This document shows, piece by piece, positions 1 to 64,000 of a stretch of DNA of 64,000 nucleotides. Location of the stretch: positions 1 to 64,000 of the forward strand of contig NZ_CXSU01000001.1 in the NCBI RefSeq assembly GCF_001403795.1, read 5' to 3'. The stretch is from Jannaschia donghaensis. Its GTDB lineage: Bacteria > Pseudomonadota > Alphaproteobacteria > Rhodobacterales > Rhodobacteraceae. Position 1 is the stretch's first letter, and each line of letters opens with the position of its first letter. The notes below the pieces were generated by a model. It did no database searches, had not been told where the DNA came from, and was given only the letters and a program-made list of their open reading frames with translations. Both the position numbers and the translations under genes were made by a program.

Positions 1-77
1 CCCGAGCGGGCCAGATCCATAGCGGCGGTCGCCCCGGACGGGCCCCCGCCGACGACGACGACGTCGAATTCCTGCAT
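1..77 (-). CDS. bchP: Geranylgeranyl reductase BchP, N-terminal fragment
   Basis: Only the first 25 codons are inside the window; the gene continues beyond the left edge. The visible start, MQEFDVVVVGGGPSGATAA, is the FAD-binding Rossmann motif (GxGxxG type) of the geranylgeranyl reductase family. BchP reduces the geranylgeranyl tail of bacteriochlorophyll to phytyl in the last steps of the pathway. It follows the BCD-family transporter gene and bchG on the same strand, which is the normal bchG-orf-bchP order of Rhodobacter-type clusters. That context decides the call, because the fragment alone would fit any flavin-dependent reductase. Confidence 0.85.
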   Translation of the reverse strand, partial: MQEFDVVVVGGGPSGATAAMDLARS

Positions 78-94
78 CCTATCTCTCCCCGATT

Positions 95-1378
95 TCATTC
101 GCCTGGCACCAGTGCGGCCCGTGTGATCGTTGCCCGTTCCATTACGCGCCATGCCATCGCGGCGGCCGCAAGGAACAGGAATGCTTCGAACAGGAACACA
201 CCGGCAAAGGCGTCTCCGTCACCCAAAGGTCCGCGCAACAGATCCACCGCGGCGGCCCCGGTCAGCCCGCCGAAACCTGCGGCGACCGCCTGCGCGGCAC
301 CCCACAGTCCCATGCGCGTGCCGGTCCGGCGCTCACGACCCTCGGCGGCAAGCGCCATCATCGACCCGATGGCCGCGACGGCGAACATGCCGTTGAAAAA
401 GCCGAGCGCCACGACAAGCGGGGTCAGCGGCAGGGTGATCCAGGCAAGGCCAGTAAGCGAAATTATGTAAAGCGATGCCGCCGATCCGACGCAGCCCGAG
501 ATGACCCAGGATCGCAGCGACCCAAGCTTCAGACCCGTCGCTGCGATCCCGACCAGCAGCATGCCGATGAAGACGCCGCCGTTCTGTGCGCCGGATAGTG
601 CCGTGGATTGGCCGGGCGTGAAGTCGAAAACGAGGCCGGCGAAAGGCTCCAGAATGAGTTCCTGCATGAAATAGGCATTCATTGAGAGGAATACGAAAAG
701 GGTGAAGTTCCGCGCCTTTCGCTCGGCCCAGATTTCGCGCAAGCCGTCCAGGAAGGGCGTCGGGGGTTCAGGCACGGTCGGCGTTACCCGCGCCTCGATG
801 CCCAGAACCGCCAACACGGTCAGTACGAAGGCTCCGCCGGTGACGACGGCGACCACGGCCATCAATCGTGCAGGCGTATAGGGGTCGAGAAACTGGCCCG
901 ACACGCCGGCCGTCACCGCGATACCAAAAATCATCATCAGCCAGGTGATCGTCGCGGCCGCAGCCCGCCTGCGCGGTGCGGTCGCCGTGGCCAGAAGCGC
1001 CAGAAGCGACGTGCCCGACGCGCCGACACCAAGGCCGATCGCTGTATAGGCCAGGATCGAGACGGTCAGCCCGGTGGCATAGGACGCCGCGAAAAGCGTC
1101 ACACCCCAAGCGGCCGCCAACCCGCCGAGGGCCAGGACGGCCATGCCGCCGATGATCCAACGCGTGCGCGACCCGCCGGTGTCGGACGTGAACCCCCATC
1201 GCGGGCGGCTGAGCTGGATGCCGTAGTGCAACGCCACCAGCGCGCCGGGCAGGACGGCGGGCAACGCGAATTCCACAACCATAAGGCGATTCAACGTCGA
1301 AGTTGTCAGCACGACGACCGCGCCAAGCGCCATCTGCACCAGCCCTAGCCGAACGATCTGCGGCCAGGTCAGCGTCAT
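95..1378 (-). CDS. BCD-family (PucC/LhaA-like) major facilitator protein between bchG and bchP
   Basis: A 427-residue integral membrane protein of the bacteriochlorophyll delivery (BCD) branch of the major facilitator superfamily, with about twelve hydrophobic segments. The family moves or inserts bacteriochlorophyll during light-harvesting complex assembly in the cytoplasmic membrane. The N-terminus (MTLTWPQIVRLGLVQMALG) and the signature region with LNRLMVVE and FGFRSD-like residues resemble LhaA encoded at 13418-14845, so the window carries two paralogues. The ATG at 1376-1378 was chosen because it overlaps the bchG stop (4 bases) and fits the family length. Position and length match orf428 of Rhodobacter capsulatus. 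No substrate can be deduced from sequence alone. Confidence 0.9.
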   Translation of the reverse strand: MTLTWPQIVRLGLVQMALGAVVVLTTSTLNRLMVVEFALPAVLPGALVALHYGIQLSRPRWGFTSDTGGSRTRWIIGGMAVLALGGLAAAWGVTLFAASYATGLTVSILAYTAIGLGVGASGTSLLALLATATAPRRRAAAATITWLMMIFGIAVTAGVSGQFLDPYTPARLMAVVAVVTGGAFVLTVLAVLGIEARVTPTVPEPPTPFLDGLREIWAERKARNFTLFVFLSMNAYFMQELILEPFAGLVFDFTPGQSTALSGAQNGGVFIGMLLVGIAATGLKLGSLRSWVISGCVGSAASLYIISLTGLAWITLPLTPLVVALGFFNGMFAVAAIGSMMALAAEGRERRTGTRMGLWGAAQAVAAGFGGLTGAAAVDLLRGPLGDGDAFAGVFLFEAFLFLAAAAMAWRVMERATITRAALVPGE

Positions 1379-2277
1379 GCCAGCCCCCGGAGGGCGAAGG
1401 CGGCGACCATCATGCCGGAAATATACAGAAGAACGCCGGTCCCGTTGTACCAAGGTGCCTTGGCTTTCGGATCGCGCAGCATTACCCGCATCGCCGCGAA
1501 CTGACCGAGGATCAGGACCGCGACGACCGCCGCGAAGATCGGTTTGGACCACAGGAGTAACAGGCCAACGACCACCAGCTGCGGTACGGTCATCACCCAG
1601 CAGGCGACGCGCGCGGCGCGGTCAGGGCCAAGAGTGACGGGCAGGGAATTCACGCCCATCACGCGGTCGCCCTCCAGCGCCTTGAAATCGTTGAGGGTCA
1701 TTATGCCGTGCGCGCCAAGGGCATAGAGCGCGGCCGTGGCCACGATTTCCCATCGCGGGGCACCTGCGACAAGAATCGCGGCCCCGGTGAACCATGGCAG
1801 CCCTTCGTAGCAAAGCCCGACAAGGCCCGGCCCCCAGATGCCGGAGCGTTTGAGGCGGATCGGCTCCACCGAATAGGCCCAGGCACCGATCACGGCGAAG
1901 ACGGTCGCGCCAAAGCCCCAGGGCCCGAATTGCGATCCGACGGCCAGCGACAGAACGGACATGGCCAGCGCGATCCACAGACCCCAGCGGCCCGGAATGC
2001 GGCCCGAGGGAATCGGTCGGTCGGGTTCGTTGATCGCATCGACGTGCCGGTCGCACCAATCGTTGGCCGCCTGGCTCATCCCGCAGGTGATCGGTCCGGC
2101 CAGCACGATGCCGAGGAGGACAATCGGCCATTCCGCCCCGAGCGCCACGCCCGAGGACACGGCCCCGCACAGAAAAGCCCACATCGGGGGAAACCAGGTC
2201 ACCGGCTTGATCAGCCGCAGCATGGCGGCCGGTTCCGGCAGGGTCCGGGCGGGACCGACGGGGGAGAGTGAAGTCAT
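1375..2277 (-). CDS. bchG: Bacteriochlorophyll a synthase (geranylgeranyl transferase)
   Basis: A 300-residue UbiA-family prenyltransferase that esterifies bacteriochlorophyllide a with geranylgeranyl diphosphate in the membrane. The first prenyl-diphosphate/Mg motif is visible as NDWCDRHVDAINEPDRPIPS and the second aspartate region as LNDFKALEGDR; around eight hydrophobic segments follow. The start at 2277 gives the short leader (MTSLSPVGPARTLPEPA) expected before the conserved LLxLIKPxTWFPPMWAF block. There is no Shine-Dalgarno sequence: a PpsR palindrome ends one base before the ATG. It is followed with a 4-base overlap by the BCD transporter gene and then bchP. Confidence 0.96.
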   Translation of the reverse strand: MTSLSPVGPARTLPEPAAMLRLIKPVTWFPPMWAFLCGAVSSGVALGAEWPIVLLGIVLAGPITCGMSQAANDWCDRHVDAINEPDRPIPSGRIPGRWGLWIALAMSVLSLAVGSQFGPWGFGATVFAVIGAWAYSVEPIRLKRSGIWGPGLVGLCYEGLPWFTGAAILVAGAPRWEIVATAALYALGAHGIMTLNDFKALEGDRVMGVNSLPVTLGPDRAARVACWVMTVPQLVVVGLLLLWSKPIFAAVVAVLILGQFAAMRVMLRDPKAKAPWYNGTGVLLYISGMMVAAFALRGLA

Positions 2278-2278
2278 G

Positions 2279-2296
2279 TGTAAACGTAAGCTGACA
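2279..2296 (-). promoter_or_regulatory. PpsR/CrtJ operator at the bchG start
   Basis: Exact TGT-N12-ACA palindrome, read on the minus strand as TGTCAGCTTACGTTTACA, ending one base before the bchG ATG. This is the binding consensus of the aerobic repressor PpsR (CrtJ). A repressor bound here would cover the ribosome-access region and any initiation site for a leaderless bchG message. Confidence 0.8.
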
Positions 2297-2304
2297 GTGT
2301 GGGT

Positions 2305-2328
2305 CGCGGCAAGTGTAAACTTGCCGCG
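2305..2328 (-). terminator. Intercistronic hairpin between ppsR and bchG
   Basis: A perfect 9-bp inverted repeat, CGCGGCAAG and CTTGCCGCG, separated by a six-base TGTAAA loop, lies just after the ppsR stop. There is no following T-run on either strand, so it is a weak or factor-assisted terminator at best, or an mRNA end-stabilising structure. On the minus strand the loop supplies TTTACA, which could serve as a -35 element for bchG, so the structure may separate ppsR transcription from that of bchG. Confidence 0.5.
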
Positions 2329-2336
2329 GGCAGCCG

Positions 2337-3755
2337 TCAGACGGAGTCGCGCTTGAGCAGACCGTATTTGCGCAACTTCACATAGAGAGACTGCCGCGAC
2401 AGGCCCAGCATATCGGCGGCGGCAACACGGTTGTTCGACGTCAGATCGACAGCGGCGCCGATGCACATCCGCTCGATCACGTCGGTGGCCTGCGCCACGA
2501 TGTCCTTGAGCGATTGCTTGCCCAGCAGATCGACGATCGAATCAAGGTCGACCGACGGATCTACCCCGTCCTTGCGCAGGGCTGTCGACCGGCTGGTGTC
2601 GCGGATGACGAGGCCGAAGATCGACCGGATGCCGGCCCGCAGGCGGGTCACGGAAATCTCGACCGACCGACCCTGCCCCGAGGCCTGGGTGATCTTGGTG
2701 GAAAACAGGCGGAGAGAGCCGGAGCGGCTGGCATTCGCCAGCAGAACCGACAGATCGACACTGCCGCGCACCAGGAAATCGGCCAGACTGCGGTCGCGCA
2801 CGCCATCTTCCTGCGGCATTTCAACCAGATCGAGAAAACTTCCGTTCGCACCAAGGATCCGCCCGTCGCCCGTCGTGAAGACAATCGCATCGGGACTTGC
2901 CGCATAGAAGGCGGCCAGCCGGTCGGCGGCAGTCTCGCCCTCGGAAGCGGATTTGCGGCGCGACGTCACACGACACAAAAGCATGTGCGCCCCCGGAATG
3001 CGGAACGACGTCGGCGCGATGTCGATGTCGGAGCCGTCGATCCTCAGCGTCGCGCTGACGACGCCGTCGGGCTGACGTGCGGTGGCGACCAATTGCTCCA
3101 CCAGATCGACATCCGGCCCGGCCCGCAAAAGCGATTCGATCGCCGTGTCCCGAAAATCCGGCAGATCGTGGCCGAACAGCTGCGATGCGGCGTTGTTCGC
3201 CTCGGTCACTTCGCGCCGGGCAACGTTGATGAACAGACAGGCGTCGGGCGTCGTTGCCATCAGAACGCGCAACCGCGTCTCGGTCGCGCGCTGCGCCTCG
3301 TAGTCCCGCTCCATCGCCATCTGGGCGGCCACCAGCTGCTGCTGGACCTCGGCCAGCGGGCGCAGGTCGCGGCCCAGCATCAAGACGTCCGTCTCGTGCC
3401 CGATGCGGTGGAAACTGAACGACATCGGCACGTCAATGCCGCTGGTCTCGTGGTGCAGGTTCAACTCGCTCAGCGGCAATTGCGAACTGCCCTGACGCAA
3501 ATCCTCCAGACAGCGCTCAAGCTTGGGCACGCTTTCGGTGGTCAGATGACCCTGCAGGGTGACGCCGGCCCAAGCCTCGACATTCACGCCCAGATCCAGA
3601 CCCGGGCGGACCCGAATGTCCGAGATCATGCCATTCCACGACACCAGAAGCGCCATGTCGGCGACCCCGGCGACCAGATTGGCCAGAATGTCGGACCGCG
3701 CATCCGGAAGCAGACCCTGAAACCAGGCGCCGGCCCCAGAGCCGTTGATGTTCAT
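2337..3755 (-). CDS. ppsR: Photosynthesis transcriptional repressor PpsR/CrtJ
   Basis: A 472-residue aerobic repressor of bch, crt and puc/puf operons. It has an N-terminal domain (about 1-130), a coiled Q-rich linker (about 131-160), two PAS domains (about 161-265 and 275-390) and a C-terminal Fis-type helix-turn-helix (about 430-472, ADMLGLSRQSLYVKLRKYGL). Cys261 and Cys431 sit at the spacing of the redox-active pair described in CrtJ (Cys249/Cys420); this correspondence is inferred from position. The ATG at 3753-3755 overlaps the aerR stop by four bases, so the antirepressor and repressor genes are probably translationally coupled. Its operators occur upstream of six transcription units in this window. 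Confidence 0.96.
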   Translation of the reverse strand: MNINGSGAGAWFQGLLPDARSDILANLVAGVADMALLVSWNGMISDIRVRPGLDLGVNVEAWAGVTLQGHLTTESVPKLERCLEDLRQGSSQLPLSELNLHHETSGIDVPMSFSFHRIGHETDVLMLGRDLRPLAEVQQQLVAAQMAMERDYEAQRATETRLRVLMATTPDACLFINVARREVTEANNAASQLFGHDLPDFRDTAIESLLRAGPDVDLVEQLVATARQPDGVVSATLRIDGSDIDIAPTSFRIPGAHMLLCRVTSRRKSASEGETAADRLAAFYAASPDAIVFTTGDGRILGANGSFLDLVEMPQEDGVRDRSLADFLVRGSVDLSVLLANASRSGSLRLFSTKITQASGQGRSVEISVTRLRAGIRSIFGLVIRDTSRSTALRKDGVDPSVDLDSIVDLLGKQSLKDIVAQATDVIERMCIGAAVDLTSNNRVAAADMLGLSRQSLYVKLRKYGLLKRDSV

Positions 3756-4423
3756 GAGGTGCCCCGCGTGCGTCGATCGGGGTTGCGGCATTCCGACAGC
3801 GCAAGGTCCAGATCATTCGTCACCACGTCGGCACCGGCCGCCATGCATCTGGATTTCGCGAGTTCCAGTCCGCCGCCGCCCAGAAGGACACGAGGGGCCG
3901 GACCCAGGTTGCGCGCGCGCTCGACCGTGGCCCTCAACGTGGCGAGGCTTTCCTGCCCCGAGGCGGAGATCATGACGATGTCTGCGTCCGACACCGTCGC
4001 ATCGTCGCGCAGGATCTGCGCGGCTACGCCATGGCGCAAAAGCTGTGCCGCGAAGACCTGTTGTCCCAGACGATGCTGCCCGCCCACGGGTCGAACAAGA
4101 TAGATCCGCCCGTGCGGCAGATCCGGCGCGAGGTCGAGATCGTCGAGCTGCTGGTCGGCCCAGTTGAGAATGTCGCGAAGCCGGGCGGACCCGATCGTCA
4201 CATGGGCGAAGCCGGAACGGTCGGTTACCCAATCGGCCCCCAGACGACGCGCGACGGCGGGCACATAGACGTCGATCAGGTCGACAAGGCGGCATCCGTC
4301 ATCAATCATCGCGGTCACGACCTGTCGCCAGGTGTCCGGATCGGGTGACACCACGGCGGTCGACAGGCGCAGGACCATGTCGTGACGGGCCTGCGGCTCC
4401 AGATCGATCGCAATCTTCCGCAT
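3752..4423 (-). CDS. ppaA: Cobalamin-binding antirepressor AerR/PpaA
   Basis: A 223-residue member of the AerR/PpaA/AppA-SCHIC group. The family binds cobalamin and, in light, modifies PpsR/CrtJ activity. The B12-domain hallmark is visible as GGQHRLGQQVFAAQLLR with His117 as the likely axial ligand, followed by alternating strands and helices (DADIVMISAS, VLLGGGGLE). It heads the aerR-ppsR unit and diverges from bchF across a 308-base control region with two PpsR palindromes, so repressor and antirepressor are likely autoregulated. The start at 4421-4423 gives the family length. Confidence 0.93.
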   Translation of the reverse strand: MRKIAIDLEPQARHDMVLRLSTAVVSPDPDTWRQVVTAMIDDGCRLVDLIDVYVPAVARRLGADWVTDRSGFAHVTIGSARLRDILNWADQQLDDLDLAPDLPHGRIYLVRPVGGQHRLGQQVFAAQLLRHGVAAQILRDDATVSDADIVMISASGQESLATLRATVERARNLGPAPRVLLGGGGLELAKSRCMAAGADVVTNDLDLALSECRNPDRRTRGTS

Positions 4424-4556
4424 CGCCCCCCGCGCCAGGCGGGAAACCTCTTTTTGATAAGAAACAAACGGATGATCGAACGACGGGGGCAGCTGAGAAT
4501 CCTCCCGGAGGATGACCGGAAATGGTCCCGCCCATCGTCGGACATGGGTCGGGTGG

Positions 4557-4574
4557 TGTCAAATCAATATGACA
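4557..4574. promoter_or_regulatory. PpsR operator, aerR-proximal
   Basis: TGTCAAATCAATATGACA is a perfect extended PpsR consensus (TGTCA-N8-TGACA), the best match in the window. It lies closer to aerR than to bchF and probably mediates control of the regulator genes, cooperating with the site at 4663. Confidence 0.88.
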
Positions 4575-4662
4575 AGTCCGGCCGGGGCTGCAATAAAACC
4601 CTTGCTTATATGATCCCACGGCGGCCTGAGCGTCAACTTTATCGGACCAAACGGGCGGCAGG

Positions 4663-4680
4663 TGTAAATCGACATTGACA
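4663..4680 (+). promoter_or_regulatory. PpsR operator overlapping the bchF -35 box
   Basis: TGTAAATCGACATTGACA fits TGT-N12-ACA. Its last six bases are TTGACA, an ideal sigma-70 -35 hexamer 51 bases before the bchF start, so repressor and RNA polymerase would compete for the same bases. Confidence 0.85.
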
Positions 4681-4697
4681 CATCGGGAGCCGGATGA

Positions 4698-6600
<1,903 letters not shown>

Positions 6601-6604
<4 letters not shown>

Positions 6605-8122
6605 AGCTCACCGTCTGGACATACGAGGGCCCGCCCCACGTCGGTGCCATGCGCGTCGCCACCGCGATGAAGGGCCTGCACTACGTGTTGCACGCCCCGC
6701 AGGGCGATACCTACGCCGACCTTCTGTTCACCATGATCGAACGGCGCGACCATCGCCCGCCCGTCACCTACACCACGTTCCAGGCGCGCGATCTGGGGGC
6801 CGACACGGCGGGCCTGTTCCGCACCGCCTGTCAGGACGCCTACGACCGGTTCAAGCCCGAGGCGATCATCGTCGGCGCGTCCTGCACCGCCGAGCTGATC
6901 CAGGACGATCCGGGCGGTCTGGCCGAGACGATGGGCCTGCCTGTGCCCGTCATCGCGCTGGAACTGCCCAGCTATCAGCGCAAGGAAGGCTTCGGGGCGG
7001 ACGAGACCTTCTACCAGATCGTCCGCGCGCTTGCCGGACCGATGGAGAGGTCGGAGCGGGTCACCTGCAACATCCTTGGCGGTACGGCCCTGGGCTTCCG
7101 CCACCGCGACGACATTGCCGAAATCACCAACCTGCTCTATGAGTTGGGGATCGAAGTGAACGTCTGCGCGCCGCTCGGGGCCACGCCCACCGACATCACC
7201 AAGATGGGCCGCGCGCATTTCAATGTCCTGCTCTACCCGGAAACGGGGGAGGCCGCCGCGCGGCATCTGGAGACGACCTGCGGCCAGCCCTACACCCGCG
7301 TGGTCCCCATCGGCACCGGTGCCACCCGCGCCTTCATCGAGGAGGTCCGCACGCTGTCTGGCTCCACCGCACCCATCGACGACCAGGGCCTGCGCCAGAC
7401 GTGGTGGACGCGGTCGGTCGACAGCATCTATCTGACCGGCAAGCGCGTCTTCATCTTCGGCGATGCCACCCACGCGATGGCCATGGCGAAAGTCGCGCGC
7501 GACGAGATGGGGTTCGAGGTCGCGGGTCTGGGCTGCTACAACCGCGAATTCGCCCGCCCGATGCGCGCGCTGGCCAAGGAATTCGAGCTGGAGCCGCTGA
7601 TCACCGATGATTACCTCGAGGTCGAGCGCGCCATCGAGGCCGCGCAGCCCGAAATGATCATGGGCACCCAGATGGAGCGGCACATCGGCAAGCGCCTGGG
7701 CATCCCCTGCGCCGTCATCTCCTCGCCCGTCCATGTGCAGGATTTCCCCGCCCGCTATTCCCCGGTGATGGGTTTCGAAGGCGCGAACGTTCTGTTCGAC
7801 ACGCTGGTCCACCCCCTCGTCATGGGGCTGGAGGAGCATCTGCTGCACATGTTCCGCGAGGATTTCGAGTTCAACGACGCCGCCGGCCCCAGCCACCACG
7901 GCGGCCACGCCCCGAAGCCCGTCGAGAAGGCCCCGGCCCCCGCCGCGGAGCCCGAGACGGCCCCCGCCGGCGAGGTCGTGTGGCTTCACGATGCGGAACG
8001 CGAGCTCAAGAAGATCCCGTTCTTCGTGCGCGGCAAGGCCCGCCGCAACACCGAGACCTTCGCAATGGGTCAAGGCATCACCGAAATTTCCGTCGACACC
8101 CTCTACGAAGCGAAGGCACATT

Positions 8123-8133
<11 letters not shown>
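6601..8133 (+). CDS. bchB: Light-independent protochlorophyllide reductase subunit B
   Basis: A 510-residue NifK-like subunit that pairs with BchN. The GTG at 6601 is the start because the sequence that follows ([17 protein letters not shown]) aligns with the usual N-terminus and places Asp36 exactly where the aspartate ligand of the NB-cluster is expected ([10 protein letters not shown]). A proline/alanine-rich linker (about residues 425-460) precedes the C-terminal domain ([17 protein letters not shown]), which shapes the substrate pocket. It overlaps bchH by 11 bases. Confidence 0.96.
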
Positions 8134-12592
<4,459 letters not shown>

Positions 12593-12593
<1 letters not shown>

Positions 12594-13252
12594 TGACCTA
12601 CGACGCCACCCTGTCCCGCGTCGAGACCTACTTCGACCGTACCGCGACCAAGACGTGGGAGGCGCTGACCTCCGACGCGCCGGTCTCGGGCATTCGCGCC
12701 ACCGTGCGCCGGGGCCGCGACCAAATGCGGGCGATCCTTCTGTCCCAGATGCCGCGAGACCTGACCGGTCTGCGCATCCTGGACGCGGGCTGCGGCACCG
12801 GGGCGCTGGCCGTCAAGATGGCGTCGCGCGGGGCCCAGGTGGTAGCGATCGACATCTCTCCGCAACTGATCGACATCGCGCGCCGCCGTGCCCCCGACGG
12901 CAGCACGATCGACTGGCGCGCGGGCGACATGCTGGACGCGGGTCTGGGCACCTTCGACCACGTCACCGCGATGGACAGCCTGATCTACTATTCCGAAGCC
13001 GATTTGGCCGCCGCCCTCGACGCGCTGGCGATCCGAACCCGCGGGTCGATCCTGTTCACGGTCGCGCCGCGCACCCCGCTGCTGATGGCGATGTGGAACG
13101 CGGGCAAGCTCTTTCCCAAGGCCGATCGCTCCCCCACCATGGTGCCGCAATCCGCCGCCCGCCTGTCGCGGCGCATGGACGCGACGTTGACGCCGGTCAC
13201 GCGGGTCAATTCGGGCTTCTACATTTCCAACGCCATCGCCGCGCGCGGCTGA
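12593..13252 (+). CDS. bchM: Magnesium-protoporphyrin IX O-methyltransferase
   Basis: A 219-residue SAM-dependent methyltransferase that esterifies the C13 propionate of Mg-protoporphyrin IX, the substrate for AcsF. SAM motif I is ILDAGCGTGALAV (about residues 60-72), and the acidic loop VVAIDISPQLIDIARRR follows. Last gene of the bchF operon; the next unit begins after 165 non-coding bases with its own PpsR-controlled promoter. Confidence 0.96.
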
Positions 13253-13294
13253 CGGCACCGCGCGTCAATCCAGGCGGACAGTCTGCCCGAAAAC

Positions 13295-13344
13295 TGTAAA
13301 TGCACGTTGACACCTGATGGATCGGGTGTCACATTTTCGGGACA
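13295..13344 (+). promoter_or_regulatory. Paired PpsR operators and promoter of the lhaA-puh unit
   Basis: Two exact TGT-N12-ACA palindromes, TGTAAATGCACGTTGACA (13295-13312) and TGTCACATTTTCGGGACA (13327-13344), lie 32 bases (three helical turns) apart centre to centre, fit for cooperative binding on one face of the DNA. The end of the first supplies TTGACA, a consensus -35 box, and the second would cover the -10 region and start site. Confidence 0.85.
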
Positions 13345-13417
13345 CGCAGCTGCCCGGGGATAGCATGTCAGACCGATTCCATCTCATCCTGTCGGCCTCG
13401 GCATCGTCGGTGCACGC

Positions 13418-14845
13418 ATGATGCCCCGCGCTGCCCTTCAGCGCATGACGATCAACATGCTGCCGTTCTCCGACGCGGTCAGCGAGCAATTGCCCCTGCG
13501 CCAGCTTCTGCGCTTGTCGCTCTTCCAGGTGTCCGTTGGCATGGCGTCGGTGATGCTGCTGGGCACGCTCAACCGCGTTATGATCGTGGAGTTGGGCGTC
13601 GCCGCGACCATCGTTGCCATGATGATCGCCATTCCCGTCCTGGTCGCCCCATTCCGCGCGTTGCTGGGCTTCCGCTCCGACACCTATCGCAGCGCAATCG
13701 GCTGGAAGCGTATCCCCTATCTTTGGTTCGGATCGCTCTGGCAGTTCGGTGGTCTGGCCATCATGCCGATGGCGCTTCTGGTGCTGTCGGGCGATCAGGT
13801 CGCTGGCCCGGACTGGGCCGGCACCGTCGGGGCCGCCCTCGCATTCCTGATGACCGGCGTAGGCATGCACATGACGCAGACCGCGGGCCTGGCCCTCGCC
13901 GCCGACCGCGCGACCGAGGAAACCCGCCCGCAGGTCGTTGCCCTACTCTACGTGATGTTTCTTGTCGGTATGGGCGTATCCGCCGTCATCATCGGCACCC
14001 TGCTGCGCGATTTTTCGGCCCTGCGCCTGGTGCAGGTGGTGCAGGGCACAGCCGTCGTCACGATCGTCCTCAACGTCATCGCTCTGTGGAAGCAGGAAAG
14101 GGTCAATCCCATGACGCGGGCGGAACGCGCCGTTCCCCGTCCGCCCTTCACCGAGGCCTGGCGCGATCTGACCGCGCAGGCCGGCGTCGCGCGCTTGCTG
14201 GTCGTCGTCTTCCTCGGCACGCTGGCGTTCCAGATGCAGGATGTCCTGCTGGAACCCTACGGCGGCGAGATCCTGGGCCTGTCGGTCTCGGCCACCACGC
14301 TGCTGACGGCGCTCTGGGCGATCGGCGCGCTGATCGGCTTCGGCCTGGCCGCGCGCGGGCTGAAGCGTGACCGCGATCCGCACCGCATGGCCGCCGCCGG
14401 CATTCTAATGGGCGTCGCCGCCTTCACCGCCGTGATCTTCGCAGCGCCGCTCGACTCTCCGGGCCTGTTCTATTCGGGGGCCTTCGGCATCGGGCTGGGC
14501 GGCGGGCTCTTCTCGGTCTGCACCCTGACCTCGATCATGGCCTTCGATGGGACCGGCACAGCCGGCAAGGGGCTGGCCCTTGGGGCCTGGGGCGCGGCAC
14601 AGGCGACGGCCGCCGGCGCGTCGATCTTTGCGGGCGGTGCGCTGCGCGACGGGATCAATGCGCTCGCCCTCGCCGGGGATTTCGGTCCGGCGCTCGCCAC
14701 GGCCGCGACGGGATATTCCACCGTCTATCACATCGAAATCGCGCTGCTTTTCATGACGCTCGTGGCCCTGGGGCCGCTGGTGAAATCGCGCAGCATCCAT
14801 GCCGCCCCGTCCGCCACCCGCGGACTGGCCGACTTCCCAACATAA
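13418..14845 (+). CDS. lhaA: Light-harvesting 1 assembly protein LhaA (BCD-family transporter)
   Basis: A 475-residue twelve-helix protein of the BCD branch of the major facilitator superfamily. LhaA is needed for LH1 antenna assembly, probably by handing bacteriochlorophyll to the alpha and beta apoproteins at the insertion site. The conserved block LNRVMIVELGVAATIV and the cytoplasmic loop FRSDTYRSAIGWKRIPYLWFG are family hallmarks. The N-terminal start is not certain: ATGs at 13418, 13421 and 13445 are all in frame. It heads the puh operon and shares ancestry with the BCD protein at 95-1378. Confidence 0.94.
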   Translation: MMPRAALQRMTINMLPFSDAVSEQLPLRQLLRLSLFQVSVGMASVMLLGTLNRVMIVELGVAATIVAMMIAIPVLVAPFRALLGFRSDTYRSAIGWKRIPYLWFGSLWQFGGLAIMPMALLVLSGDQVAGPDWAGTVGAALAFLMTGVGMHMTQTAGLALAADRATEETRPQVVALLYVMFLVGMGVSAVIIGTLLRDFSALRLVQVVQGTAVVTIVLNVIALWKQERVNPMTRAERAVPRPPFTEAWRDLTAQAGVARLLVVVFLGTLAFQMQDVLLEPYGGEILGLSVSATTLLTALWAIGALIGFGLAARGLKRDRDPHRMAAAGILMGVAAFTAVIFAAPLDSPGLFYSGAFGIGLGGGLFSVCTLTSIMAFDGTGTAGKGLALGAWGAAQATAAGASIFAGGALRDGINALALAGDFGPALATAATGYSTVYHIEIALLFMTLVALGPLVKSRSIHAAPSATRGLADFPT

Positions 14846-14863
14846 TAGCAGGAGGAGACACCC

Positions 14864-15637
14864 ATGCTCGGAACCACATTCTTCGGAGACTTCGATCTCG
14901 CCTCGGCGGCGATCTGGGGCTTCTGGCTCTTCTTCGCGATCCTCGTGGTCTATCTCCAGGTCGAGAACCAGCGCGAAGGCTATCCGCTGGTCGACGACGA
15001 CGGCAAGGAAGCCGCGAGCCCGGGCCTCTTCCCCCTCGCGAAAGCCAAGACCTTCATCCTGCGCGACGGTCGCGGCACCGTGGTCGTCCCCCAGGAGCAG
15101 CGCCCCGACCGCGACGACTTGGCCCTGGCCCGCACCAGCGAGGCCGCAGGCTCTCCTTACGTGCCGACGGGTGACCCGATGGTCGACGGCGTCGGCCCCG
15201 CGTCCTGGGCGAACCGCGCCGATCACGCCGAACTCGACGGGCACGGTCACCCCAAGATCAAGCCGCTGTCGAACGTCGAGGGGTTCAACGTCTCGGCCGG
15301 CATCGACCCGCGCGGCCTGCCCGTCCAGACCGCCGATGGCGAAGTCGTGGGCCGCATCACCGACATGTGGATCGACGCGCCCGAGCAGATGGTCCGCTAT
15401 CTGGTGGCCGACCTGAACCCCGAAGGATCCGGTCAGGAGCGGCTGATCCCGATGAACTTCGCCCGTATCAAGCGCAACCGCGTTCAGATCGACTCGCTGC
15501 ACGCCGAACACATGGCGGGCATCCCCACCATCCGGAACAACGGCGAGATCACCCTCCTGGAGGAGGAAAAGATCATGGCCTGGTTCGGCGGCGGCACGCT
15601 TTATGCGACCAAGGCGCGGCTCGAGCCGCAACTCTGA
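14864..15637 (+). CDS. puhA: Photosynthetic reaction centre H subunit
   Basis: The 257-residue H subunit, with one N-terminal transmembrane helix (about residues 12-30, IWGFWLFFAILVVYLQ) and a cytoplasmic PRC-barrel domain that caps the L/M core and conducts protons to QB. The loop after the helix (ENQREGYPLVDDDGK) is diagnostic. An AGGAGG-type ribosome site precedes the ATG. It stands behind lhaA and before puhB, as in Rhodobacter. Confidence 0.97.
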   Translation: MLGTTFFGDFDLASAAIWGFWLFFAILVVYLQVENQREGYPLVDDDGKEAASPGLFPLAKAKTFILRDGRGTVVVPQEQRPDRDDLALARTSEAAGSPYVPTGDPMVDGVGPASWANRADHAELDGHGHPKIKPLSNVEGFNVSAGIDPRGLPVQTADGEVVGRITDMWIDAPEQMVRYLVADLNPEGSGQERLIPMNFARIKRNRVQIDSLHAEHMAGIPTIRNNGEITLLEEEKIMAWFGGGTLYATKARLEPQL

Positions 15638-15700
15638 CGACACCCTCCGGGGCGCGCATCCGTGCCCCGGAGGATCACACGCAAGCGGGAGGAACGACCC

Positions 15701-16339
15701 ATGCACCACGATGATTTCAAGTTCGAGCCCGTCCACGGATTGCCCGAAGCCCTGCCGGACGGAGAGCATATCCTCTGGCAAGGCTCCCCGGACCCCAAGC
15801 GTCTGGCGCGCAGCGCCTGGAAGGTGAACTGGGTCCTTGGATATTTCGCACTGCTGGCATTCTGGCGCGTCATGGCGTCGGCCGCCGATTTTCCGCTGAC
15901 GCAAGCCCTGCTGCACGCCGTGCCCTTCGTCCTGGCCGCCGGCGTGGCCGCCGCGATCCTGTACGGCATGGCCTGGGCGCAGGCGCGCGCGACGGTCTAT
16001 ACGCTGACCAATCGCCGGGTCGCGATGCGCATCGGCGCCGCGCTGACGATGACGCTGAACCTGCCCTATGTCTGCATCACCAACGCGAACCTGGCGGTGT
16101 CCAAGGACGGCACCGGCAACATCGCCTTCGATCTGTCGGCCGACGGCACGCGCATTTCGTATCTGATGTCCTGGCCCCACGTGCGCCCCTGGCATTTCGC
16201 ACCCGCGCAGCCCTGCCTGCGCGCGATTTCGGATGCCGCGCGCGTTGCCCGGATCTTTGCCGATGCCGCCGAAACCCGCGTGGCCGAGCCGCGGCTGACC
16301 CGCGACGACGCCCCCCAGACAGCCATCGCCGCGGAGTGA
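15701..16339 (+). CDS. puhB: Photosynthetic complex assembly protein PuhB
   Basis: A 212-residue membrane protein required for efficient reaction centre assembly. After a soluble N-terminus (FKFEPVHGLPEALPDGEHI), two or three hydrophobic segments (about residues 45-115) are followed by a PH-like C-terminal part (ARATVYTLTNRRVAMRIG). The ATG at 15701 has a GGGAGGAA ribosome site 7 bases upstream and matches the family start; an upstream in-frame ATG at 15662 is less likely. Confidence 0.94.
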   Translation: MHHDDFKFEPVHGLPEALPDGEHILWQGSPDPKRLARSAWKVNWVLGYFALLAFWRVMASAADFPLTQALLHAVPFVLAAGVAAAILYGMAWAQARATVYTLTNRRVAMRIGAALTMTLNLPYVCITNANLAVSKDGTGNIAFDLSADGTRISYLMSWPHVRPWHFAPAQPCLRAISDAARVARIFADAAETRVAEPRLTRDDAPQTAIAAE

Positions 16340-16344
16340 CCCCC

Positions 16345-16821
16345 ATGCAACGCAATCCCACCGCCTCCCTCGCCAACCAGATGAAGCACCGCGACCGCGA
16401 AATGGTCCCGCGTTTTCTGGTGCAAGCCATGTTCGCCCTGATGATCGGGACGCTGGCGCTCGTTGCCTACGCCCGTCTCACCGACCGCCCGTTGGAAGGC
16501 ACGCGCCCGACGGCGACCATCGTGGAGGAACGCAGCTTCACCATGGTCGGCGACCGCGGCACCGGGGTCGGTCTTTTCGACGCAAACAACGTGCAAGTCG
16601 CTCATTCCAATGATAACAAGAAGGGGTTCATCGACGTCATCTGGGTGTCGGTGAATCGCGAGCGCCTTGTGCAAGGCGCAGACATGGCCGCCCCGATACG
16701 GGTCGTCCGCAGGGACGACGGGAAAACGGCCATCCTGGACGATGCGACAGGCTGGTCCATCGTCCTGATCGGGTACGGTCGTGACAATGTCGCGGCCTTC
16801 GCCGACCTTCTGGACAGCTGA
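16345..16821 (+). CDS. puhC: Photosynthetic complex assembly protein PuhC
   Basis: A 158-residue protein with one N-terminal membrane anchor (about residues 25-45, VQAMFALMIGTLALVAYARL) and a periplasmic domain, as in PuhC, which supports RC-LH1 assembly. The ATG at 16345 has GGAG eight bases upstream. A GTG at 16336 that overlaps the puhB stop is an alternative start and would add three residues. It lies directly behind puhB in the conserved puhABC order. Confidence 0.92.
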   Translation: MQRNPTASLANQMKHRDREMVPRFLVQAMFALMIGTLALVAYARLTDRPLEGTRPTATIVEERSFTMVGDRGTGVGLFDANNVQVAHSNDNKKGFIDVIWVSVNRERLVQGADMAAPIRVVRRDDGKTAILDDATGWSIVLIGYGRDNVAAFADLLDS

Positions 16822-16838
16822 ACGGAGGACTAACGACC

Positions 16839-17135
16839 ATGGGACTTCTCACCCGCACCAAGGAAACCGCACCCTGCGAGATCACCATCTCGCACCGGTT
16901 CGAAGAGCTTTCGGCGCATTGCAAGTTCCTCAACGGCGCCGTGATCGGCCCCGGTGATACCGTGGAGGTCGACGGACCCGAACTGATGGCCGCCTACGGC
17001 GAGGTCGTGTCCGACACGCGCACCGCGACGATCACGCGGGCCAGCGATCTGGAACGCCTCTGGACCCGCTGGACCGGCGATTTCGAATTCATGGAACTGT
17101 GCGAGTTCTCCTTCTCCGAAGAGGTCCTGTCATGA
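16839..17135 (+). CDS. Conserved-position 98-residue protein between puhC and acsF, function unknown
   Basis: A small soluble protein, acidic towards its C-terminus, with no signal peptide or membrane helix. It contains two cysteines near the N-terminal third (Cys13, Cys28) and one near the end (Cys88), followed by SFSEEVLS. It has a clear GGAGG ribosome site before the ATG, and its stop overlaps the acsF ATG (ATGA), so it is very probably translated and coupled to the cyclase. The position suggests a role with AcsF or in complex assembly, but this rests only on neighbourhood. Confidence 0.8.
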   Translation: MGLLTRTKETAPCEITISHRFEELSAHCKFLNGAVIGPGDTVEVDGPELMAAYGEVVSDTRTATITRASDLERLWTRWTGDFEFMELCEFSFSEEVLS

Positions 17136-18268
17136 ACAAGCCCACCCATTCCGCCTTTGCCGACACCGCCGAAGAGGCGATCGCCGCCCAGGATGCCGCC
17201 GCCGAACGCGATTTCGCCGATGGCATGACGTCCGAGATGGCCACCGAAGTCGCCATGCAGAACACCCTGCTGACGCCGCGCTTCTACACCACCGATTTCG
17301 AGGAAATGGACGCCATCGACGTCACCCCCGTGCGCGAAGACTGGGACAAGTTGATCGCACAGATGAAATCCGACCCCAACCGCGGCCATTTCAAGAAAAA
17401 CGACGATTGGCAGGTCGACTGGGAAGGTATGGAGCCGGCCCTGCGCAAGGAGTTCATCGACTTCCTGATCTCGTCGTGCACCGCCGAATTTTCAGGCTGC
17501 GTGCTCTACAAGGAAATGAAGCGGCGCGGCAGCAACGACGACATCACCACTCTGTTTCAGCTGATGGCCCGTGACGAGGCACGCCACGCCGGGTTCATCA
17601 ACGACACCCTGCGCGAGGCGGGGATCCGGGTGAACCTGGGCTTCCTGACGCAAAAGAAGAAATACACCTATTTCCGGCCCAAGTTCATCTACTACGCGAC
17701 GTATCTGTCCGAAAAGATCGGCTATGCCCGCTACATCACCATCTTCCGCCACCTGGAGGAACATCCCGACAAGCGGTTCCACCCGATCTTCAAGTGGTTC
17801 CGGGAATGGTGCAACGATGAGTTCAGCCACGGCGAAGCCTTTGCCCTGCTGATCAAGACCGATCCCAAACTGACGTCGGGCGTCAACAAGCTGTGGATCA
17901 AGTTCTTCCTCACGGCGGTCTATTCGACCATGTGGGTCCGCGATCATCAGCGGCCCGTCTTCCACGACGCCCTCGGCGTCGATGTGACCTGGTACGGGCA
18001 GGAGGTCTTTCGCAAGACATCCGAGATCACCAAGCAGGTCTATCCCTTCACACTCGACATCGATCATCCCCGCTGGCTGAAGAACCTCAACAAGATGGAG
18101 GAAGCCTCCCGGCAGATCGCCGCCGCCAAGGCGCGCGGCGGGATCGAGGGGGGCGTGGCGCGCGCGGGCGGCATGGCCAAGGCGGCGTTCTACTTCGTTT
18201 CGACCCTGCTGATCCCGTCGATCCCGAACGAGGTGCCCGAAAGCCCCCGGATGGAGCCCGCATACTGA
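17132..18268 (+). CDS. acsF: Aerobic Mg-protoporphyrin IX monomethyl ester oxidative cyclase
   Basis: A 378-residue di-iron enzyme that forms the isocyclic ring E using O2. The two ExxH-type iron sites are visible as LMARDEARHAGF and WCNDEFSHGEAF, with additional carboxylates in between. The protein is full length and the ATG overlaps the stop of the 98-residue gene. No anaerobic (radical SAM) BchE is present in the window, so ring closure here depends on oxygen, in keeping with an aerobic phototroph. Confidence 0.96.
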   Translation: MNKPTHSAFADTAEEAIAAQDAAAERDFADGMTSEMATEVAMQNTLLTPRFYTTDFEEMDAIDVTPVREDWDKLIAQMKSDPNRGHFKKNDDWQVDWEGMEPALRKEFIDFLISSCTAEFSGCVLYKEMKRRGSNDDITTLFQLMARDEARHAGFINDTLREAGIRVNLGFLTQKKKYTYFRPKFIYYATYLSEKIGYARYITIFRHLEEHPDKRFHPIFKWFREWCNDEFSHGEAFALLIKTDPKLTSGVNKLWIKFFLTAVYSTMWVRDHQRPVFHDALGVDVTWYGQEVFRKTSEITKQVYPFTLDIDHPRWLKNLNKMEEASRQIAAAKARGGIEGGVARAGGMAKAAFYFVSTLLIPSIPNEVPESPRMEPAY

Positions 18269-18269
18269 C

Positions 18270-19079
18270 ATGCTCGACGCCTGGATCATGACACCCTGGA
18301 TCGCGGCGGTCTTCGCCGTCTTCGCTTGGTGGTTCGCCACCGGGGCGATCCTGATCGTGGTCCGACGCTCGGACGCGGGCGACCGGATGGCCCATGGCCG
18401 CTCGGTCGTCCTGGCTGTCCCGCTTCTGGCGCTCGGCATCGCGGGGTTGATCGTCACCTCCGGCGATCTCACGCCGCTCAACATCTATCTGTCCTTCGGC
18501 TCGGTCCTGCTGATCTGGGGCTGGATCGAGCTGGCCTTTCTGGCGGGCGTCATTACCGGGCCCGAACGCGGCGACTGCCCGCCGGGCCTGACCGGCTGGC
18601 CGCGATTCGTGCGTGCCTGGACAGCGATGTCCCACCACGAAATCGCACTGCTGCTGGGTCTGCTCGCCGTCGTCGTGGCCAGCCATCCGGCGGAAAATCC
18701 CTTCGGCCTTTGGGCCTATGTCATCCTGTTCTTCGCGCGCATCTCGGCCAAGCTGAACCTGTTCTTCGGGGCGCCGCGCATCAACACCGAATTCATGCCG
18801 CGCCCACTGGCCCATCTGAAATCATACTTCCGGCAGGGCCCGATCACACTGGCTTTCCCGATCGGCGTCACGCTGCTGTCGGCCGCGACGATCTGCTTCG
18901 GCGAACGGCTCGTCTCCGCGTCCGATCCTGCCACCGCGGTGGGGTTTGCCCTACTTGCGACGCTGGCCGGATTGGCGACACTTGAACACTGGCTGATGGT
19001 GGTGCCCCTGCCTGACGCGAAACTATGGCGCTGGATGCTTCCCGTGCCGAAGACCCATCAAGAAGGGACCGACCCATGA
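18270..19079 (+). CDS. puhE: Photosynthetic complex assembly protein PuhE
   Basis: A 269-residue membrane protein with seven or so hydrophobic helices, belonging to the PuhE family (DUF3623) always found in puh operons. In Rhodobacter its loss perturbs reaction centre assembly and bacteriochlorophyll production. The conserved central block [20 protein letters not shown] is present. The ATG follows acsF by one base and the stop overlaps the hemA ATG (ATGA). Confidence 0.93.
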
Positions 19080-20290
19080 ACTTCGACGCAATGTTCGACG
19101 CACAGCTTCAGGCCCTGAAGGATGAAGGAAATTATCGCTACTTCAAGGAATTGGAGCGCAAGTGCGGCAAGTTCCCTCGCGCCGCCAACCACGAAGACGG
19201 AGAGACGCGGGACATCACCGTCTGGTGTTCCAACGACTATCTGGGCATGGGCCAGCATCCCAAGGTCGTCGAGGCGATGTGCGAAGCCGTGCAACGCACC
19301 GGCACCGGCGCGGGCGGCACGCGCAACATTTCGGGCACCAACCACGATCACCTTTTGCTGGAGGCCGAACTGGCCGATCTGCACGGCAAGGAAAACGCCC
19401 TGCTTTTCACATCCGGCTACGTGTCGAACTGGGCCGCGCTGTCTACCCTGGGCAGCCGCCTGGCCGACTGCGTGATCCTGTCGGATTCGGGCAACCACGC
19501 CTCGATGATCGAGGGCATCCGCCATTCCAAGGCCAAGAAGGTCATCTGGAAGCATAACGACGTGAAGGATCTGGAGGCCAAGCTGGCCGCCCTGCCCGCC
19601 AACGTCCCCAAGATCGTCGCCTTTGAATCGGTCTATTCCATGGATGGCGACATCTGCCCGATGAAGGAAATCGTCGAGGTGTCCGAGAAATACGGCGCAA
19701 TGACCTATCTCGACGAAGTCCACGCCGTCGGCCTGTATGGCCCGCGCGGTGGCGGCGTCTCCGAGCGCGAGGGCCTGGCCCATCGCATCACCCTGATCGA
19801 AGGCACGCTGGGCAAGGCCTACGGCGTCGTCGGCGGCTATATCACCGGGTCCGCCGCGCTGTGCGATTTCATCCGCAGCTTCGCGTCGGGCTTCATCTTC
19901 ACCACCGCCCTGCCTCCGGCCGTGGCCGCCGCCGCGCGCGCGTCGATCATCCATCTGAAGGAAAGCAGCGCCGAGCGGATGCAGCAGCGCCGTCAGGTCG
20001 CCCGCCTGCGCAACGCCCTCGACCGCCAGGGGATTCCCCACATGATCAACGACAGCCACATCGTGCCCGTCATGATCAAGGATCCGGTCAAGACCCGAAT
20101 GCTGGCCGATCATCTGATGGACGAATGGGGTATCTACGTCCAACCCATCAACTATCCGACCGTGCCCAAGGGGACGGAACGCCTGCGCTTTACCCCCTCC
20201 CCGCTGCACACGGACGCCGACATCGACCATCTGGTCAACGCGCTGTCCCATCTATGGAAGCAGTGCGCCATCGCTCACGCAGTGGCCTGA
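19076..20290 (+). CDS. hemA: 5-aminolevulinate synthase
   Basis: A 404-residue pyridoxal-phosphate enzyme that condenses glycine and succinyl-CoA to 5-aminolevulinate, the first committed tetrapyrrole precursor. Family motifs include [13 protein letters not shown], the [13 protein letters not shown] glycine loop, and the PLP lysine in [13 protein letters not shown] (about residue 248). It closes the puh operon, so precursor supply is co-transcribed with complex assembly. Its 3' end overlaps the convergent permease gene by 16 bases. Confidence 0.97.
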
Positions 20291-21750
20291 CCGCCCCGCC
20301 GCCCTTCCACCCGAAGGACGGCTCCGCCCCCCATTGCCGCCCGCAACCGTCGCGACACGGCGTCGATGGCCAGCGTGATCGCGATCGTCACCGCCAGCAG
20401 CGCGAGCACCCGGTCCAGCCGCAGCTCGGCCACGTTCGTCTGAATGTGGAAGCCCAGCGTGGCGATCCCCAACAATCCGACGATCGCGGATTCCCGCACG
20501 ATGATCTCCCAACGATAGAGACACAGTGCCACGAAATTGCCCGACAGACGGGGAAACAGCTCCCACCCCGCCAGCGTCAGTCCGCGCGCGGCGTCGGCGC
20601 GCAACGGCACGTCCGCCGCCTGCCGTCCCATCAGATGCGCGATGATCGCGCCGTTGTGCAGCGCCAGCGCCAGAACGGCCGGCAGCAGGGACAGGCCGAA
20701 GACCTGCAGGAACACGAAGGCCAGCATGTATTCCGGCAGGGACCGCAGCACGACCAGCACCCCGTGCCCCACCCACGATCCGGCCCGCCCCGCCACACGC
20801 GGCACGATCATCGGGAAGGCCACCACCGCCAGCAACGCCGCCCCCGCCAGCGCCAGTTGCGCCACCACCAGCGTCGCGATCGCGCCCGGCAGCGCCTGAT
20901 CCACGAACACGCGCTCCAACCATCCCGTCCAATCGCCCCCCGTACGTACGGGGGCCGGCACCACGTCCCACAAGAACCGCCATAACGCACCGTCTCCCAT
21001 CGGTGGATGCCTCAACAAGGTCAGCGCGATGATCGACGCACCCAGATACAGCGGTGCCAATCGCCAGATCATCCAACGCCGCATCGGCAGGATCAGCGCG
21101 AGAAAGATCAGCAGGCAGGCCGCCGCGGCCCCGTATTCGGCCTGCCGAAAATACGTCTCCAACTGAAAGCCCAGCGTCGGCAAGCCGACGAAGCCCAACA
21201 CTGCGGACGACCGCAATCCGCATTCCAGACGGTAGAGCGTATAGGTCCGCATCTGCGGCAAGCTGCCCGGCAACCGCCCCCACAACAATGCAACCGCCCC
21301 GCCCACGCCCGGCGGCACGGGGTCGGGCGCTTCCTCCATGTATTCGGCAAACACCTTTGCGAAAATCCCGGCATAGGGCAGCCCGATGGCCAGCACCCCG
21401 GTCAGCGGCGACAGACCCGTGACGTTCAGCAAAAGCAGCGCCCAGAACAACTCGTGCACGGCGCGCACCGAAACGCACAGCCACCGAACCGGCGCGCGGT
21501 GATAGACTGGGGCCAGGATCAGGCCCGCGACCGCCCCGAAGGCCACGCCGCAGAACGCGAAGGCCAATGTCAGCCCCGTCGCCCGCGCCAATCCGCCCGG
21601 ATCCGAAAAATCCGGCGACAGCAACCCCCGCCCCATCGCCGCCAGCGTCAACCAGGGGTCGGGACGCACCGCCGACAGATCCGCAAGGACGAAGGCAACG
21701 GCGGTCAGCACGGCGAACCCCGCGCAGACGTCCCGCGCGCGCAACGTCAC
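20275..21750 (-). CDS. Tandem-fused PhnE-type ABC permease
   Basis: A 491-residue membrane protein made of two PhnE-like permease units in one chain (about residues 1-240 and 260-491). Each has around six hydrophobic segments and an EAA-type loop ([19 protein letters not shown] in the first, [20 protein letters not shown] in the second). The likely role is the membrane channel of the importer encoded with the downstream-listed ATPase and binding protein. The fusion gives both permease halves from one gene, where related systems usually use two genes or a homodimer. Substrate is inferred only from the binding protein. Confidence 0.82.
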
Positions 21751-22397
21751 GTATAAAGCTCCATCAATCGTGCGGCATCGACGTCCGCCGTGGCCGCGTC
21801 CAACACGATGCCCCCAGCCTTCAGCCCCACGATGCGGGTGGCGGAACGCAGCGCCTGGCCGGTATCGTGCAAGACCATGATCGAGGTCCCGAAATCGCCC
21901 GACAGCGCCAGCAGCAGCGCGTCGCCCTGCGCCGGGTCCAACGCCGACACAGGCTCGTCCGCGAACACCGTCGCGCCGCCGCGCAGCATCGCACGGGCCA
22001 GCGCCACCCGCTGCCGCTGCCCCCCCGACAGCGACGCGACCGGGCGACGGCCAAGCCCGGTCAGACCGACGCGGTCCAGAACCTCCTCGACCGACCGACG
22101 CTCGGCCGTGTTCGGCCGGATCAGCGTGCGCAGGTTGCGCGCCGCGCCGAAGTCATCCAGCCGTCCCATCCAGACATTGTGAAAAACCGACAACGCATCG
22201 ACCAAGCCGTGATCTTGCGCCACCACCGCAACCCGGCCATCGGCCCGGTCGTGCAACGCGCGCAGCAGGGTCGATTTACCCACACCGCTGCGCCCCATCA
22301 GGGCCACACGCTCCCCGTCCGCGATCTGCAGCGTGACGTCCCGCAGGACGGCCTCCTTCCCCCAGCCGAGCGTTTCCGACCGGAGCGCCAGCGTCAT
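21747..22397 (-). CDS. PhnC-like ABC transporter ATP-binding protein
   Basis: A 216-residue ATPase with Walker A GRSGVGKSTLL (about residues 35-45), signature [14 protein letters not shown], Walker B TVFADEPVSALDP and switch histidine VLHDTG. It is slightly shorter than the usual PhnC (about 260) because the region after Walker A is compact. It overlaps the permease gene by four bases and the binding-protein gene by one, so the three form a single import operon. Confidence 0.88.
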   Translation of the reverse strand: MTLALRSETLGWGKEAVLRDVTLQIADGERVALMGRSGVGKSTLLRALHDRADGRVAVVAQDHGLVDALSVFHNVWMGRLDDFGAARNLRTLIRPNTAERRSVEEVLDRVGLTGLGRRPVASLSGGQRQRVALARAMLRGGATVFADEPVSALDPAQGDALLLALSGDFGTSIMVLHDTGQALRSATRIVGLKAGGIVLDAATADVDAARLMELYT

Positions 22398-23236
22398 CAG
22401 TCGATGATGTCCAGATCGCGCGCCGTATCCTCGATCGGTTGATACAGCGCATTGTCTGCCGGGATGAAGGCCGCGCGCGGGAAGGACGCCAGAAGATCGG
22501 CATCGTCCATGCCCAGAAGCGCGTCGCGCACCCGCGCCGTGAAGCCGTCGCCGAACCGCGCGTCCACATCGCCCCGGATCGTCCAGTTGTAGTCGGGATA
22601 TGGCGGCGTCTGCCAGATCACGCGGGTCGCGTCGGCCTCGGGCGCGCCTTCGGCCACCGCCTTGTTGTAAACGGTGTAGTTCAGCGCCCCCACCTCATAG
22701 GCCCCCGATGCGACCAGCCGAAGCGTCTGACCGTGATCGCCCGAATATCCGACATCGGAAAACAGCTCTGACGGGGACATCCCCGTCTCCTCGCGCAGCC
22801 AGAATTCCGGCATCAGGCGACCGGAGGTGGAGGTTTGCGCCCCAAAGGTGAACCGGCGGCCCGCGATATCGGGAAACGCCTCCGACGCCTCGATCCCGGT
22901 GTCCACATTCGCGATGAAATAGGTGACGAATTCCTCGTCTTCCGACCCCTGCGCCAACGCCTGGCTGCCCGGCACGGCAATCCGGGCCTGAACACCCGAC
23001 AGCCCGCCGAACCAGCCCAGCTGGATCTGATCGGCGCGGAACGCGGTGACGGCGGCGGCATAGCTCTTGACCGGCACGTATTCGACATCCACGCCCAGTT
23101 CGGCTTCCAGATAATCCGCGACGGCCCCGAACCGGGCGATCAACCGGGTTTCGTCATCGTCGGGAATGGCCGAGAAATAGAGCGTCTGTGCCCCAGCGGG
23201 CAGGGTCGTCAGCAAAAGCAGGACAAGGGCTTTCAT
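22397..23236 (-). CDS. PhnD-like periplasmic binding protein, putative selenate/phosphonate type
   Basis: A 279-residue exported protein with a short signal peptide (MKALVLLLLTTLPAGAQ). The conserved stretches FSAIPDDDETRL, EYVPVKSYAAAV and QLGWFGGLSGVQA are typical of the PhnD-like family that is annotated as putative selenate or phosphonate binding. Such annotation rests on genomic association, so the true ligand could be another small oxyanion or organophosphorus compound. The ATG at 23234-23236 was chosen because it opens the signal peptide. First gene of the importer operon. Confidence 0.82.
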   Translation of the reverse strand: MKALVLLLLTTLPAGAQTLYFSAIPDDDETRLIARFGAVADYLEAELGVDVEYVPVKSYAAAVTAFRADQIQLGWFGGLSGVQARIAVPGSQALAQGSEDEEFVTYFIANVDTGIEASEAFPDIAGRRFTFGAQTSTSGRLMPEFWLREETGMSPSELFSDVGYSGDHGQTLRLVASGAYEVGALNYTVYNKAVAEGAPEADATRVIWQTPPYPDYNWTIRGDVDARFGDGFTARVRDALLGMDDADLLASFPRAAFIPADNALYQPIEDTARDLDIID

Positions 23237-23303
23237 GGGGGCACCGGCGGCAAGGAAAGGATGCTCTTCTAGAACAACCCTCGCCGCCGGATTGCAACCC
23301 GGC

Positions 23304-23843
23304 TCAGACCACCGCCAGGACCACGACCATCGCCAGCGCATAGATCACGATCGCGCCGCCGATCAGCAGGTAATGAAAATTGCCCGCCGTCTGCGCCCGC
23401 AAGATCGACTTCATCTGACCCATCAGATCGGGCCAGGTGTAGCTGACGAAATCGCCTTGGGTGAAAACGGCCTTGATGCGACCTTCCGAGTCGACGACCG
23501 GCAGACGGCGGAACCGCTCGTTCGACATCATGCGCAGCCAGTCCAGCATATCGTCGGTTTCGCGCGCCACACGCGGATCGGCGGTCATGATATCCGACAG
23601 CTTGGTCGTCTTGGCGTCCAGCCCCCGACCCACCAGCTTGTTCATCACATCGCGCTCGGTCACGACGCCCAGCACCTTGTCGTCGCCGTCGGTCACGATC
23701 ACACAGCCGTAGTTCAGGTCCGACATGGCCGACACCGCGTCGAAGATCGTCATGTCGGGCGGCCCGGTCAGCGGCTTGGTCTTGGTCTTGTATTCCGCGC
23801 GGTCCATCAGGCGATTGCCCGCCCGCTGTTCGGTTTGTGCCAT
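23304..23843 (-). CDS. CBS-domain protein with C-terminal membrane anchor
   Basis: A 179-residue protein with two CBS motifs (about residues 25-75 and 85-145; FDAVSAMSDLNYGCVIVTD, RFRRLPVVDSEGRIKAVFT) that usually bind adenosine nucleotides. One hydrophobic helix at the end (about 155-179, YLLIGGAIVIYALAMVVVL) anchors it. The ATG at 23843 follows a GGAGACG ribosome site. It lies 64 bases after the dehalogenase gene on the same strand. It may sense energy charge near the membrane; a direct partner cannot be named. Confidence 0.82.
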   Translation of the reverse strand: MAQTEQRAGNRLMDRAEYKTKTKPLTGPPDMTIFDAVSAMSDLNYGCVIVTDGDDKVLGVVTERDVMNKLVGRGLDAKTTKLSDIMTADPRVARETDDMLDWLRMMSNERFRRLPVVDSEGRIKAVFTQGDFVSYTWPDLMGQMKSILRAQTAGNFHYLLIGGAIVIYALAMVVVLAVV

Positions 23844-23907
23844 GGTCGTCTCCTGCAAATCGGTTCGTCTCTAACCTAGCCGCTGGCGCCCCTGCGTCAA
23901 ATGGCAG

Positions 23908-26900
23908 CTACAGGTCGACCTCCACCACGCCCCCGGCCCGCGCCGCGCGGCTTTGGCACAGGATGATGGCCCCCTGCCGCTGCGCCTTGGACAAGACAAA
24001 GTCGCGGTGCTCCACCTCGCCGGAAATAAGTCCGCATTTGCACACGCCGCAGATGCCGTCGCTGCATTTTACATCCACCGTCACACCGCTTTTCGCCAGC
24101 ATATCGGTCGCGCTGCGATCTGCCGGCACCGTGATGTCGCGCCCCGACCGGGCAAGGCGAAGGATGAAAGCGTGGTTTTCGTACTCGGGGCCGTCGGGGA
24201 CGGAGAAATACTCAAGATGCCTGGCGTCCTCGGGCACGCCAGCCGCTTGCGCAGCGGCCATCGCCGCATCCATGTAGGGCCCCGCCCCGCAGGCATAGAC
24301 ATGGGTTCCGTCCGGCAGACCCGCCATGGCCGACGGCATGTCGCAGCGCGTATCTTCGTCCGTCACGTGCACCGACACCCGGTCCGCCCAGGGAACCGCG
24401 GCCAATGCCTCCAAAAACCCCATCGTCGTTCGTGACCGGCCCGAATAATGCAGCGCAAAAGACGCGCCCGCATGGTGCAACGCATGACCCATCGCGATCA
24501 TCGGCGTGATCCCGATGCCGCCGCCCATCAGCAGGGAATGGGTCGCGTCATGCAGCGGGAAATGGTTGATGGGCCGCGATACGAACACCTTTCGACCGGG
24601 CGCGAAGATGCGGTGCATCAGCTTCGATCCACCCCGCCCCCCGTCTTCGCGCAGCACGCCGATGCGGTACCGCGACCGATCCGCCGGGTCGCCCCACATC
24701 GAATACTGGCGCAGGAATTCGGGGGCGACCACCACATCCAGATGGGCACCGGCATCCCATTCAGGCAGGTCGGATCCGTCCGGCAACACCAGGTCATAGG
24801 CGACGACGCCGTCGGCCATTTCGATTGCCTGATCGACAAGCACTTGAATGACCGGCGCTTGACCGTCAGCCGTATAGATATGATCCGTCGGCACCTGCCC
24901 GGTTGCATCCCGCGCGCGATATTCCTCGGCCGTGATCATCGCCTGATAGGCCTCGATCCCCGCCTCGCGGTCCATCGGGGCCGGGTAGGGATAGGGATGC
25001 GGGGCCAAGGGCGCGGGATAGACGGCCAGCGTCTGATCGGCGTAATCCACCTTCAAATCGGGCTGCAGATCGCGCGCATTCACCGGTTTGCGCGTGGGCC
25101 GATACGCCCCGTCCTCCTCGATCTCCAGATCCCACCACCATTTTTTGACGGGGTTCAGACCGCCCCGCCCTGCCGCGTCGTCCAGCTTGGCCAGCAAAGG
25201 GGCCGCCTGCGGGATATTCATCGCGGCCCACCGGAACGGGGCTTCCGCAAACAGCCCTTCCAGGTTCCAGGGGCAAGTCTTCATGCACCGCCCGCACATT
25301 GCGCCGCCTTCGGTCCCGATCCGGTAGGACGCGCATTTCTGGCTGTCGGATTTCCAGATCTCATAGCCGTTGAACATCAGCTTCGGACCCGCCGTGATGG
25401 CCCCCGACGGACATTCGCGCGCGCATTTGTTGCAGCTTCCGCAAAAGGTCTGCAGCCCGAAGTCGATGGGCCGGTCGTGCGCCATCGGCAGGTCGGTCGT
25501 CACCACCCCCGATTTCAGGCGCGGGCCAAGGAACGGGTTCAGGATCACCTCCCCGATCCGGCTTACCTCCCCCAACCCCGACAGCAACAACAGGGGGGGC
25601 TGCAACACCTCCCCGTCCATCACCGTATGCGCCTTGGCCGAATAGCCCAGCCGCCGGATCTGTGCCGCGATCACCCCGCCCAGCAGGGAAAACCGTAGAT
25701 ACGCGCGCATCGATTGGGCGACGCTGATCCAGTCGTCACCCGACGCGCCCTCCATCGTCTCGAACCCCTGATCCACGATCATGCTGATGGCCTGGTCGTG
25801 GGGCGGGTCGATCACGTCGCCGCGCGCGTCGTGGCTGTACCACGTCCAATCCGGGCACCGGCTGATGCCGACCGCATCGACGCCCAGCCAATACGACGTC
25901 GCCTTGATCAACTCCGCCGCCGCTTCGGGGGCCACCGCGACCTTTTCGGCCGCCACCTCTCCGTCCTGCAACAATACGAACGCCCCAAGCGCGCGCCGCT
26001 GCGCCATCGACGGTGCGGCCTTGCGGACGTAATGCCCGCCGCGTGCCTGATCCTGCAACGGCTTGCCCATATCCCCGAATTGCACCCGCGCGAACAGATC
26101 GGCACGCTTGGGAACCCGCGGCACCCGCGGCTCGTCGATATAGGTCGTGGGCTTATCCACCCGTTTCAGCGTCTCGAACGGATGCCCGCCGTCCACGAAC
26201 CGCCGACCGGCATAGGGCACGGCATTGCCCGCCGATTTCACCGTCCCCCGCCCCAGCTTCCAGTCCAGCCCGAACGCCGATTTCGGCTGAACCGTCGCCA
26301 GCGGCAAATCCATCGCAAGGTCCAGGGTCGTCGTCACGACCGCCAGGCCGAACCGCGTACCGACGTAAGGATGCTCCAGCCCCCCTGCCCCGAACGTCGC
26401 CACCCCCGCCGCCACCGCCAGCCGCGCCAGATCCACATCCGACGCGGAAACGCTGTGCCCCTTGGCATCGAACCCCAGCAACCGAATGTAATTCGACAGA
26501 ACCGCTGCCGTTTCCGCCGCCAGCATCCCGGCGCGGTGGGCCTGCGCGCCCACGATCCAGTCGCAGCCAGGCTCCTCCGCTTCCACATCGCGGGGGTTTT
26601 CATACATCAGCACGATCGCATGGGTGTGCCCCGACACCGGCGTCGGCGGGGCCAGCGCCGAATCCCGCAGATCCGCCATGATTCCGTCGATGCCAGAGGC
26701 CAGCGTCTTGGTTTGCCGCGTCGCCAGATCCCCGGCCAACCGGGTCACGTCTTCATTGACGATCGGTGCGTTCAGCAGGGCCGCTTTCGGCACCGGCCCG
26801 ATCCCCACGATCGCCGCGTCGCAGAAATATCCGAACCCTTTCAGATGCCGCGCGCGTTCGTCCGGGTCCGCCGGAATGTCGGATTGCACGCCGTTTACCA

Positions 26901-27102
26901 GACCATCGCGGATGGCATCCAGCATCGCCTGATGCTCCCGCATCGCATTCACGATCGACCGGGGGTCGGCATCCTGGAACGTCAGCGGCACCATCGCCGG
27001 GATGGCCGTCAGGTCGGGCATCGTGCCGCGCGCCAACCGCTCCACCGGATACGGACCCAGGTGTGGCGGGCGATCCTTGGTGGAGAAGAGGCGGGATTTC
27101 AT
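23908..27102 (-). CDS. Self-sufficient respiratory-independent reductive dehalogenase (RdhA fused to FMN/2Fe-2S reductase)
   Basis: A 1064-residue cytoplasmic-type enzyme without a Tat signal. Residues 1 to about 690 are an RdhA-like corrinoid domain with two [4Fe-4S] ferredoxin motifs, CGSCNKCARECP (554-565) and Cys590 plus CGRCMKTCPW (603-612). Tyr422 and Lys490 may be the catalytic pair known from NpRdhA; this is inferred from position. Residues about 745-980 are a flavin/NAD(P)H oxidoreductase (RQYS at 798-801, GGGIGITPMI at 860-869). Residues about 985-1064 are a plant-type [2Fe-2S] ferredoxin (CSDGICGVCKC plus Cys1049). This is the BhbA/NpRdhA layout, which removes halogen from halophenolic compounds using NAD(P)H under aerobic growth. 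Confidence 0.9.
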   Translation of the reverse strand: MKSRLFSTKDRPPHLGPYPVERLARGTMPDLTAIPAMVPLTFQDADPRSIVNAMREHQAMLDAIRDGLVNGVQSDIPADPDERARHLKGFGYFCDAAIVGIGPVPKAALLNAPIVNEDVTRLAGDLATRQTKTLASGIDGIMADLRDSALAPPTPVSGHTHAIVLMYENPRDVEAEEPGCDWIVGAQAHRAGMLAAETAAVLSNYIRLLGFDAKGHSVSASDVDLARLAVAAGVATFGAGGLEHPYVGTRFGLAVVTTTLDLAMDLPLATVQPKSAFGLDWKLGRGTVKSAGNAVPYAGRRFVDGGHPFETLKRVDKPTTYIDEPRVPRVPKRADLFARVQFGDMGKPLQDQARGGHYVRKAAPSMAQRRALGAFVLLQDGEVAAEKVAVAPEAAAELIKATSYWLGVDAVGISRCPDWTWYSHDARGDVIDPPHDQAISMIVDQGFETMEGASGDDWISVAQSMRAYLRFSLLGGVIAAQIRRLGYSAKAHTVMDGEVLQPPLLLLSGLGEVSRIGEVILNPFLGPRLKSGVVTTDLPMAHDRPIDFGLQTFCGSCNKCARECPSGAITAGPKLMFNGYEIWKSDSQKCASYRIGTEGGAMCGRCMKTCPWNLEGLFAEAPFRWAAMNIPQAAPLLAKLDDAAGRGGLNPVKKWWWDLEIEEDGAYRPTRKPVNARDLQPDLKVDYADQTLAVYPAPLAPHPYPYPAPMDREAGIEAYQAMITAEEYRARDATGQVPTDHIYTADGQAPVIQVLVDQAIEMADGVVAYDLVLPDGSDLPEWDAGAHLDVVVAPEFLRQYSMWGDPADRSRYRIGVLREDGGRGGSKLMHRIFAPGRKVFVSRPINHFPLHDATHSLLMGGGIGITPMIAMGHALHHAGASFALHYSGRSRTTMGFLEALAAVPWADRVSVHVTDEDTRCDMPSAMAGLPDGTHVYACGAGPYMDAAMAAAQAAGVPEDARHLEYFSVPDGPEYENHAFILRLARSGRDITVPADRSATDMLAKSGVTVDVKCSDGICGVCKCGLISGEVEHRDFVLSKAQRQGAIILCQSRAARAGGVVEVDL

Positions 27103-27133
27103 CGCACGACCGTGACGCCCCGCCGGTCGGACT

Positions 27134-27553
27134 TCAAGCGGCCCCCTGCCCCATCGGGTCGAAAACCGGCACGCCGGTCGGCGCGAAGTGCCGGACATTG
27201 CGCGTCACGACCGTCAGGCCGTGCACCTGCGCGATTGCCGCGATCATCAGATCGTTCTCGCTATTGCCGATCCGGGCCGCCATCTGGCCCCAGACCATCG
27301 CAGCCGCGGTGTCCATCGGCAGGATGCGGTCCTTGAATTCGACGTCGCGGACGTGGTCGATCCAGGCGCGCAGCGCATCGGCGAATGCCGGATCGTGCCG
27401 CCGCACCTTGTGGATCCCTGTCTCCACCTCCGCCAGCGTCACGACCGACAGGAACAGCGTGTCGACGGGACGCGCCGCCGCCCACGCGGCCACCTGCGGA
27501 AATTTTTGCCGCCGCCGCAAAAGCGACAGCGTATCCGTGTCCAGCAGGTACAT
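27134..27553 (-). CDS. vapC: PIN-domain toxin (VapC/FitB type)
   Basis: A 139-residue PIN ribonuclease. The acidic metal-site residues are visible as MYLLDTDTL (Asp6), LAEVETG and NDLMIAAIA, in the order expected for VapC-like toxins. It overlaps the antitoxin stop by one base (TGATG), which couples their translation. The pair lies directly beyond parB, as plasmid addiction modules often do. The cellular target cannot be read from sequence. Confidence 0.88.
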   Translation of the reverse strand: MYLLDTDTLSLLRRRQKFPQVAAWAAARPVDTLFLSVVTLAEVETGIHKVRRHDPAFADALRAWIDHVRDVEFKDRILPMDTAAAMVWGQMAARIGNSENDLMIAAIAQVHGLTVVTRNVRHFAPTGVPVFDPMGQGAA

Positions 27554-27813
27554 CAGAATTCGACATCGCGCGGTCGGGTATTCGCCAGCCGGTCCCATTC
27601 GAAGTCCGGCTCATCATCCCGCGCCTGCGGCATGTCCTTGAGCAGTTCGCCGAACAGCACGGGCTTGCGCAACAGGCGCAGCGCGTCCCAGTCCGCCTGC
27701 GACACGACAACGACCGCCGGCGCGCCCCGTTTGGTGACATGCTGTGGCTCGCCGGCCATCGCGGCATCGACCACGGCGCTGAACTTTGCCTTTGCATCTT
27801 GAACGGACCACAT
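27553..27813 (-). CDS. Phd/YefM-family antitoxin
   Basis: An 86-residue antitoxin. The N-terminal DNA-binding fold is typical of Phd/YefM (WSVQDAKAKFSAVVDAAMAG, HVTKRGAPAVVVVS), and the acidic C-terminal tail (DDEPDFEWDRLAN) should wrap the toxin. The ATG at 27811-27813 has AGGAGA seven bases upstream. Its promoter contains palindromic repeats (27823-27853) fit for autorepression. Confidence 0.88.
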   Translation of the reverse strand: MWSVQDAKAKFSAVVDAAMAGEPQHVTKRGAPAVVVVSQADWDALRLLRKPVLFGELLKDMPQARDDEPDFEWDRLANTRPRDVEF

Positions 27814-27822
27814 CGCGTTTCT

Positions 27823-27853
27823 CCTGACTATCTGACTAGTCATATGGTCAGTC
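27823..27853 (-). promoter_or_regulatory. Putative operator of the toxin-antitoxin pair
   Basis: Four TGACTA/TAGTCA-like half-sites are packed here, including the perfect 10-bp palindrome TGACTAGTCA (27833-27842) and a flanking TGGTCA half. They lie just upstream of the antitoxin ribosome site, where Phd-type antitoxins normally bind their own promoter. Confidence 0.55.
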
Positions 27854-27872
27854 GTGCACGATTCGGCAAGTC

Positions 27873-27888
27873 TTTCCCCGCGGGGAAA
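27873..27888. repeat. parS-like palindrome 1 (downstream of parB)
   Basis: TTTCCCCGCGGGGAAA, a perfect 16-bp palindrome that ends on the base before the parB stop codon. Identical or one-mismatch copies lie in parA (29289-29304) and in the origin region (30376-30391), and I found no other copy in the window. It is a candidate ParB binding site. Confidence 0.75.
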
Positions 27889-28983
27889 TCACGCGTCGCT
27901 ATCAATCTCCCGCCAGAAGGCCTCGATCGCCTTCTCCAACCGCTCCCGGTCCAATGCGCCGAAATCCACATCCGCGCGCAACTCCATCTTGCCCTGCGTC
28001 GCCGTCGCCCGCACGCCCGGCCCCACCGGCACGGTCAAGGCGACCCGCCCCCGCCGCCCCTTTGGCGCGCCCCGTGCCTTGGGGGGCAGCGGGGCGGCCT
28101 GCGCGTCGATCGCGTGGCGCAGAATGGCAAGCTCCTCAATCGCATCCCGCTCGGGCTTGGCCCGCAGTGCGTCCGACACGACCCGCACAAAGGCCGGATC
28201 CGCGTCCAACCGATCCGCCAACGCAAGTCCAACAGACCGCGGCAAAGCGGCAGGATGATCGAGCACTTTCTCCAACCGCGCCATGACTGTGGCGAACCGC
28301 CGAATATAGCTGCGCTTCTGCGGCGAAACGCTGGCGAAAAGGGCGTTCACCGCCGCATCCACAGACTCGCAGCCATCCACGCCGTCGGACGCATAGGCGC
28401 GCGCCAGCTGCGCCATTTCGGCGAAGCTCACGTCCTTGCGGATCAGGTTCTCGTCGACCATCCGGCGGTACAAACCCGCGTCCGATTCTCCGCTGGCCAA
28501 AATGCCTGCGGGAATTCGCGCCCATGCCGCATCACCCGTTTCGGCCAGCAACTCCCGAAACGCCGTCAGACGGCGCAGACCCTGGACCAGTTCGAACCCG
28601 CCCTGCCCGTCCGCCTCGACCCGGATCGGATTGCTCAACCCGATGTCCCGAAGCGACGCCTTGAGATCATCCAGATCCAAGTTGTCCGACAGCCGCCGAT
28701 CACGCGTCAGCTTGGTTGTGCGGACGGCCGCCACGTCGACCAGATCGGTGATCAGCCCCAGCTTCTTCAGCCGGACGAATTCATGTGCCAACCCGTCATT
28801 TTCCGCGCGGATATCGGCCTCCATCTTCTCACGGTAGCGACGCGCGTCCCCAACCTCGCCGATGGCCGATGCCATGGGTCCGCGACGGGCCGATTTCATC
28901 TCGATCTCGGGCGGTTGCTGAATTTCGGCGGGTGCATCGTCGTCCGGCAGATCGACATCAAAGATCCGGCGTTTGCGGCTCAT
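27889..28983 (-). CDS. parB: ParB-family plasmid partition protein
   Basis: A 364-residue partition protein. The ParB/Sulfiredoxin-like N-terminal domain lies at about residues 85-180 (LSDNLDLDDLKASLRDIGLSN, LVQGLRRLTAFREL, RRMVDENLIRKDVSFAEMAQ), followed by a helix-turn-helix region (about 185-260, SVSPQKRSYIRRFATVMARL) and a C-terminal dimerisation part. The start overlaps the parA stop (ATGA). It binds parS sites, probably the three TTTCCCCGCGGGGAAA-type palindromes, and works with ParA to segregate the replicon. Confidence 0.9.
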   Translation of the reverse strand: MSRKRRIFDVDLPDDDAPAEIQQPPEIEMKSARRGPMASAIGEVGDARRYREKMEADIRAENDGLAHEFVRLKKLGLITDLVDVAAVRTTKLTRDRRLSDNLDLDDLKASLRDIGLSNPIRVEADGQGGFELVQGLRRLTAFRELLAETGDAAWARIPAGILASGESDAGLYRRMVDENLIRKDVSFAEMAQLARAYASDGVDGCESVDAAVNALFASVSPQKRSYIRRFATVMARLEKVLDHPAALPRSVGLALADRLDADPAFVRVVSDALRAKPERDAIEELAILRHAIDAQAAPLPPKARGAPKGRRGRVALTVPVGPGVRATATQGKMELRADVDFGALDRERLEKAIEAFWREIDSDA

Positions 28984-30281
28984 GCCTCATCCTCCATCTT
29001 GTCCCAGGCCACCAAAACGGTATCCCTGAATTCCGCATAGGCACTGTCGAAGGTGGAGCGCGCCCGCCTCCAGGTTTCCCGCGTCATGTCACGATAGTCG
29101 ATTTCATAGACCGAGCTCAGAAACCGGCCCGATTGTTCCACCGCGCGGGTGTGTTCGATCGGGTTCTCGGCCATCCGGTCGCCAAACACCTTGTGAAAGG
29201 CGTCTCGCATCGCGCGGTGCAAATCGTTGCCCGGCTCAAAACGGGTCAGGATGAACCGAACGTCGAGGAACGTCTTGCCGAAATCCGATTTCCCCGCGGG
29301 GAAACCCTCGAACCCAACCAGATCCTCCAAGGCTTCCGACAGCTGCCCGATGAAGGACGTGGTGGAGTCGTACTCCCAATACCCTGGGCCCGACGGGATA
29401 TAGAGGACATCGGCGGCAAACACCGCGTTCATCGATTGATACCCGATCGCCGGGGGGCAGTCGAAGATGATCATGTCATACGCATCGCGCGGCAACGCAT
29501 CCAGCCATCGAGACACGGCGGCGAAGAACGACCAGTCGGGGTTCATGTGCCGATATTGGGCCGACGCGAACTCCACGAAGGCGGCGTTCGCGCAGCTGGG
29601 CACGATATCGATCGTGGACCAACACGTCGGCTTGATGAAATCGCCTTGGCGCAAATCCCCAAGACCGGTGTCGGCAATCGAGGCGGGCAGGCGGCGTTGT
29701 GGCGGTTTGCGTCCGGTCTCGGCCCCCTGAGCCGCGTCGTTCATCCGCTGCGTCTCGTGAATCAGGTCGCGGGCCAGAATGCCCCAGACCGTTTGTTCTT
29801 CATTCACGTCGCTCAATCCCATCGAATGGCTGAGCGTGGCCTGAGGATCGAAATCGACACAAAGCACGCGGTAGCCGTCAAGCGCCGCCGCATGTGCCAG
29901 GTGCAGCGCCGTCGTCGACTTGCCCGCGCCGCCCTTGAAGTTGCTGACCGCCACCCGGATCGCCCGCTTGCCGGCCGGACGCCGGGGCATCAGCGACTTG
30001 CGATTGATCTTCAATTTGCGACGCAGCTCGTTCACCTCCTCCAGACTGAACCACCGCTGCCGTCCATCCTGCTCCACCTCGCCGGAGGGCAGGGATGGGT
30101 CGGCAGCCAGCCGACCGCGGAACGTGTTCTGATTGACCCGAAAGATCAGCTCCGACACCTCCCAGGAGGAGAACCGTCGCAGCACCTTCTCATGGCCCGG
30201 AGAGAAAGTCTGCTTGCGGATCCAGCCCTGCATCTTGAGTGAGCTGTCGCGCATGGCCTGCAGGTCGCGGTAGTCGAGCAT
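28980..30281 (-). CDS. parA: ParA-family plasmid partition ATPase with N-terminal DNA-binding domain
   Basis: A 433-residue type Ia partition ATPase. The deviant Walker A box is NFKGGAGKSTTALH (about residues 113-126), Walker A' is VLCVDFDPQATLS, and Walker B is DMIIFDCPPAIG. The N-terminal 100 residues (FSSWEVSELIFRVNQNTFRG, WFSLEEVNELRRKL) form a helix-turn-helix region, which in this class autorepresses the par operon. A parS-like palindrome is embedded in its coding sequence (29289-29304). It is divergently oriented to rep across a 393-base non-coding region. Confidence 0.93.
   Translation of the reverse strand: MLDYRDLQAMRDSSLKMQGWIRKQTFSPGHEKVLRRFSSWEVSELIFRVNQNTFRGRLAADPSLPSGEVEQDGRQRWFSLEEVNELRRKLKINRKSLMPRRPAGKRAIRVAVSNFKGGAGKSTTALHLAHAAALDGYRVLCVDFDPQATLSHSMGLSDVNEEQTVWGILARDLIHETQRMNDAAQGAETGRKPPQRRLPASIADTGLGDLRQGDFIKPTCWSTIDIVPSCANAAFVEFASAQYRHMNPDWSFFAAVSRWLDALPRDAYDMIIFDCPPAIGYQSMNAVFAADVLYIPSGPGYWEYDSTTSFIGQLSEALEDLVGFEGFPAGKSDFGKTFLDVRFILTRFEPGNDLHRAMRDAFHKVFGDRMAENPIEHTRAVEQSGRFLSSVYEIDYRDMTRETWRRARSTFDSAYAEFRDTVLVAWDKMEDEA
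29289..29304. repeat. parS-like palindrome 2 (inside parA)
   Basis: TTTCCCCGCGGGGAAA, identical to the copy beyond parB, lies within the parA reading frame (encoding GFPAGK). A perfect 16-bp repeat in a coding sequence argues for selection on the DNA site itself. Confidence 0.72.
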
Positions 30282-30674
30282 GATGTCGCCTCAACGTTAT
30301 TCAGTCTTCGGAACCGAAATACGCCGAATTTGACAAAGGCGCAAATCCTCGATTACCGAATTACGGACTATCTGATTTCCCTGCGGGGAAAAGGGGTCAG
30401 GGGCGCGGGGCGGACGCCGTGACGTGATTCGCGCAAAGCCCTCGAAGACCCTTATCTTGGGGTGACAGACCTTGATGCATACCCTGGCTTGAGGGGACAT
30501 CATCAGCACATGGCGTGACACTCAAGATGTCCCCCTATACCATATCTATACCAATTTCATTATTTGAAGAATTAGGCCTTCGGCAAAGCGACTTGACAGA
30601 ATCGCGAAATCCAACGCAAATCAGGACAACGGCCGGGATAACGGTTGATTGAGCAGCGGCGGCGGGAGGACCAG
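30282..30674. other. Candidate replication origin and divergent parA/rep promoters
   Basis: A 393-base non-coding region between parA and rep. It holds a parS-like palindrome (30376-30391), a 9-bp inverted repeat GGGGACATC/GATGTCCCC (30493-30501 and 30526-30534), and the most AT-rich patch of the window (about 30536-30580), which starts with two TATACCA direct repeats spaced one helical turn apart (30536-30542 and 30547-30553). A TTGACA box at about 30592 may drive rep. This set of repeat, inverted repeat and melting region is what a plasmid origin looks like; no classical iterons or DnaA-box array were recognised. Confidence 0.6.
30376..30391. repeat. parS-like palindrome 3 (origin region)
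   Basis: TTTCCCTGCGGGGAAA differs at one base from the two perfect copies. It lies between parA and the AT-rich repeats, so ParB bound here could link partition with the origin or with parAB autoregulation. Confidence 0.65.
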
Positions 30675-31349
30675 ATGGGTCTCGGCCAGATTTCACACGG
30701 ACGACAAGCCCTGACGGGACGCAGCTCGGCCGCCATCAAATACGATGTGCTGACGGCTTTGGGGGCCTGGGCCTGTAACGGAGACAAGCATGCCCAGCGG
30801 TCTGTCCTTCGACTCATCACCCTCATCACCGCGCGGTATAATTGGCAGGACGACACCCTGACAACGGGCCAGAGAGAGATCGCGACGCTTTGGTCCGTCG
30901 ATCAACGAACCGTCAAACGCGAGATGGCGCGGATGCGGGATTTGGGTTGGCTGATCCTCAAACGGCCTGCCGCGCGCGGACGGGTCGCCTGCCACGGCCT
31001 TGGACTCGACGCGATCTTTGCACAAACGCAATCCTGCTGGACCAACGTCGGGCCCGACTACGTCGCGCGGATGACCATAACGCCCACCGCGGACACCGCG
31101 CCAAACGTCGTCGCCTTCCCGACACTTGCCGACGGGGCCTGGGGTAGGATCGCAGCGCAGTTGCAGGCCGAGGATGCGGGCCTGTTCAACGCCTGGTTCG
31201 CGTCCTTGGTCTCGCTTGGTGAACGCGACGGTGTGCTGCGGTTGAAACCGCCGTCCCGATTCCACGGCTCTTTCGTACGCACGCATTACATTGGACATCT
31301 GCAGGTGTTGGCGCAGCAGCAGGGCTTGACCGTGGATCTGGTGGAATAG
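30675..31349 (+). CDS. Replication initiator of the DnaA-like replicon type
   Basis: A 224-residue protein. The N-terminal half (about residues 10-110) looks like a replication-protein winged helix (KYDVLTALGAWACNGDKHAQ, QREIATLWSVDQRTVKREMA). The C-terminal 75 residues resemble DnaA domain I (WGRIAAQLQAEDAGLFNAWF, LKPPSRFHGSFVRTHYIGHL). Rhodobacterales plasmids of the DnaA-like type use such initiators next to parAB. The ATG at 30675 has GGGAGGA five bases upstream; a TTG at 30645 is a weaker alternative. Divergent to parA, with the origin candidate in between. Confidence 0.78.
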   Translation: MGLGQISHGRQALTGRSSAAIKYDVLTALGAWACNGDKHAQRSVLRLITLITARYNWQDDTLTTGQREIATLWSVDQRTVKREMARMRDLGWLILKRPAARGRVACHGLGLDAIFAQTQSCWTNVGPDYVARMTITPTADTAPNVVAFPTLADGAWGRIAAQLQAEDAGLFNAWFASLVSLGERDGVLRLKPPSRFHGSFVRTHYIGHLQVLAQQQGLTVDLVE

Positions 31350-31360
31350 GGCTGGGGCGT

Positions 31361-31567
31361 ATGGCAGGGAAACCCGGATTTCTGGATGTGCAGGTGCCGA
31401 TGTTCGTCCCGCTTTGGCGCCGCGTGCTGGCCGTCGTGGTGTTTGCGGGCTGGACCGTGATGGAGGTCGTGAACGGGGCCTGGGGGTGGGCGGCGCTGTT
31501 CGGCGGATCGGCAGCGTATCTGGCGCATCAATTCTTCATCGCGTGGGAGGGGCCGGCGGGAGACTAA
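31361..31567 (+). CDS. Small membrane protein, DUF3329-like, function unknown
   Basis: A 68-residue protein starting 11 bases after rep. The sequence FVPLWRRVLAVVVFAGWTVM and a second hydrophobic segment (WGWAALFGGSAAYLAHQFF) give two membrane helices with tryptophans at the borders, resembling small Rhodobacterales proteins grouped as DUF3329. No ribosome site stands out. It ends four bases into the convergent amidase-family gene. It may be cotranscribed with rep; no function can be given. Confidence 0.6.
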   Translation: MAGKPGFLDVQVPMFVPLWRRVLAVVVFAGWTVMEVVNGAWGWAALFGGSAAYLAHQFFIAWEGPAGD

Positions 31568-32484
31568 AGCCGGGCCTTGGCCATCATCATATGCACCCCC
31601 TTTTCGCGGTTCACCGTCTGAGTGATGCGCAGATCGCCGGCCAGCGAGCAGAGCATGTAGGCCTGTTCGCGCGTCAGATCGGTCTTGCCGACAATAAGCG
31701 TAATCATGTTGCGCGTGGCGATCTGTGCGCAGATGTCGAGCGACGGATCGGTGGCCAACGTGATCCAATGCGTCGGCGTTTCCGCGACGATCATCGCAGC
31801 CATATCGTCGCGCAGCGTCAGGCGGAAACGCCCCTCCAGCGCGGTTTCGATCGCCGTGACATTGACCTCTCCGTCACCTTGGCACCCATGGCCATCCCCG
31901 ACCGAGAAGAGCGCGCCGCCGGTATGGATCGGCAGGTAGAGCGTGGTCCCCGCCACCAGTTCCTTACAGTCGAGGTTGCCGCCGTGGCCCCTCGGCTCGA
32001 TGGTGGAGATGCGGCCCCAGGCGGGCGGGGGCGCGACGCCCATGACGCCGAAAAACGGGGCCAGCGGCAGGTCGTCACCCCAAGGCATCCGCGCGGTCAT
32101 GGCGTCCGCATCGAGTGGGATGGTGACATGGGTCAGTTGGTCGAAATCATGGGGCAGGGTGCCCACAAGCGGGCGGCTGACGTTATAGCCCCAATCCTGG
32201 CGCAAGGCGACGTCGAGGATGTCGATCTGCAGGACCTGACCGGGTGTCGCGCCGGTGACGGCGACAGGGCCAGTCAGGATGTGACCGGGCATCGCGGGGA
32301 CACCGCCGGCATGGATCGCGTGGAGTTCGGGCGGCACATGGAAACCGTCGCCAGGCAGGACCTGCGGCGTGCCCGAAACGGTGCGGATGGTGATCTCGTC
32401 GCCGCTGGAGATCGTCGCGATGGGTGGCTGGGTCGCGTCGAAAAAGCCCCAGTGAACGGTGTCAGGTGCGGCGTCCAGAATCAT
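31564..32484 (-). CDS. Acetamidase/formamidase family protein
   Basis: A 306-residue member of the FmdA/AmdA family, metal-dependent hydrolases that release ammonia from short-chain amides. Conserved features include the HIHAGGVPAMPGH-like segment (residues about 70), GNLDCKELVAGTTLYLPIH and SVGDGHGCQGDGEV. Last gene of the long minus-strand operon that starts with dppD; its start overlaps the M20 hydrolase stop. The substrate is likely an amide or N-acyl breakdown product from the enzymes encoded before it. Confidence 0.87.
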   Translation of the reverse strand: MILDAAPDTVHWGFFDATQPPIATISSGDEITIRTVSGTPQVLPGDGFHVPPELHAIHAGGVPAMPGHILTGPVAVTGATPGQVLQIDILDVALRQDWGYNVSRPLVGTLPHDFDQLTHVTIPLDADAMTARMPWGDDLPLAPFFGVMGVAPPPAWGRISTIEPRGHGGNLDCKELVAGTTLYLPIHTGGALFSVGDGHGCQGDGEVNVTAIETALEGRFRLTLRDDMAAMIVAETPTHWITLATDPSLDICAQIATRNMITLIVGKTDLTREQAYMLCSLAGDLRITQTVNREKGVHMMMAKARL

Positions 32485-33665
32485 GCCGACAGTCTCTGTT
32501 CGGCCAGTTCGACCCACCACGAACACCCCGTGGCGATGATGTCGTCGTTGAAGTCGTATTCCGGGTGATGCAGCCCCGCGCTCGGCCCGTTGCCGACCTG
32601 GATGTAGGCGCCGGGGCAGGCTTGGAGCATGTAGGCGAAATCTTCGCCGCCCGTGGTGCGGGGCGCGTCGGTGTTCACGTCGCCCGCCACCGCGCGGGCC
32701 GCCTGTGCGGCGTGGTCGGTCTCTGTCTTCTGGTTGACCATGACGGGGTAGGGGGCTTCGTCGAAGACGAAATCGGCCGTGGCCCCATAGGCGGCGGCGG
32801 TCATGTCGATGATGCGATTGATATCGTCGATCGCCTTTTCACGGGTCGCGGCGTCGAAGCTGCGGATGGTTCCGCGCAAGGTCGCGGCGTCCGGAATGAC
32901 GTTGAAAGCGTCGCTATCGGTGCGGAACGCGGTGACCGACACAACCAGCGGGTGTTGCGGGTCGGCGTTGCGGCTGACCACGGATTGCAACGCGACGACG
33001 ATGGCGGAGGCCGTCAGCGTGGTGTCGACGGTGTTGTGGGGCCGCGCGGCGTGGCCCCCGCGGCCCCGCACCTCGATCCGGAAGCTGTCGACGGCGGCAT
33101 AGAAGGGACCGGACCGGATGGCGAAGGTGCCGGCGGGCAGCAGGGGCGAATTGTGCATGCCATAGATTTCGTCGATGCCGAAGCGGTCGATCAGACCGTC
33201 CTGCACCATGGCTTCGGCCCCGGCGCCGCCCTCTTCGGCCGGTTGAAAGATAACGGCGACGGTTCCGGCGAAATTGCGGGTCTCGGCCAGGTATTTTGCC
33301 GCCCCCAGCAGCATCGCGGTATGCCCGTCGTGGCCGCAGGCATGCATCTTGCCGGGTGTGGTGCTGGCGTGTGCCGCCCCCGTCGCCTCCAGGATGGGCA
33401 GGGCATCCATATCGGCGCGCAAACCGATGGTTTTTCTGGGTACAGAGCCATCGGAACCCGCTGACCCGCGCCCGTGGATCAGCGCCACGACGCCGGTGCG
33501 ACCGACACCCTCCACCACGTCATCACAGCCGAACTCACGCAGTCTTTCGGCGACGATTCGGGCCGTGCGGTGGACGTCGTATTGCAGCTCCGGGTGCATG
33601 TGCAGGTCGCGGCGCCATTGAGTGATTTCCGGCAGCAGGTCTGCGAAACGGTTGCGGATGGGCAT
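32481..33665 (-). CDS. M20-family amidohydrolase (hippurate hydrolase-like)
   Basis: A 394-residue metallopeptidase-family amidohydrolase. Metal ligands are visible in HACGHDGHT, EEGGAGAEAM and DAPRTTGGEDFAY, and the dimerisation domain contains GRGGHAARPHNTVD. Family members split N-acyl amino acids such as hippurate or N-acetyl-amino acids. It sits between an amidase and an acetamidase gene, so the operon seems to dismantle amide-linked nitrogen compounds stepwise. Confidence 0.9.
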   Translation of the reverse strand: MPIRNRFADLLPEITQWRRDLHMHPELQYDVHRTARIVAERLREFGCDDVVEGVGRTGVVALIHGRGSAGSDGSVPRKTIGLRADMDALPILEATGAAHASTTPGKMHACGHDGHTAMLLGAAKYLAETRNFAGTVAVIFQPAEEGGAGAEAMVQDGLIDRFGIDEIYGMHNSPLLPAGTFAIRSGPFYAAVDSFRIEVRGRGGHAARPHNTVDTTLTASAIVVALQSVVSRNADPQHPLVVSVTAFRTDSDAFNVIPDAATLRGTIRSFDAATREKAIDDINRIIDMTAAAYGATADFVFDEAPYPVMVNQKTETDHAAQAARAVAGDVNTDAPRTTGGEDFAYMLQACPGAYIQVGNGPSAGLHHPEYDFNDDIIATGCSWWVELAEQRLSA

Positions 33666-33666
33666 G

Positions 33667-35286
33667 TCAGATCTCCGGTCGGATGGTGTGGACGTCGAAG
33701 GCGGACTCCAGCGCGCGACCCACGGACAGCATCGGCCCTTCGTCGAACAGGTTCCCCCACAGCGATATGCCGTGGGGCACACGGTGCGGGGGGCCGCCGG
33801 TGGGCAGGGGCGTGCCGCCGCCAAGCGCACCGGGGGAGCGGGTGGGTTGATCGCTGAACCCGTTGCGCAGGTGCAGACAAGGATGGCCGGTGAAGTTCGA
33901 TGCGATCAGCATGTCGGCGCCGCGCCACGGACCGATCAGCACGTCGATCCCGGTCATCAACTCGTCCATCGCCTGCATCGTGCGGTAGCGCAGGCGGTCA
34001 AGCTGCACGTGATCGACGGCCGACAGGAAGCGCGCCTTGCGAAAGGCGTTCGGCCAGGCGGGCGCGTCCTGCCACGTCAGCGTGTCGTCGCGCCCCGAAA
34101 GGGTCAGATCCTCGAACGCGGCGGCGGCTTCGGCAAACAGGACGTCGAGAAGGCTTTCGTAGGGCAGGGCGGGCAGGGACACCTCGATCGTCTCTAACCC
34201 CAGGGATTTCGCGGTTTCCAGGGCCGCACGGTCGGCATCGGTGGCCGCGCGCGCGAACGCATCGGGGATGTATCCGATCCGCAGGCCGTCAAGCGATGCC
34301 GTCGCATCCCAGTGGAACGGGGCGGCGATGCTGCCACGGTCCGACAGGTCGGGACCGTTGAGGACCGACAGGACAAGGCCGGTGTCGCCAACCGTTCGGC
34401 AGATCGGTCCGACTTTGTCGAGCGACCAGGCCAGCGGCATCGCGCCGGCCCGCGACACCCGCCCGAAGGTGGGGCGCAGGCCGGTCGTGCCGCAGCGTTC
34501 GGAGGGCGAGACGATGGAGCCGAGCGTCTCGGTCCCGATGGCGAAGGCGCACAGGCCCGCCGCCGTCGCACTGGCCGATCCGGCGGAGGAGCCCGACGCC
34601 CCCTCGCTGGTGTTCCACGGATTGCGCGTGCGCCCGCCGTACCACAGATCGCCGTAGGCCAGCGCGCCCAAGCTGGTCTTGCCCAAAAGGACCGCGCCCG
34701 CGCGGCGCAGCTTGCCCACGATGGCGGCGTCCGTGTCGGGCACCCGGTCGGCATAGGGCTCACCGCCCCAGCCGGTGACGATGCCGCGCGTGTCGAACAG
34801 GTCCTTCAGCCCGTAGGGCACCCCGTGAAGCGGGCCGAGCGAAATGCCCTGCAAGGTCAGCGCATCCATCGCGGCGGCTTCGGCGCGGGCGATGTCGGGG
34901 GTCACTGTGGCGAAGGCGTTGAGTTTGGGGTCCAGCACGGCGATGCGGTCGAGGTAGATCTCGACCAATCGCGCGGAGGTCAGCGCGCCGGTGCGGATCC
35001 AATGGGCCAGATGCGTGACCGGGGCGAAAGCGATATCGGTGTCGCCTTGGGGCAGGGGGGCCGTGACGGGCGGCAGGCGCAGCGCACCGCGCCCGTGGGG
35101 CATGGCGAAGCCGGGCAGGCGGGGGTCGAAGGTGCTGGCCGGGGGCGCATCGCCCAGATCGACGCCGCGCCGGATGCGGGCGCGGCGGATCTGATCCTCG
35201 AGATTGTCCAGCATCAGGGCGCGTTCGGCCTCGGTGTATTCGATGCCCATGATCGCTTCGGCGGCGGCGATATCGGCGGGGTTCAT
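33667..35286 (-). CDS. Amidase signature family hydrolase
   Basis: A 539-residue amidase. The Ser-cisSer-Lys triad is indicated by Lys in HGVPYGLKDLFDT and the glycine/serine-rich signature EGASGSSAGSASATAAG. It carries an N-terminal extension of about 85 residues (IMGIEYTEAERALMLDNLED) typical of a branch found with peptide transporters in Rhodobacterales. The start overlaps the GntR regulator stop by four bases. The exact amide substrate is unknown. Confidence 0.9.
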   Translation of the reverse strand: MNPADIAAAEAIMGIEYTEAERALMLDNLEDQIRRARIRRGVDLGDAPPASTFDPRLPGFAMPHGRGALRLPPVTAPLPQGDTDIAFAPVTHLAHWIRTGALTSARLVEIYLDRIAVLDPKLNAFATVTPDIARAEAAAMDALTLQGISLGPLHGVPYGLKDLFDTRGIVTGWGGEPYADRVPDTDAAIVGKLRRAGAVLLGKTSLGALAYGDLWYGGRTRNPWNTSEGASGSSAGSASATAAGLCAFAIGTETLGSIVSPSERCGTTGLRPTFGRVSRAGAMPLAWSLDKVGPICRTVGDTGLVLSVLNGPDLSDRGSIAAPFHWDATASLDGLRIGYIPDAFARAATDADRAALETAKSLGLETIEVSLPALPYESLLDVLFAEAAAAFEDLTLSGRDDTLTWQDAPAWPNAFRKARFLSAVDHVQLDRLRYRTMQAMDELMTGIDVLIGPWRGADMLIASNFTGHPCLHLRNGFSDQPTRSPGALGGGTPLPTGGPPHRVPHGISLWGNLFDEGPMLSVGRALESAFDVHTIRPEI

Positions 35287-35966
35287 TCCCCCGCCTCCCT
35301 CAGTCCATCGGCGAATTCGACCTTGAGGGCGGCGAACCGGGCCGACAGGTGGTCGTGCATCGCCTGTCGCGCCGCAGCCGGGTTGCGGGCGGCGATCGCG
35401 TCGATCAGCACCTCATGTTCGGACTGCGGCACGGCAAGGGTGGTGCGTGCGCGGGCCTTGGCGCGGACCTGCACCCAGTCCGGGTTGGAGCGGATACGGT
35501 CGAGCAAGGCAAAGGCCGTGAGCAGGGGTCTATTGCGGGCGCATTGCGCGATCAGCCGGTGCAGCGCCCCGTCCCAAAGCTCGATCGTCTGGGCGTCCGC
35601 GGCGACCTGCCGGTGGGCCAGCGTGCGCAGGCGGGCGATTTCGGCGTCGGTCATGCGGGTGGCGCAGAGCGCGGCGAGTTCCGGCTCGATGCACAGCCGT
35701 GCCTCCATCACCTGAATGGGGTCCGTCTCTCCGGCGATGCGGGCGGCCAAGTCGCCGGTCGGGTCCTCCGGCTGGCCTGCGAAGGTGCCGCTGCCCTGTT
35801 TGCGCCAAACCAGTCCCTCGACCTCCAGCTCGTCCAGGGCCTGGCGGATCAGGCGGCGCGAGGTGTCGAAAGTTTCCGCCAGCGCGCGTTCGGTGGGCAA
35901 CCGGCCATCGACGGGCAGATCGGCCTCGATCAATCTCATCAGGCGATGTTTGAGCGGCTGCGTCAT
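35283..35966 (-). CDS. GntR-family (FadR-like) transcriptional regulator
   Basis: A 227-residue regulator with an N-terminal winged helix (about residues 8-70; LPTERALAETFDTSRRLIRQ) and an all-helical FCD ligand domain (about 85-215) with histidines (ALHRLIAQ, MHDHLSARF) that may bind a metal and a carboxylate ligand. Its place inside the operon, with four-base overlaps on both sides, suggests it controls the whole peptide/amide operon in response to an internal metabolite. Confidence 0.9.
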   Translation of the reverse strand: MTQPLKHRLMRLIEADLPVDGRLPTERALAETFDTSRRLIRQALDELEVEGLVWRKQGSGTFAGQPEDPTGDLAARIAGETDPIQVMEARLCIEPELAALCATRMTDAEIARLRTLAHRQVAADAQTIELWDGALHRLIAQCARNRPLLTAFALLDRIRSNPDWVQVRAKARARTTLAVPQSEHEVLIDAIAARNPAAARQAMHDHLSARFAALKVEFADGLREAGE

Positions 35967-36697
35967 GAATCCGTGGCATGCGATTGGCTGGGCTGGCCCA
36001 AGGCTATGCGCCGGGCGTCGGCTTGGGCAATGGCGGCGTCGATGTGGTCCCGTGTCGGGCTGCCGGAAAAAGTAGCGCGGGTCGGCATTCCGGTGGTGAA
36101 ATGGACGTAGCGTTCCTGTGCGACCTGCCACAGACGGTCGAGTTCGCCCAGCGGGTCGGCGTGATCGTCGGCGCGCAAGGACAACCAGGGGTGATCTTCG
36201 CCCCGGTGAATGGTCAGGCCCGCCGCCTGTCGCCCGCGTTTGTCGCCGCCAGCGGCTTCCCCGGCGCGCATTGCGGAAATCAATCTGGCAGCAAGGGGTC
36301 CGGTGCTGTCGGCAAAGGTTCGGGACGTCGCCTCGATCACCTGCGGCCCGGCCAGCATGTTGCCCGCAACCGAATGGTCGTCCGCGATCAAATGGCCGCA
36401 CCAGTCGGTGCACTCGGCCCCGGTGTGGGCGGCAAACCGGCCCGAAGCATCCAGCATATGCGCCTGTCGGATCGCCTGCCCGGCGTCGCGGGACACGAGG
36501 TCGGCCAAGACGGTTTCGGCGGGTTCGGTTTCAAGTCGGACGCGGCCTTCGGTGCCCCAAATCGGGTTGCAGAACGCCTGGCTGGCGACAGCCGTGCGCG
36601 CGCCGACATATGGCACCACAGCCCCGCATGCGAAAAAGCGGGACGCCACGATTAGGCCGATATCGTCCCCGTCGCGCGCAATCAGAGACCAGGTCAT
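35963..36697 (-). CDS. DUF1028 family putative Ntn-hydrolase
   Basis: A 244-residue DUF1028 protein. The family has an N-terminal-nucleophile hydrolase-like fold; characteristic stretches are MTWSLIARDGDDIGLIVASR, GGVVPYV-like GAVVPYVGARTAVASQA, and CTDWCGHLIADDHSVAGNML. Function is not established, but the gene repeatedly travels with gamma-glutamyltransferase and peptide-transport genes, as here, which hints at hydrolysis of an amide or peptide. Confidence 0.85.
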   Translation of the reverse strand: MTWSLIARDGDDIGLIVASRFFACGAVVPYVGARTAVASQAFCNPIWGTEGRVRLETEPAETVLADLVSRDAGQAIRQAHMLDASGRFAAHTGAECTDWCGHLIADDHSVAGNMLAGPQVIEATSRTFADSTGPLAARLISAMRAGEAAGGDKRGRQAAGLTIHRGEDHPWLSLRADDHADPLGELDRLWQVAQERYVHFTTGMPTRATFSGSPTRDHIDAAIAQADARRIALGQPSQSHATDS

Positions 36698-38481
36698 CTG
36701 CCCACCGCATAGGCCTGCATCAGACGGGGGGTCGCGGCGGCGCGTAGGGTTCCATCGGCGTCGCGCAGGGCGGCGGTCAGCCGTCCGACGGACCACGGCT
36801 CGGCCACGTGGACGATGTGACCGCGGGCGCGCAGGTCGGCGATGACGGCGTCGCCGAAATTCGGCTCGATCATCATTTCGCCGGGCTTGGCCTCCCGCGG
36901 ATAGAACGACCCTTGGAAATGCATCGAATGGAACAGCGGCGCATCCATCCCCGCCTGCAGGTCAAGGCCGTGGTGGACGAAGCGCAGGAACCAGATCAAT
37001 TGCCACTGATCCTGCTGATCGCCGCCCGGTGTGCCGAAGACCATGCGGCGCCCATCGGTGTGGATGGCGAGCGTGGGCGTCAGGGTCGTGCGGGGGCGCC
37101 GTCCGGGGGCCAGCGTCGTGGGCAACCCGTCTTCCAGCCAGAACATCTGCGCGCGGGAATTCAGCGGGAAGCCCAGGCCGGGGATCACCGGGTTCGATTG
37201 CAACCAGCCGCCCGAGGGGGTGGCGGCGACCATGTTGCCGGCGGCGTCGATGATGTCGAGGTGAACGGTATCGCCGCGCTTTTCCGTCAGATGCGCCATC
37301 GTCGGTTCCTGGGGTGCTGCGTGGGCGGCCCCGAAATCGCGGGCAGCGCGGGCGATGTAGGCGTCGGCCAAGTGATCGTGACCGGCACCACGCCCGGGCC
37401 GCTGTTCGGTGCTGGCGGTCGCGTGGATCAGTTCGGCGCGGTCGGCGTTGTAGCCGTCCGACAGAAGATGCTCCATCGGGATGTCGGAGTGCAGCGGGTC
37501 GCCGTAATAGGCTTCGCGGTCGGCATAGGCGAGTTTCATAGCCTCGATGACGGTATGGACGAAATCGGCGCCCATCGGGTCCATCGCGGCAAGGTCGTGG
37601 TGTTTCAGGATCGCCAGCGCCTGCAAAAGGACGGGGCCCTGCGACCACGGCCCGGTCTTATGCACGGTCCAGCCGTGGTACTCGTAGGAGAGGCTGGGCT
37701 CATAGGTGGCGGACCAGCCCGCCATGTCGGATTTGGTCAGGACGCCTTTGTGCTTCGCCTCCGAGACGTCCATGACCTCGGCGTGGGCAAGGTAGGTTTC
37801 GATCGCGTCGGCGACGAAGCCGTCGGACCATTCCGCGCGGGCCGCATCGATCTGCGCCACGCGGTCGTCGCCGGCGGCTTCGCCCGCCTTGACAAGTCGT
37901 TCGTAGGTGCGCGCCAGATCCGGGTTTTTGAACAGCGAATGGGGTTCAGGGGCATGGCCGCCCGGTGTCCAGACGTCGGCCGAGGTGGGCCAGTGTTCGG
38001 CGAAATATTCGGCCAGTCCGGCGATCTGGTTCGCAACGCGCGGCAGGACGGGATGGCCATCGCGGGCGTAGCCGATGGCGGGGGCCAGCACGTCGCGCAG
38101 TGACATCGTGCCGTGATCGCGCAGCATCAGCATCCAGCCGTCGAAGGCGCCGGGAATGACGGTGGCCAGCAGGCCCGAGCCGGGGATGAGCTTCAGGTCC
38201 TGGGCGCGGTAATGGTCGAGTGTGGCACCGGCGGGGGCGGGGGCTTGGGCGCACAGAACCTGCACATCTTCGCCCGGCTTCTGGAAGATCGCGGGCATGT
38301 CGCCGGCGGGTCCGTTGAGATGCGGTTCCACGATCTGCAGCGTGATGGCGGTGGCGACAGCGGCGTCGAAGGCGTTGCCGCCCCGTTCCAAGATGCCCAT
38401 GCCGACGGCGCTGGCGATCCAATGGGTCGAGGTGACGACGCCGAAGGTTCCGCGGATTTCGGGACGTGTGGTGAAGGTCAT
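36694..38481 (-). CDS. Gamma-glutamyltransferase family protein
   Basis: A 595-residue GGT/cephalosporin-acylase family protein. The autoprocessing threonine is probably Thr405 in KRGDTVHLDIID, which would give large and small subunits of about 404 and 191 residues. The small-subunit motif TPSGGWLQ is present. It has no signal peptide, unlike periplasmic GGT, so it is probably cytoplasmic and acts on imported gamma-glutamyl or N-acyl compounds. It follows the permease genes and overlaps the DUF1028 gene. Confidence 0.9.
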   Translation of the reverse strand: MTFTTRPEIRGTFGVVTSTHWIASAVGMGILERGGNAFDAAVATAITLQIVEPHLNGPAGDMPAIFQKPGEDVQVLCAQAPAPAGATLDHYRAQDLKLIPGSGLLATVIPGAFDGWMLMLRDHGTMSLRDVLAPAIGYARDGHPVLPRVANQIAGLAEYFAEHWPTSADVWTPGGHAPEPHSLFKNPDLARTYERLVKAGEAAGDDRVAQIDAARAEWSDGFVADAIETYLAHAEVMDVSEAKHKGVLTKSDMAGWSATYEPSLSYEYHGWTVHKTGPWSQGPVLLQALAILKHHDLAAMDPMGADFVHTVIEAMKLAYADREAYYGDPLHSDIPMEHLLSDGYNADRAELIHATASTEQRPGRGAGHDHLADAYIARAARDFGAAHAAPQEPTMAHLTEKRGDTVHLDIIDAAGNMVAATPSGGWLQSNPVIPGLGFPLNSRAQMFWLEDGLPTTLAPGRRPRTTLTPTLAIHTDGRRMVFGTPGGDQQDQWQLIWFLRFVHHGLDLQAGMDAPLFHSMHFQGSFYPREAKPGEMMIEPNFGDAVIADLRARGHIVHVAEPWSVGRLTAALRDADGTLRAAATPRLMQAYAVGR

Positions 38482-38493
38482 TGGGTCGTCCCT

Positions 38494-39378
38494 TTAGTGT
38501 TCGCGGGGGTCGAGCGCATCGCGCAGCCCGTCGCCCAGAAGATTGAAGCCCAGCACCACGAGGAAGATCGAGATGCCTGGCCACATCGCCATCCACGGGG
38601 CCTGATTGAGGAAGTTCTTGGCGGTGTTCAGCATCGACCCCCACGACGGTGCCGGCGGCTGTTGCCCCAGCCCGAGAAACGACAGCGACGCCTCGGCGAT
38701 GATGGCGGTCGCGATGGTCAGCGTCGCCTGCACCAGAATCGGCGGCAGGACGTTGGGAAGGATGTAGCGCGACAGGATGAGGTGCGTGGGCAGGCCGATG
38801 GCGCGGGCCGAGTCGACGTAATCCTCGACCTTGATGTTGATGACCTGCCCGCGCGTCAGGCGGATGAACAGCGGCGTGGCCGAGATGCCGATGGCGATCA
38901 TCGCATTAGTAAGCGACGGCCCCAGGAACGCGGCCAGCGCGATGGCGAGGATGAGGAAGGGGGCGGCCAGCAGCGCCTCGGTGCAGCGCGAGATGATCGC
39001 GTCGATCCAACCGCCGAAATAGCCTGCGACCAGACCCAGCGGCACACCGACGGCGACGGCGATGCCCACGGAGATCACGCCCGCCAGCAGCGACGCCTGC
39101 GCCCCCCAGATCATGCGCGACAGGACATCGCGCCCAATCTCGTCGGTGCCCATCGGGTGCGCGGCGGACGGCGCCTTGCGCACCATCCCCCAGTCGGTCG
39201 CCGCCGGATCGGGGATCGGCAGGATCGGAGCGAGGAGGGCGACGGCGACGAAGAACACCACCAGGATGCCGCCCAGCATGGCGGACTTGTGGGCGCGAAA
39301 TTTCTTCCAGACGCGGTTTTCGGGGCGCGGCAGATCGTCGGCGACGGCCAGATCGGCATTGGTATTGGCGGCGACCAT
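38494..39378 (-). CDS. dppC: Peptide ABC transporter permease, DppC type
   Basis: A 294-residue permease with an N-terminal helix (about residues 32-52) and five more hydrophobic segments. The EAA loop reads DYVDSARAIGLPTHLILSRY. The partner permease DppB is encoded immediately before it with a one-base overlap (39378). The pair forms the channel for import of di- or oligopeptide-like substrates. Confidence 0.93.
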   Translation of the reverse strand: MVAANTNADLAVADDLPRPENRVWKKFRAHKSAMLGGILVVFFVAVALLAPILPIPDPAATDWGMVRKAPSAAHPMGTDEIGRDVLSRMIWGAQASLLAGVISVGIAVAVGVPLGLVAGYFGGWIDAIISRCTEALLAAPFLILAIALAAFLGPSLTNAMIAIGISATPLFIRLTRGQVINIKVEDYVDSARAIGLPTHLILSRYILPNVLPPILVQATLTIATAIIAEASLSFLGLGQQPPAPSWGSMLNTAKNFLNQAPWMAMWPGISIFLVVLGFNLLGDGLRDALDPREH

Positions 39379-40322
39379 CAGGCGGCCCTCAGACGGGGGT
39401 TGAGCAGGAAATAGGCCATGTCGGCCAACAGGTTCATCACGATGAAGCCGACGGCGGTGACCAGAACGATGCCCTGAACAACCGCGTAGTCGCGATTGAA
39501 CACCGCATCGACCACCAGCTTGCCGAAGCCGGGAATGGTGAAGATCTGTTCCGTCAGCACAGCCCCGGCAATCAGTTCGCCAAACAGAAGCGCGGTCAGT
39601 GTCACGATAGGGGTCAGCGCGTTGCGGAAGGCGTGTTTCAGGACGACCTTGCGTTCGGACAAGCCTTTGGCCCGGGCGGTGCGCACGTAGTCGGAGGTGA
39701 GGACGCCGAGCATGGCCGAGCGTGTGTGCCGCATCAGCGTCGCGGCCAGCGCGGTGCCCAAGACGAAAGCGGGCATCAGCATGGTCTTCATCGAGAGCCA
39801 GAAATCGTCGCCCGGCGGAACGTAGCCGGAGGCGGGGAGCAGTTGCCATTTCACCGACACCAGCAGGATCAGCATGATGCCCAGCCAGAAATTCGGGATC
39901 GACAGGCCGGACAGGGCCACGACGTTGGCGACGTAATCGGTGATGGTGCCCTTGCGATAGGCGCTCAGGATGCCCGCCGGGATGCCGATCAGAACCGCGA
40001 AGATCAGCGACATGAGCGCCAGTTGCAGTGTCACCGGCAACTTCTGCGCGATGAGTTCGGTGACGGGTTGGTTGGTGCGGAACGACGTGCCCAGATCGCC
40101 CTGCAACGCGTTGCCGACCCAGGTCAGGTATTGCACCGGGATCGGATCGTTCAGGCGGTATTTTTCGCGCAGGAATTCCAGAACCTCGGGGTCGCGCTCT
40201 TCGCCCGCCAGCACCAGCAAGGGATCGCCAGGCAGCAGTTTTTGCAACGCGAAGACGAAGACCGAGATCAGCAGGAGCGTCGGGATCGCGACGGCGACGC
40301 GGCGGAGGAAGAAGGCGAGCAT
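39378..40322 (-). CDS. dppB: Peptide ABC transporter permease, DppB type
   Basis: A 314-residue permease. The N-terminal MLAFFLRRVAVAIPTLLLIS and the EAA loop DYVRTARAKGLSERKVVLKH are typical of DppB/GsiC proteins. Six hydrophobic segments. Its start codon lies 55 bases after the binding-protein gene, and it overlaps dppC by one base. Confidence 0.93.
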   Translation of the reverse strand: MLAFFLRRVAVAIPTLLLISVFVFALQKLLPGDPLLVLAGEERDPEVLEFLREKYRLNDPIPVQYLTWVGNALQGDLGTSFRTNQPVTELIAQKLPVTLQLALMSLIFAVLIGIPAGILSAYRKGTITDYVANVVALSGLSIPNFWLGIMLILLVSVKWQLLPASGYVPPGDDFWLSMKTMLMPAFVLGTALAATLMRHTRSAMLGVLTSDYVRTARAKGLSERKVVLKHAFRNALTPIVTLTALLFGELIAGAVLTEQIFTIPGFGKLVVDAVFNRDYAVVQGIVLVTAVGFIVMNLLADMAYFLLNPRLRAA

Positions 40323-40377
40323 TGTGGGGCTTTCGCGTTGGGGTGGTCCGCCCCGGACGGGACGGACCGATGGCGCA

Positions 40378-41883
40378 TCATTCGGTGAGCGAAACACCTT
40401 CCAGACGGATCATGCCGTCGGGATAGGGCGTGAACCCCTCGATGTCGGCGTCCAGCGCGGTGATCCAGCTTTGGTGGTAAAGATAGACGATCGGCAGATC
40501 CGTGCTCAGTATCGCGCGGGCGGCGTCATATTGGGCCTTGCGGGCCGCCATGTCGGCTTGGCTGCGGGCGGCATTGAGCGCCTCATCGACGTCCGGGTTG
40601 GAATAGCCCGAGTCGTTGATACCGCCGTCCGTCGTCATGAACTGGTGGATGTTGCCATCCGGATCGACCCGTCCCGACCAACCGATCTGGCTGGCGTAGA
40701 AATCACCTGCGGATTGATCGGACAGCAGCGTCGCAAACTCCTTCGACACGATTTCCACCCGGATGCCGGCTTCGGCGGCCATGGATTGGACCACCTGCAT
40801 CAGTTGCAGCGGGATCGTTGTGTTGGGCACCTGCACCACCAGGTCGATGCCGTCGGGGTATCCGGCCTCGGCCAACAAAGCCTTGGCTTTTTCGACGTCG
40901 CGGCCTTCGATGGGATAATCGGCGTTGTACCACGGCGAGGTGGGCGGGAACGATTGGTTGCCGGGCGCATAGGCACCTTCGAACACGACCTGGTTGATTG
41001 CCTCGCGGTCCATGGCATAGCTGAACGCCTGCCGCAGGCGCGGGTCGGAGCCGAAGGGGTCGTCGCCGTTTTCGCCGTTGCCGACGTTGAAGGTGATGCC
41101 CTGATAGCCGAGCGACACGGCCGAGACCACGTTGAACCCCTCGTCCGCTTCGGCCTGTGCCAGGTCGGTTGGGGCCAGGCGTTCCAGGATGTGGATGTCA
41201 CCCGATTGCAGGTTCGCCAGACGGACCGTGGTGTCGGGGATCGGCAGGAAGGTGACGGTATCGAAGTTGATCGCGTCGGCGTTCCAATAATCGTCGAACT
41301 TGTTGAGAACGATCCGGTCCTGCGCTACCCGCTCCCCGAACGAAAACGGGCCGGAGCAGACGGGGTTCAGCCCGAAATCGACGCCCGCCTCGGCCGCCGC
41401 CGTGGGCGACATCATCATGCCCGCGCGGTCGGCCAGCTGCGCCATGACGGTGGCATCGGGACCGGTCAGGTTCAGCGTCAGGGTATAGTCGCCGGTGACG
41501 TCCACGCTTTCGATGGACGACAGCTCCGACTTGCGGCGGCTTTCTTCCAGCGTCTGGGAGCGGGTGATGTTGTCGGCCACGGCCTGCGCGTCGAAGGTCG
41601 TGCCGTCGTGGAAGACGACGCCTTCGCGCACGGTCATGTCGATGGACAGGCCGTCGTCGGCGACGGTCCATTCGGTCGCCAGTTGCGGGATGATCTCCAG
41701 ATCGGGGGTGATGTCGACCAGCTTGTCGCACAGCGACGCATAGACGATGCGGCCGACGAAGGTTCGGCTTTGATCGGGGTCCAGAATGTCGGCGTCGGAT
41801 TGCAGCGCGATGCGCAGATCCTGCGCCATCGCGCCGGTCGCCATCAGTGCGAGCGCGGCGGTCGTGAGGGTCAGGTGCTTCAT
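40378..41883 (-). CDS. dppA: Peptide ABC transporter periplasmic binding protein
   Basis: A 501-residue SBP family 5 protein with a signal peptide (about residues 1-20, MKHLTLTTAALALMATGAMA). Core features: DADILDPDQSRTFVGRIVYA near the N-terminus, the SGPFSFGERV hinge and a C-terminal QSWITALDADIEGFTPYPDG. It binds peptide-like or N-acyl substrates in the periplasm. It is third in the operon after the two ATPase genes, and overlaps the second ATPase stop by four bases. Confidence 0.92.
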   Translation of the reverse strand: MKHLTLTTAALALMATGAMAQDLRIALQSDADILDPDQSRTFVGRIVYASLCDKLVDITPDLEIIPQLATEWTVADDGLSIDMTVREGVVFHDGTTFDAQAVADNITRSQTLEESRRKSELSSIESVDVTGDYTLTLNLTGPDATVMAQLADRAGMMMSPTAAAEAGVDFGLNPVCSGPFSFGERVAQDRIVLNKFDDYWNADAINFDTVTFLPIPDTTVRLANLQSGDIHILERLAPTDLAQAEADEGFNVVSAVSLGYQGITFNVGNGENGDDPFGSDPRLRQAFSYAMDREAINQVVFEGAYAPGNQSFPPTSPWYNADYPIEGRDVEKAKALLAEAGYPDGIDLVVQVPNTTIPLQLMQVVQSMAAEAGIRVEIVSKEFATLLSDQSAGDFYASQIGWSGRVDPDGNIHQFMTTDGGINDSGYSNPDVDEALNAARSQADMAARKAQYDAARAILSTDLPIVYLYHQSWITALDADIEGFTPYPDGMIRLEGVSLTE

Positions 41884-42992
41884 ATCGTATCCTCTCTGTC
41901 GTGGGGGGTTGGCGTGGCGACGGGGATGATCTTCGCCCCCTCCGTCGCCTGTCGATACAGCTCCAGCCGCGCTTGCGTGGCGGGGCTTCGGCGTGTCGGA
42001 GTGGTGGTGCGCGGGCTGGCCGGGATGTCGCGCCAGTGGTGGCAGGCGGTCATGTGGTCGTCGGATGCCGTCTGGGGCGCGGGAACATCGGTGCGGCACA
42101 GGTCGGTCGCGTGCGGGCACCGCGTATGGAAGGCGCAGCCGGGCGGCGGGTCCAACGGGCTAGGCATTTCGCCGTCGATGCGCGGGCGGGCGGCCGTGCC
42201 ACGGTCGTCCGGGTCTGGAATCGCATCGAGCAGGGCGCGGGTATAAGGATGGCGCGGCGTGTCGAACAGGGCGTCGGCGGGCGCCTGTTCCACGATCCGG
42301 CCCAGGTACATCACCGCCACGCGGTCCGACATGTGCCGGATCACCGCCAGATCATGCGCGATCAGGATCAGTGTCAGACCAAGGTCGCGACCGAGATCGC
42401 CCAGCAGGTTGACCACCTGCGCCTGAACGCTGACGTCGAGCGCGCTGACCGGCTCGTCCCCGATGATCAGACGCGGGCCGGTGGCCAGCGCGCGGGCGAT
42501 GCCGATACGCTGCCGTTGTCCGCCCGAAAATTCGTGCGGATAGCGGGCGGCATGTTCGGGACGCAGGCCGACTTGGGCCAGCAGGTCAGAGACCTTGGCC
42601 CGACGGTCGGCCTTGGACATGTTCGGCGCGTGCACTTCCAGCGGTTCGCCAACGAGGCGGCCCACGGACATGCGCGGATTGAGCGACGAAAACGGATCCT
42701 GGAAGATGAATTGGACATCGCGGCGCAGGTCGGACAGGGCCCTGCCCTGTGCAGTCGTGACCTGACGGCCGTCGAAGATCACGTCGCCGGTCGTCGCATC
42801 CAGCAAACGCATCAGCAAGCGGGCAAGGGTGGATTTGCCGCATCCCGATTCCCCGACGATCGCAAAGGTTTCGCCCGGCACGATCGACAGCGACACACCG
42901 TCGACAGCCTTGACCAGACCCTTCTTGGCGAAAAGGCCCCCGCCGGTCGGGAAATGCTTGGTGACATTCTGGGCCTCCAGGATCGGTTTCAT
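41880..42992 (-). CDS. dppF: Peptide ABC transporter ATPase, DppF type
   Basis: A 370-residue ATPase with Walker [11 protein letters not shown], signature FSGGQRQRIGIARALA and Walker B LIIGDEPVSALD. The C-terminal oligopeptide-binding extension has cysteines (PPPGCAFHTRCPHATDLC) like those that bind [4Fe-4S] in DppD/DppF structures. A tail of about 60 residues (RDIPASPRTTTPTRRSPATQ onward) is longer than usual. Start overlaps the dppD stop by four bases. Confidence 0.92.
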   Translation of the reverse strand: MKPILEAQNVTKHFPTGGGLFAKKGLVKAVDGVSLSIVPGETFAIVGESGCGKSTLARLLMRLLDATTGDVIFDGRQVTTAQGRALSDLRRDVQFIFQDPFSSLNPRMSVGRLVGEPLEVHAPNMSKADRRAKVSDLLAQVGLRPEHAARYPHEFSGGQRQRIGIARALATGPRLIIGDEPVSALDVSVQAQVVNLLGDLGRDLGLTLILIAHDLAVIRHMSDRVAVMYLGRIVEQAPADALFDTPRHPYTRALLDAIPDPDDRGTAARPRIDGEMPSPLDPPPGCAFHTRCPHATDLCRTDVPAPQTASDDHMTACHHWRDIPASPRTTTPTRRSPATQARLELYRQATEGAKIIPVATPTPHDREDTI

Positions 42993-43981
42993 CCCGCCAC
43001 CCGCAGCATGTCTTCCAGCGGGGCGAAATGGCAGGCTGTCAGATGGTCGGGGCCCACGTCCGTCAGGGGGGGTCGCGTGGCACACGTCCGAGCGGCAAAG
43101 GCGCAGCGCGTGCGGAAGCGGCAGCCGTCCGGCATCGTGTCCATGGTCGGCACCGTGCCCGGAATCGTCGTCAACCGGCCGCGGGGGCCGGTCAGGCGCG
43201 GCACGCTGGCCATCAGCCCGATGGTATAGGGGTGTTGTGGGTTCGCGAACACTTCGGCCACCGGGCCGCGTTCGACCATCTGGCCGCCGTACATCACGGC
43301 AACGGTGTCGGCGACTTCGGCCACGACGCCCAGGTCGTGGGTGATCAGGATCGTCCCCATGCCGGTGTCGCGTTGCAGGTCGCGGATCAGTTCCAGGATC
43401 TGCGCCTGGATCGTCACGTCGAGCGCGGTCGTTGGCTCATCCGCGATCAACAGGCGGGGATCGTTGGCCAGGGCCATGGCGATCATCACGCGCTGACGCT
43501 GACCACCGGACAATTGGTGCGGATAGACGTCGAGACGATCTTCGGGCGATGGCAGCCCGACACGGCGCAACATCTCCAACGCGCGGGCCCGACCTTCCGC
43601 CTGCGTGCAACCCTTGTGACGCACGACGGTTTCCCCGATCTGATCGCCGATGCGGAACGCGGGGTTGAGCGATGTCATCGGCTCCTGAAAGATCATCGCC
43701 ATATCGCTGCCGCGCAGGTCGGACGGCAGGGTTTCCCGTGTCATATCAAAGGTCGTGCCCGCGAAATTCATCGTTCCCGACGGGATGCGCGCGACGTCGG
43801 GCGGCAACAGGCCCATCAGCGCCATGGCCGTCACGCTTTTGCCGCAACCCGATTCCCCGACGATGCAAAGGATCTCTCCGGGGGCGACGGTCAGGTCGAT
43901 ATTCTCGACCACGCAAGCGGTCTGACCCTTGAACGACAGGCTGAAGTCACGGACCGTCAGAAGGGGGGCAGGCTGCGTCAG
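42989..43981 (-). CDS. dppD: Peptide ABC transporter ATPase, DppD type (start uncertain, possible frameshift)
   Basis: About 330 residues. Walker [15 protein letters not shown], signature [16 protein letters not shown], Walker [14 protein letters not shown] and a C-terminal cysteine extension ([17 protein letters not shown]). No ATG, GTG or TTG lies in frame at the proper place; the first in-frame GTG (43910-43912) would remove the first strand of the domain. In the next frame an ATG at about 44013 opens [11 protein letters not shown] and stops at a GGCCCCCTGA sequence. One extra base in that C5 run would join it to [13 protein letters not shown]. The coordinate given begins at an in-frame CTG. 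First gene of the peptide/amide operon. Confidence 0.75.
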
Positions 43982-44054
43982 GGGGCCACTCGCTGAATTT
44001 CTGAACCAATCATCAATTGGTCCGTCGGTCGAACGGGTTAAGTCAACTGCTTTT

Positions 44055-44071
44055 GCGGCGGGGATCGCCGC
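44055..44071. other. Short hairpin between bchO and dppD
   Basis: GCGGCG and CGCCGC form a 6-bp stem with a five-base loop in the 133-base space between the bchO stop and dppD. There is no proper U-tract in the minus-strand direction, so termination is uncertain. The gap also holds a TTGACT box that could begin the dppD promoter. Confidence 0.3.
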
Positions 44072-44114
44072 AATCGGATCGCTGACAGGAATGCCGGTCA
44101 GAATTGCTGAAAAT

Positions 44115-44996
44115 TTAGGCGGGTTGGTCCGCGACGCTGCGGTCGTCCGCAGTCGGCCAAAGAAACGGTCGAAGGGTCGCCAGAACGCGGACCGCGTCTT
44201 CCTCGTGCGCCAGATGGCCCAGCCCCTCGAGCGGCACATGCCGCGCGTTCGGCATCTTGGCGGCCATCCCGGCGGATACTTTCGGTGGAACGGCCTTGTC
44301 ATCCGACCCGGTCACGAACAGCACGTCGGCCTGCACCGACGGCAGGCGCGACAGCAGCCCGTCGAGTTGCCATTGCGCCATCATCGACAGGGTGCCCGAC
44401 ACATGGCCGCGGGTGCTGACAAGCCGGCGATAGAAGTCGAGGTCCGGCGCGGTCAGGTTGGACCCGGTGCCCGCGATCAGCCGTTCGACAGACCCGGGCC
44501 GGCTGGCGTTGGCGGTGAAGATATCGGCGACGAAGGGCATCGCGGCCAGGGCCTTCGCCATCAGGGGAAACAGTACACCGGCCACGCCGGAGAAGTTGCT
44601 GATGGCTGCATTGATGCCGACGACGCGGTCGCAGCGCCCCATTTCCGCCAGCCGCAGCGCCAGGGCGGCACCGGCGGAATGGCCGATGATGACGTCCGGC
44701 GTCCAACCTTCGGCATCCATCAGGGCGGCAATATCTTCGGCCATCGGGTCAAGGCCGAAGCGCCGTTGCGCCCCCGCACGGGTGAAGCCCTGACCGGGCA
44801 GGTCGAACATCGCGACGCGGTGGGTGGTGGTCAGCAGGGGGAAAAGGTGGCGAAAGCTTTGCGTGCCGCCGCCCGCCCCATGGATCAACAGGGCAAGCGG
44901 GCCGTCGCCGTCTTCCTGCACGTGCCAGTCGTGCGGGCCGGCGCGGACGGCCCGCGACAGATGGGCGAAGGGCCAGTCGGGGGGAACGCGGGTCAT
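44115..44996 (-). CDS. bchO: Magnesium chelatase-associated alpha/beta hydrolase BchO
   Basis: A 293-residue alpha/beta hydrolase with nucleophile elbow GHSAGAALAL (about residue 99) and oxyanion motif LIHGAGGGTQSF. BchO is constantly linked with bchI and bchD; it is thought to aid Mg-chelation, but its reaction is not established. The ATG at 44994-44996 overlaps the bchD stop (TGA within ATGA). Last photosynthesis gene before the foreign segment. Confidence 0.93.
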   Translation of the reverse strand: MTRVPPDWPFAHLSRAVRAGPHDWHVQEDGDGPLALLIHGAGGGTQSFRHLFPLLTTTHRVAMFDLPGQGFTRAGAQRRFGLDPMAEDIAALMDAEGWTPDVIIGHSAGAALALRLAEMGRCDRVVGINAAISNFSGVAGVLFPLMAKALAAMPFVADIFTANASRPGSVERLIAGTGSNLTAPDLDFYRRLVSTRGHVSGTLSMMAQWQLDGLLSRLPSVQADVLFVTGSDDKAVPPKVSAGMAAKMPNARHVPLEGLGHLAHEEDAVRVLATLRPFLWPTADDRSVADQPA

Positions 44997-46573
44997 GTCA
45001 GGGCCGCGCCGACGACCTGCGACAGACGGGCGGCGTCCGCGCGGGGCAGGGGGAGGTAGGGGGCGTTCAAATCGCGTGCAAGGCTCTGCAAGGCGGGTTC
45101 GGGACGTTTGCCGGTGTCGATGACCAGCGCGTCGAGGCCACGCAGCGCCCGCGCGATCCGCGTCACGTCGGCCGCCGCCTGTTTGCGGTCGCGGCTGCCG
45201 TCGAGCGCGATGTTGCTGCGCCCGTCGGTCAGCAGGATCATGGTCGGTGTCATCCCCTTGCGGCGGGCGGTCACGGCCACGGCCTGTGCTTTTCGCAGGC
45301 CGTGGGCCAGGGGGGTGCCGCCACCGCCGGGCAGGGCGGCCAGCCGGCGCTTGGTCTGCACCAGCGACCGGGTGGGCGGCAGCAGAAGTTCCGCCCCGTC
45401 GCCCCGGAACGCGATCAGCGCGACATGATCGCGGCGGGCGTAGGCTTCGGCCAGCAAAAGCTCGACGGCGCCCTTGGCCTCGGCCAGGCGGGCGAGGGCT
45501 GCGGAGCCGGAGGCGTCGACGGTAAAGATCAAAAGACGGTCGGATTTTTCTTCGTACCGACGGTGCCGCAGGTCGGATTTGCGCACGATGGGTCCGGTGC
45601 GAACCGGGTCGGCGCGGCGGCGGATCGTCTGCCAAGGTGCGGCGGCGCGCAGGGTCGCGATCAGATCGACGCGACCCGTGCCGGACGCGCGTGCCGGAAG
45701 CGGACGACCCCGGCGGTTGCCCTGACGTTTGGCCCCGGCGCCGGTGCCCTTGGCACTGCGGTCGGCCTTTTGCGCCAGTTTTGCCAGCAGGTCGGGCGGC
45801 AGCGCGGCGCGCACGGCGTCCAGAAGGATATCCTCGGGGATCTGCGTGCCGGGGTCGGGATCGGCCTGCGGTTGCGGCGGTTCAGGCGCGGCATCCGGGG
45901 CGGGCGGTTCGGGGATCTGCGTCGCGCGGGGGGCCAGGACCAGCTCGGCGGCGCGGGTGGCATCGGTCAGCGTGACGGTGCCGCGTCTGTCTAACGCCGC
46001 GATGCCGCGTGCCGCGCGCAGGGTCAGCAACGGCCCACGCGGATCGTGAATGCCCAGCGTCGCGGCCAAGGTCACGATCTGCGCGACGATGTCGTCGGGG
46101 ACGCCGACGCCGGCCGGGCAGGTCCCGGCAACGGGGGTGTCATGGGCCGCGGCGCGATCCGCCAGCGTGACGTGAAAGGCGCAGCGCGCGGCGATCGGCG
46201 CGGGAACGGCTTCGTCCTCGATGCCTTCGTCCACGGCGATCAGGATCGTGGCGTCTTCGTCCAGATGCGCGGCCAACCGGGTGGCGAGCCACGGCGTCGC
46301 CCGTTCAGCCATCGGCAAACGCAGCGGCCCGGGGCGGGCCAGCAGGCCGGTGGTCCGCCGCAATTCGCCTGCCGCCAGCGACGCCGTCACATCCAAGCCG
46401 CCGTCCAGGGCGTCGGGCCCCATGGTGGGATGCAGCTTGGGACCGGGGCCAAGGACGCGGTCCAAAAGTTCGAGGGCCGCGGCCTGCGCCGGACCCATCC
46501 GGGCGCGCAGGATCACCCCGCCTAAACCGGCATCCGCGCGCAGCAGCGCCGTGATCAGCCCAAGGTCGCTCAC
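44993..46573 (-). CDS. bchD: Magnesium chelatase subunit D
   Basis: A 526-residue AAA+ relative. The N-terminal third is a degenerate ATPase domain, followed by a proline/acid-rich linker (about residues 215-245, PEPPAPDAAPEPPQPQ) and a C-terminal integrin-I (von Willebrand A) domain with the MIDAS motif TVDASGSAA and later LLTDGRSNIALDG. It forms the double-ring motor with BchI that drives BchH. Start overlaps the bchI stop by four bases. Confidence 0.95.
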   Translation of the reverse strand: MSDLGLITALLRADAGLGGVILRARMGPAQAAALELLDRVLGPGPKLHPTMGPDALDGGLDVTASLAAGELRRTTGLLARPGPLRLPMAERATPWLATRLAAHLDEDATILIAVDEGIEDEAVPAPIAARCAFHVTLADRAAAHDTPVAGTCPAGVGVPDDIVAQIVTLAATLGIHDPRGPLLTLRAARGIAALDRRGTVTLTDATRAAELVLAPRATQIPEPPAPDAAPEPPQPQADPDPGTQIPEDILLDAVRAALPPDLLAKLAQKADRSAKGTGAGAKRQGNRRGRPLPARASGTGRVDLIATLRAAAPWQTIRRRADPVRTGPIVRKSDLRHRRYEEKSDRLLIFTVDASGSAALARLAEAKGAVELLLAEAYARRDHVALIAFRGDGAELLLPPTRSLVQTKRRLAALPGGGGTPLAHGLRKAQAVAVTARRKGMTPTMILLTDGRSNIALDGSRDRKQAAADVTRIARALRGLDALVIDTGKRPEPALQSLARDLNAPYLPLPRADAARLSQVVGAALT

Positions 46574-47577
46574 GCGCCCAGAATATCCTCGACCGTGCGG
46601 GTGACCCGTGCGCCGGATCCGGCGTCGTCCAGCGGATCGCGGCGCAAGCGGTGGCGCAGGGCCAGGGGGGCCACGGCGCGGATATGCTTGCGCGTCAGCG
46701 CGGTGTCATCGCGGAAGGCGGCGAAGGCGCGCGCGGCGCGCAGCAGAACCAATTCGCCCCGCAGCCCGTCGGAGCCGAGCTTGAGGCACAATTCCGCGAT
46801 GTCGCGCAGGACAGTATCGTCGGTCTTGAGCTTGGTAAGGGCGGTTCGGGCGGTGACGATCCGGTCGCGCAGGGCCGCATCCTCGGCCTGCCAGCGCAGC
46901 ATGAAGGCCGAATGGTCGGTCTCATAGGCGTCGCGCCGTTTGATGACGTCGATCCGCGCCTCGATATCGGTGGGGGAGGCGACGTCGACGGAGAGGCCGA
47001 ACCGGTCGAGCAGCTGGGGCCGCAGTTCCCCTTCTTCGGGGTTTCCGGACCCGACGAGGACGAAGCGCGCGGCGTGGCGGATCGACAATCCCTCGCGCTC
47101 CACCACGTTTTCGCCCGATTGCGCCACGTCGAGCAGCAGATCGACGATGTGATCCTCCAGCAGATTGACCTCGTCGATATACAGGTATCCACGGTTCGCA
47201 GCGGCCAGCAGGCCGGGCTGAAACGCCTTTTCCCCCCGTGTCAGGGCCTTTTCGATGTCCAGCGCGCCGGTCACCCGGTCTTCGCTGGCCCCCAGCGGCA
47301 GGTCGACGACGGGCGTCGGAATGTCATGCGTTGCCGTGCCGACACCTTCGGCCCAATCGGGGCAATCGTCGGGTTTCGCCGAATTGACCGGACAGCCCCG
47401 CACCGCGTGGATCGGCGGCAACAGGGCCGCCAATGCCCGAACGGCCGTCGATTTGCCGGTGCCCCGGTCGCCGAACACCAGAACGCCGCCGATGGACGGG
47501 TCGATGGCCGTCAGGATCATGGCCGTCTTCATGTCGTCCTGACCGACGATGGCCGAAAAGGGGAAGGGCTGTTTCAT
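46570..47577 (-). CDS. bchI: Magnesium chelatase ATPase subunit I
   Basis: A 335-residue AAA+ ATPase. Walker A is GDRGTGKSTAVRA (about residues 36-48), Walker B is YLYIDEVNLL, and sensor residues occur in GSGNPEEGELRPQLLDRFG. It hydrolyses ATP for Mg insertion by BchH. The start overlaps the crtA stop by four bases, giving the order crtA-bchI-bchD-bchO as in Rhodobacter. Confidence 0.97.
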   Translation of the reverse strand: MKQPFPFSAIVGQDDMKTAMILTAIDPSIGGVLVFGDRGTGKSTAVRALAALLPPIHAVRGCPVNSAKPDDCPDWAEGVGTATHDIPTPVVDLPLGASEDRVTGALDIEKALTRGEKAFQPGLLAAANRGYLYIDEVNLLEDHIVDLLLDVAQSGENVVEREGLSIRHAARFVLVGSGNPEEGELRPQLLDRFGLSVDVASPTDIEARIDVIKRRDAYETDHSAFMLRWQAEDAALRDRIVTARTALTKLKTDDTVLRDIAELCLKLGSDGLRGELVLLRAARAFAAFRDDTALTRKHIRAVAPLALRHRLRRDPLDDAGSGARVTRTVEDILGA

Positions 47578-48287
47578 GCGGCCTCCGACCGGTATGTGCG
47601 TTCAAGGGGGGAGCGTCCGTCCCACGTGCCCCGTTCGTCTGCGACGGCAAAGCGGGCATAGAGTTCTTCGCGGAACCAGCCCTCCTTCCGCACGGCGCGG
47701 ATGGCGTCGCCATGCGGACCGGTGCGGGCAAAATTTGTCACGGATGCGGCGTCGGGCCAGATCGAAAAGGTAACCTGATGCAGCCACGGCACTTCGCCGA
47801 TGCCGATCTTGAACAGGACATTTGGGTCCCGTCCGATCACGCGGGAAATGTCGGGCACCCGGGTCCAGAAGCGCGGCACGATTCCGGGCCGCACGGTGGC
47901 GCGGGTCAGAACGGCCAGCGGGCCGTCGGGCGCGATCTTGGCCGGGCTGAAGGGGCTGACACCGGACCACGCCCCCCGAGCGGAGGTGGGGGACAGAAAG
48001 ACGGTCCAATCCTCGGCAGCGCGGTCGCGGTAGCGGCGGAAGACCATCTCCTCTTCTATACGTGTTTTGGCGGTTTCCAGATCGGGCCATGTCGCGAGGA
48101 TGGCATAGACGGCCGTGTTGGGCAGGGGGGTGAACCCCTCGCCGGTGCCCGAACCGCAAAGCTTCCAGAACCCAACATCGGGGATGCGCCCCATTGCGCC
48201 GCGCGCAAGACCCATTTGCGTCAGCGCCCAGGCGCGCGCGCGCCATGGGCCGAAGCGAAAGAAGCTGAGGCTGACCACCTGCGTCAT
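47574..48287 (-). CDS. crtA: Spheroidene monooxygenase
   Basis: A 237-residue oxygen-dependent ketolase that turns spheroidene into spheroidenone, the pink carotenoid of aerobically grown cells. Typical blocks are MTQVVSLSFFRF, MGLARGAMGRIPDVGFWKLC and VLFKIGIGEVPWLHQVTFS. First gene of the crtA-bchIDO unit; divergent to crtI across about 106 bases with two PpsR palindromes. Confidence 0.95.
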   Translation of the reverse strand: MTQVVSLSFFRFGPWRARAWALTQMGLARGAMGRIPDVGFWKLCGSGTGEGFTPLPNTAVYAILATWPDLETAKTRIEEEMVFRRYRDRAAEDWTVFLSPTSARGAWSGVSPFSPAKIAPDGPLAVLTRATVRPGIVPRFWTRVPDISRVIGRDPNVLFKIGIGEVPWLHQVTFSIWPDAASVTNFARTGPHGDAIRAVRKEGWFREELYARFAVADERGTWDGRSPLERTYRSEAA

Positions 48288-48301
48288 GGGATTCCCTTGA
48301 G

Positions 48302-48376
48302 TGTCAGGAAAGCGTGACAGAATATTTGCCGTATGGAAAGACGACGGTCGGAAAAGATTGTAAATCCAGACTGACA
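48302..48376. promoter_or_regulatory. Paired PpsR operators between crtA and crtI
   Basis: Two exact sites: TGTCAGGAAAGCGTGACA (48302-48319) and TGTAAATCCAGACTGACA (48359-48376), 57 bases apart centre to centre. One lies close to crtA, the other 17 bases before the crtI ATG, so the pair can repress both directions. The second site overlaps a CTGACA -35-like box. Confidence 0.87.
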
Positions 48377-48393
48377 CTTCTAGCATCAGGAGT

Positions 48394-49962
48394 ATGAACA
48401 ATTCCGATGCCTCCACTCTGGATACCAGCGCCGCCATGACCCAGGACACCCGTGCGATCGTGATCGGAGCCGGCCTCGGCGGTCTTGCCGCCGCCATGCG
48501 GCTGGGTGCCAAGGGCTACGCGGTTACCGTCCTCGACCGGTTGGACCGGGCGGGGGGGCGCGGATCGTCGATCAGCCAAGACGGGCACCGTTTCGACCTG
48601 GGCCCGACGATCGTGACCGCCCCGCAGGTGTTCGAAGACCTGTGGCGCGCCTGCGGTCTCGACTTTCACCGCGACGTCGATTTGAAACCGATGGAGCCGT
48701 TCTACGAAGTGCGCTGGCCCGACGGGACGAAATTCCGCGCGACCGGCGACGATGACAAGATGATCGAGGAAGTCGCGCGGATTTCGCCGGACGACGTCAA
48801 AGGCTATATGAAGTTTCTCAAGGACGCGGAGGCGCGCTACGTCGTCGGCTATGAGGGCATGGTCGCCAAGCCGATGCACAAGCTCTGGTCCACGATCAAG
48901 GTCCTGCCGACATTCGCCAAGCTGCGCGCCGACCGGTCGATCTATGGCCATGCCGCCGCGCGGGTAAAGGACGAACGGCTGCGGATGGCGCTGTCGTTTC
49001 ATCCGCTGTTCATCGGCGGTGACCCGATGCACGTGACATCCATGTACGCGCTGGTCGCCCACCTGGAGAAAACCTACGGCGTGCATTACGCCATGGGCGG
49101 GGTGCAGGCGATTGCCGACGCAATGGCGTCGGTCGTGCGCCGTCAGGGCGGCACGATCCGCCACGGGGTCGAGGCCGACGAGATCATCGTGACGGGCGAC
49201 CGCGCGACCGGCGTGCGGCTGACGAGCGGCGAAATACTCGACGCGCCGCTGGTGGTGTCGAATGCCGACGCGGGCCATACCTACGATCGCCTGCTGCGCA
49301 ACCGTCCGCGCAAGCGGTGGACCACGAAGAAGCTCGGCAAGAAGCGCTGGTCGATGGGTCTCTACGTCTGGTATTTCGGCACGAAGGACACCCGCGCGAT
49401 GTGGCGCGACGTCGGCCATCACACCATTCTGAACGGTCCGCGCTACAAGGGTTTGCTGCGCGATATCTTCCTCAAAGGGAAGCTGTCGGACGACTTCAGT
49501 CTTTATATCCACCGCCCCTCGGTCACCGATCCGACGGCGGCGCCGGCCGGCGACGACACCTTCTATGTGCTGTCGCCCGTGCCGCACATCGGCTGGAAGG
49601 ACAGCGTGGACTGGACGACCGAGGCGGCGGCCTACAAGGACAAGATCGCCGCCGTATTGGAAGAGCACATGCCCGGCTTCCGCGACCGGATCAGCACCGA
49701 GATGGACTTCACGCCCGAGACCTTCCGCGACCGTTATCTGTCGCCCAACGGCTCCGGCTTCTCGCTGGAGCCGCGCATCCTGCAATCGGCGTGGTTCCGG
49801 CCGCACAACGTCTCCGAGGAGGCGAAGGGCCTGTTTCTCGTCGGTGCCGGCACGCATCCCGGCGCAGGGCTTCCGGGCGTGGTCAGTTCGGCGGAAGTGC
49901 TCTCCAAACTCGTTCCCGACGTCAGACACGCGGTGGACGCGCCGCGAATGGCCGCCGAATGA
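48394..49962 (+). CDS. crtI: Phytoene desaturase
   Basis: A 522-residue FAD-dependent desaturase that converts phytoene to neurosporene (or further) in the membrane. The dinucleotide motif is VIGAGLGGLAAAMRLGAKGY (about residues 23-42), and the C-terminal family motif GLFLVGAGTHPGAGLPGVV is present. An in-frame ATG at 48436 (MTQDTRAIV) is the alternative start and would match shorter homologues; the first ATG has no clear ribosome site. It overlaps crtB by four bases. Confidence 0.95.
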   Translation: MNNSDASTLDTSAAMTQDTRAIVIGAGLGGLAAAMRLGAKGYAVTVLDRLDRAGGRGSSISQDGHRFDLGPTIVTAPQVFEDLWRACGLDFHRDVDLKPMEPFYEVRWPDGTKFRATGDDDKMIEEVARISPDDVKGYMKFLKDAEARYVVGYEGMVAKPMHKLWSTIKVLPTFAKLRADRSIYGHAAARVKDERLRMALSFHPLFIGGDPMHVTSMYALVAHLEKTYGVHYAMGGVQAIADAMASVVRRQGGTIRHGVEADEIIVTGDRATGVRLTSGEILDAPLVVSNADAGHTYDRLLRNRPRKRWTTKKLGKKRWSMGLYVWYFGTKDTRAMWRDVGHHTILNGPRYKGLLRDIFLKGKLSDDFSLYIHRPSVTDPTAAPAGDDTFYVLSPVPHIGWKDSVDWTTEAAAYKDKIAAVLEEHMPGFRDRISTEMDFTPETFRDRYLSPNGSGFSLEPRILQSAWFRPHNVSEEAKGLFLVGAGTHPGAGLPGVVSSAEVLSKLVPDVRHAVDAPRMAAE

Positions 49963-50993
49963 TCGCGGCCTCCTCCATCGATGCGGGGGATCTGGCGCAT
50001 TGCCGCGAGGTGATCCGCACCGGGTCCTATTCGTTCCACGCGGCCTCCAAGCTTCTTCCCGCCGACGTCCGCGACCCGGCCCTCGCGCTCTACGCCTTCT
50101 GCCGGCTGGCCGATGACGAGGTGGACGAGGGCTACGACAAGGCCCGCGCCGTCATCCGCTTGCAGGAGCGGCTCGACCTCGCCTTCGACGGACGCCCCGA
50201 AGACGCGCCCGAGGACCGGGCCTTCGCCGCCATCGTCCGCGATTTCGACATGCCCCGCGCTCTGCCCGAAGCGTTGTTGGAGGGGTTGGCCTGGGATGCG
50301 AGCGAGCGCCGCTATGCCACCCTGTCGGACGTGCGCGGATATTCGGCGCGGGTGGCGAGTGCCGTGGGCGCGATGATGTGCGTGCTGATGCGGGTGCGCG
50401 ATGCGGATGCGCTGGCGCGGGCCTGCGACCTGGGCGTGGCGATGCAGCTGACAAACATCGCCCGCGACGTGGGCGAGGATGCGCGGGCCGCGCGCCTTTA
50501 CCTGCCGACCGATTGGCTGGACGACGCCGGGATCGACGCCGACGCGTTCTTCGATGATCCCCAGGCCAGCCCCGAAATCCGCCGCATGGTCCGCCGCCTG
50601 TTGGCCGAGGCGCATCGGCTTTATCTGCGGTCCGAGTCCGGGATCGGATGCCTGCCGCTGCGGGCGCGTCTGGGCATCGCCGCCGCCCGTTGCATCTATG
50701 CCGGTATCGGCACCGTCCTGCGGGCGCAGGGACACGACAGCATCACGCGCCGCGCGCGCACCACGAAGGCCCGTAAGCTGGCCCTGATGGGGCAGGCGGG
50801 GCTCAAGGCCGGGGCGGCGACGCTTTTGCCACGCTCTCCGGTCTTGTTCGCGCCACCACTACCGGAGGTCGCGTTTCTTGTGGATGCGACTGCGACGGGC
50901 GCGCGTCGACCCGTCGGGCGCACGGCTGCCCTGATCGACGTGATGGCGGATCTGCGCCAACGACAGGGCACATTCGGCGTTGCCGCCGAATGA
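49959..50993 (+). CDS. crtB: Phytoene synthase
   Basis: A 344-residue enzyme joining two geranylgeranyl diphosphates to phytoene. The two aspartate-rich Mg2+ motifs are FCRLADDEVDEG (about residue 50) and LTNIARDVGED (about residue 170). ATG overlaps the crtI stop. It supplies CrtI and is in turn supplied by CrtE encoded at 54 kb. Confidence 0.96.
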   Translation: MIAASSIDAGDLAHCREVIRTGSYSFHAASKLLPADVRDPALALYAFCRLADDEVDEGYDKARAVIRLQERLDLAFDGRPEDAPEDRAFAAIVRDFDMPRALPEALLEGLAWDASERRYATLSDVRGYSARVASAVGAMMCVLMRVRDADALARACDLGVAMQLTNIARDVGEDARAARLYLPTDWLDDAGIDADAFFDDPQASPEIRRMVRRLLAEAHRLYLRSESGIGCLPLRARLGIAAARCIYAGIGTVLRAQGHDSITRRARTTKARKLALMGQAGLKAGAATLLPRSPVLFAPPLPEVAFLVDATATGARRPVGRTAALIDVMADLRQRQGTFGVAAE

Positions 50994-51013
50994 CCCGGCG
51001 CTAGATCAGTCTC

Positions 51014-51493
51014 ATGGATTTGACACTTTTCGCGATCTTCCTTGCGGCCTGCGGCGGTGCGGGGGCCACGGGCATGCTGTTCCCGCCGGGTGCTTGGTAT
51101 GACACCTTGGACAAGCCGTCGTGGACACCGCCCGACTGGGCGTTCCCGGTTGCCTGGACGACGATCTACCTGTGCATTTCCTTCGCCGGATCGCGGGTCG
51201 CGGGGGCCGAAGGCAGCGGTCCGGCCATGGCGTTCTGGGCGATGCAGGCGGCGTTCTCCACGCTTTGGACCCCGGTGTTTTTCGGCCTGCGCCGCATGAA
51301 GGGCGCGCTGTTGGTGATGGCGTTTCTGTGGCCGGCCGTGGCGGGGGCCACGTGGTTCCACCTGCAGGTCGACGTCTGGGCCGGGATTGCGTTTCTGCCC
51401 TATCTGACCTGGGTGACGGTCGCCGCCGCGCTGAACGCAAGCGTCTGGCGGCTGAACCCCGGCGTCGACCCCTTGCGTCCCAATCAGGCCTGA
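51014..51493 (+). CDS. tspO: Tryptophan-rich sensory protein TspO
   Basis: A 159-residue five-helix membrane protein of the TspO/MBR family (PGAWYDTLDKPSWTPPDWAF, LNASVWRLNP). In Rhodobacter sphaeroides TspO is an outer-membrane oxygen-linked modulator of pigment gene expression that binds porphyrins. It follows crtB by 20 bases and ends in a 10-base convergent overlap with crtC. Confidence 0.94.
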   Translation: MDLTLFAIFLAACGGAGATGMLFPPGAWYDTLDKPSWTPPDWAFPVAWTTIYLCISFAGSRVAGAEGSGPAMAFWAMQAAFSTLWTPVFFGLRRMKGALLVMAFLWPAVAGATWFHLQVDVWAGIAFLPYLTWVTVAAALNASVWRLNPGVDPLRPNQA

Positions 51494-52438
51494 GGCCAGC
51501 TGCGCCGCCGCGGCACACGGACGGCCAGCATTGGTTTAAGCAGCGGGTTGGCATAGCGGTTCAGGTCCAGCGCTTCGTGTACGCCGCGCACCGTTTCGCC
51601 GTTGATCACCGTCTCGACCACGGCGCGATTATAGAATGGCGCGTCCAGCATGGCCTTCACCTGTTTCGGCGTGGTCCCCGGATCGGCCCGCGTCTCCCGC
51701 CGTAAAAGCCAGTTGGACCGGCGAAAATCGGTGCGCGGCGGGGCCGGCACGTCGCGCCCGCGCCCCTGTCCGTCGAAGGCCAGCGCGGCTTGCAACGTTG
51801 TCCCATCCAGCCGGTCGGCGTCGTAGAAACACGCCGCGCCCGCCTTGGTGGGAAAGCGACCCCAGGTCCAATAGCTGAAATCGTCCTCCAACCGGCGGGT
51901 GCCGAAATTGGCGTCGAAATAGCCGTGGCCCGAAAACTGCCAACCCGGAGCATCCAGGTCCACGCGGATGCGCGACACCGGCGCGAAGGGGCGCCAGACA
52001 TGCGCGCCGTCGTCGGTCAGCGGCAACTCCACGTCCGTGACCGCTTCGGGGGTGACGACGATGCGCCCGCGCATCCGGCTGACCAGCGGGGGGGACGAAA
52101 TCTCGTTCACGTCGATGCGCAGTTGCGACCCGGTCCAATGCATTTCCGACGGACCGATGCGCAGGCGCGTGGGCGTCGTGCGCAGCGCGTCGCGGCCCCG
52201 ATCGGTCATGGCGAACCGCCCACCGGGGCCATAGGTCGCCACGTTCAGGCAGCAGTTGTTCGCCGGGTCGCCCCGCCCGGACCAATGATACCAGGGCGAG
52301 AAGACGGACCCGATGAAGCCGATGATCGAGATGGCGTGTGCGCCGTCGTCGCTTATGCCGTCGACGTACCACCAGGCATAGCCGCCGGGCGGGGGGCGCA
52401 GGTCGAAGTTCGGTCCTGCAGAATCGCCTCGGCCGCAT
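51484..52438 (-). CDS. crtC: Hydroxyneurosporene synthase CrtC (apparent frameshift near the N-terminus)
   Basis: CrtC hydrates the C1,2 double bond of neurosporene. The body is intact from GPNFDLRPPPGGYAWWYVDG (52416 downward) to the end and includes GSVFSPWYHWSG and GYFDANFGTRRLEDDFSYWT. However, no ATG, GTG or TTG lies in this frame near the expected start. An ATG at 52436-52438 is in the neighbouring frame; loss of one base between about 52398 and 52435, or in the C6 run at 52391-52396, would give a normal N-terminus. The span given starts at that ATG and so is not a multiple of three. The 5' end overlaps crtD. Confidence 0.8.
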
Positions 52439-53891
52439 GCCGCGCGGAGAGCGTCGCCATCGGCACCCCCGCCCCCGGATGCGCACCCCCGCCCACCAGA
52501 TACAGACCCGGAACCGCCGTGCGCGCCGTCGGCCGCTTCAGCCCCGCCGTCAGACCCGCGGGGGATCGCCCGTAGAGGGCCCCCTGACTGCCGGGAAACA
52601 GCGCCGCGAAATCCGCCGGTGCGGTCATCGTCGCAGGCGATGGGACGGGCGAAAACGTCAGGCCGAAGCGGGCCAGCCGCTGGAACGTCCGGGTGTGACA
52701 TGTCTGTGCCTCCTGGGCGGTGTCTTGGGTGTTCGATGTGGCGGGGGGGGCATTGCGGATGATCTCGAACCGTTCGCGACCCCCGGGACGTCTGCCGCCG
52801 CCGCGATCCTGCGCGCAAATATAAAGTGTGGCGTCTTCGGGGGTCGCCCCTTTGGCCAGGGGGCCGAACTCCGCCATCGGATCGTCGCCGAAGAACACGT
52901 TGTGCGTGGCCAGTTCGGGACCTGTGGGCGTCGCCGCAAAGGTGTGAACATGGGCGGACAGGCTGCGCGGCCCGACCGCATGCGCCGGCACCGCGCGTGT
53001 GACGCCGTCGCCCAGCAACCCTTCGCGCAGGGCGCGCGGATCGCCGTTGAACAGGACACGCGACGCCGGAAACCGGTCGGTCGCGGTGACGATGGCCGTC
53101 ACGCCGGTGCCGTCGGTTTCGATATTCGTGACATGTTGATCGTAGAGGATGGTCGCGCCCCGCGTCTGCGCCAGACGCGCGATGGCCTGGGCCAGCCGGT
53201 GCATCCCGCCGTCGACGGACCAGACGCCCCGCGCCTCGGCATCCGCGATCAGCGACAGAAGGGCGGGGGCGGTCTGCGGCACCCCGCCGACATAGGTGGC
53301 GTAGCGGGCGTAAAGCTGCGCCAGCTTCGGTTCCCGAAAGGCGGAGCGCAGCATCGACATAAGACTGCGGTGCGGGGCCATGTCGGCAATCAGCGACGGA
53401 TTGCGCATCACCCGCGCGGTCAACGCCGCCTGCGAGGGCGTCGCGGCCTGCATCATCGGCGCATCGAAGGCATCGAACAGGCGGCACGCGCGCGCTGTGA
53501 ACCGGTCGAAGTCGTCGCGGGCCGTCGGGCCGAACGCCGCTTCGACGTTTCTGCGATTGGCTTGCGCGTCGGCCATCAGGTCCAGTCGCGTGCCGTCGGA
53601 CCAGAAATGCCGGGCCAGGATCGGGTTGGCGCGCAGGGTCACGTGATCGGTCAGCGATTCGCCGACATCGGCAAACAGGGCCTCGAACACGGGGCGCATG
53701 GTCAGAACCGTGGGTCCTGCATCGACCGGGCCCGCGTCGGACGGCAGGGTGCGCATCTTGCCGCCGGGGGTCGCGGCGCGTTCCAGGACGGTGACGGACA
53801 GGCCCGCATGGGCCAGACGCAGCGCGGCGGCCAACCCGCCGATACCGGCCCCCACGATGTGGACACTCTGCCTGTCTGTCTTCGGGGTCAT
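52353..53891 (-). CDS. crtD: 1-hydroxycarotenoid 3,4-desaturase (methoxyneurosporene dehydrogenase)
   Basis: A 512-residue FAD-dependent desaturase of the CrtI family. The N-terminal motif is VHIVGAGIGGLAAALRLAHA, the GPVDAGPTVLTMRPVFEALF stretch separates CrtD from CrtI, and the C-terminal motif is GLYLVGGGAHPGAGVPMAT. The ATG at 53889-53891 has a GGAGGAG ribosome site. Divergent to crtE; crtC lies downstream on the same strand and overlaps its end. Confidence 0.92.
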   Translation of the reverse strand: MTPKTDRQSVHIVGAGIGGLAAALRLAHAGLSVTVLERAATPGGKMRTLPSDAGPVDAGPTVLTMRPVFEALFADVGESLTDHVTLRANPILARHFWSDGTRLDLMADAQANRRNVEAAFGPTARDDFDRFTARACRLFDAFDAPMMQAATPSQAALTARVMRNPSLIADMAPHRSLMSMLRSAFREPKLAQLYARYATYVGGVPQTAPALLSLIADAEARGVWSVDGGMHRLAQAIARLAQTRGATILYDQHVTNIETDGTGVTAIVTATDRFPASRVLFNGDPRALREGLLGDGVTRAVPAHAVGPRSLSAHVHTFAATPTGPELATHNVFFGDDPMAEFGPLAKGATPEDATLYICAQDRGGGRRPGGRERFEIIRNAPPATSNTQDTAQEAQTCHTRTFQRLARFGLTFSPVPSPATMTAPADFAALFPGSQGALYGRSPAGLTAGLKRPTARTAVPGLYLVGGGAHPGAGVPMATLSARHAAEAILQDRTSTCAPRPAAMPGGTSTA

Positions 53892-53932
53892 GCGCTCCTC
53901 CTGCACCATAGTGTTGACACCTGACACTCAAC

Positions 53933-53950
53933 TGTCCAGTGTGATTTACA
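53933..53950. promoter_or_regulatory. PpsR operator between crtD and crtE
   Basis: TGTCCAGTGTGATTTACA fits TGT-N12-ACA. A degenerate partner with shorter spacing (TGTTGACACCTGACA, 53912-53926) lies 11 bases to the left and contains TTGACA. The divergent crtD and crtE promoters are only about 108 bases apart, so one bound repressor could block both. Confidence 0.75.
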
Positions 53951-53999
53951 GTTTTGTCGGATGGACCGATGGAACACCTTGTTTCCAGAGGGGGGCGCC

Positions 54000-54878
54000 A
54001 TGGGCTTGTCCGACCGTATCGACCGCGCCATCGGCACCGCAATTTCCCGCGGTCAGGCCCGGCCTTCGCCCGGCAAGCTGGCCTCCGCTTTGCATTATAC
54101 CGTCACGCCCGGTGGTGCCCGCATCCGTCCGACGCTGCTGTTGTCGGTCGCGGCCGCCTGCGGCGACGACCGCCCGGTGCTGGCCGATGCCGCTGCCTGC
54201 GCGCTGGAACTGATCCATTGTGCGTCGCTGGTCCATGACGATCTGCCGTGCTTCGACGACGCCGATATCCGGCGCGGCAAGCCGTCGGTCCACCGTGCGT
54301 TCGGTGAACCGCTTGCGATTCTTGCGGGCGACTCGCTTATCGTCATGGCGTTCGAGGTGCTTGCCCGTGCTGCACCCGAAGACCCGCTGCGCGCCGCCAA
54401 GCTGATCGAGATTCTGGCCACGCGGACCGGGATGCCGGGCGGGATCTGTGCCGGGCAGGGCTGGGAAAGCGAAACCGAAGTGGACGTGCGCGCCTATCAC
54501 CGCGCCAAGACCGCCGCGCTGTTCGTGGCCGCCTGTCAGATGGGGGCCGTCGCCGCAGGGCATGACGCCGACGCCTGGGAAGACCTGGGCGACCGCATCG
54601 GAGAGGCGTTCCAGGTGGCCGACGACCTGCGCGACGCGCTCTACGATGAGGAAACGCTGGGCAAGCCCGTGGGGCAGGACGATCTGCACGGACGGCCCAA
54701 CGCGGTTACGGAACTGGGCGTGCAGGGGGCGATTGCCCGGATGCGCGACATCCTGGGCGGGGCCATCTCCTCGATCCCGAAATGTCCCGGCGAGGCGCAT
54801 CTGGCCAAACTGGTCACCGCGCAGGCCGAGGTCCTTACCCCGCTGAAATGGCGCGCGGCACAGGTGCCGGGGGAATAG
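54000..54878 (+). CDS. crtE: Geranylgeranyl diphosphate synthase
   Basis: A 292-residue trans-prenyltransferase. The first aspartate-rich motif is HDDLPCFDDADIRRGKPSVH, the second is QVADDLRDAL. It makes the C20 diphosphate used both for phytoene and for the bacteriochlorophyll tail. The ATG at 54000 is preferred because it follows GAGGGGGG and aligns with Rhodobacter CrtE; an ATG at 53961 would add 13 residues. Its stop directly abuts the GTG of crtF. Confidence 0.95.
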   Translation: MGLSDRIDRAIGTAISRGQARPSPGKLASALHYTVTPGGARIRPTLLLSVAAACGDDRPVLADAAACALELIHCASLVHDDLPCFDDADIRRGKPSVHRAFGEPLAILAGDSLIVMAFEVLARAAPEDPLRAAKLIEILATRTGMPGGICAGQGWESETEVDVRAYHRAKTAALFVAACQMGAVAAGHDADAWEDLGDRIGEAFQVADDLRDALYDEETLGKPVGQDDLHGRPNAVTELGVQGAIARMRDILGGAISSIPKCPGEAHLAKLVTAQAEVLTPLKWRAAQVPGE

Positions 54879-55982
54879 GTGGCTGCAGCCGCCTTTCGTC
54901 CGGGCTGGACCCATCGCCTGATCGCCTCGCCCCGGTTCCAGGGCTGGGCCGCGCGTTTCCCGCTGACCCAAGGTCTGGTGCGGCGCGATGGCGAGGCTCT
55001 GTTCGATCTGGTCGCGGGCTTTTGCCACAGTCAGATCCTGTCGGCGCTGGTTCAACTCGATATTCCCGACATGCTGATGGAGCGTCCGGCAAATGCCGCC
55101 GCCCTGGCCATGCGGTGCAAGGTTCCCGAGGCGCGGATGCAGGTCCTGTTGCAGGGGGCGGCGTCACTTGGCTTGCTCAAGCGCAAACGTGACGGTCGTT
55201 TTGCCCTGACCCGCAAGGGTGCCGCGCTGGTGGGCGTGCCCGGCCTGCGCGACATGATCCGACATCACGATGTCCTGTACCGCGATCTTTCCGACCCCGT
55301 CGCCTTCTTCAAGGGCGAGGTCGAGACGGAGCTGGCGGACTTCTGGCCCTATGTCTTCGGCGGCGACATGGGGGCAGCGGAGACGGAGCGTTACTCGCGT
55401 CTGATGACCGACAGCCAGGCGATGGTCGCGGACGATACCCTGCGGCGCGTGTCGCTGACCGGCGTGCGGCGCCTTTGCGATGTGGGCGGCGGAACCGGTG
55501 CGTTTCTGACGGCCGCCGCCGCTGTCCGTCCGGATATGGCCCTGGTGCTGTTCGATCTGCCACAGGTGGTGCCCGCCGCGACGGCGCGGTTCGATGCCGC
55601 CGGCCTGTCAGGTCGCGTTGACATCGTGCCGGGATCGTTTCGAACAGATCCGCTGCCAGCGGGTTGCGACGCCATATCCCTGATTCGGGTTCTTTACGAC
55701 CACGACGACGCCACGGTCGCCGGTCTGTTGTCGAAGTGCAGGGCCGCCCTTCCGCCCGGGGGCCGCCTGATCGTGTCAGAGCCCATGTCCGGTGGATTGC
55801 GGCCCGAACGGGCCGGTGACGCTTATTTTGCACTCTATACCATGGCGATGCGGACTGGTCGGACCCGGTCATTCGACGACATCGCGATGCTGTGCCGGGC
55901 CGCCGGTTTCGATGTGGCCAAACCGGCCCGTCCCTTGCGCCCGTTTGTGACGTCCGTGCTGCAGGCATCTGTTTCTTCGTGA
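54879..55982 (+). CDS. crtF: Demethylspheroidene O-methyltransferase
   Basis: A 367-residue SAM-dependent O-methyltransferase that methylates the C1 hydroxyl in spheroidene synthesis. A dimerisation/winged domain (about residues 35-110) precedes the Rossmann domain with RRLCDVGGGTGAFLTAAAAV (about 197-216) and LIRVLYDHDDATV near the catalytic centre. The GTG start follows the crtE TAG without a gap, so the two are probably coupled. Confidence 0.94.
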   Translation: MAAAAFRPGWTHRLIASPRFQGWAARFPLTQGLVRRDGEALFDLVAGFCHSQILSALVQLDIPDMLMERPANAAALAMRCKVPEARMQVLLQGAASLGLLKRKRDGRFALTRKGAALVGVPGLRDMIRHHDVLYRDLSDPVAFFKGEVETELADFWPYVFGGDMGAAETERYSRLMTDSQAMVADDTLRRVSLTGVRRLCDVGGGTGAFLTAAAAVRPDMALVLFDLPQVVPAATARFDAAGLSGRVDIVPGSFRTDPLPAGCDAISLIRVLYDHDDATVAGLLSKCRAALPPGGRLIVSEPMSGGLRPERAGDAYFALYTMAMRTGRTRSFDDIAMLCRAAGFDVAKPARPLRPFVTSVLQASVSS

Positions 55983-55985
55983 CAA

Positions 55986-56030
55986 TGCAAACTTACATTG
56001 ACACTCAACAAGTGTCAGACATACGTTACA
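55986..56030 (+). promoter_or_regulatory. Paired PpsR operators upstream of bchC
   Basis: TGCAAACTTACATTGACA (55986-56003, first triplet TGC in place of TGT) and the exact TGTCAGACATACGTTACA (56013-56030) are 27 bases apart centre to centre. TTGACA at 55998-56003 is a consensus -35 box. The region starts four bases after the crtF stop and drives bchCXYZ-puf in addition to read-through from crtEF. Confidence 0.82.
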
Positions 56031-56098
56031 CTATCTGATGTCACCCAAGCCGAGTCTTTCGGCCAGCGACATCGGAGCCGGAGATCGGGGAGGATCAC

Positions 56099-57040
56099 TT
56101 GGAGACACAGGCCATCATACTCAGCGGGTCGCGCGCCGTTTCGGTCGACATGCTGCCGTTGATCGCGCCCACGCCTTCCGATGTGGTCGTCGCCGTTCAC
56201 CATTCCGGCATCTCCACCGGCACCGAGAAGCTGTTCTGGTCCGGCGAGATGCCGCCGTTTCCCGGCATGGGTTATCCGCTGGTCCCCGGCTACGAGGCTG
56301 TGGGCGAAGTGGTCGAAGCCGGTCGTCTGTCCAATCTGAACGTCGGCGACACGGTCTTCGTGCCGGGTGCCAATTGCTACGACGGGGCGCATGGCCTGTT
56401 CGGCGGCGCGTCGCGCACCTTGGTCAGCGACGCGATCCGCACAATTCGTCTCGACTCCGGTCACGGGGCTCGTGGCGCACTGCTGGCGCTGGCCGCAACG
56501 GCCCGTCACGCACTGGCCGGTCCCCGCGCCGATCTGCCCGACCTGATCGTCGGCCACGGTGTTCTGGGTCGCCTGCTGGCCCGACTGACCGTCGCCGCCG
56601 GGGGCAAGCCGCCTGTCGTTTGGGAAAAGAATGCCGATCGCCGGACGGGGGCAGACGACTACATTGTCATCGACCCCGATGCCGACGATCGCCACGACTA
56701 TGGCGTGATCTATGACGCGTCGGGCGACGCAAGCCTGATCCCCACGCTGATCCAGCGTTTGAAAAAGGGCGGCGAGATCGTCCTGGCCGGGTTCTATCCC
56801 GACCCCATCAATTTCGCATTTCCGCCCGCCTTCATGAAAGAGGCGCGGTTCCGCGTCGCCGCCGAATGGACGCAGGGCGACCTTCTGGCGACGCGCAGCC
56901 TGATCGAATCGGGTGCGCTGTCGATGGACGGCCTCATCACACATCGCAGCGCCGCGCAGGACGCGCCCGCTGCTTACGAACAGGCGTTTGACGACCCCGC
57001 CTGCCTTAAGATGATCCTCGATTGGGAAGGCTCAGCATGA
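56099..57040 (+). CDS. bchC: 3-hydroxyethyl bacteriochlorophyllide a dehydrogenase
   Basis: A 313-residue medium-chain dehydrogenase-like enzyme that oxidises the C3 hydroxyethyl group to acetyl. The stretch [20 protein letters not shown] and [16 protein letters not shown] is characteristic. The start codon is TTG (56099), 7 bases behind a strong GGAGG; no ATG fits. Its stop overlaps the bchX ATG (ATGA). Confidence 0.94.
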
Positions 57041-58044
57041 CCCTCGATACCGTTCCGAACCTGCGCGACTTCGACCAGCGCCTGCGCGACGAAGCCAACG
57101 AAGAGGCCACGCTCGAAGTGCCCCAGGGTGAGCCGACGTCCAAGACGCAAATCATCGCGATCTACGGCAAGGGCGGCATCGGCAAGTCGTTCACACTGGC
57201 CAATCTCAGCCACATGATGGCCGAGCAGGGCAAGCGCGTGCTGCTGATCGGGTGCGATCCGAAGTCGGACACGACCTCGCTGCTGTTCGGCGGCAAGGCC
57301 TGCCCGACGATCATCGAGACCTCGTCCAAGAAGAAACTGGCCGGCGAAGAGGTCGCCATCGGCGACGTCTGCTTCAAGCGCGGCGGCGTTTTCGCGATGG
57401 AGCTGGGCGGGCCGGAGGTTGGGCGCGGCTGCGGCGGGCGCGGCATCATCCACGGCTTCGAGCTGCTGGAAAAGCTCGGCTTCCACGACTGGGATTTTGA
57501 CTACGTCCTGCTCGACTTCCTGGGCGACGTGGTCTGCGGCGGGTTCGGCCTGCCGATCGCGCGCGACATGGCGCAGAAGGTGATCCTTGTCGCCTCCAAC
57601 GACCTGCAATCGCTGTATGTGGCGAACAACGTCTGTTCGGCCGTTGAATACTTCCGCAAGCTGGGCGGCAACGTCGGTGTCGCGGGTCTGGTCATCAACA
57701 AGGACGACGGATCGGGCGAGGCGCAGGCCTTCGCCAAGACGGTCGGCATCCCGGTTCTGGCCGCCATTCCGCAGGACGACGACCTGCGCAAGAAGTCCGC
57801 CAACTATCAGATCGTTGGCACGTCCGAGAGCCAGTGGGGCAGTCTGTTTGCCGCCCTTGGCGACGAAGTGGCCGTCGCCCCGCCGGTGCGGCCCACCGCG
57901 CTGGATCAGGACGGGTTGCTCGCGCTCTTCGACAGCAAGGACACGGGCGGGGAGGTCACGCTGGTTCCAGCCACTGACGCCGACATGCGCGGCACCAAGT
58001 CGAAGCCGAAAGAAAGCCTGGAGGTCGTGTACGACGATGTCTGA
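57037..58044 (+). CDS. bchX: Chlorophyllide a reductase iron protein X
   Basis: A 335-residue NifH-like ATPase that feeds electrons to BchYZ for reduction of ring B. P-loop [16 protein letters not shown] (about residues 45-60); cluster cysteines in GRGCGGRGI and DVVCGGFG. Compared with BchL at 11.7 kb it has a longer N-terminus and a C-terminal extension. It overlaps bchY by eight bases. Confidence 0.96.
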
Positions 58045-59620
58045 GTCCAGCGGATACAACGTCTCCTACGACGACGCGGGCAAGGTGCAGATCACCGAAG
58101 CCGATGCGCCCGTCACCAATGACGCGCCCGTGTTTGACATGGCGGCACCGCAAGGGGCCTGTACTTCGACCTCGACGCTCAAGGAGGCCGCGCGCGCCGC
58201 GGGTCAGTCCGAGTTGCTCGACAAGTTCGCCGCCGACTACCCCACCGGCCCGCACGACCAACCCCAGAGCATGTGCCCCGCCTTCGGCAGCTTGCGCGTC
58301 GGCCTGCGGATGAAGCGGGTCGCGACCATCCTGTCGGGCAGCGCCTGCTGCGTCTACGGCCTGTCGTTCGTGTCGCATTTCTACGGGGCGCGCCGCTCGG
58401 TCGGCTACGTCCCGTTCAACTCCGAAACGCTGGTGACCGGCAAGCTCTTCGAGGACATCCGCGAGGCCGTGCACGATCTGGCCGACGGCGAGCGGCTCGA
58501 CGCCATCGTCGTCACCAATCTCTGCGTGCCGACCGCGTCGGGCGTGCCGCTGCGCTTGCTGCCCAAGGAAATCGACGGCGTGCGCATCATCGGGATCGAC
58601 GTGCCAGGCTTCGGCGTGCCGACCCATGCCGAAGCCAAGGACGTTCTGGCCGGTGCGATGCTCAACTACGCCCGCAAGGAGATCGAGGCCGGTCCCGTCG
58701 CCATGCCGGAGTCGGGCAAGTCCGACCGTCCGACCGTTGCCCTGCTGGGCGAGATGTTCCCCGCCGACCCGATGATGATCGGCGCGATGCTGGCCCCGCT
58801 GGGCCTGGCCGCCGGTCCCGTGGTCCCGACCCGCGAATGGCGCGAGCTTTATGGCGCGCTTGATTGCGGCGCCGTTGCTGCCATCCACCCATTCTATACC
58901 GCCAGCGTGCGCGAGTTCGAAGCCGCCGGTCGCTCTGTCGTCGGCTCCGCCCCAGTGGGATACGAGGGCACGGCCGGGTGGCTGGCCAATATCGGCGCGG
59001 CCTTCGGCCTCTCGGCCGACAAGATCGCCGAGGCGCAGAACGCCGTCCTGCCGGCCATCCGCGCCGGTCTTGACGCCAACCGCATCGAAGGGACCATCAC
59101 GCTTTCGGGCTACGAAGGGTCGGAGCTTCTGGTCGCGCGCCTGCTCATCGAAAGCGGCGCTACGATTCCTTACGTCGGCACGGCCTGCCCCAAGACCCGC
59201 TGGTCGCAGGACGACGCCGCCTGGCTGGAGGCGCGCGGCACGCGCGTCAAATTCCGCGCCTCGCTGGAAGACGACCTGTCGGCGATGGAGGCGATCCAGC
59301 CGGATCTCGCCATCGGGACCACGCCCGTCGTCCAGAAGGGCAAGGAGGTCGGCATCCCGTCGCTCTACTACACCAACCTGATTTCGGCGCGGCCGCTGAT
59401 GGGCATCGCCGGGGCCGGATCGCTGACGGAAGTCGTCGGACAAGCCATGGCCAACAAGCCCCGCATGGACAAGATGCGCGCTTTCTTCGAGGGCGTCGGC
59501 ACCGGCGACACGGCGGGCATCTGGAACGGCACGCCCGACACGCATCCGCAGTTCCGCGCGCAGAACCTCAAGAAGATCGAGAAGCGCGCCAAGGCTGCCA
59601 AAGCGGCGGAGTTCATCTAA
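58037..59620 (+). CDS. bchY: Chlorophyllide a reductase subunit Y
   Basis: A 527-residue NifD-like subunit. Cysteines in [18 protein letters not shown] and [10 protein letters not shown] are candidates for the YZ [4Fe-4S] cluster ligands. With BchZ it reduces the C7=C8 double bond and makes the bacteriochlorin ring. It starts inside the end of bchX and is followed by 91 bases with three predicted hairpins before bchZ. Confidence 0.95.
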
Positions 59621-59711
59621 TGCGTGTTTTTGTTCAAAAACGCGCAAAGCGCGAGGCAGGGTATCGCGTCAGCGATGCCCGTTTGCGCCCCCTCTCGATT
59701 GGGGTGCAGTC
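59621..59711 (+). promoter_or_regulatory. Structured bchY-bchZ intercistronic region with three hairpins
   Basis: Hairpin 1 (59622-59645): 10-bp stem GCGTGTTTTT/AAAAACGCGC with one G-U pair. Hairpin 2 (59659-59680): 9-bp stem GGGTATCGC/GCGATGCCC with one G-U pair. Hairpin 3 (59684-59708): TGCGCCCC/GGGGTGCA, whose right arm holds the only Shine-Dalgarno-like GGGG before the bchZ ATG at 59712. All other genes in this operon are tightly overlapped or closely spaced, so the region stands out as a possible mRNA processing or translational control element. Confidence 0.6.
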
Positions 59712-61175
59712 ATGCTAGTCCAAGACCACGACCGCGCGGGCGGATACTGGGGTGCCGTCTATGCCTTCTGCGCCACCAAGGGGTTGCAGGTCGTCATCGA
59801 CGGGCCCGTCGGCTGCGAGAACCTGCCCGTCACCTCCGTGCTGCATTACACCGACGGATTGCCGCCGCACGAGTTGCCGATCGTCGTCACCGGACTGTCG
59901 GAAGACGAGATGGGCTCGGGCACCGAAGAGGCGATGAAGCGCGCCTGGCAGACGCTGGACCCGGCGCTGCCTGCGGTGGTCGTCACAGGCTCCATCGCCG
60001 AGATGATCGGCGGGGGCGTCACACCCCAGGGCACCAACATCCAGCGCTTCCTGCCGCGCACCATCGACGAGGACCAGTGGGAGAGCGCGGACCGCGCGAT
60101 GACGTGGATCTTCACCGAATTCGGCATGACCAAGGGCCGGATGCCGCCCGAGAAGAAGCGCGCGGATGACGCCGCCCCCCGCGTCAACATCCTCGGGCCG
60201 ATGTACGGCACGTTCAACATGCCCTCCGATCTCGCCGAGATCCGCCGTCTGGTCGAAGGCATCGGGGCCGAGATCAACATGGTCATGCCGCTGGGCGCGC
60301 ATGTCGCCGAGATGCGCAACCTAGTGAACGCCGACGTCAACGTCACGATGTACCGCGAGTTCGGGCGCGGCCTCTGCGAGGTGCTCTCCAAGCCGTATCT
60401 GCAAGCGCCGATGGGCATCGACTCCACCACGAAGTTCCTGCGCAAGCTGGGCGAGCTGACGGGACTGGACCCCGAGCCGTTCATCGAGAGCGAGAAGCAT
60501 TCGACCCTGAAGCCTATCTGGGATCTCTGGCGCTCGGTCACGCAGGATTTCTTCTCAACCTCCAGTTTCGGGATCGTGGCGACCGAGACCTACGCCCGTG
60601 GCATTCGCAATTTCCTCGAAGGCGACATGGGCCTGCCCTGTGCCTTTGCGGTGGCCCGCACGCGCGGCAAGAAGACCGACAACGACAAGGTCCGTGCGAT
60701 GATCCACGCCAAGCGGCCGATGATCCTGATGGGGTCGATCAACGAGAAGATGTACTTGGCCGAGACCAAGAACGGCTTCGGCCCTCAGCCCAGTTTCCTG
60801 CCCGCCAGCTTTCCGGGCGCCGCGATCCGCCGGCACACCGGCACGCCTTTCATGGGCTACGCCGGTGCCACCTATCTGATCCAGGAGGTCTGCAACGGCC
60901 TCTTCGATGCGCTGTTCCACATCCTGCCGCTGGGCACGGAAATGGACGCGACGCCCGCCACGCCCACGCCCCTGCGCCGCGACTTCCCCTGGGACGCCGA
61001 CGCGCAGGCCCGACTCGACGAAATCGTCGCCACGCATCCGGTTCTGACCCGGATCTCGGCGGCCAAATCCCTGCGAGACGCGGCCGAAAAAGCCGCGCTC
61101 GACGAGGGGGCCGAACGGGTCGTCCTTGCGACGCTCGACCGGCTGCAACCCAAGACCGGAGGAGACAGGACATGA
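59712..61175 (+). CDS. bchZ: Chlorophyllide a reductase subunit Z
   Basis: A 487-residue NifK-like partner of BchY. The N-terminal [20 protein letters not shown] and the cysteine in [14 protein letters not shown] are typical; a TTGAT-like [16 protein letters not shown] block lies near the C-terminus. Its last four bases overlap the pufQ start, so pigment synthesis and the puf operon are joined in one transcript, as in Rhodobacter. Confidence 0.95.
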
Positions 61176-61420
61176 CCGACTTCACAACGGACCACATGGA
61201 TTTCACGCCGCATGCGACTGGCCCCAAGGCCCGCCGCGCCCGTGCGCACCAGCGGGAATACTACGCCTATTTCGCCCTCATCCTTCTGGCGACCCTGCCG
61301 CTGACGTGCGTGACCTGGGCCCTGTCGACGCTGCGCCGGATGGAATTGCCCCAGCACGGTCCCCTGCGGACCGCCTGGGCGCAGGCACAGATCATCACGC
61401 CGCGGATCTTCAGCGCGTGA
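61172..61420 (+). CDS. pufQ: PufQ, bacteriochlorophyll-related cytochrome subunit-like protein
   Basis: An 82-residue protein with one membrane helix (about residues 32-52, [19 protein letters not shown]) and a basic N-terminal part. PufQ helps form or channel bacteriochlorophyll for puf-encoded complexes. It begins in the bchZ stop (ATGA overlap). The 111 bases after it carry two hairpins before pufB. Confidence 0.9.
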
Positions 61421-61457
61421 CACAAGTTTCCCAATCCCTGCGGGGTGGTGGAATGGG

Positions 61458-61501
61458 ATGGGGGATGAGCCCCCGTCATACCCGGTCGCGGGGGTCCCGC
61501 G
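61458..61501 (+). other. Two hairpins in the pufQ-pufB intercistronic region
   Basis: Hairpin A has GGGGG (61460-61464) and CCCCC (61470-61474) with a five-base loop and two extra flanking pairs. Hairpin B has CGCGGG (61487-61492) and CCCGCG (61496-61501) with a three-base loop. In Rhodobacter the puf message is processed between pufQ and pufB, giving the stable pufBA mRNA 5' end; these structures fit such a site. Confidence 0.55.
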
Positions 61502-61531
61502 GCGTCAGTTCATCTTTTCAGGAGAAAAATA

Positions 61532-61687
61532 ATGGCTGATAAATCTGACCTGTCCTTCACGGGTTTGACGGACGAGCAGGCGCAGGAATTGCACTCGGTG
61601 TACCTGAGCGGGTTCTACCTGTTCACCGCCGTGGCGGTCGTCGCCCACATTCTCACGTACTTCAAGCTGCCCTGGTTCAGCTGGTAA
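61532..61687 (+). CDS. pufB: Light-harvesting 1 beta subunit
   Basis: A 51-residue antenna polypeptide starting [20 protein letters not shown], almost the same as Rhodobacter PufB. The bacteriochlorophyll ligand is His39 in [16 protein letters not shown], and the single helix spans about residues 22-45. AGGAGA eight bases before the ATG. It pairs with PufA in the LH1 ring around the reaction centre. Confidence 0.96.
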
Positions 61688-61702
61688 TAGGAGGACTTCC
61701 AC

Positions 61703-61873
61703 ATGGCACAGTTCTATAAAATCTGGCTGGTCTTCGATCCGCGCCGCGTCTTCGTGGCTCAGGGCGTCTTCCTGTTCCTGCTTGCGGCGATGATTCACCT
61801 CGTCCTGCTCAGCAACCCGGAAACCAACTGGTTCGAGCGCGCATTCGCCGCCGAAGTTATCGTCGCCGAGTGA
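61703..61873 (+). CDS. pufA: Light-harvesting 1 alpha subunit
   Basis: A 56-residue antenna polypeptide ([20 protein letters not shown]). The bacteriochlorophyll ligand is His32 in [10 protein letters not shown]. It starts 15 bases after pufB with an AGGAGG ribosome site and is followed by a strong hairpin before pufL, which allows more antenna than reaction centre to be made. Confidence 0.96.
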
Positions 61874-61892
61874 TCGGCCGACGCTGAAAACA

Positions 61893-61928
61893 GTCGCGGG
61901 CGGGCGGCCCAACCCGGCCGCCCGCGAC
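61893..61928 (+). other. pufA-pufL intercistronic mRNA-stability hairpin
   Basis: An 11-bp perfect stem, GTCGCGGGCGG (61893-61903) and CCGCCCGCGAC (61918-61928), encloses a 14-base GC-rich loop that can pair further. It stands 20 bases after the pufA stop. In Rhodobacter an analogous hairpin protects the pufBA segment from 3' decay and sets the antenna-to-reaction-centre ratio. Confidence 0.75.
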
Positions 61929-61990
61929 AAACCAAGACATTCCGCGCCGGGGCCCTGCGACCCCAAACCGCAACCAACTGGAGACAGAAG

Positions 61991-62836
61991 ATGGCACAGC
62001 TCACCTTCGAACGAAAATACCGCGTCCGGGGCGGCACGCTGATCGGCGGCGACCTGTTCGATTTCTGGGTGGGGCCGTTCTACGTCGGCTTCTTCGGGGT
62101 CACGACGTTCTTCTTCGCCGCCCTCGGGACGATCCTGATTTTCTACGGCGCCTCGCTTGGCGACACCTGGAACCCCTGGCTGATCTCGATCAACCCGCCC
62201 GCGCTGGAGGTCGGCCTGGGCGCCGCCCCACTCGCCGAAGGCGGCCTGTGGCAGATCATCACGATCTGCGCGACTGGTGCCTTCGTCAGCTGGGCGCTGC
62301 GCCAGGTGGAGATCTGCCGCAAGCTGGGCATCGGCTACCACGTGCCCTTCGCTTTCAGCATCGCGATCCTCGCCTATGTCACGCTGGTCATCATCCGCCC
62401 GGCGCTGATGGGGGCCTGGGGCCACGGGTTTCCCTACGGCATCTTCTCCCACCTCGATTGGGTGAACAACGTCGGCTATGCCTACGGCAACTTCCACTAC
62501 AACCCGGCCCACATGATCGCGATTACGTTCTTCTTCACCACCTGCCTGGCGCTTGCGCTGCACGGCTCGCTGGTGCTGTCGGCCGTGAACCCGCCCAAGG
62601 GTCAGGAAATCAAATCGCCCGAACACGAGGACACCTATTTCCGTGACCTCATCGGCTATTCGATCGGACCGCTGGGCATTCACCGCCTCGGCCTTCTTCT
62701 GGCGCTGAATGCCGGTTTCTGGAGCGCCGTCTGCATCGTCATCTCCGGTACCGTCTGGTTCGAGCCCTGGGCCGCCTGGTGGGACTGGTACGCTTTCCTG
62801 CCCTGGTGGGCCGACATCGAAGGAGGGGTCTTCTGA
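61991..62836 (+). CDS. pufL: Photosynthetic reaction centre L subunit
   Basis: A 281-residue five-helix subunit. The special-pair and accessory bacteriochlorophyll histidines occur in the [20 protein letters not shown] and [16 protein letters not shown] regions, and [15 protein letters not shown] carries an iron-ligand histidine. Ribosome site GGAG ten bases upstream. Its TGA overlaps the pufM ATG (TGATG). Confidence 0.97.
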
Positions 62837-63762
62837 TGCTTGAATACCAAAACATCTTCACCCAGGTGCAAGTCCAGGGCCCGCCCGAGATGGGCATGGT
62901 CGAGGGCGTCGACGCCGAGCGGGAGCGCAGCAAGGGGGCCAGTTTCTCCAAGCTTGCCGGCGTCATCGGCAACGCGCAGCTGGGGCCCATCTACCTCGGA
63001 CCCTACGGTGTGCTGTCGCTCGTGACGGGCACGACATGGTTCGTGATGGTCGGCTTCTCGTTCTGGCAACAGGTCAACTTCAATCCCGCGCTGTTCCTGC
63101 GGGACCTGTTCTGGCTGTCGCTCGACCCGCCGTCCCCGGACTACGGGCTGAGCATGCCGCCGATGGCCGAAGGGGGGTACTTCATGATCGCCTCCTTCTT
63201 CCTGCTGATCGCGGTGCTGGCCTGGTGGGTCCGCACCTACGAAAGGGCGGCCGAACTGGGAATGGGCAAGCATGTCAGCTGGGCCTTCGCCTCCGCGATC
63301 TGGCTGTTTCTGGTGCTGGGTCTCTTCCGGCCGATCCTCATGGGATCGTGGTCCGAGATGGTGCCCTACGGTGTCTTCTCGCACCTCGATTGGACGAACC
63401 TGTTCTCGCTGACCTACGGCAACCTGTTCTATAATCCGTTCCACGCGCTCTCGATCGTGTTCCTCTATGGCTCCGCGCTTCTCTTCGCGATGCACGGCGC
63501 CACGATCCTCGCGGTCAGCCGTTTCGGCGGCGAGCGCGAGATCGAGCAGATCGTCGACCGGGGCACGGCCACGGAACGCGCCTCGCTCTTCTGGCGCTGG
63601 ACCATGGGGTTCAACGCCACCATGGAAGGTATTCACCGCTGGGCGTGGTGGTTCGCGGTGCTGACGACGCTTACGGGCGGCATCGGCATCCTGCTGACCG
63701 GCACGGTCGTCGATAATTGGTACATCTGGGCGCAGGACCACGGCTACGCCCCGCTCGACTGA
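62836..63762 (+). CDS. pufM: Photosynthetic reaction centre M subunit
   Basis: A 308-residue subunit related to PufL, with five helices. Diagnostic stretches are [40 protein letters not shown] and [19 protein letters not shown] (iron-ligand histidine). With PufL it binds the special pair, two accessory bacteriochlorophylls, bacteriopheophytins and quinones. Followed after 18 bases by a pufX-like gene. Confidence 0.97.
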
Positions 63763-63780
63763 ACAACGGAGGACAGATCA

Positions 63781-64000
63781 ATGGCCGAACACGACTATCT
63801 CAGCGCCGGCGGCACCCCGGAATCCAGGCTCTACGGCGACATCACGCTCCTGATGTTGAAGGGGGCGGGCTATGCCGCGGTCTTCTCGCTCAGCGTGGTT
63901 CTCTTCGTGGCGTTCTTCGCCTGGGTCGGCGGTCTGCTGCCCGAAGAAAGCCAGGACCAGCCCGATCCGAACCCCCCGCGCTCCTCGCTCGAGGTTCCCG
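63781..64000 (+). CDS. pufX: PufX-like RC-LH1 core polypeptide (3' end outside the window)
   Basis: Seventy-three codons are visible. A short polar N-terminus (MAEHDYLSAGGTPESRLYGD) is followed by one helix beginning LLMLKGAGYAAVFSL and ending WVGGLLPEES, then a proline-rich tail (QPDPNPPRSS). This matches PufX of Rhodobacter (KGAGWA core, one helix, proline-containing tail, about 80 residues). It lacks a lipobox or heme-binding motif, so it is not the cytochrome subunit PufC. PufX opens the LH1 ring for quinone exchange. GGAGG precedes the ATG. Only the last few residues should be missing. Confidence 0.8.
   Translation, partial: MAEHDYLSAGGTPESRLYGDITLLMLKGAGYAAVFSLSVVLFVAFFAWVGGLLPEESQDQPDPNPPRSSLEVP

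Follow-up and report, generated by a model that had tools for sequence, protein, structure and literature searches.

What is a gene for a corrinoid-dependent reductive dehalogenase doing among photosynthesis genes, and does this company say anything about its function? The question is raised by rdhA of Jannaschia donghaensis, found in a stretch of 64,000 nucleotides that was analysed as a whole (the window) and lying there between two parts of a photosynthesis gene cluster. The original prediction saw in it an aerobic, self-sufficient dehalogenase embedded in a photosynthesis replicon.

The predicted dehalogenase

The sequence marks the protein as a predicted self-sufficient catabolic reductive dehalogenase of the BhbA/JtRdhA type. 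It scored 176.7 bits against the reductive dehalogenase model TIGR02486, above the cut-off of 160.35, and its best match among solved structures was NpRdhA (E about 1e-159), along which residues 3-101 and 158-731 align, while residues 761-1059 match phthalate dioxygenase reductase (2pia) and make up a reductase tail. In this alignment a vestigial copy of the cobalamin domain is predicted for the N-terminal part, as in NpRdhA, where such a copy is described in the accessible part of PMC10463259. An AlphaFold model of the protein was poor (mean pLDDT 66.5) and served for fold matching only.

A single chain of 1064 residues with two [4Fe-4S] motifs, a flavin/NAD(P)H reductase and a plant-type [2Fe-2S] ferredoxin, without a Tat signal, had been proposed, and direct reading of the sequence recovered every element: C554-x2-C-x2-C-x3-CP and C590-x12-C-x2-C-x3-CP for the [4Fe-4S] clusters, RQYS (798-801) and GGGIGITP (860-867) in the tail, which by name we take to be the flavin motifs, C1013-x4-C-x2-C...C1049 for the [2Fe-2S] cluster, and no RR within residues 1-40. 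Alignment to NpRdhA also found the catalytic set intact, Y426/K488/R552 corresponding to Y468/K530/R594 at positions confirmed in the sequence; these three residues were invariant in 34 of 34 aligned sequences, which include the window RdhA and each share 67% identity or more with it. The reading frame stays open upstream of the ATG at 27102, up to 1096 aa, and no clear ribosome-binding site was seen by eye ahead of this ATG; we take it as the start because the resulting N-terminus matches those of the J. marina and J. faecimaris proteins, whose identity to the window RdhA is 83-84%.

The plasmid and the genes around rdhA

That the gene lies on a photosynthesis replicon was confirmed by profile and Pfam searches, which placed the photosynthesis cluster on the window's replicon, a circular 67,245-bp contig with a 90-bp terminal repeat, round which part 2 of the cluster meets part 1 (Table 1). 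All the features of a Rhodobacterales photosynthesis plasmid are present, namely a circular replicon, a photosynthesis cluster, a DnaA-like initiator and ParAB, and the gene order matches that of the annotated DnaA-N protein and ParAB of Jannaschia M317. It is very probably the J. donghaensis plasmid of 67.2 kb published by Liu et al. 2019 (PMC6739100), who place the plasmids of Jannaschia strains in compatibility group DnaA-like I. The main text of that paper has no word beginning with "dehalogenase", and we found no report of rdhA located on a photosynthesis plasmid. The 3' end of the permease gene beyond rdhA overlaps the 3' end of hemA by 16 bases.

Table 1. Features of the rdhA region and the photosynthesis gene cluster (positions in the window)
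Feature	Position	Strand	Basis
Photosynthesis gene cluster part 1: ppsR, B12-binding regulator, bchF, bchN, bchB, bchH, bchL, bchM, pucC-like, puhABC, acsF, puhE, hemA	2337..20290		Mixed: profile model (ppsR, bchF, bchN, bchB, bchL, puhA, puhB, puhC, puhE); DNA match to annotated plasmid (acsF/puhE/hemA); gene order of Sulfitobacter alexandrii (bchH, bchM, pucC-like, inferred); B12-binding domain slightly under model cut-off
Permease of putative selenate transporter	20275..21750	-	PhnE-like, two matched stretches, under model cut-off
ABC ATPase of putative selenate transporter	21747..22397	-	PhnC-like, under model cut-off
Periplasmic binding protein of putative selenate transporter (ABC type); actual start likely around 23263	22397..23341	-	TIGR04553, 358 bits (cut-off 250)
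CBS-domain protein, 3' of rdhA; hydrophobic C-terminus by eye	23304..23858	-	PF00571; conserved next to rdhA on the plasmids of J. marina and J. faecimaris
rdhA, 1064 aa, predicted self-sufficient catabolic reductive dehalogenase: vestigial copy of the cobalamin domain, corrinoid catalytic domain carrying two [4Fe-4S], reductase for FMN/NAD(P)H, plant-type [2Fe-2S]	23908..27102	-	ORF call and translation; TIGR02486, NpRdhA and phthalate dioxygenase reductase matches, motifs, dN/dS
VapC-type PIN toxin of plasmid toxin-antitoxin pair	27134..27553	-	PF01850 above cut-off; VapC models under cut-off; start read from sequence
Phd-type antitoxin	27553..27813	-	TIGR01552 above cut-off; start read from sequence
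ParB-type partition protein	27889..28983	-	PRTRC ParB and RepB models, under cut-off
ParA-type partition ATPase	28980..30281	-	RepA-partition model, 202 bits, under cut-off
DnaA-like replication initiator	30645..31349	+	PF11638 DnaA_N, 27.9 bits (cut-off 24.6); gene order as in Jannaschia M317
Photosynthesis gene cluster part 2: bchD- and bchI-type subunits, carotenoid-type oxidoreductases (inferred), pufL, pufM	44993..63762		Pfam matches

Distribution and likely substrate

This RdhA type itself is known, common and ordinary for this bacterial family. Strong matches were found in 149 of the 394 sampled family genomes (E = 0, a few partial); these are the genomes with a best E of 0 among 185 with a match, the remaining 36 having been dropped as four ambiguous weaker matches and 32 weaker rows presumed to be reductase only. 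Gammaproteobacterial bins carry the type as well, with 7 Granulosicoccaceae loci among the 80 named loci.

A conserved neighbourhood was rejected as a guide to the substrate, since no gene family recurred in more than 7 of 60 loci (window included; clustering at 38% identity or more) and 115 immediate neighbours, counted by family, showed no common pathway, the largest families being FAD oxidoreductase/GcvT-type (5-6 of 115) and MarR (3-4 of 115). The full block around rdhA was matched, among the 60, in the congener J. marina only. A MarR-type regulator was likewise rejected as a general partner, with 3 of 60 loci in a direct search, a figure that is an undercount because the search overlooked a MarR gene that is annotated in Jannaschia M317.

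It is pobA, the gene for 4-hydroxybenzoate hydroxylase, that lies within 0.4 kb of rdhA in six other loci, in three arrangements and several lineages, and because the two genes abut in these loci, a minority, our analysis favours halogenated 4-hydroxybenzoates as substrates. Adjacency was seen in at least three of the 73 rdhA-positive genomes with a pobA position listed (a hand count), and at least two more of these have pobA within 11 kb; the 80 named loci, some with short flanks, include three adjacent pairs, two of them from near-identical relatives, and two further loci with pobA within 7 kb. A pobA-like stretch also lies 2.35 kb from bhbA. The gene was absent from the rdhA flanks of all 59 family loci searched (up to about 8 kb), and the window rdhA neighbours neither pobA nor an evident ring-degrading gene. 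At the level of whole genomes, a pobA match was present in 118 of the 149 rdhA-positive genomes and in 146 of the 245 others (p = 6e-5, with genomes counted as unrelated), leaving 31 rdhA-positive genomes without one; the source genome has pobA too, together with hpd and cobN.

We consider it probable, at about 0.78, that RdhA is a soluble cytoplasmic catabolic enzyme for the ortho-debromination and deiodination of 4-hydroxyaryl substrates that reached the plasmid through the move of a block of genes. We infer its activity, oxygen tolerance, electron path, substrate and substrate source as follows. Electrons would pass from NAD(P)H through FMN and the [2Fe-2S] cluster of the tail to the two [4Fe-4S] clusters and on to a base-off corrinoid, which would take an ortho bromine or iodine off the 4-hydroxyaryl substrate, with a proton probably given by Y468/K530, by homology to Tyr426/Lys488 of NpRdhA. 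The likeliest substrates would be 3-bromo- and 3,5-dibromo-4-hydroxybenzoate, along with related phenolic acids of marine algae, and the product 4-hydroxybenzoate would go to PobA.

The same enzyme might instead serve general detoxification, or the salvage of iodine and bromine from diverse halophenols or halotyrosine products, a role that we hold to be possible but doubtful. The varied neighbours of rdhA, its spread through the family with 31 carriers lacking a pobA match, and the presence of hpd in the source genome are all consistent with such a role, as is JtRdhA, which according to the accessible part of PMC10463259 dehalogenates brominated and iodinated phenols, tetrabromobisphenol included, with NADPH in air. 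However, the close rdhA-pobA neighbourhoods recur in several lineages and three arrangements, and BhbA turns 3,5-dibromo-4-hydroxybenzoate into 4-hydroxybenzoate (PMC13101508), both of which speak against such a role in place of growth on halogenated 4-hydroxybenzoates.

Relation to photosynthesis

Linkage of such an enzyme to photosynthesis genes had been called unusual, and the family genomes agree: among 56 of the 60 genomes positive for both rdhA and puhA, those with both positions listed, at least seven have the two genes on one contig and at least three have them less than 50 kb apart, two of these three being of the same genus. On Jannaschia plasmids the same rdhA block stands beside replication genes in three cases, J. 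marina and J. faecimaris besides the window's, and the three rdhA copies form one clade with a support of 100, with which the copy of genome G404 is not the first to group. A fourth Jannaschia photosynthesis plasmid of the same type is without the block, and the rdhA of that genome lies on a 790-kb contig. The plasmid location has the look of a local relocation within a single genus. We propose that rdhA is on the photosynthesis plasmid because one block of rdhA, transporter and toxin/antitoxin genes came beside the partition genes in the ancestor of the three species, the probable direction of the move being onto the plasmid.

It could be envisioned that the rdhA-transporter-CBS block was kept since removing halogen from algal bromophenols and living phototrophically belong to a single way of life on the surfaces of seaweed or phytoplankton. 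The two traits would then be passed on, and perhaps also transferred, jointly as a package for association with algae, and respiratory substrate saved by light would make NAD(P)H available for dehalogenation, but we judge this scenario unlikely.

Still less probable is that light-driven reducing power or light-regulated expression powers the dehalogenation and that the plasmid location was selected for it. In its favour are the retention of the block on three Jannaschia photosynthesis plasmids and a genome of another genus (G165), where rdhA, on a 1.27-Mb contig, is separated by 2.4 kb from that end of the photosynthesis cluster which carries bchD. Yet rdhA and puhA are independent across the 394 genomes, puhA being present in 60 of 149 rdhA-positive versus 104 of 245 other genomes (Fisher p = 0.68, or 0.92 with the four ambiguous weaker matches added), and the 10 puhA plasmids and 8 rdhA plasmids in PLSDB, which may omit the window's own genome, have no record in common. 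We also searched the window, with no mismatch allowed, for TGT-N12-ACA, which we take to be the pattern of a PpsR-type site. All 15 exact sites (4.9 expected) fell at 2,279-13,344 and 48,302-60,219, and co-regulation of rdhA with photosynthesis was rejected for want of any exact site around it, within 13,345-48,301. With the sister plasmid lacking rdhA as well, a functional tie between dehalogenation and photosynthesis is not borne out, and the linkage seems to reflect history and not function.

Selection on rdhA

Decaying plasmid cargo without benefit, as might be suspected from the toxin-antitoxin pair beside rdhA and from the MarR-type regulator adjoining J. marina rdhA, for which the window's contig gave no significant match, is a very improbable reading. 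The frame is intact, and dN/dS was 0.15 against the J. marina copy and 0.11 against the J. faecimaris copy, which indicates that the gene is under purifying selection; values among the three plasmid copies (0.11-0.15) were similar to that of acsF (0.19), and the rdhA values as a whole spanned 0.11-0.17. That the protein resembles epoxyqueuosine reductase, or is some other corrinoid enzyme that does not dehalogenate, is hardly credible, since its match to the QueG model TIGR00276 is weak (27.1 bits, far below the cut-off of 200), its score against the dehalogenase model is above cut-off, and its Tyr/Lys/Arg set and dicluster motifs agree with those of NpRdhA.

Considering these findings, over a third of the family genomes sampled have strong matches to a dehalogenase type of predicted oxygen tolerance, which is able to land on a photosynthesis plasmid. 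A concrete native substrate that can be put to the test is suggested by the neighbourhoods of rdhA and pobA, and this is of relevance to natural organobromine cycling in sunlit seawater.

Comparison with known systems

The Jannaschia plasmids with a photosynthesis gene cluster described by Liu et al. 2019 (PMC6739100) resemble the window's replicon in combining a DnaA-like initiator with a cluster of ~43 kb. BhbA (WP_015585978), from plasmid pBHB of Comamonas sp. 7D-2, is likewise plasmid-borne and built of an RdhA part and a reductase tail, with 51.0% identity over the whole protein. Its surroundings differ, however, as the bhbA region holds ligA, an extradiol dioxygenase gene and porin genes on a conjugative IncP plasmid, whereas the window rdhA stands on a photosynthesis plasmid with no evident ring-degrading genes. 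JtRdhA, from the marine bacterium Jhaorihella thermophila, has the architecture and key residues of the window RdhA, and the accessible part of PMC10463259 describes neither a plasmid nor a photosynthesis context for it. NpRdhA of Nitratireductor pacificus (4ras, 6zxu) shares the Tyr/Lys/Arg set and is ~40% identical to the RdhA part in a structural alignment. The layout had been likened to both BhbA and NpRdhA, and the likeness stands for BhbA but fails for NpRdhA, which the accessible part of PMC10463259 presents as a type that is truncated by nature and has no reductase tail; the window RdhA thus shares its layout with BhbA and JtRdhA only.

The dehalogenase and its gene

The rdhA reading frame in the window is real, and the original prediction that its product is a reductive dehalogenase (RdhA), and not like epoxyqueuosine reductase (QueG), was borne out by profile searches, in which TIGR02486, the RDH model, scored over its cut-off. 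QueG identity was rejected, the QueG model scoring far under its own cut-off. When solved structures were searched with phmmer, NpRdhA matched residues 3-101 and 158-731 at ~1e-159, while residues ~753-1059 matched phthalate dioxygenase reductase (2pia) and the reductase tails of self-sufficient P450s. Foldseek with a predicted model, weak at a mean pLDDT of 66.5, also put NpRdhA at the top (E ~1e-50), with the P450 reductase tails and then 2pia ranking next. The protein carries the two [4Fe-4S] motifs, the flavin motif RQYS, GGGIGITP and the plant-type C-x4-C-x2-C...C motif, and no twin arginine (RR) occurs in residues 1-40. The catalytic Tyr/Lys/Arg set, proposed as the critical check against NpRdhA, is intact: by alignment, Y468, K530 and R594 correspond to NpRdhA Y426, K488 and R552, the lysine register being confirmed by the K488Q mutant entry 6zy0. 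All three residues are invariant in 34/34 proteins of an alignment comprising the window protein and 33 others picked from 80 loci, themselves the best 80 of 561 relatives. The gene is under purifying selection, since dN/dS is 0.11-0.15 among three Jannaschia plasmid copies and 0.17 against the copy of G404 (probably J. pohangensis); acsF, for comparison, gave 0.19.

Elsewhere in the same genome, an 823-residue protein has an RdhA/QueG-like Fe-S domain fused to an NAD(P)/FAD domain resembling the glutamate synthase small subunit. It scored 56.6 bits with TIGR02486, under the cut-off, and judging by its domains could possibly be another fused corrinoid or Fe-S reductase.

Coordinates of the features discussed
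Feature	Genome	Position	Strand
rdhA	J. donghaensis	window 23908-27102	minus
Putative selenate ABC transporter (TIGR04553)	J. donghaensis	window 20275-23341	
PpsR-type sites, photosynthesis-gene ends	J. donghaensis	window 2279-13344 and 48302-60219	
Stretch holding rdhA, no exact PpsR-type site	J. donghaensis	window 13,345-48,301	
823-residue protein	J. donghaensis	contig C12, L002:7-2478	minus
MarR-type gene between rdhA and CBS gene	J. marina SHC163	L034:7931-8515	
Annotated MarR regulator beside rdhA	Jannaschia M317	L098:11467-11919	
Transporter binding-protein homologue	Jannaschia G410	C1:745171-746037	
rdhA near bchD end of photosynthesis cluster	G165 (other genus)	L095:2400-9822	

The plasmid and the history of the linkage

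The contig, of which the window takes in bases 1-64,000, is 67,245 bp long with a 90-bp repeat at its ends, as a circle would give, and the available text of PMC6739100 describes a 67.2-kb replicon in J. donghaensis CECT 7802. G+C in the window is 66.0%. The photosynthesis cluster is continuous round the circle and split by numbering alone, with ppsR, bchFNB, bchL, puhABC, acsF, puhE and hemA, together with bchH, bchM and pucC as inferred from gene order, on the first side, and bchD/bchI-type genes and pufLM on the other. Maintenance genes comprise a DnaA-N-type initiator, ParA, ParB and a Phd/VapC pair. The transporter adjoining rdhA has its binding protein in 4/20 Jannaschia genomes, in three of which the gene lies on the photosynthesis plasmid that carries rdhA; the only other homologue, in G410, has two in-frame TGA codons and is perhaps a pseudogene. 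Operons like this selenate-type transporter also occur on other plasmids, most commonly in Paracoccus (24/96 matching records).

The order initiator, ParA, ParB, Phd, VapC, rdhA, CBS gene, transporter is common to the window, J. marina SHC163 (a 124,925-bp contig with part of puhA at each end) and J. faecimaris (89,326 bp), and in the latter two the photosynthesis cluster is on the same contig as well. The three differ in detail. In J. marina, rdhA and the CBS gene are separated by a MarR-type gene, whose best model is HpaR, below cut-off; Jannaschia M317 has a regulator annotated as MarR beside rdhA. In the window, rdhA and the CBS gene are ~50 bases apart and the contig holds no significant MarR-type match. 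VapC and rdhA are 1.8 kb apart in J. faecimaris, and the transporter and hemA, nearly 7 kb apart in J. marina and J. faecimaris, abut in the window. G404 has the same plasmid type, in a contig of 50,639 bp whose ends repeat 95 bp; there hemA leads to ParB in 0.7 kb with the toxin-antitoxin, rdhA, CBS and transporter block absent, and the rdhA of this genome is found elsewhere, on a contig of 790 kb. A quick tree of 137 RdhA proteins places the plasmid-borne copies of the three species in a single clade with support 100. Around this clade is a starred set of 9, whose remaining members are three Sulfitobacter copies and three further ones from Jannaschia; only at the level above, a set of 12 with support 90, does the G404 copy come in. 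The best-fitting history is that the block reached the plasmid once, ahead of the divergence of the three Jannaschia species; the block could alternatively have been lost from the plasmid of G404.

Is rdhA tied to photosynthesis?

Across 394 genomes of the family, drawn evenly at about one per genus, rdhA and puhA are distributed independently, puhA being found in 60/149 genomes with rdhA versus 104/245 others. Among the 56 double-positive genomes with places listed, the two genes share a contig in 7 and lie within 50 kb in 3, namely the window, J. marina and G165. In G165 only 2.4 kb of a 1.27-Mb contig separates a full-length rdhA from the bchD end of the cluster, and malonyl-CoA-synthetase-like and bchO-like genes (named by eye) lie in between. 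PLSDB, a set that our genome may be outside, holds 8 rdhA plasmids and 10 puhA plasmids and no record with both. Exact TGT-N12-ACA, which we take to be the PpsR-type site pattern, occurs 15 times in the window versus 4.9 expected by chance, every time at the photosynthesis-gene ends and never in the stretch holding rdhA. We conclude that rdhA is probably a hitch-hiker beside plasmid maintenance genes rather than co-regulated with photosynthesis; its plasmid location is probably incidental.

Distribution and likely substrate

The protein search gave a match with E = 0 in 149/394 family genomes, a few of them partial; within Jannaschia, rdhA is in 12/20 genomes and puhA in 14/20. The best 80 of 561 relatives in named genomes included Rhodobacterales and Rhizobiales-type genomes and bins, plus seven loci of Granulosicoccaceae (Gammaproteobacteria, all uncultured bins; L107, L111, L116, L127, L150, L161, L168). 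The latter, 67-71% identical to the window's RdhA, fall among Rhodobacterales in the tree, possibly through cross-class transfer or binning error. Neighbours of rdhA vary freely across 60 loci, and no shared pathway was seen among 115 immediate neighbours.

One recurrent neighbour is pobA (4-hydroxybenzoate 3-monooxygenase, TIGR02360), which lies 16 bp downstream of rdhA in G370, 90 bp downstream in G227, 359 bp away and divergent in G197, 3 bp upstream in a Dinoroseobacter bin and 25 bp downstream in two near-identical Hyphomicrobiales bins; the first three were chosen because a pobA search had shown the adjacency, the others being unselected. Such pairs, at L151, L152, L172, L202, L203 and L204, span several lineages; on Comamonas pBHB, bhbA has a pobA-like stretch 2.35 kb away. 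Adjacency is the minority state, in 3/73 rdhA-positive genomes among the pobA places listed (hand count), in 3 of the best 80 (of 561) named loci and in none of 59 family loci searched. Overall, pobA is in 118/149 rdhA-positive versus 146/245 other genomes (p = 6e-5, relatedness ignored). The window's genome has pobA, hpd and cobN, which makes use of the product and a supply of corrinoid plausible. JtRdhA dehalogenates bromo-4-hydroxybenzoates along with further phenols bearing bromine or iodine, whereas their chlorinated counterparts only inhibit it (PMC10463259, available text). Taken with the pobA linkage elsewhere and the genome's own pobA, this favours halogenated 4-hydroxybenzoates as the putative substrate. 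The electron path and proton donor of the window protein would, by homology, be those of its relatives.

Comparison with known systems

In the literature searched, as judged from brief listings, we found no published account of rdhA on a photosynthesis plasmid, and no word beginning with dehalogenase occurs in the main text of PMC6739100 or in the available main text of PMC6052148. The location was unreported in that literature; the enzyme itself is confirmed, well anchored and ordinary, this kind of RdhA and its broad distribution being already known (PMC13101508, available text). The available text of PMC10463259 divides catabolic RdhAs into a self-sufficient, full-length sort that includes a reductase domain, to which BhbA and JtRdhA belong, and a truncated sort, e.g. 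NpRdhA. By its predicted domains the window protein is of the full-length sort; because it has the reductase domain, the layout first likened to both BhbA and NpRdhA holds for BhbA (WP_015585978, accession from PMC10463259), with which it shares 51.0% identity, and fails for the truncated NpRdhA.
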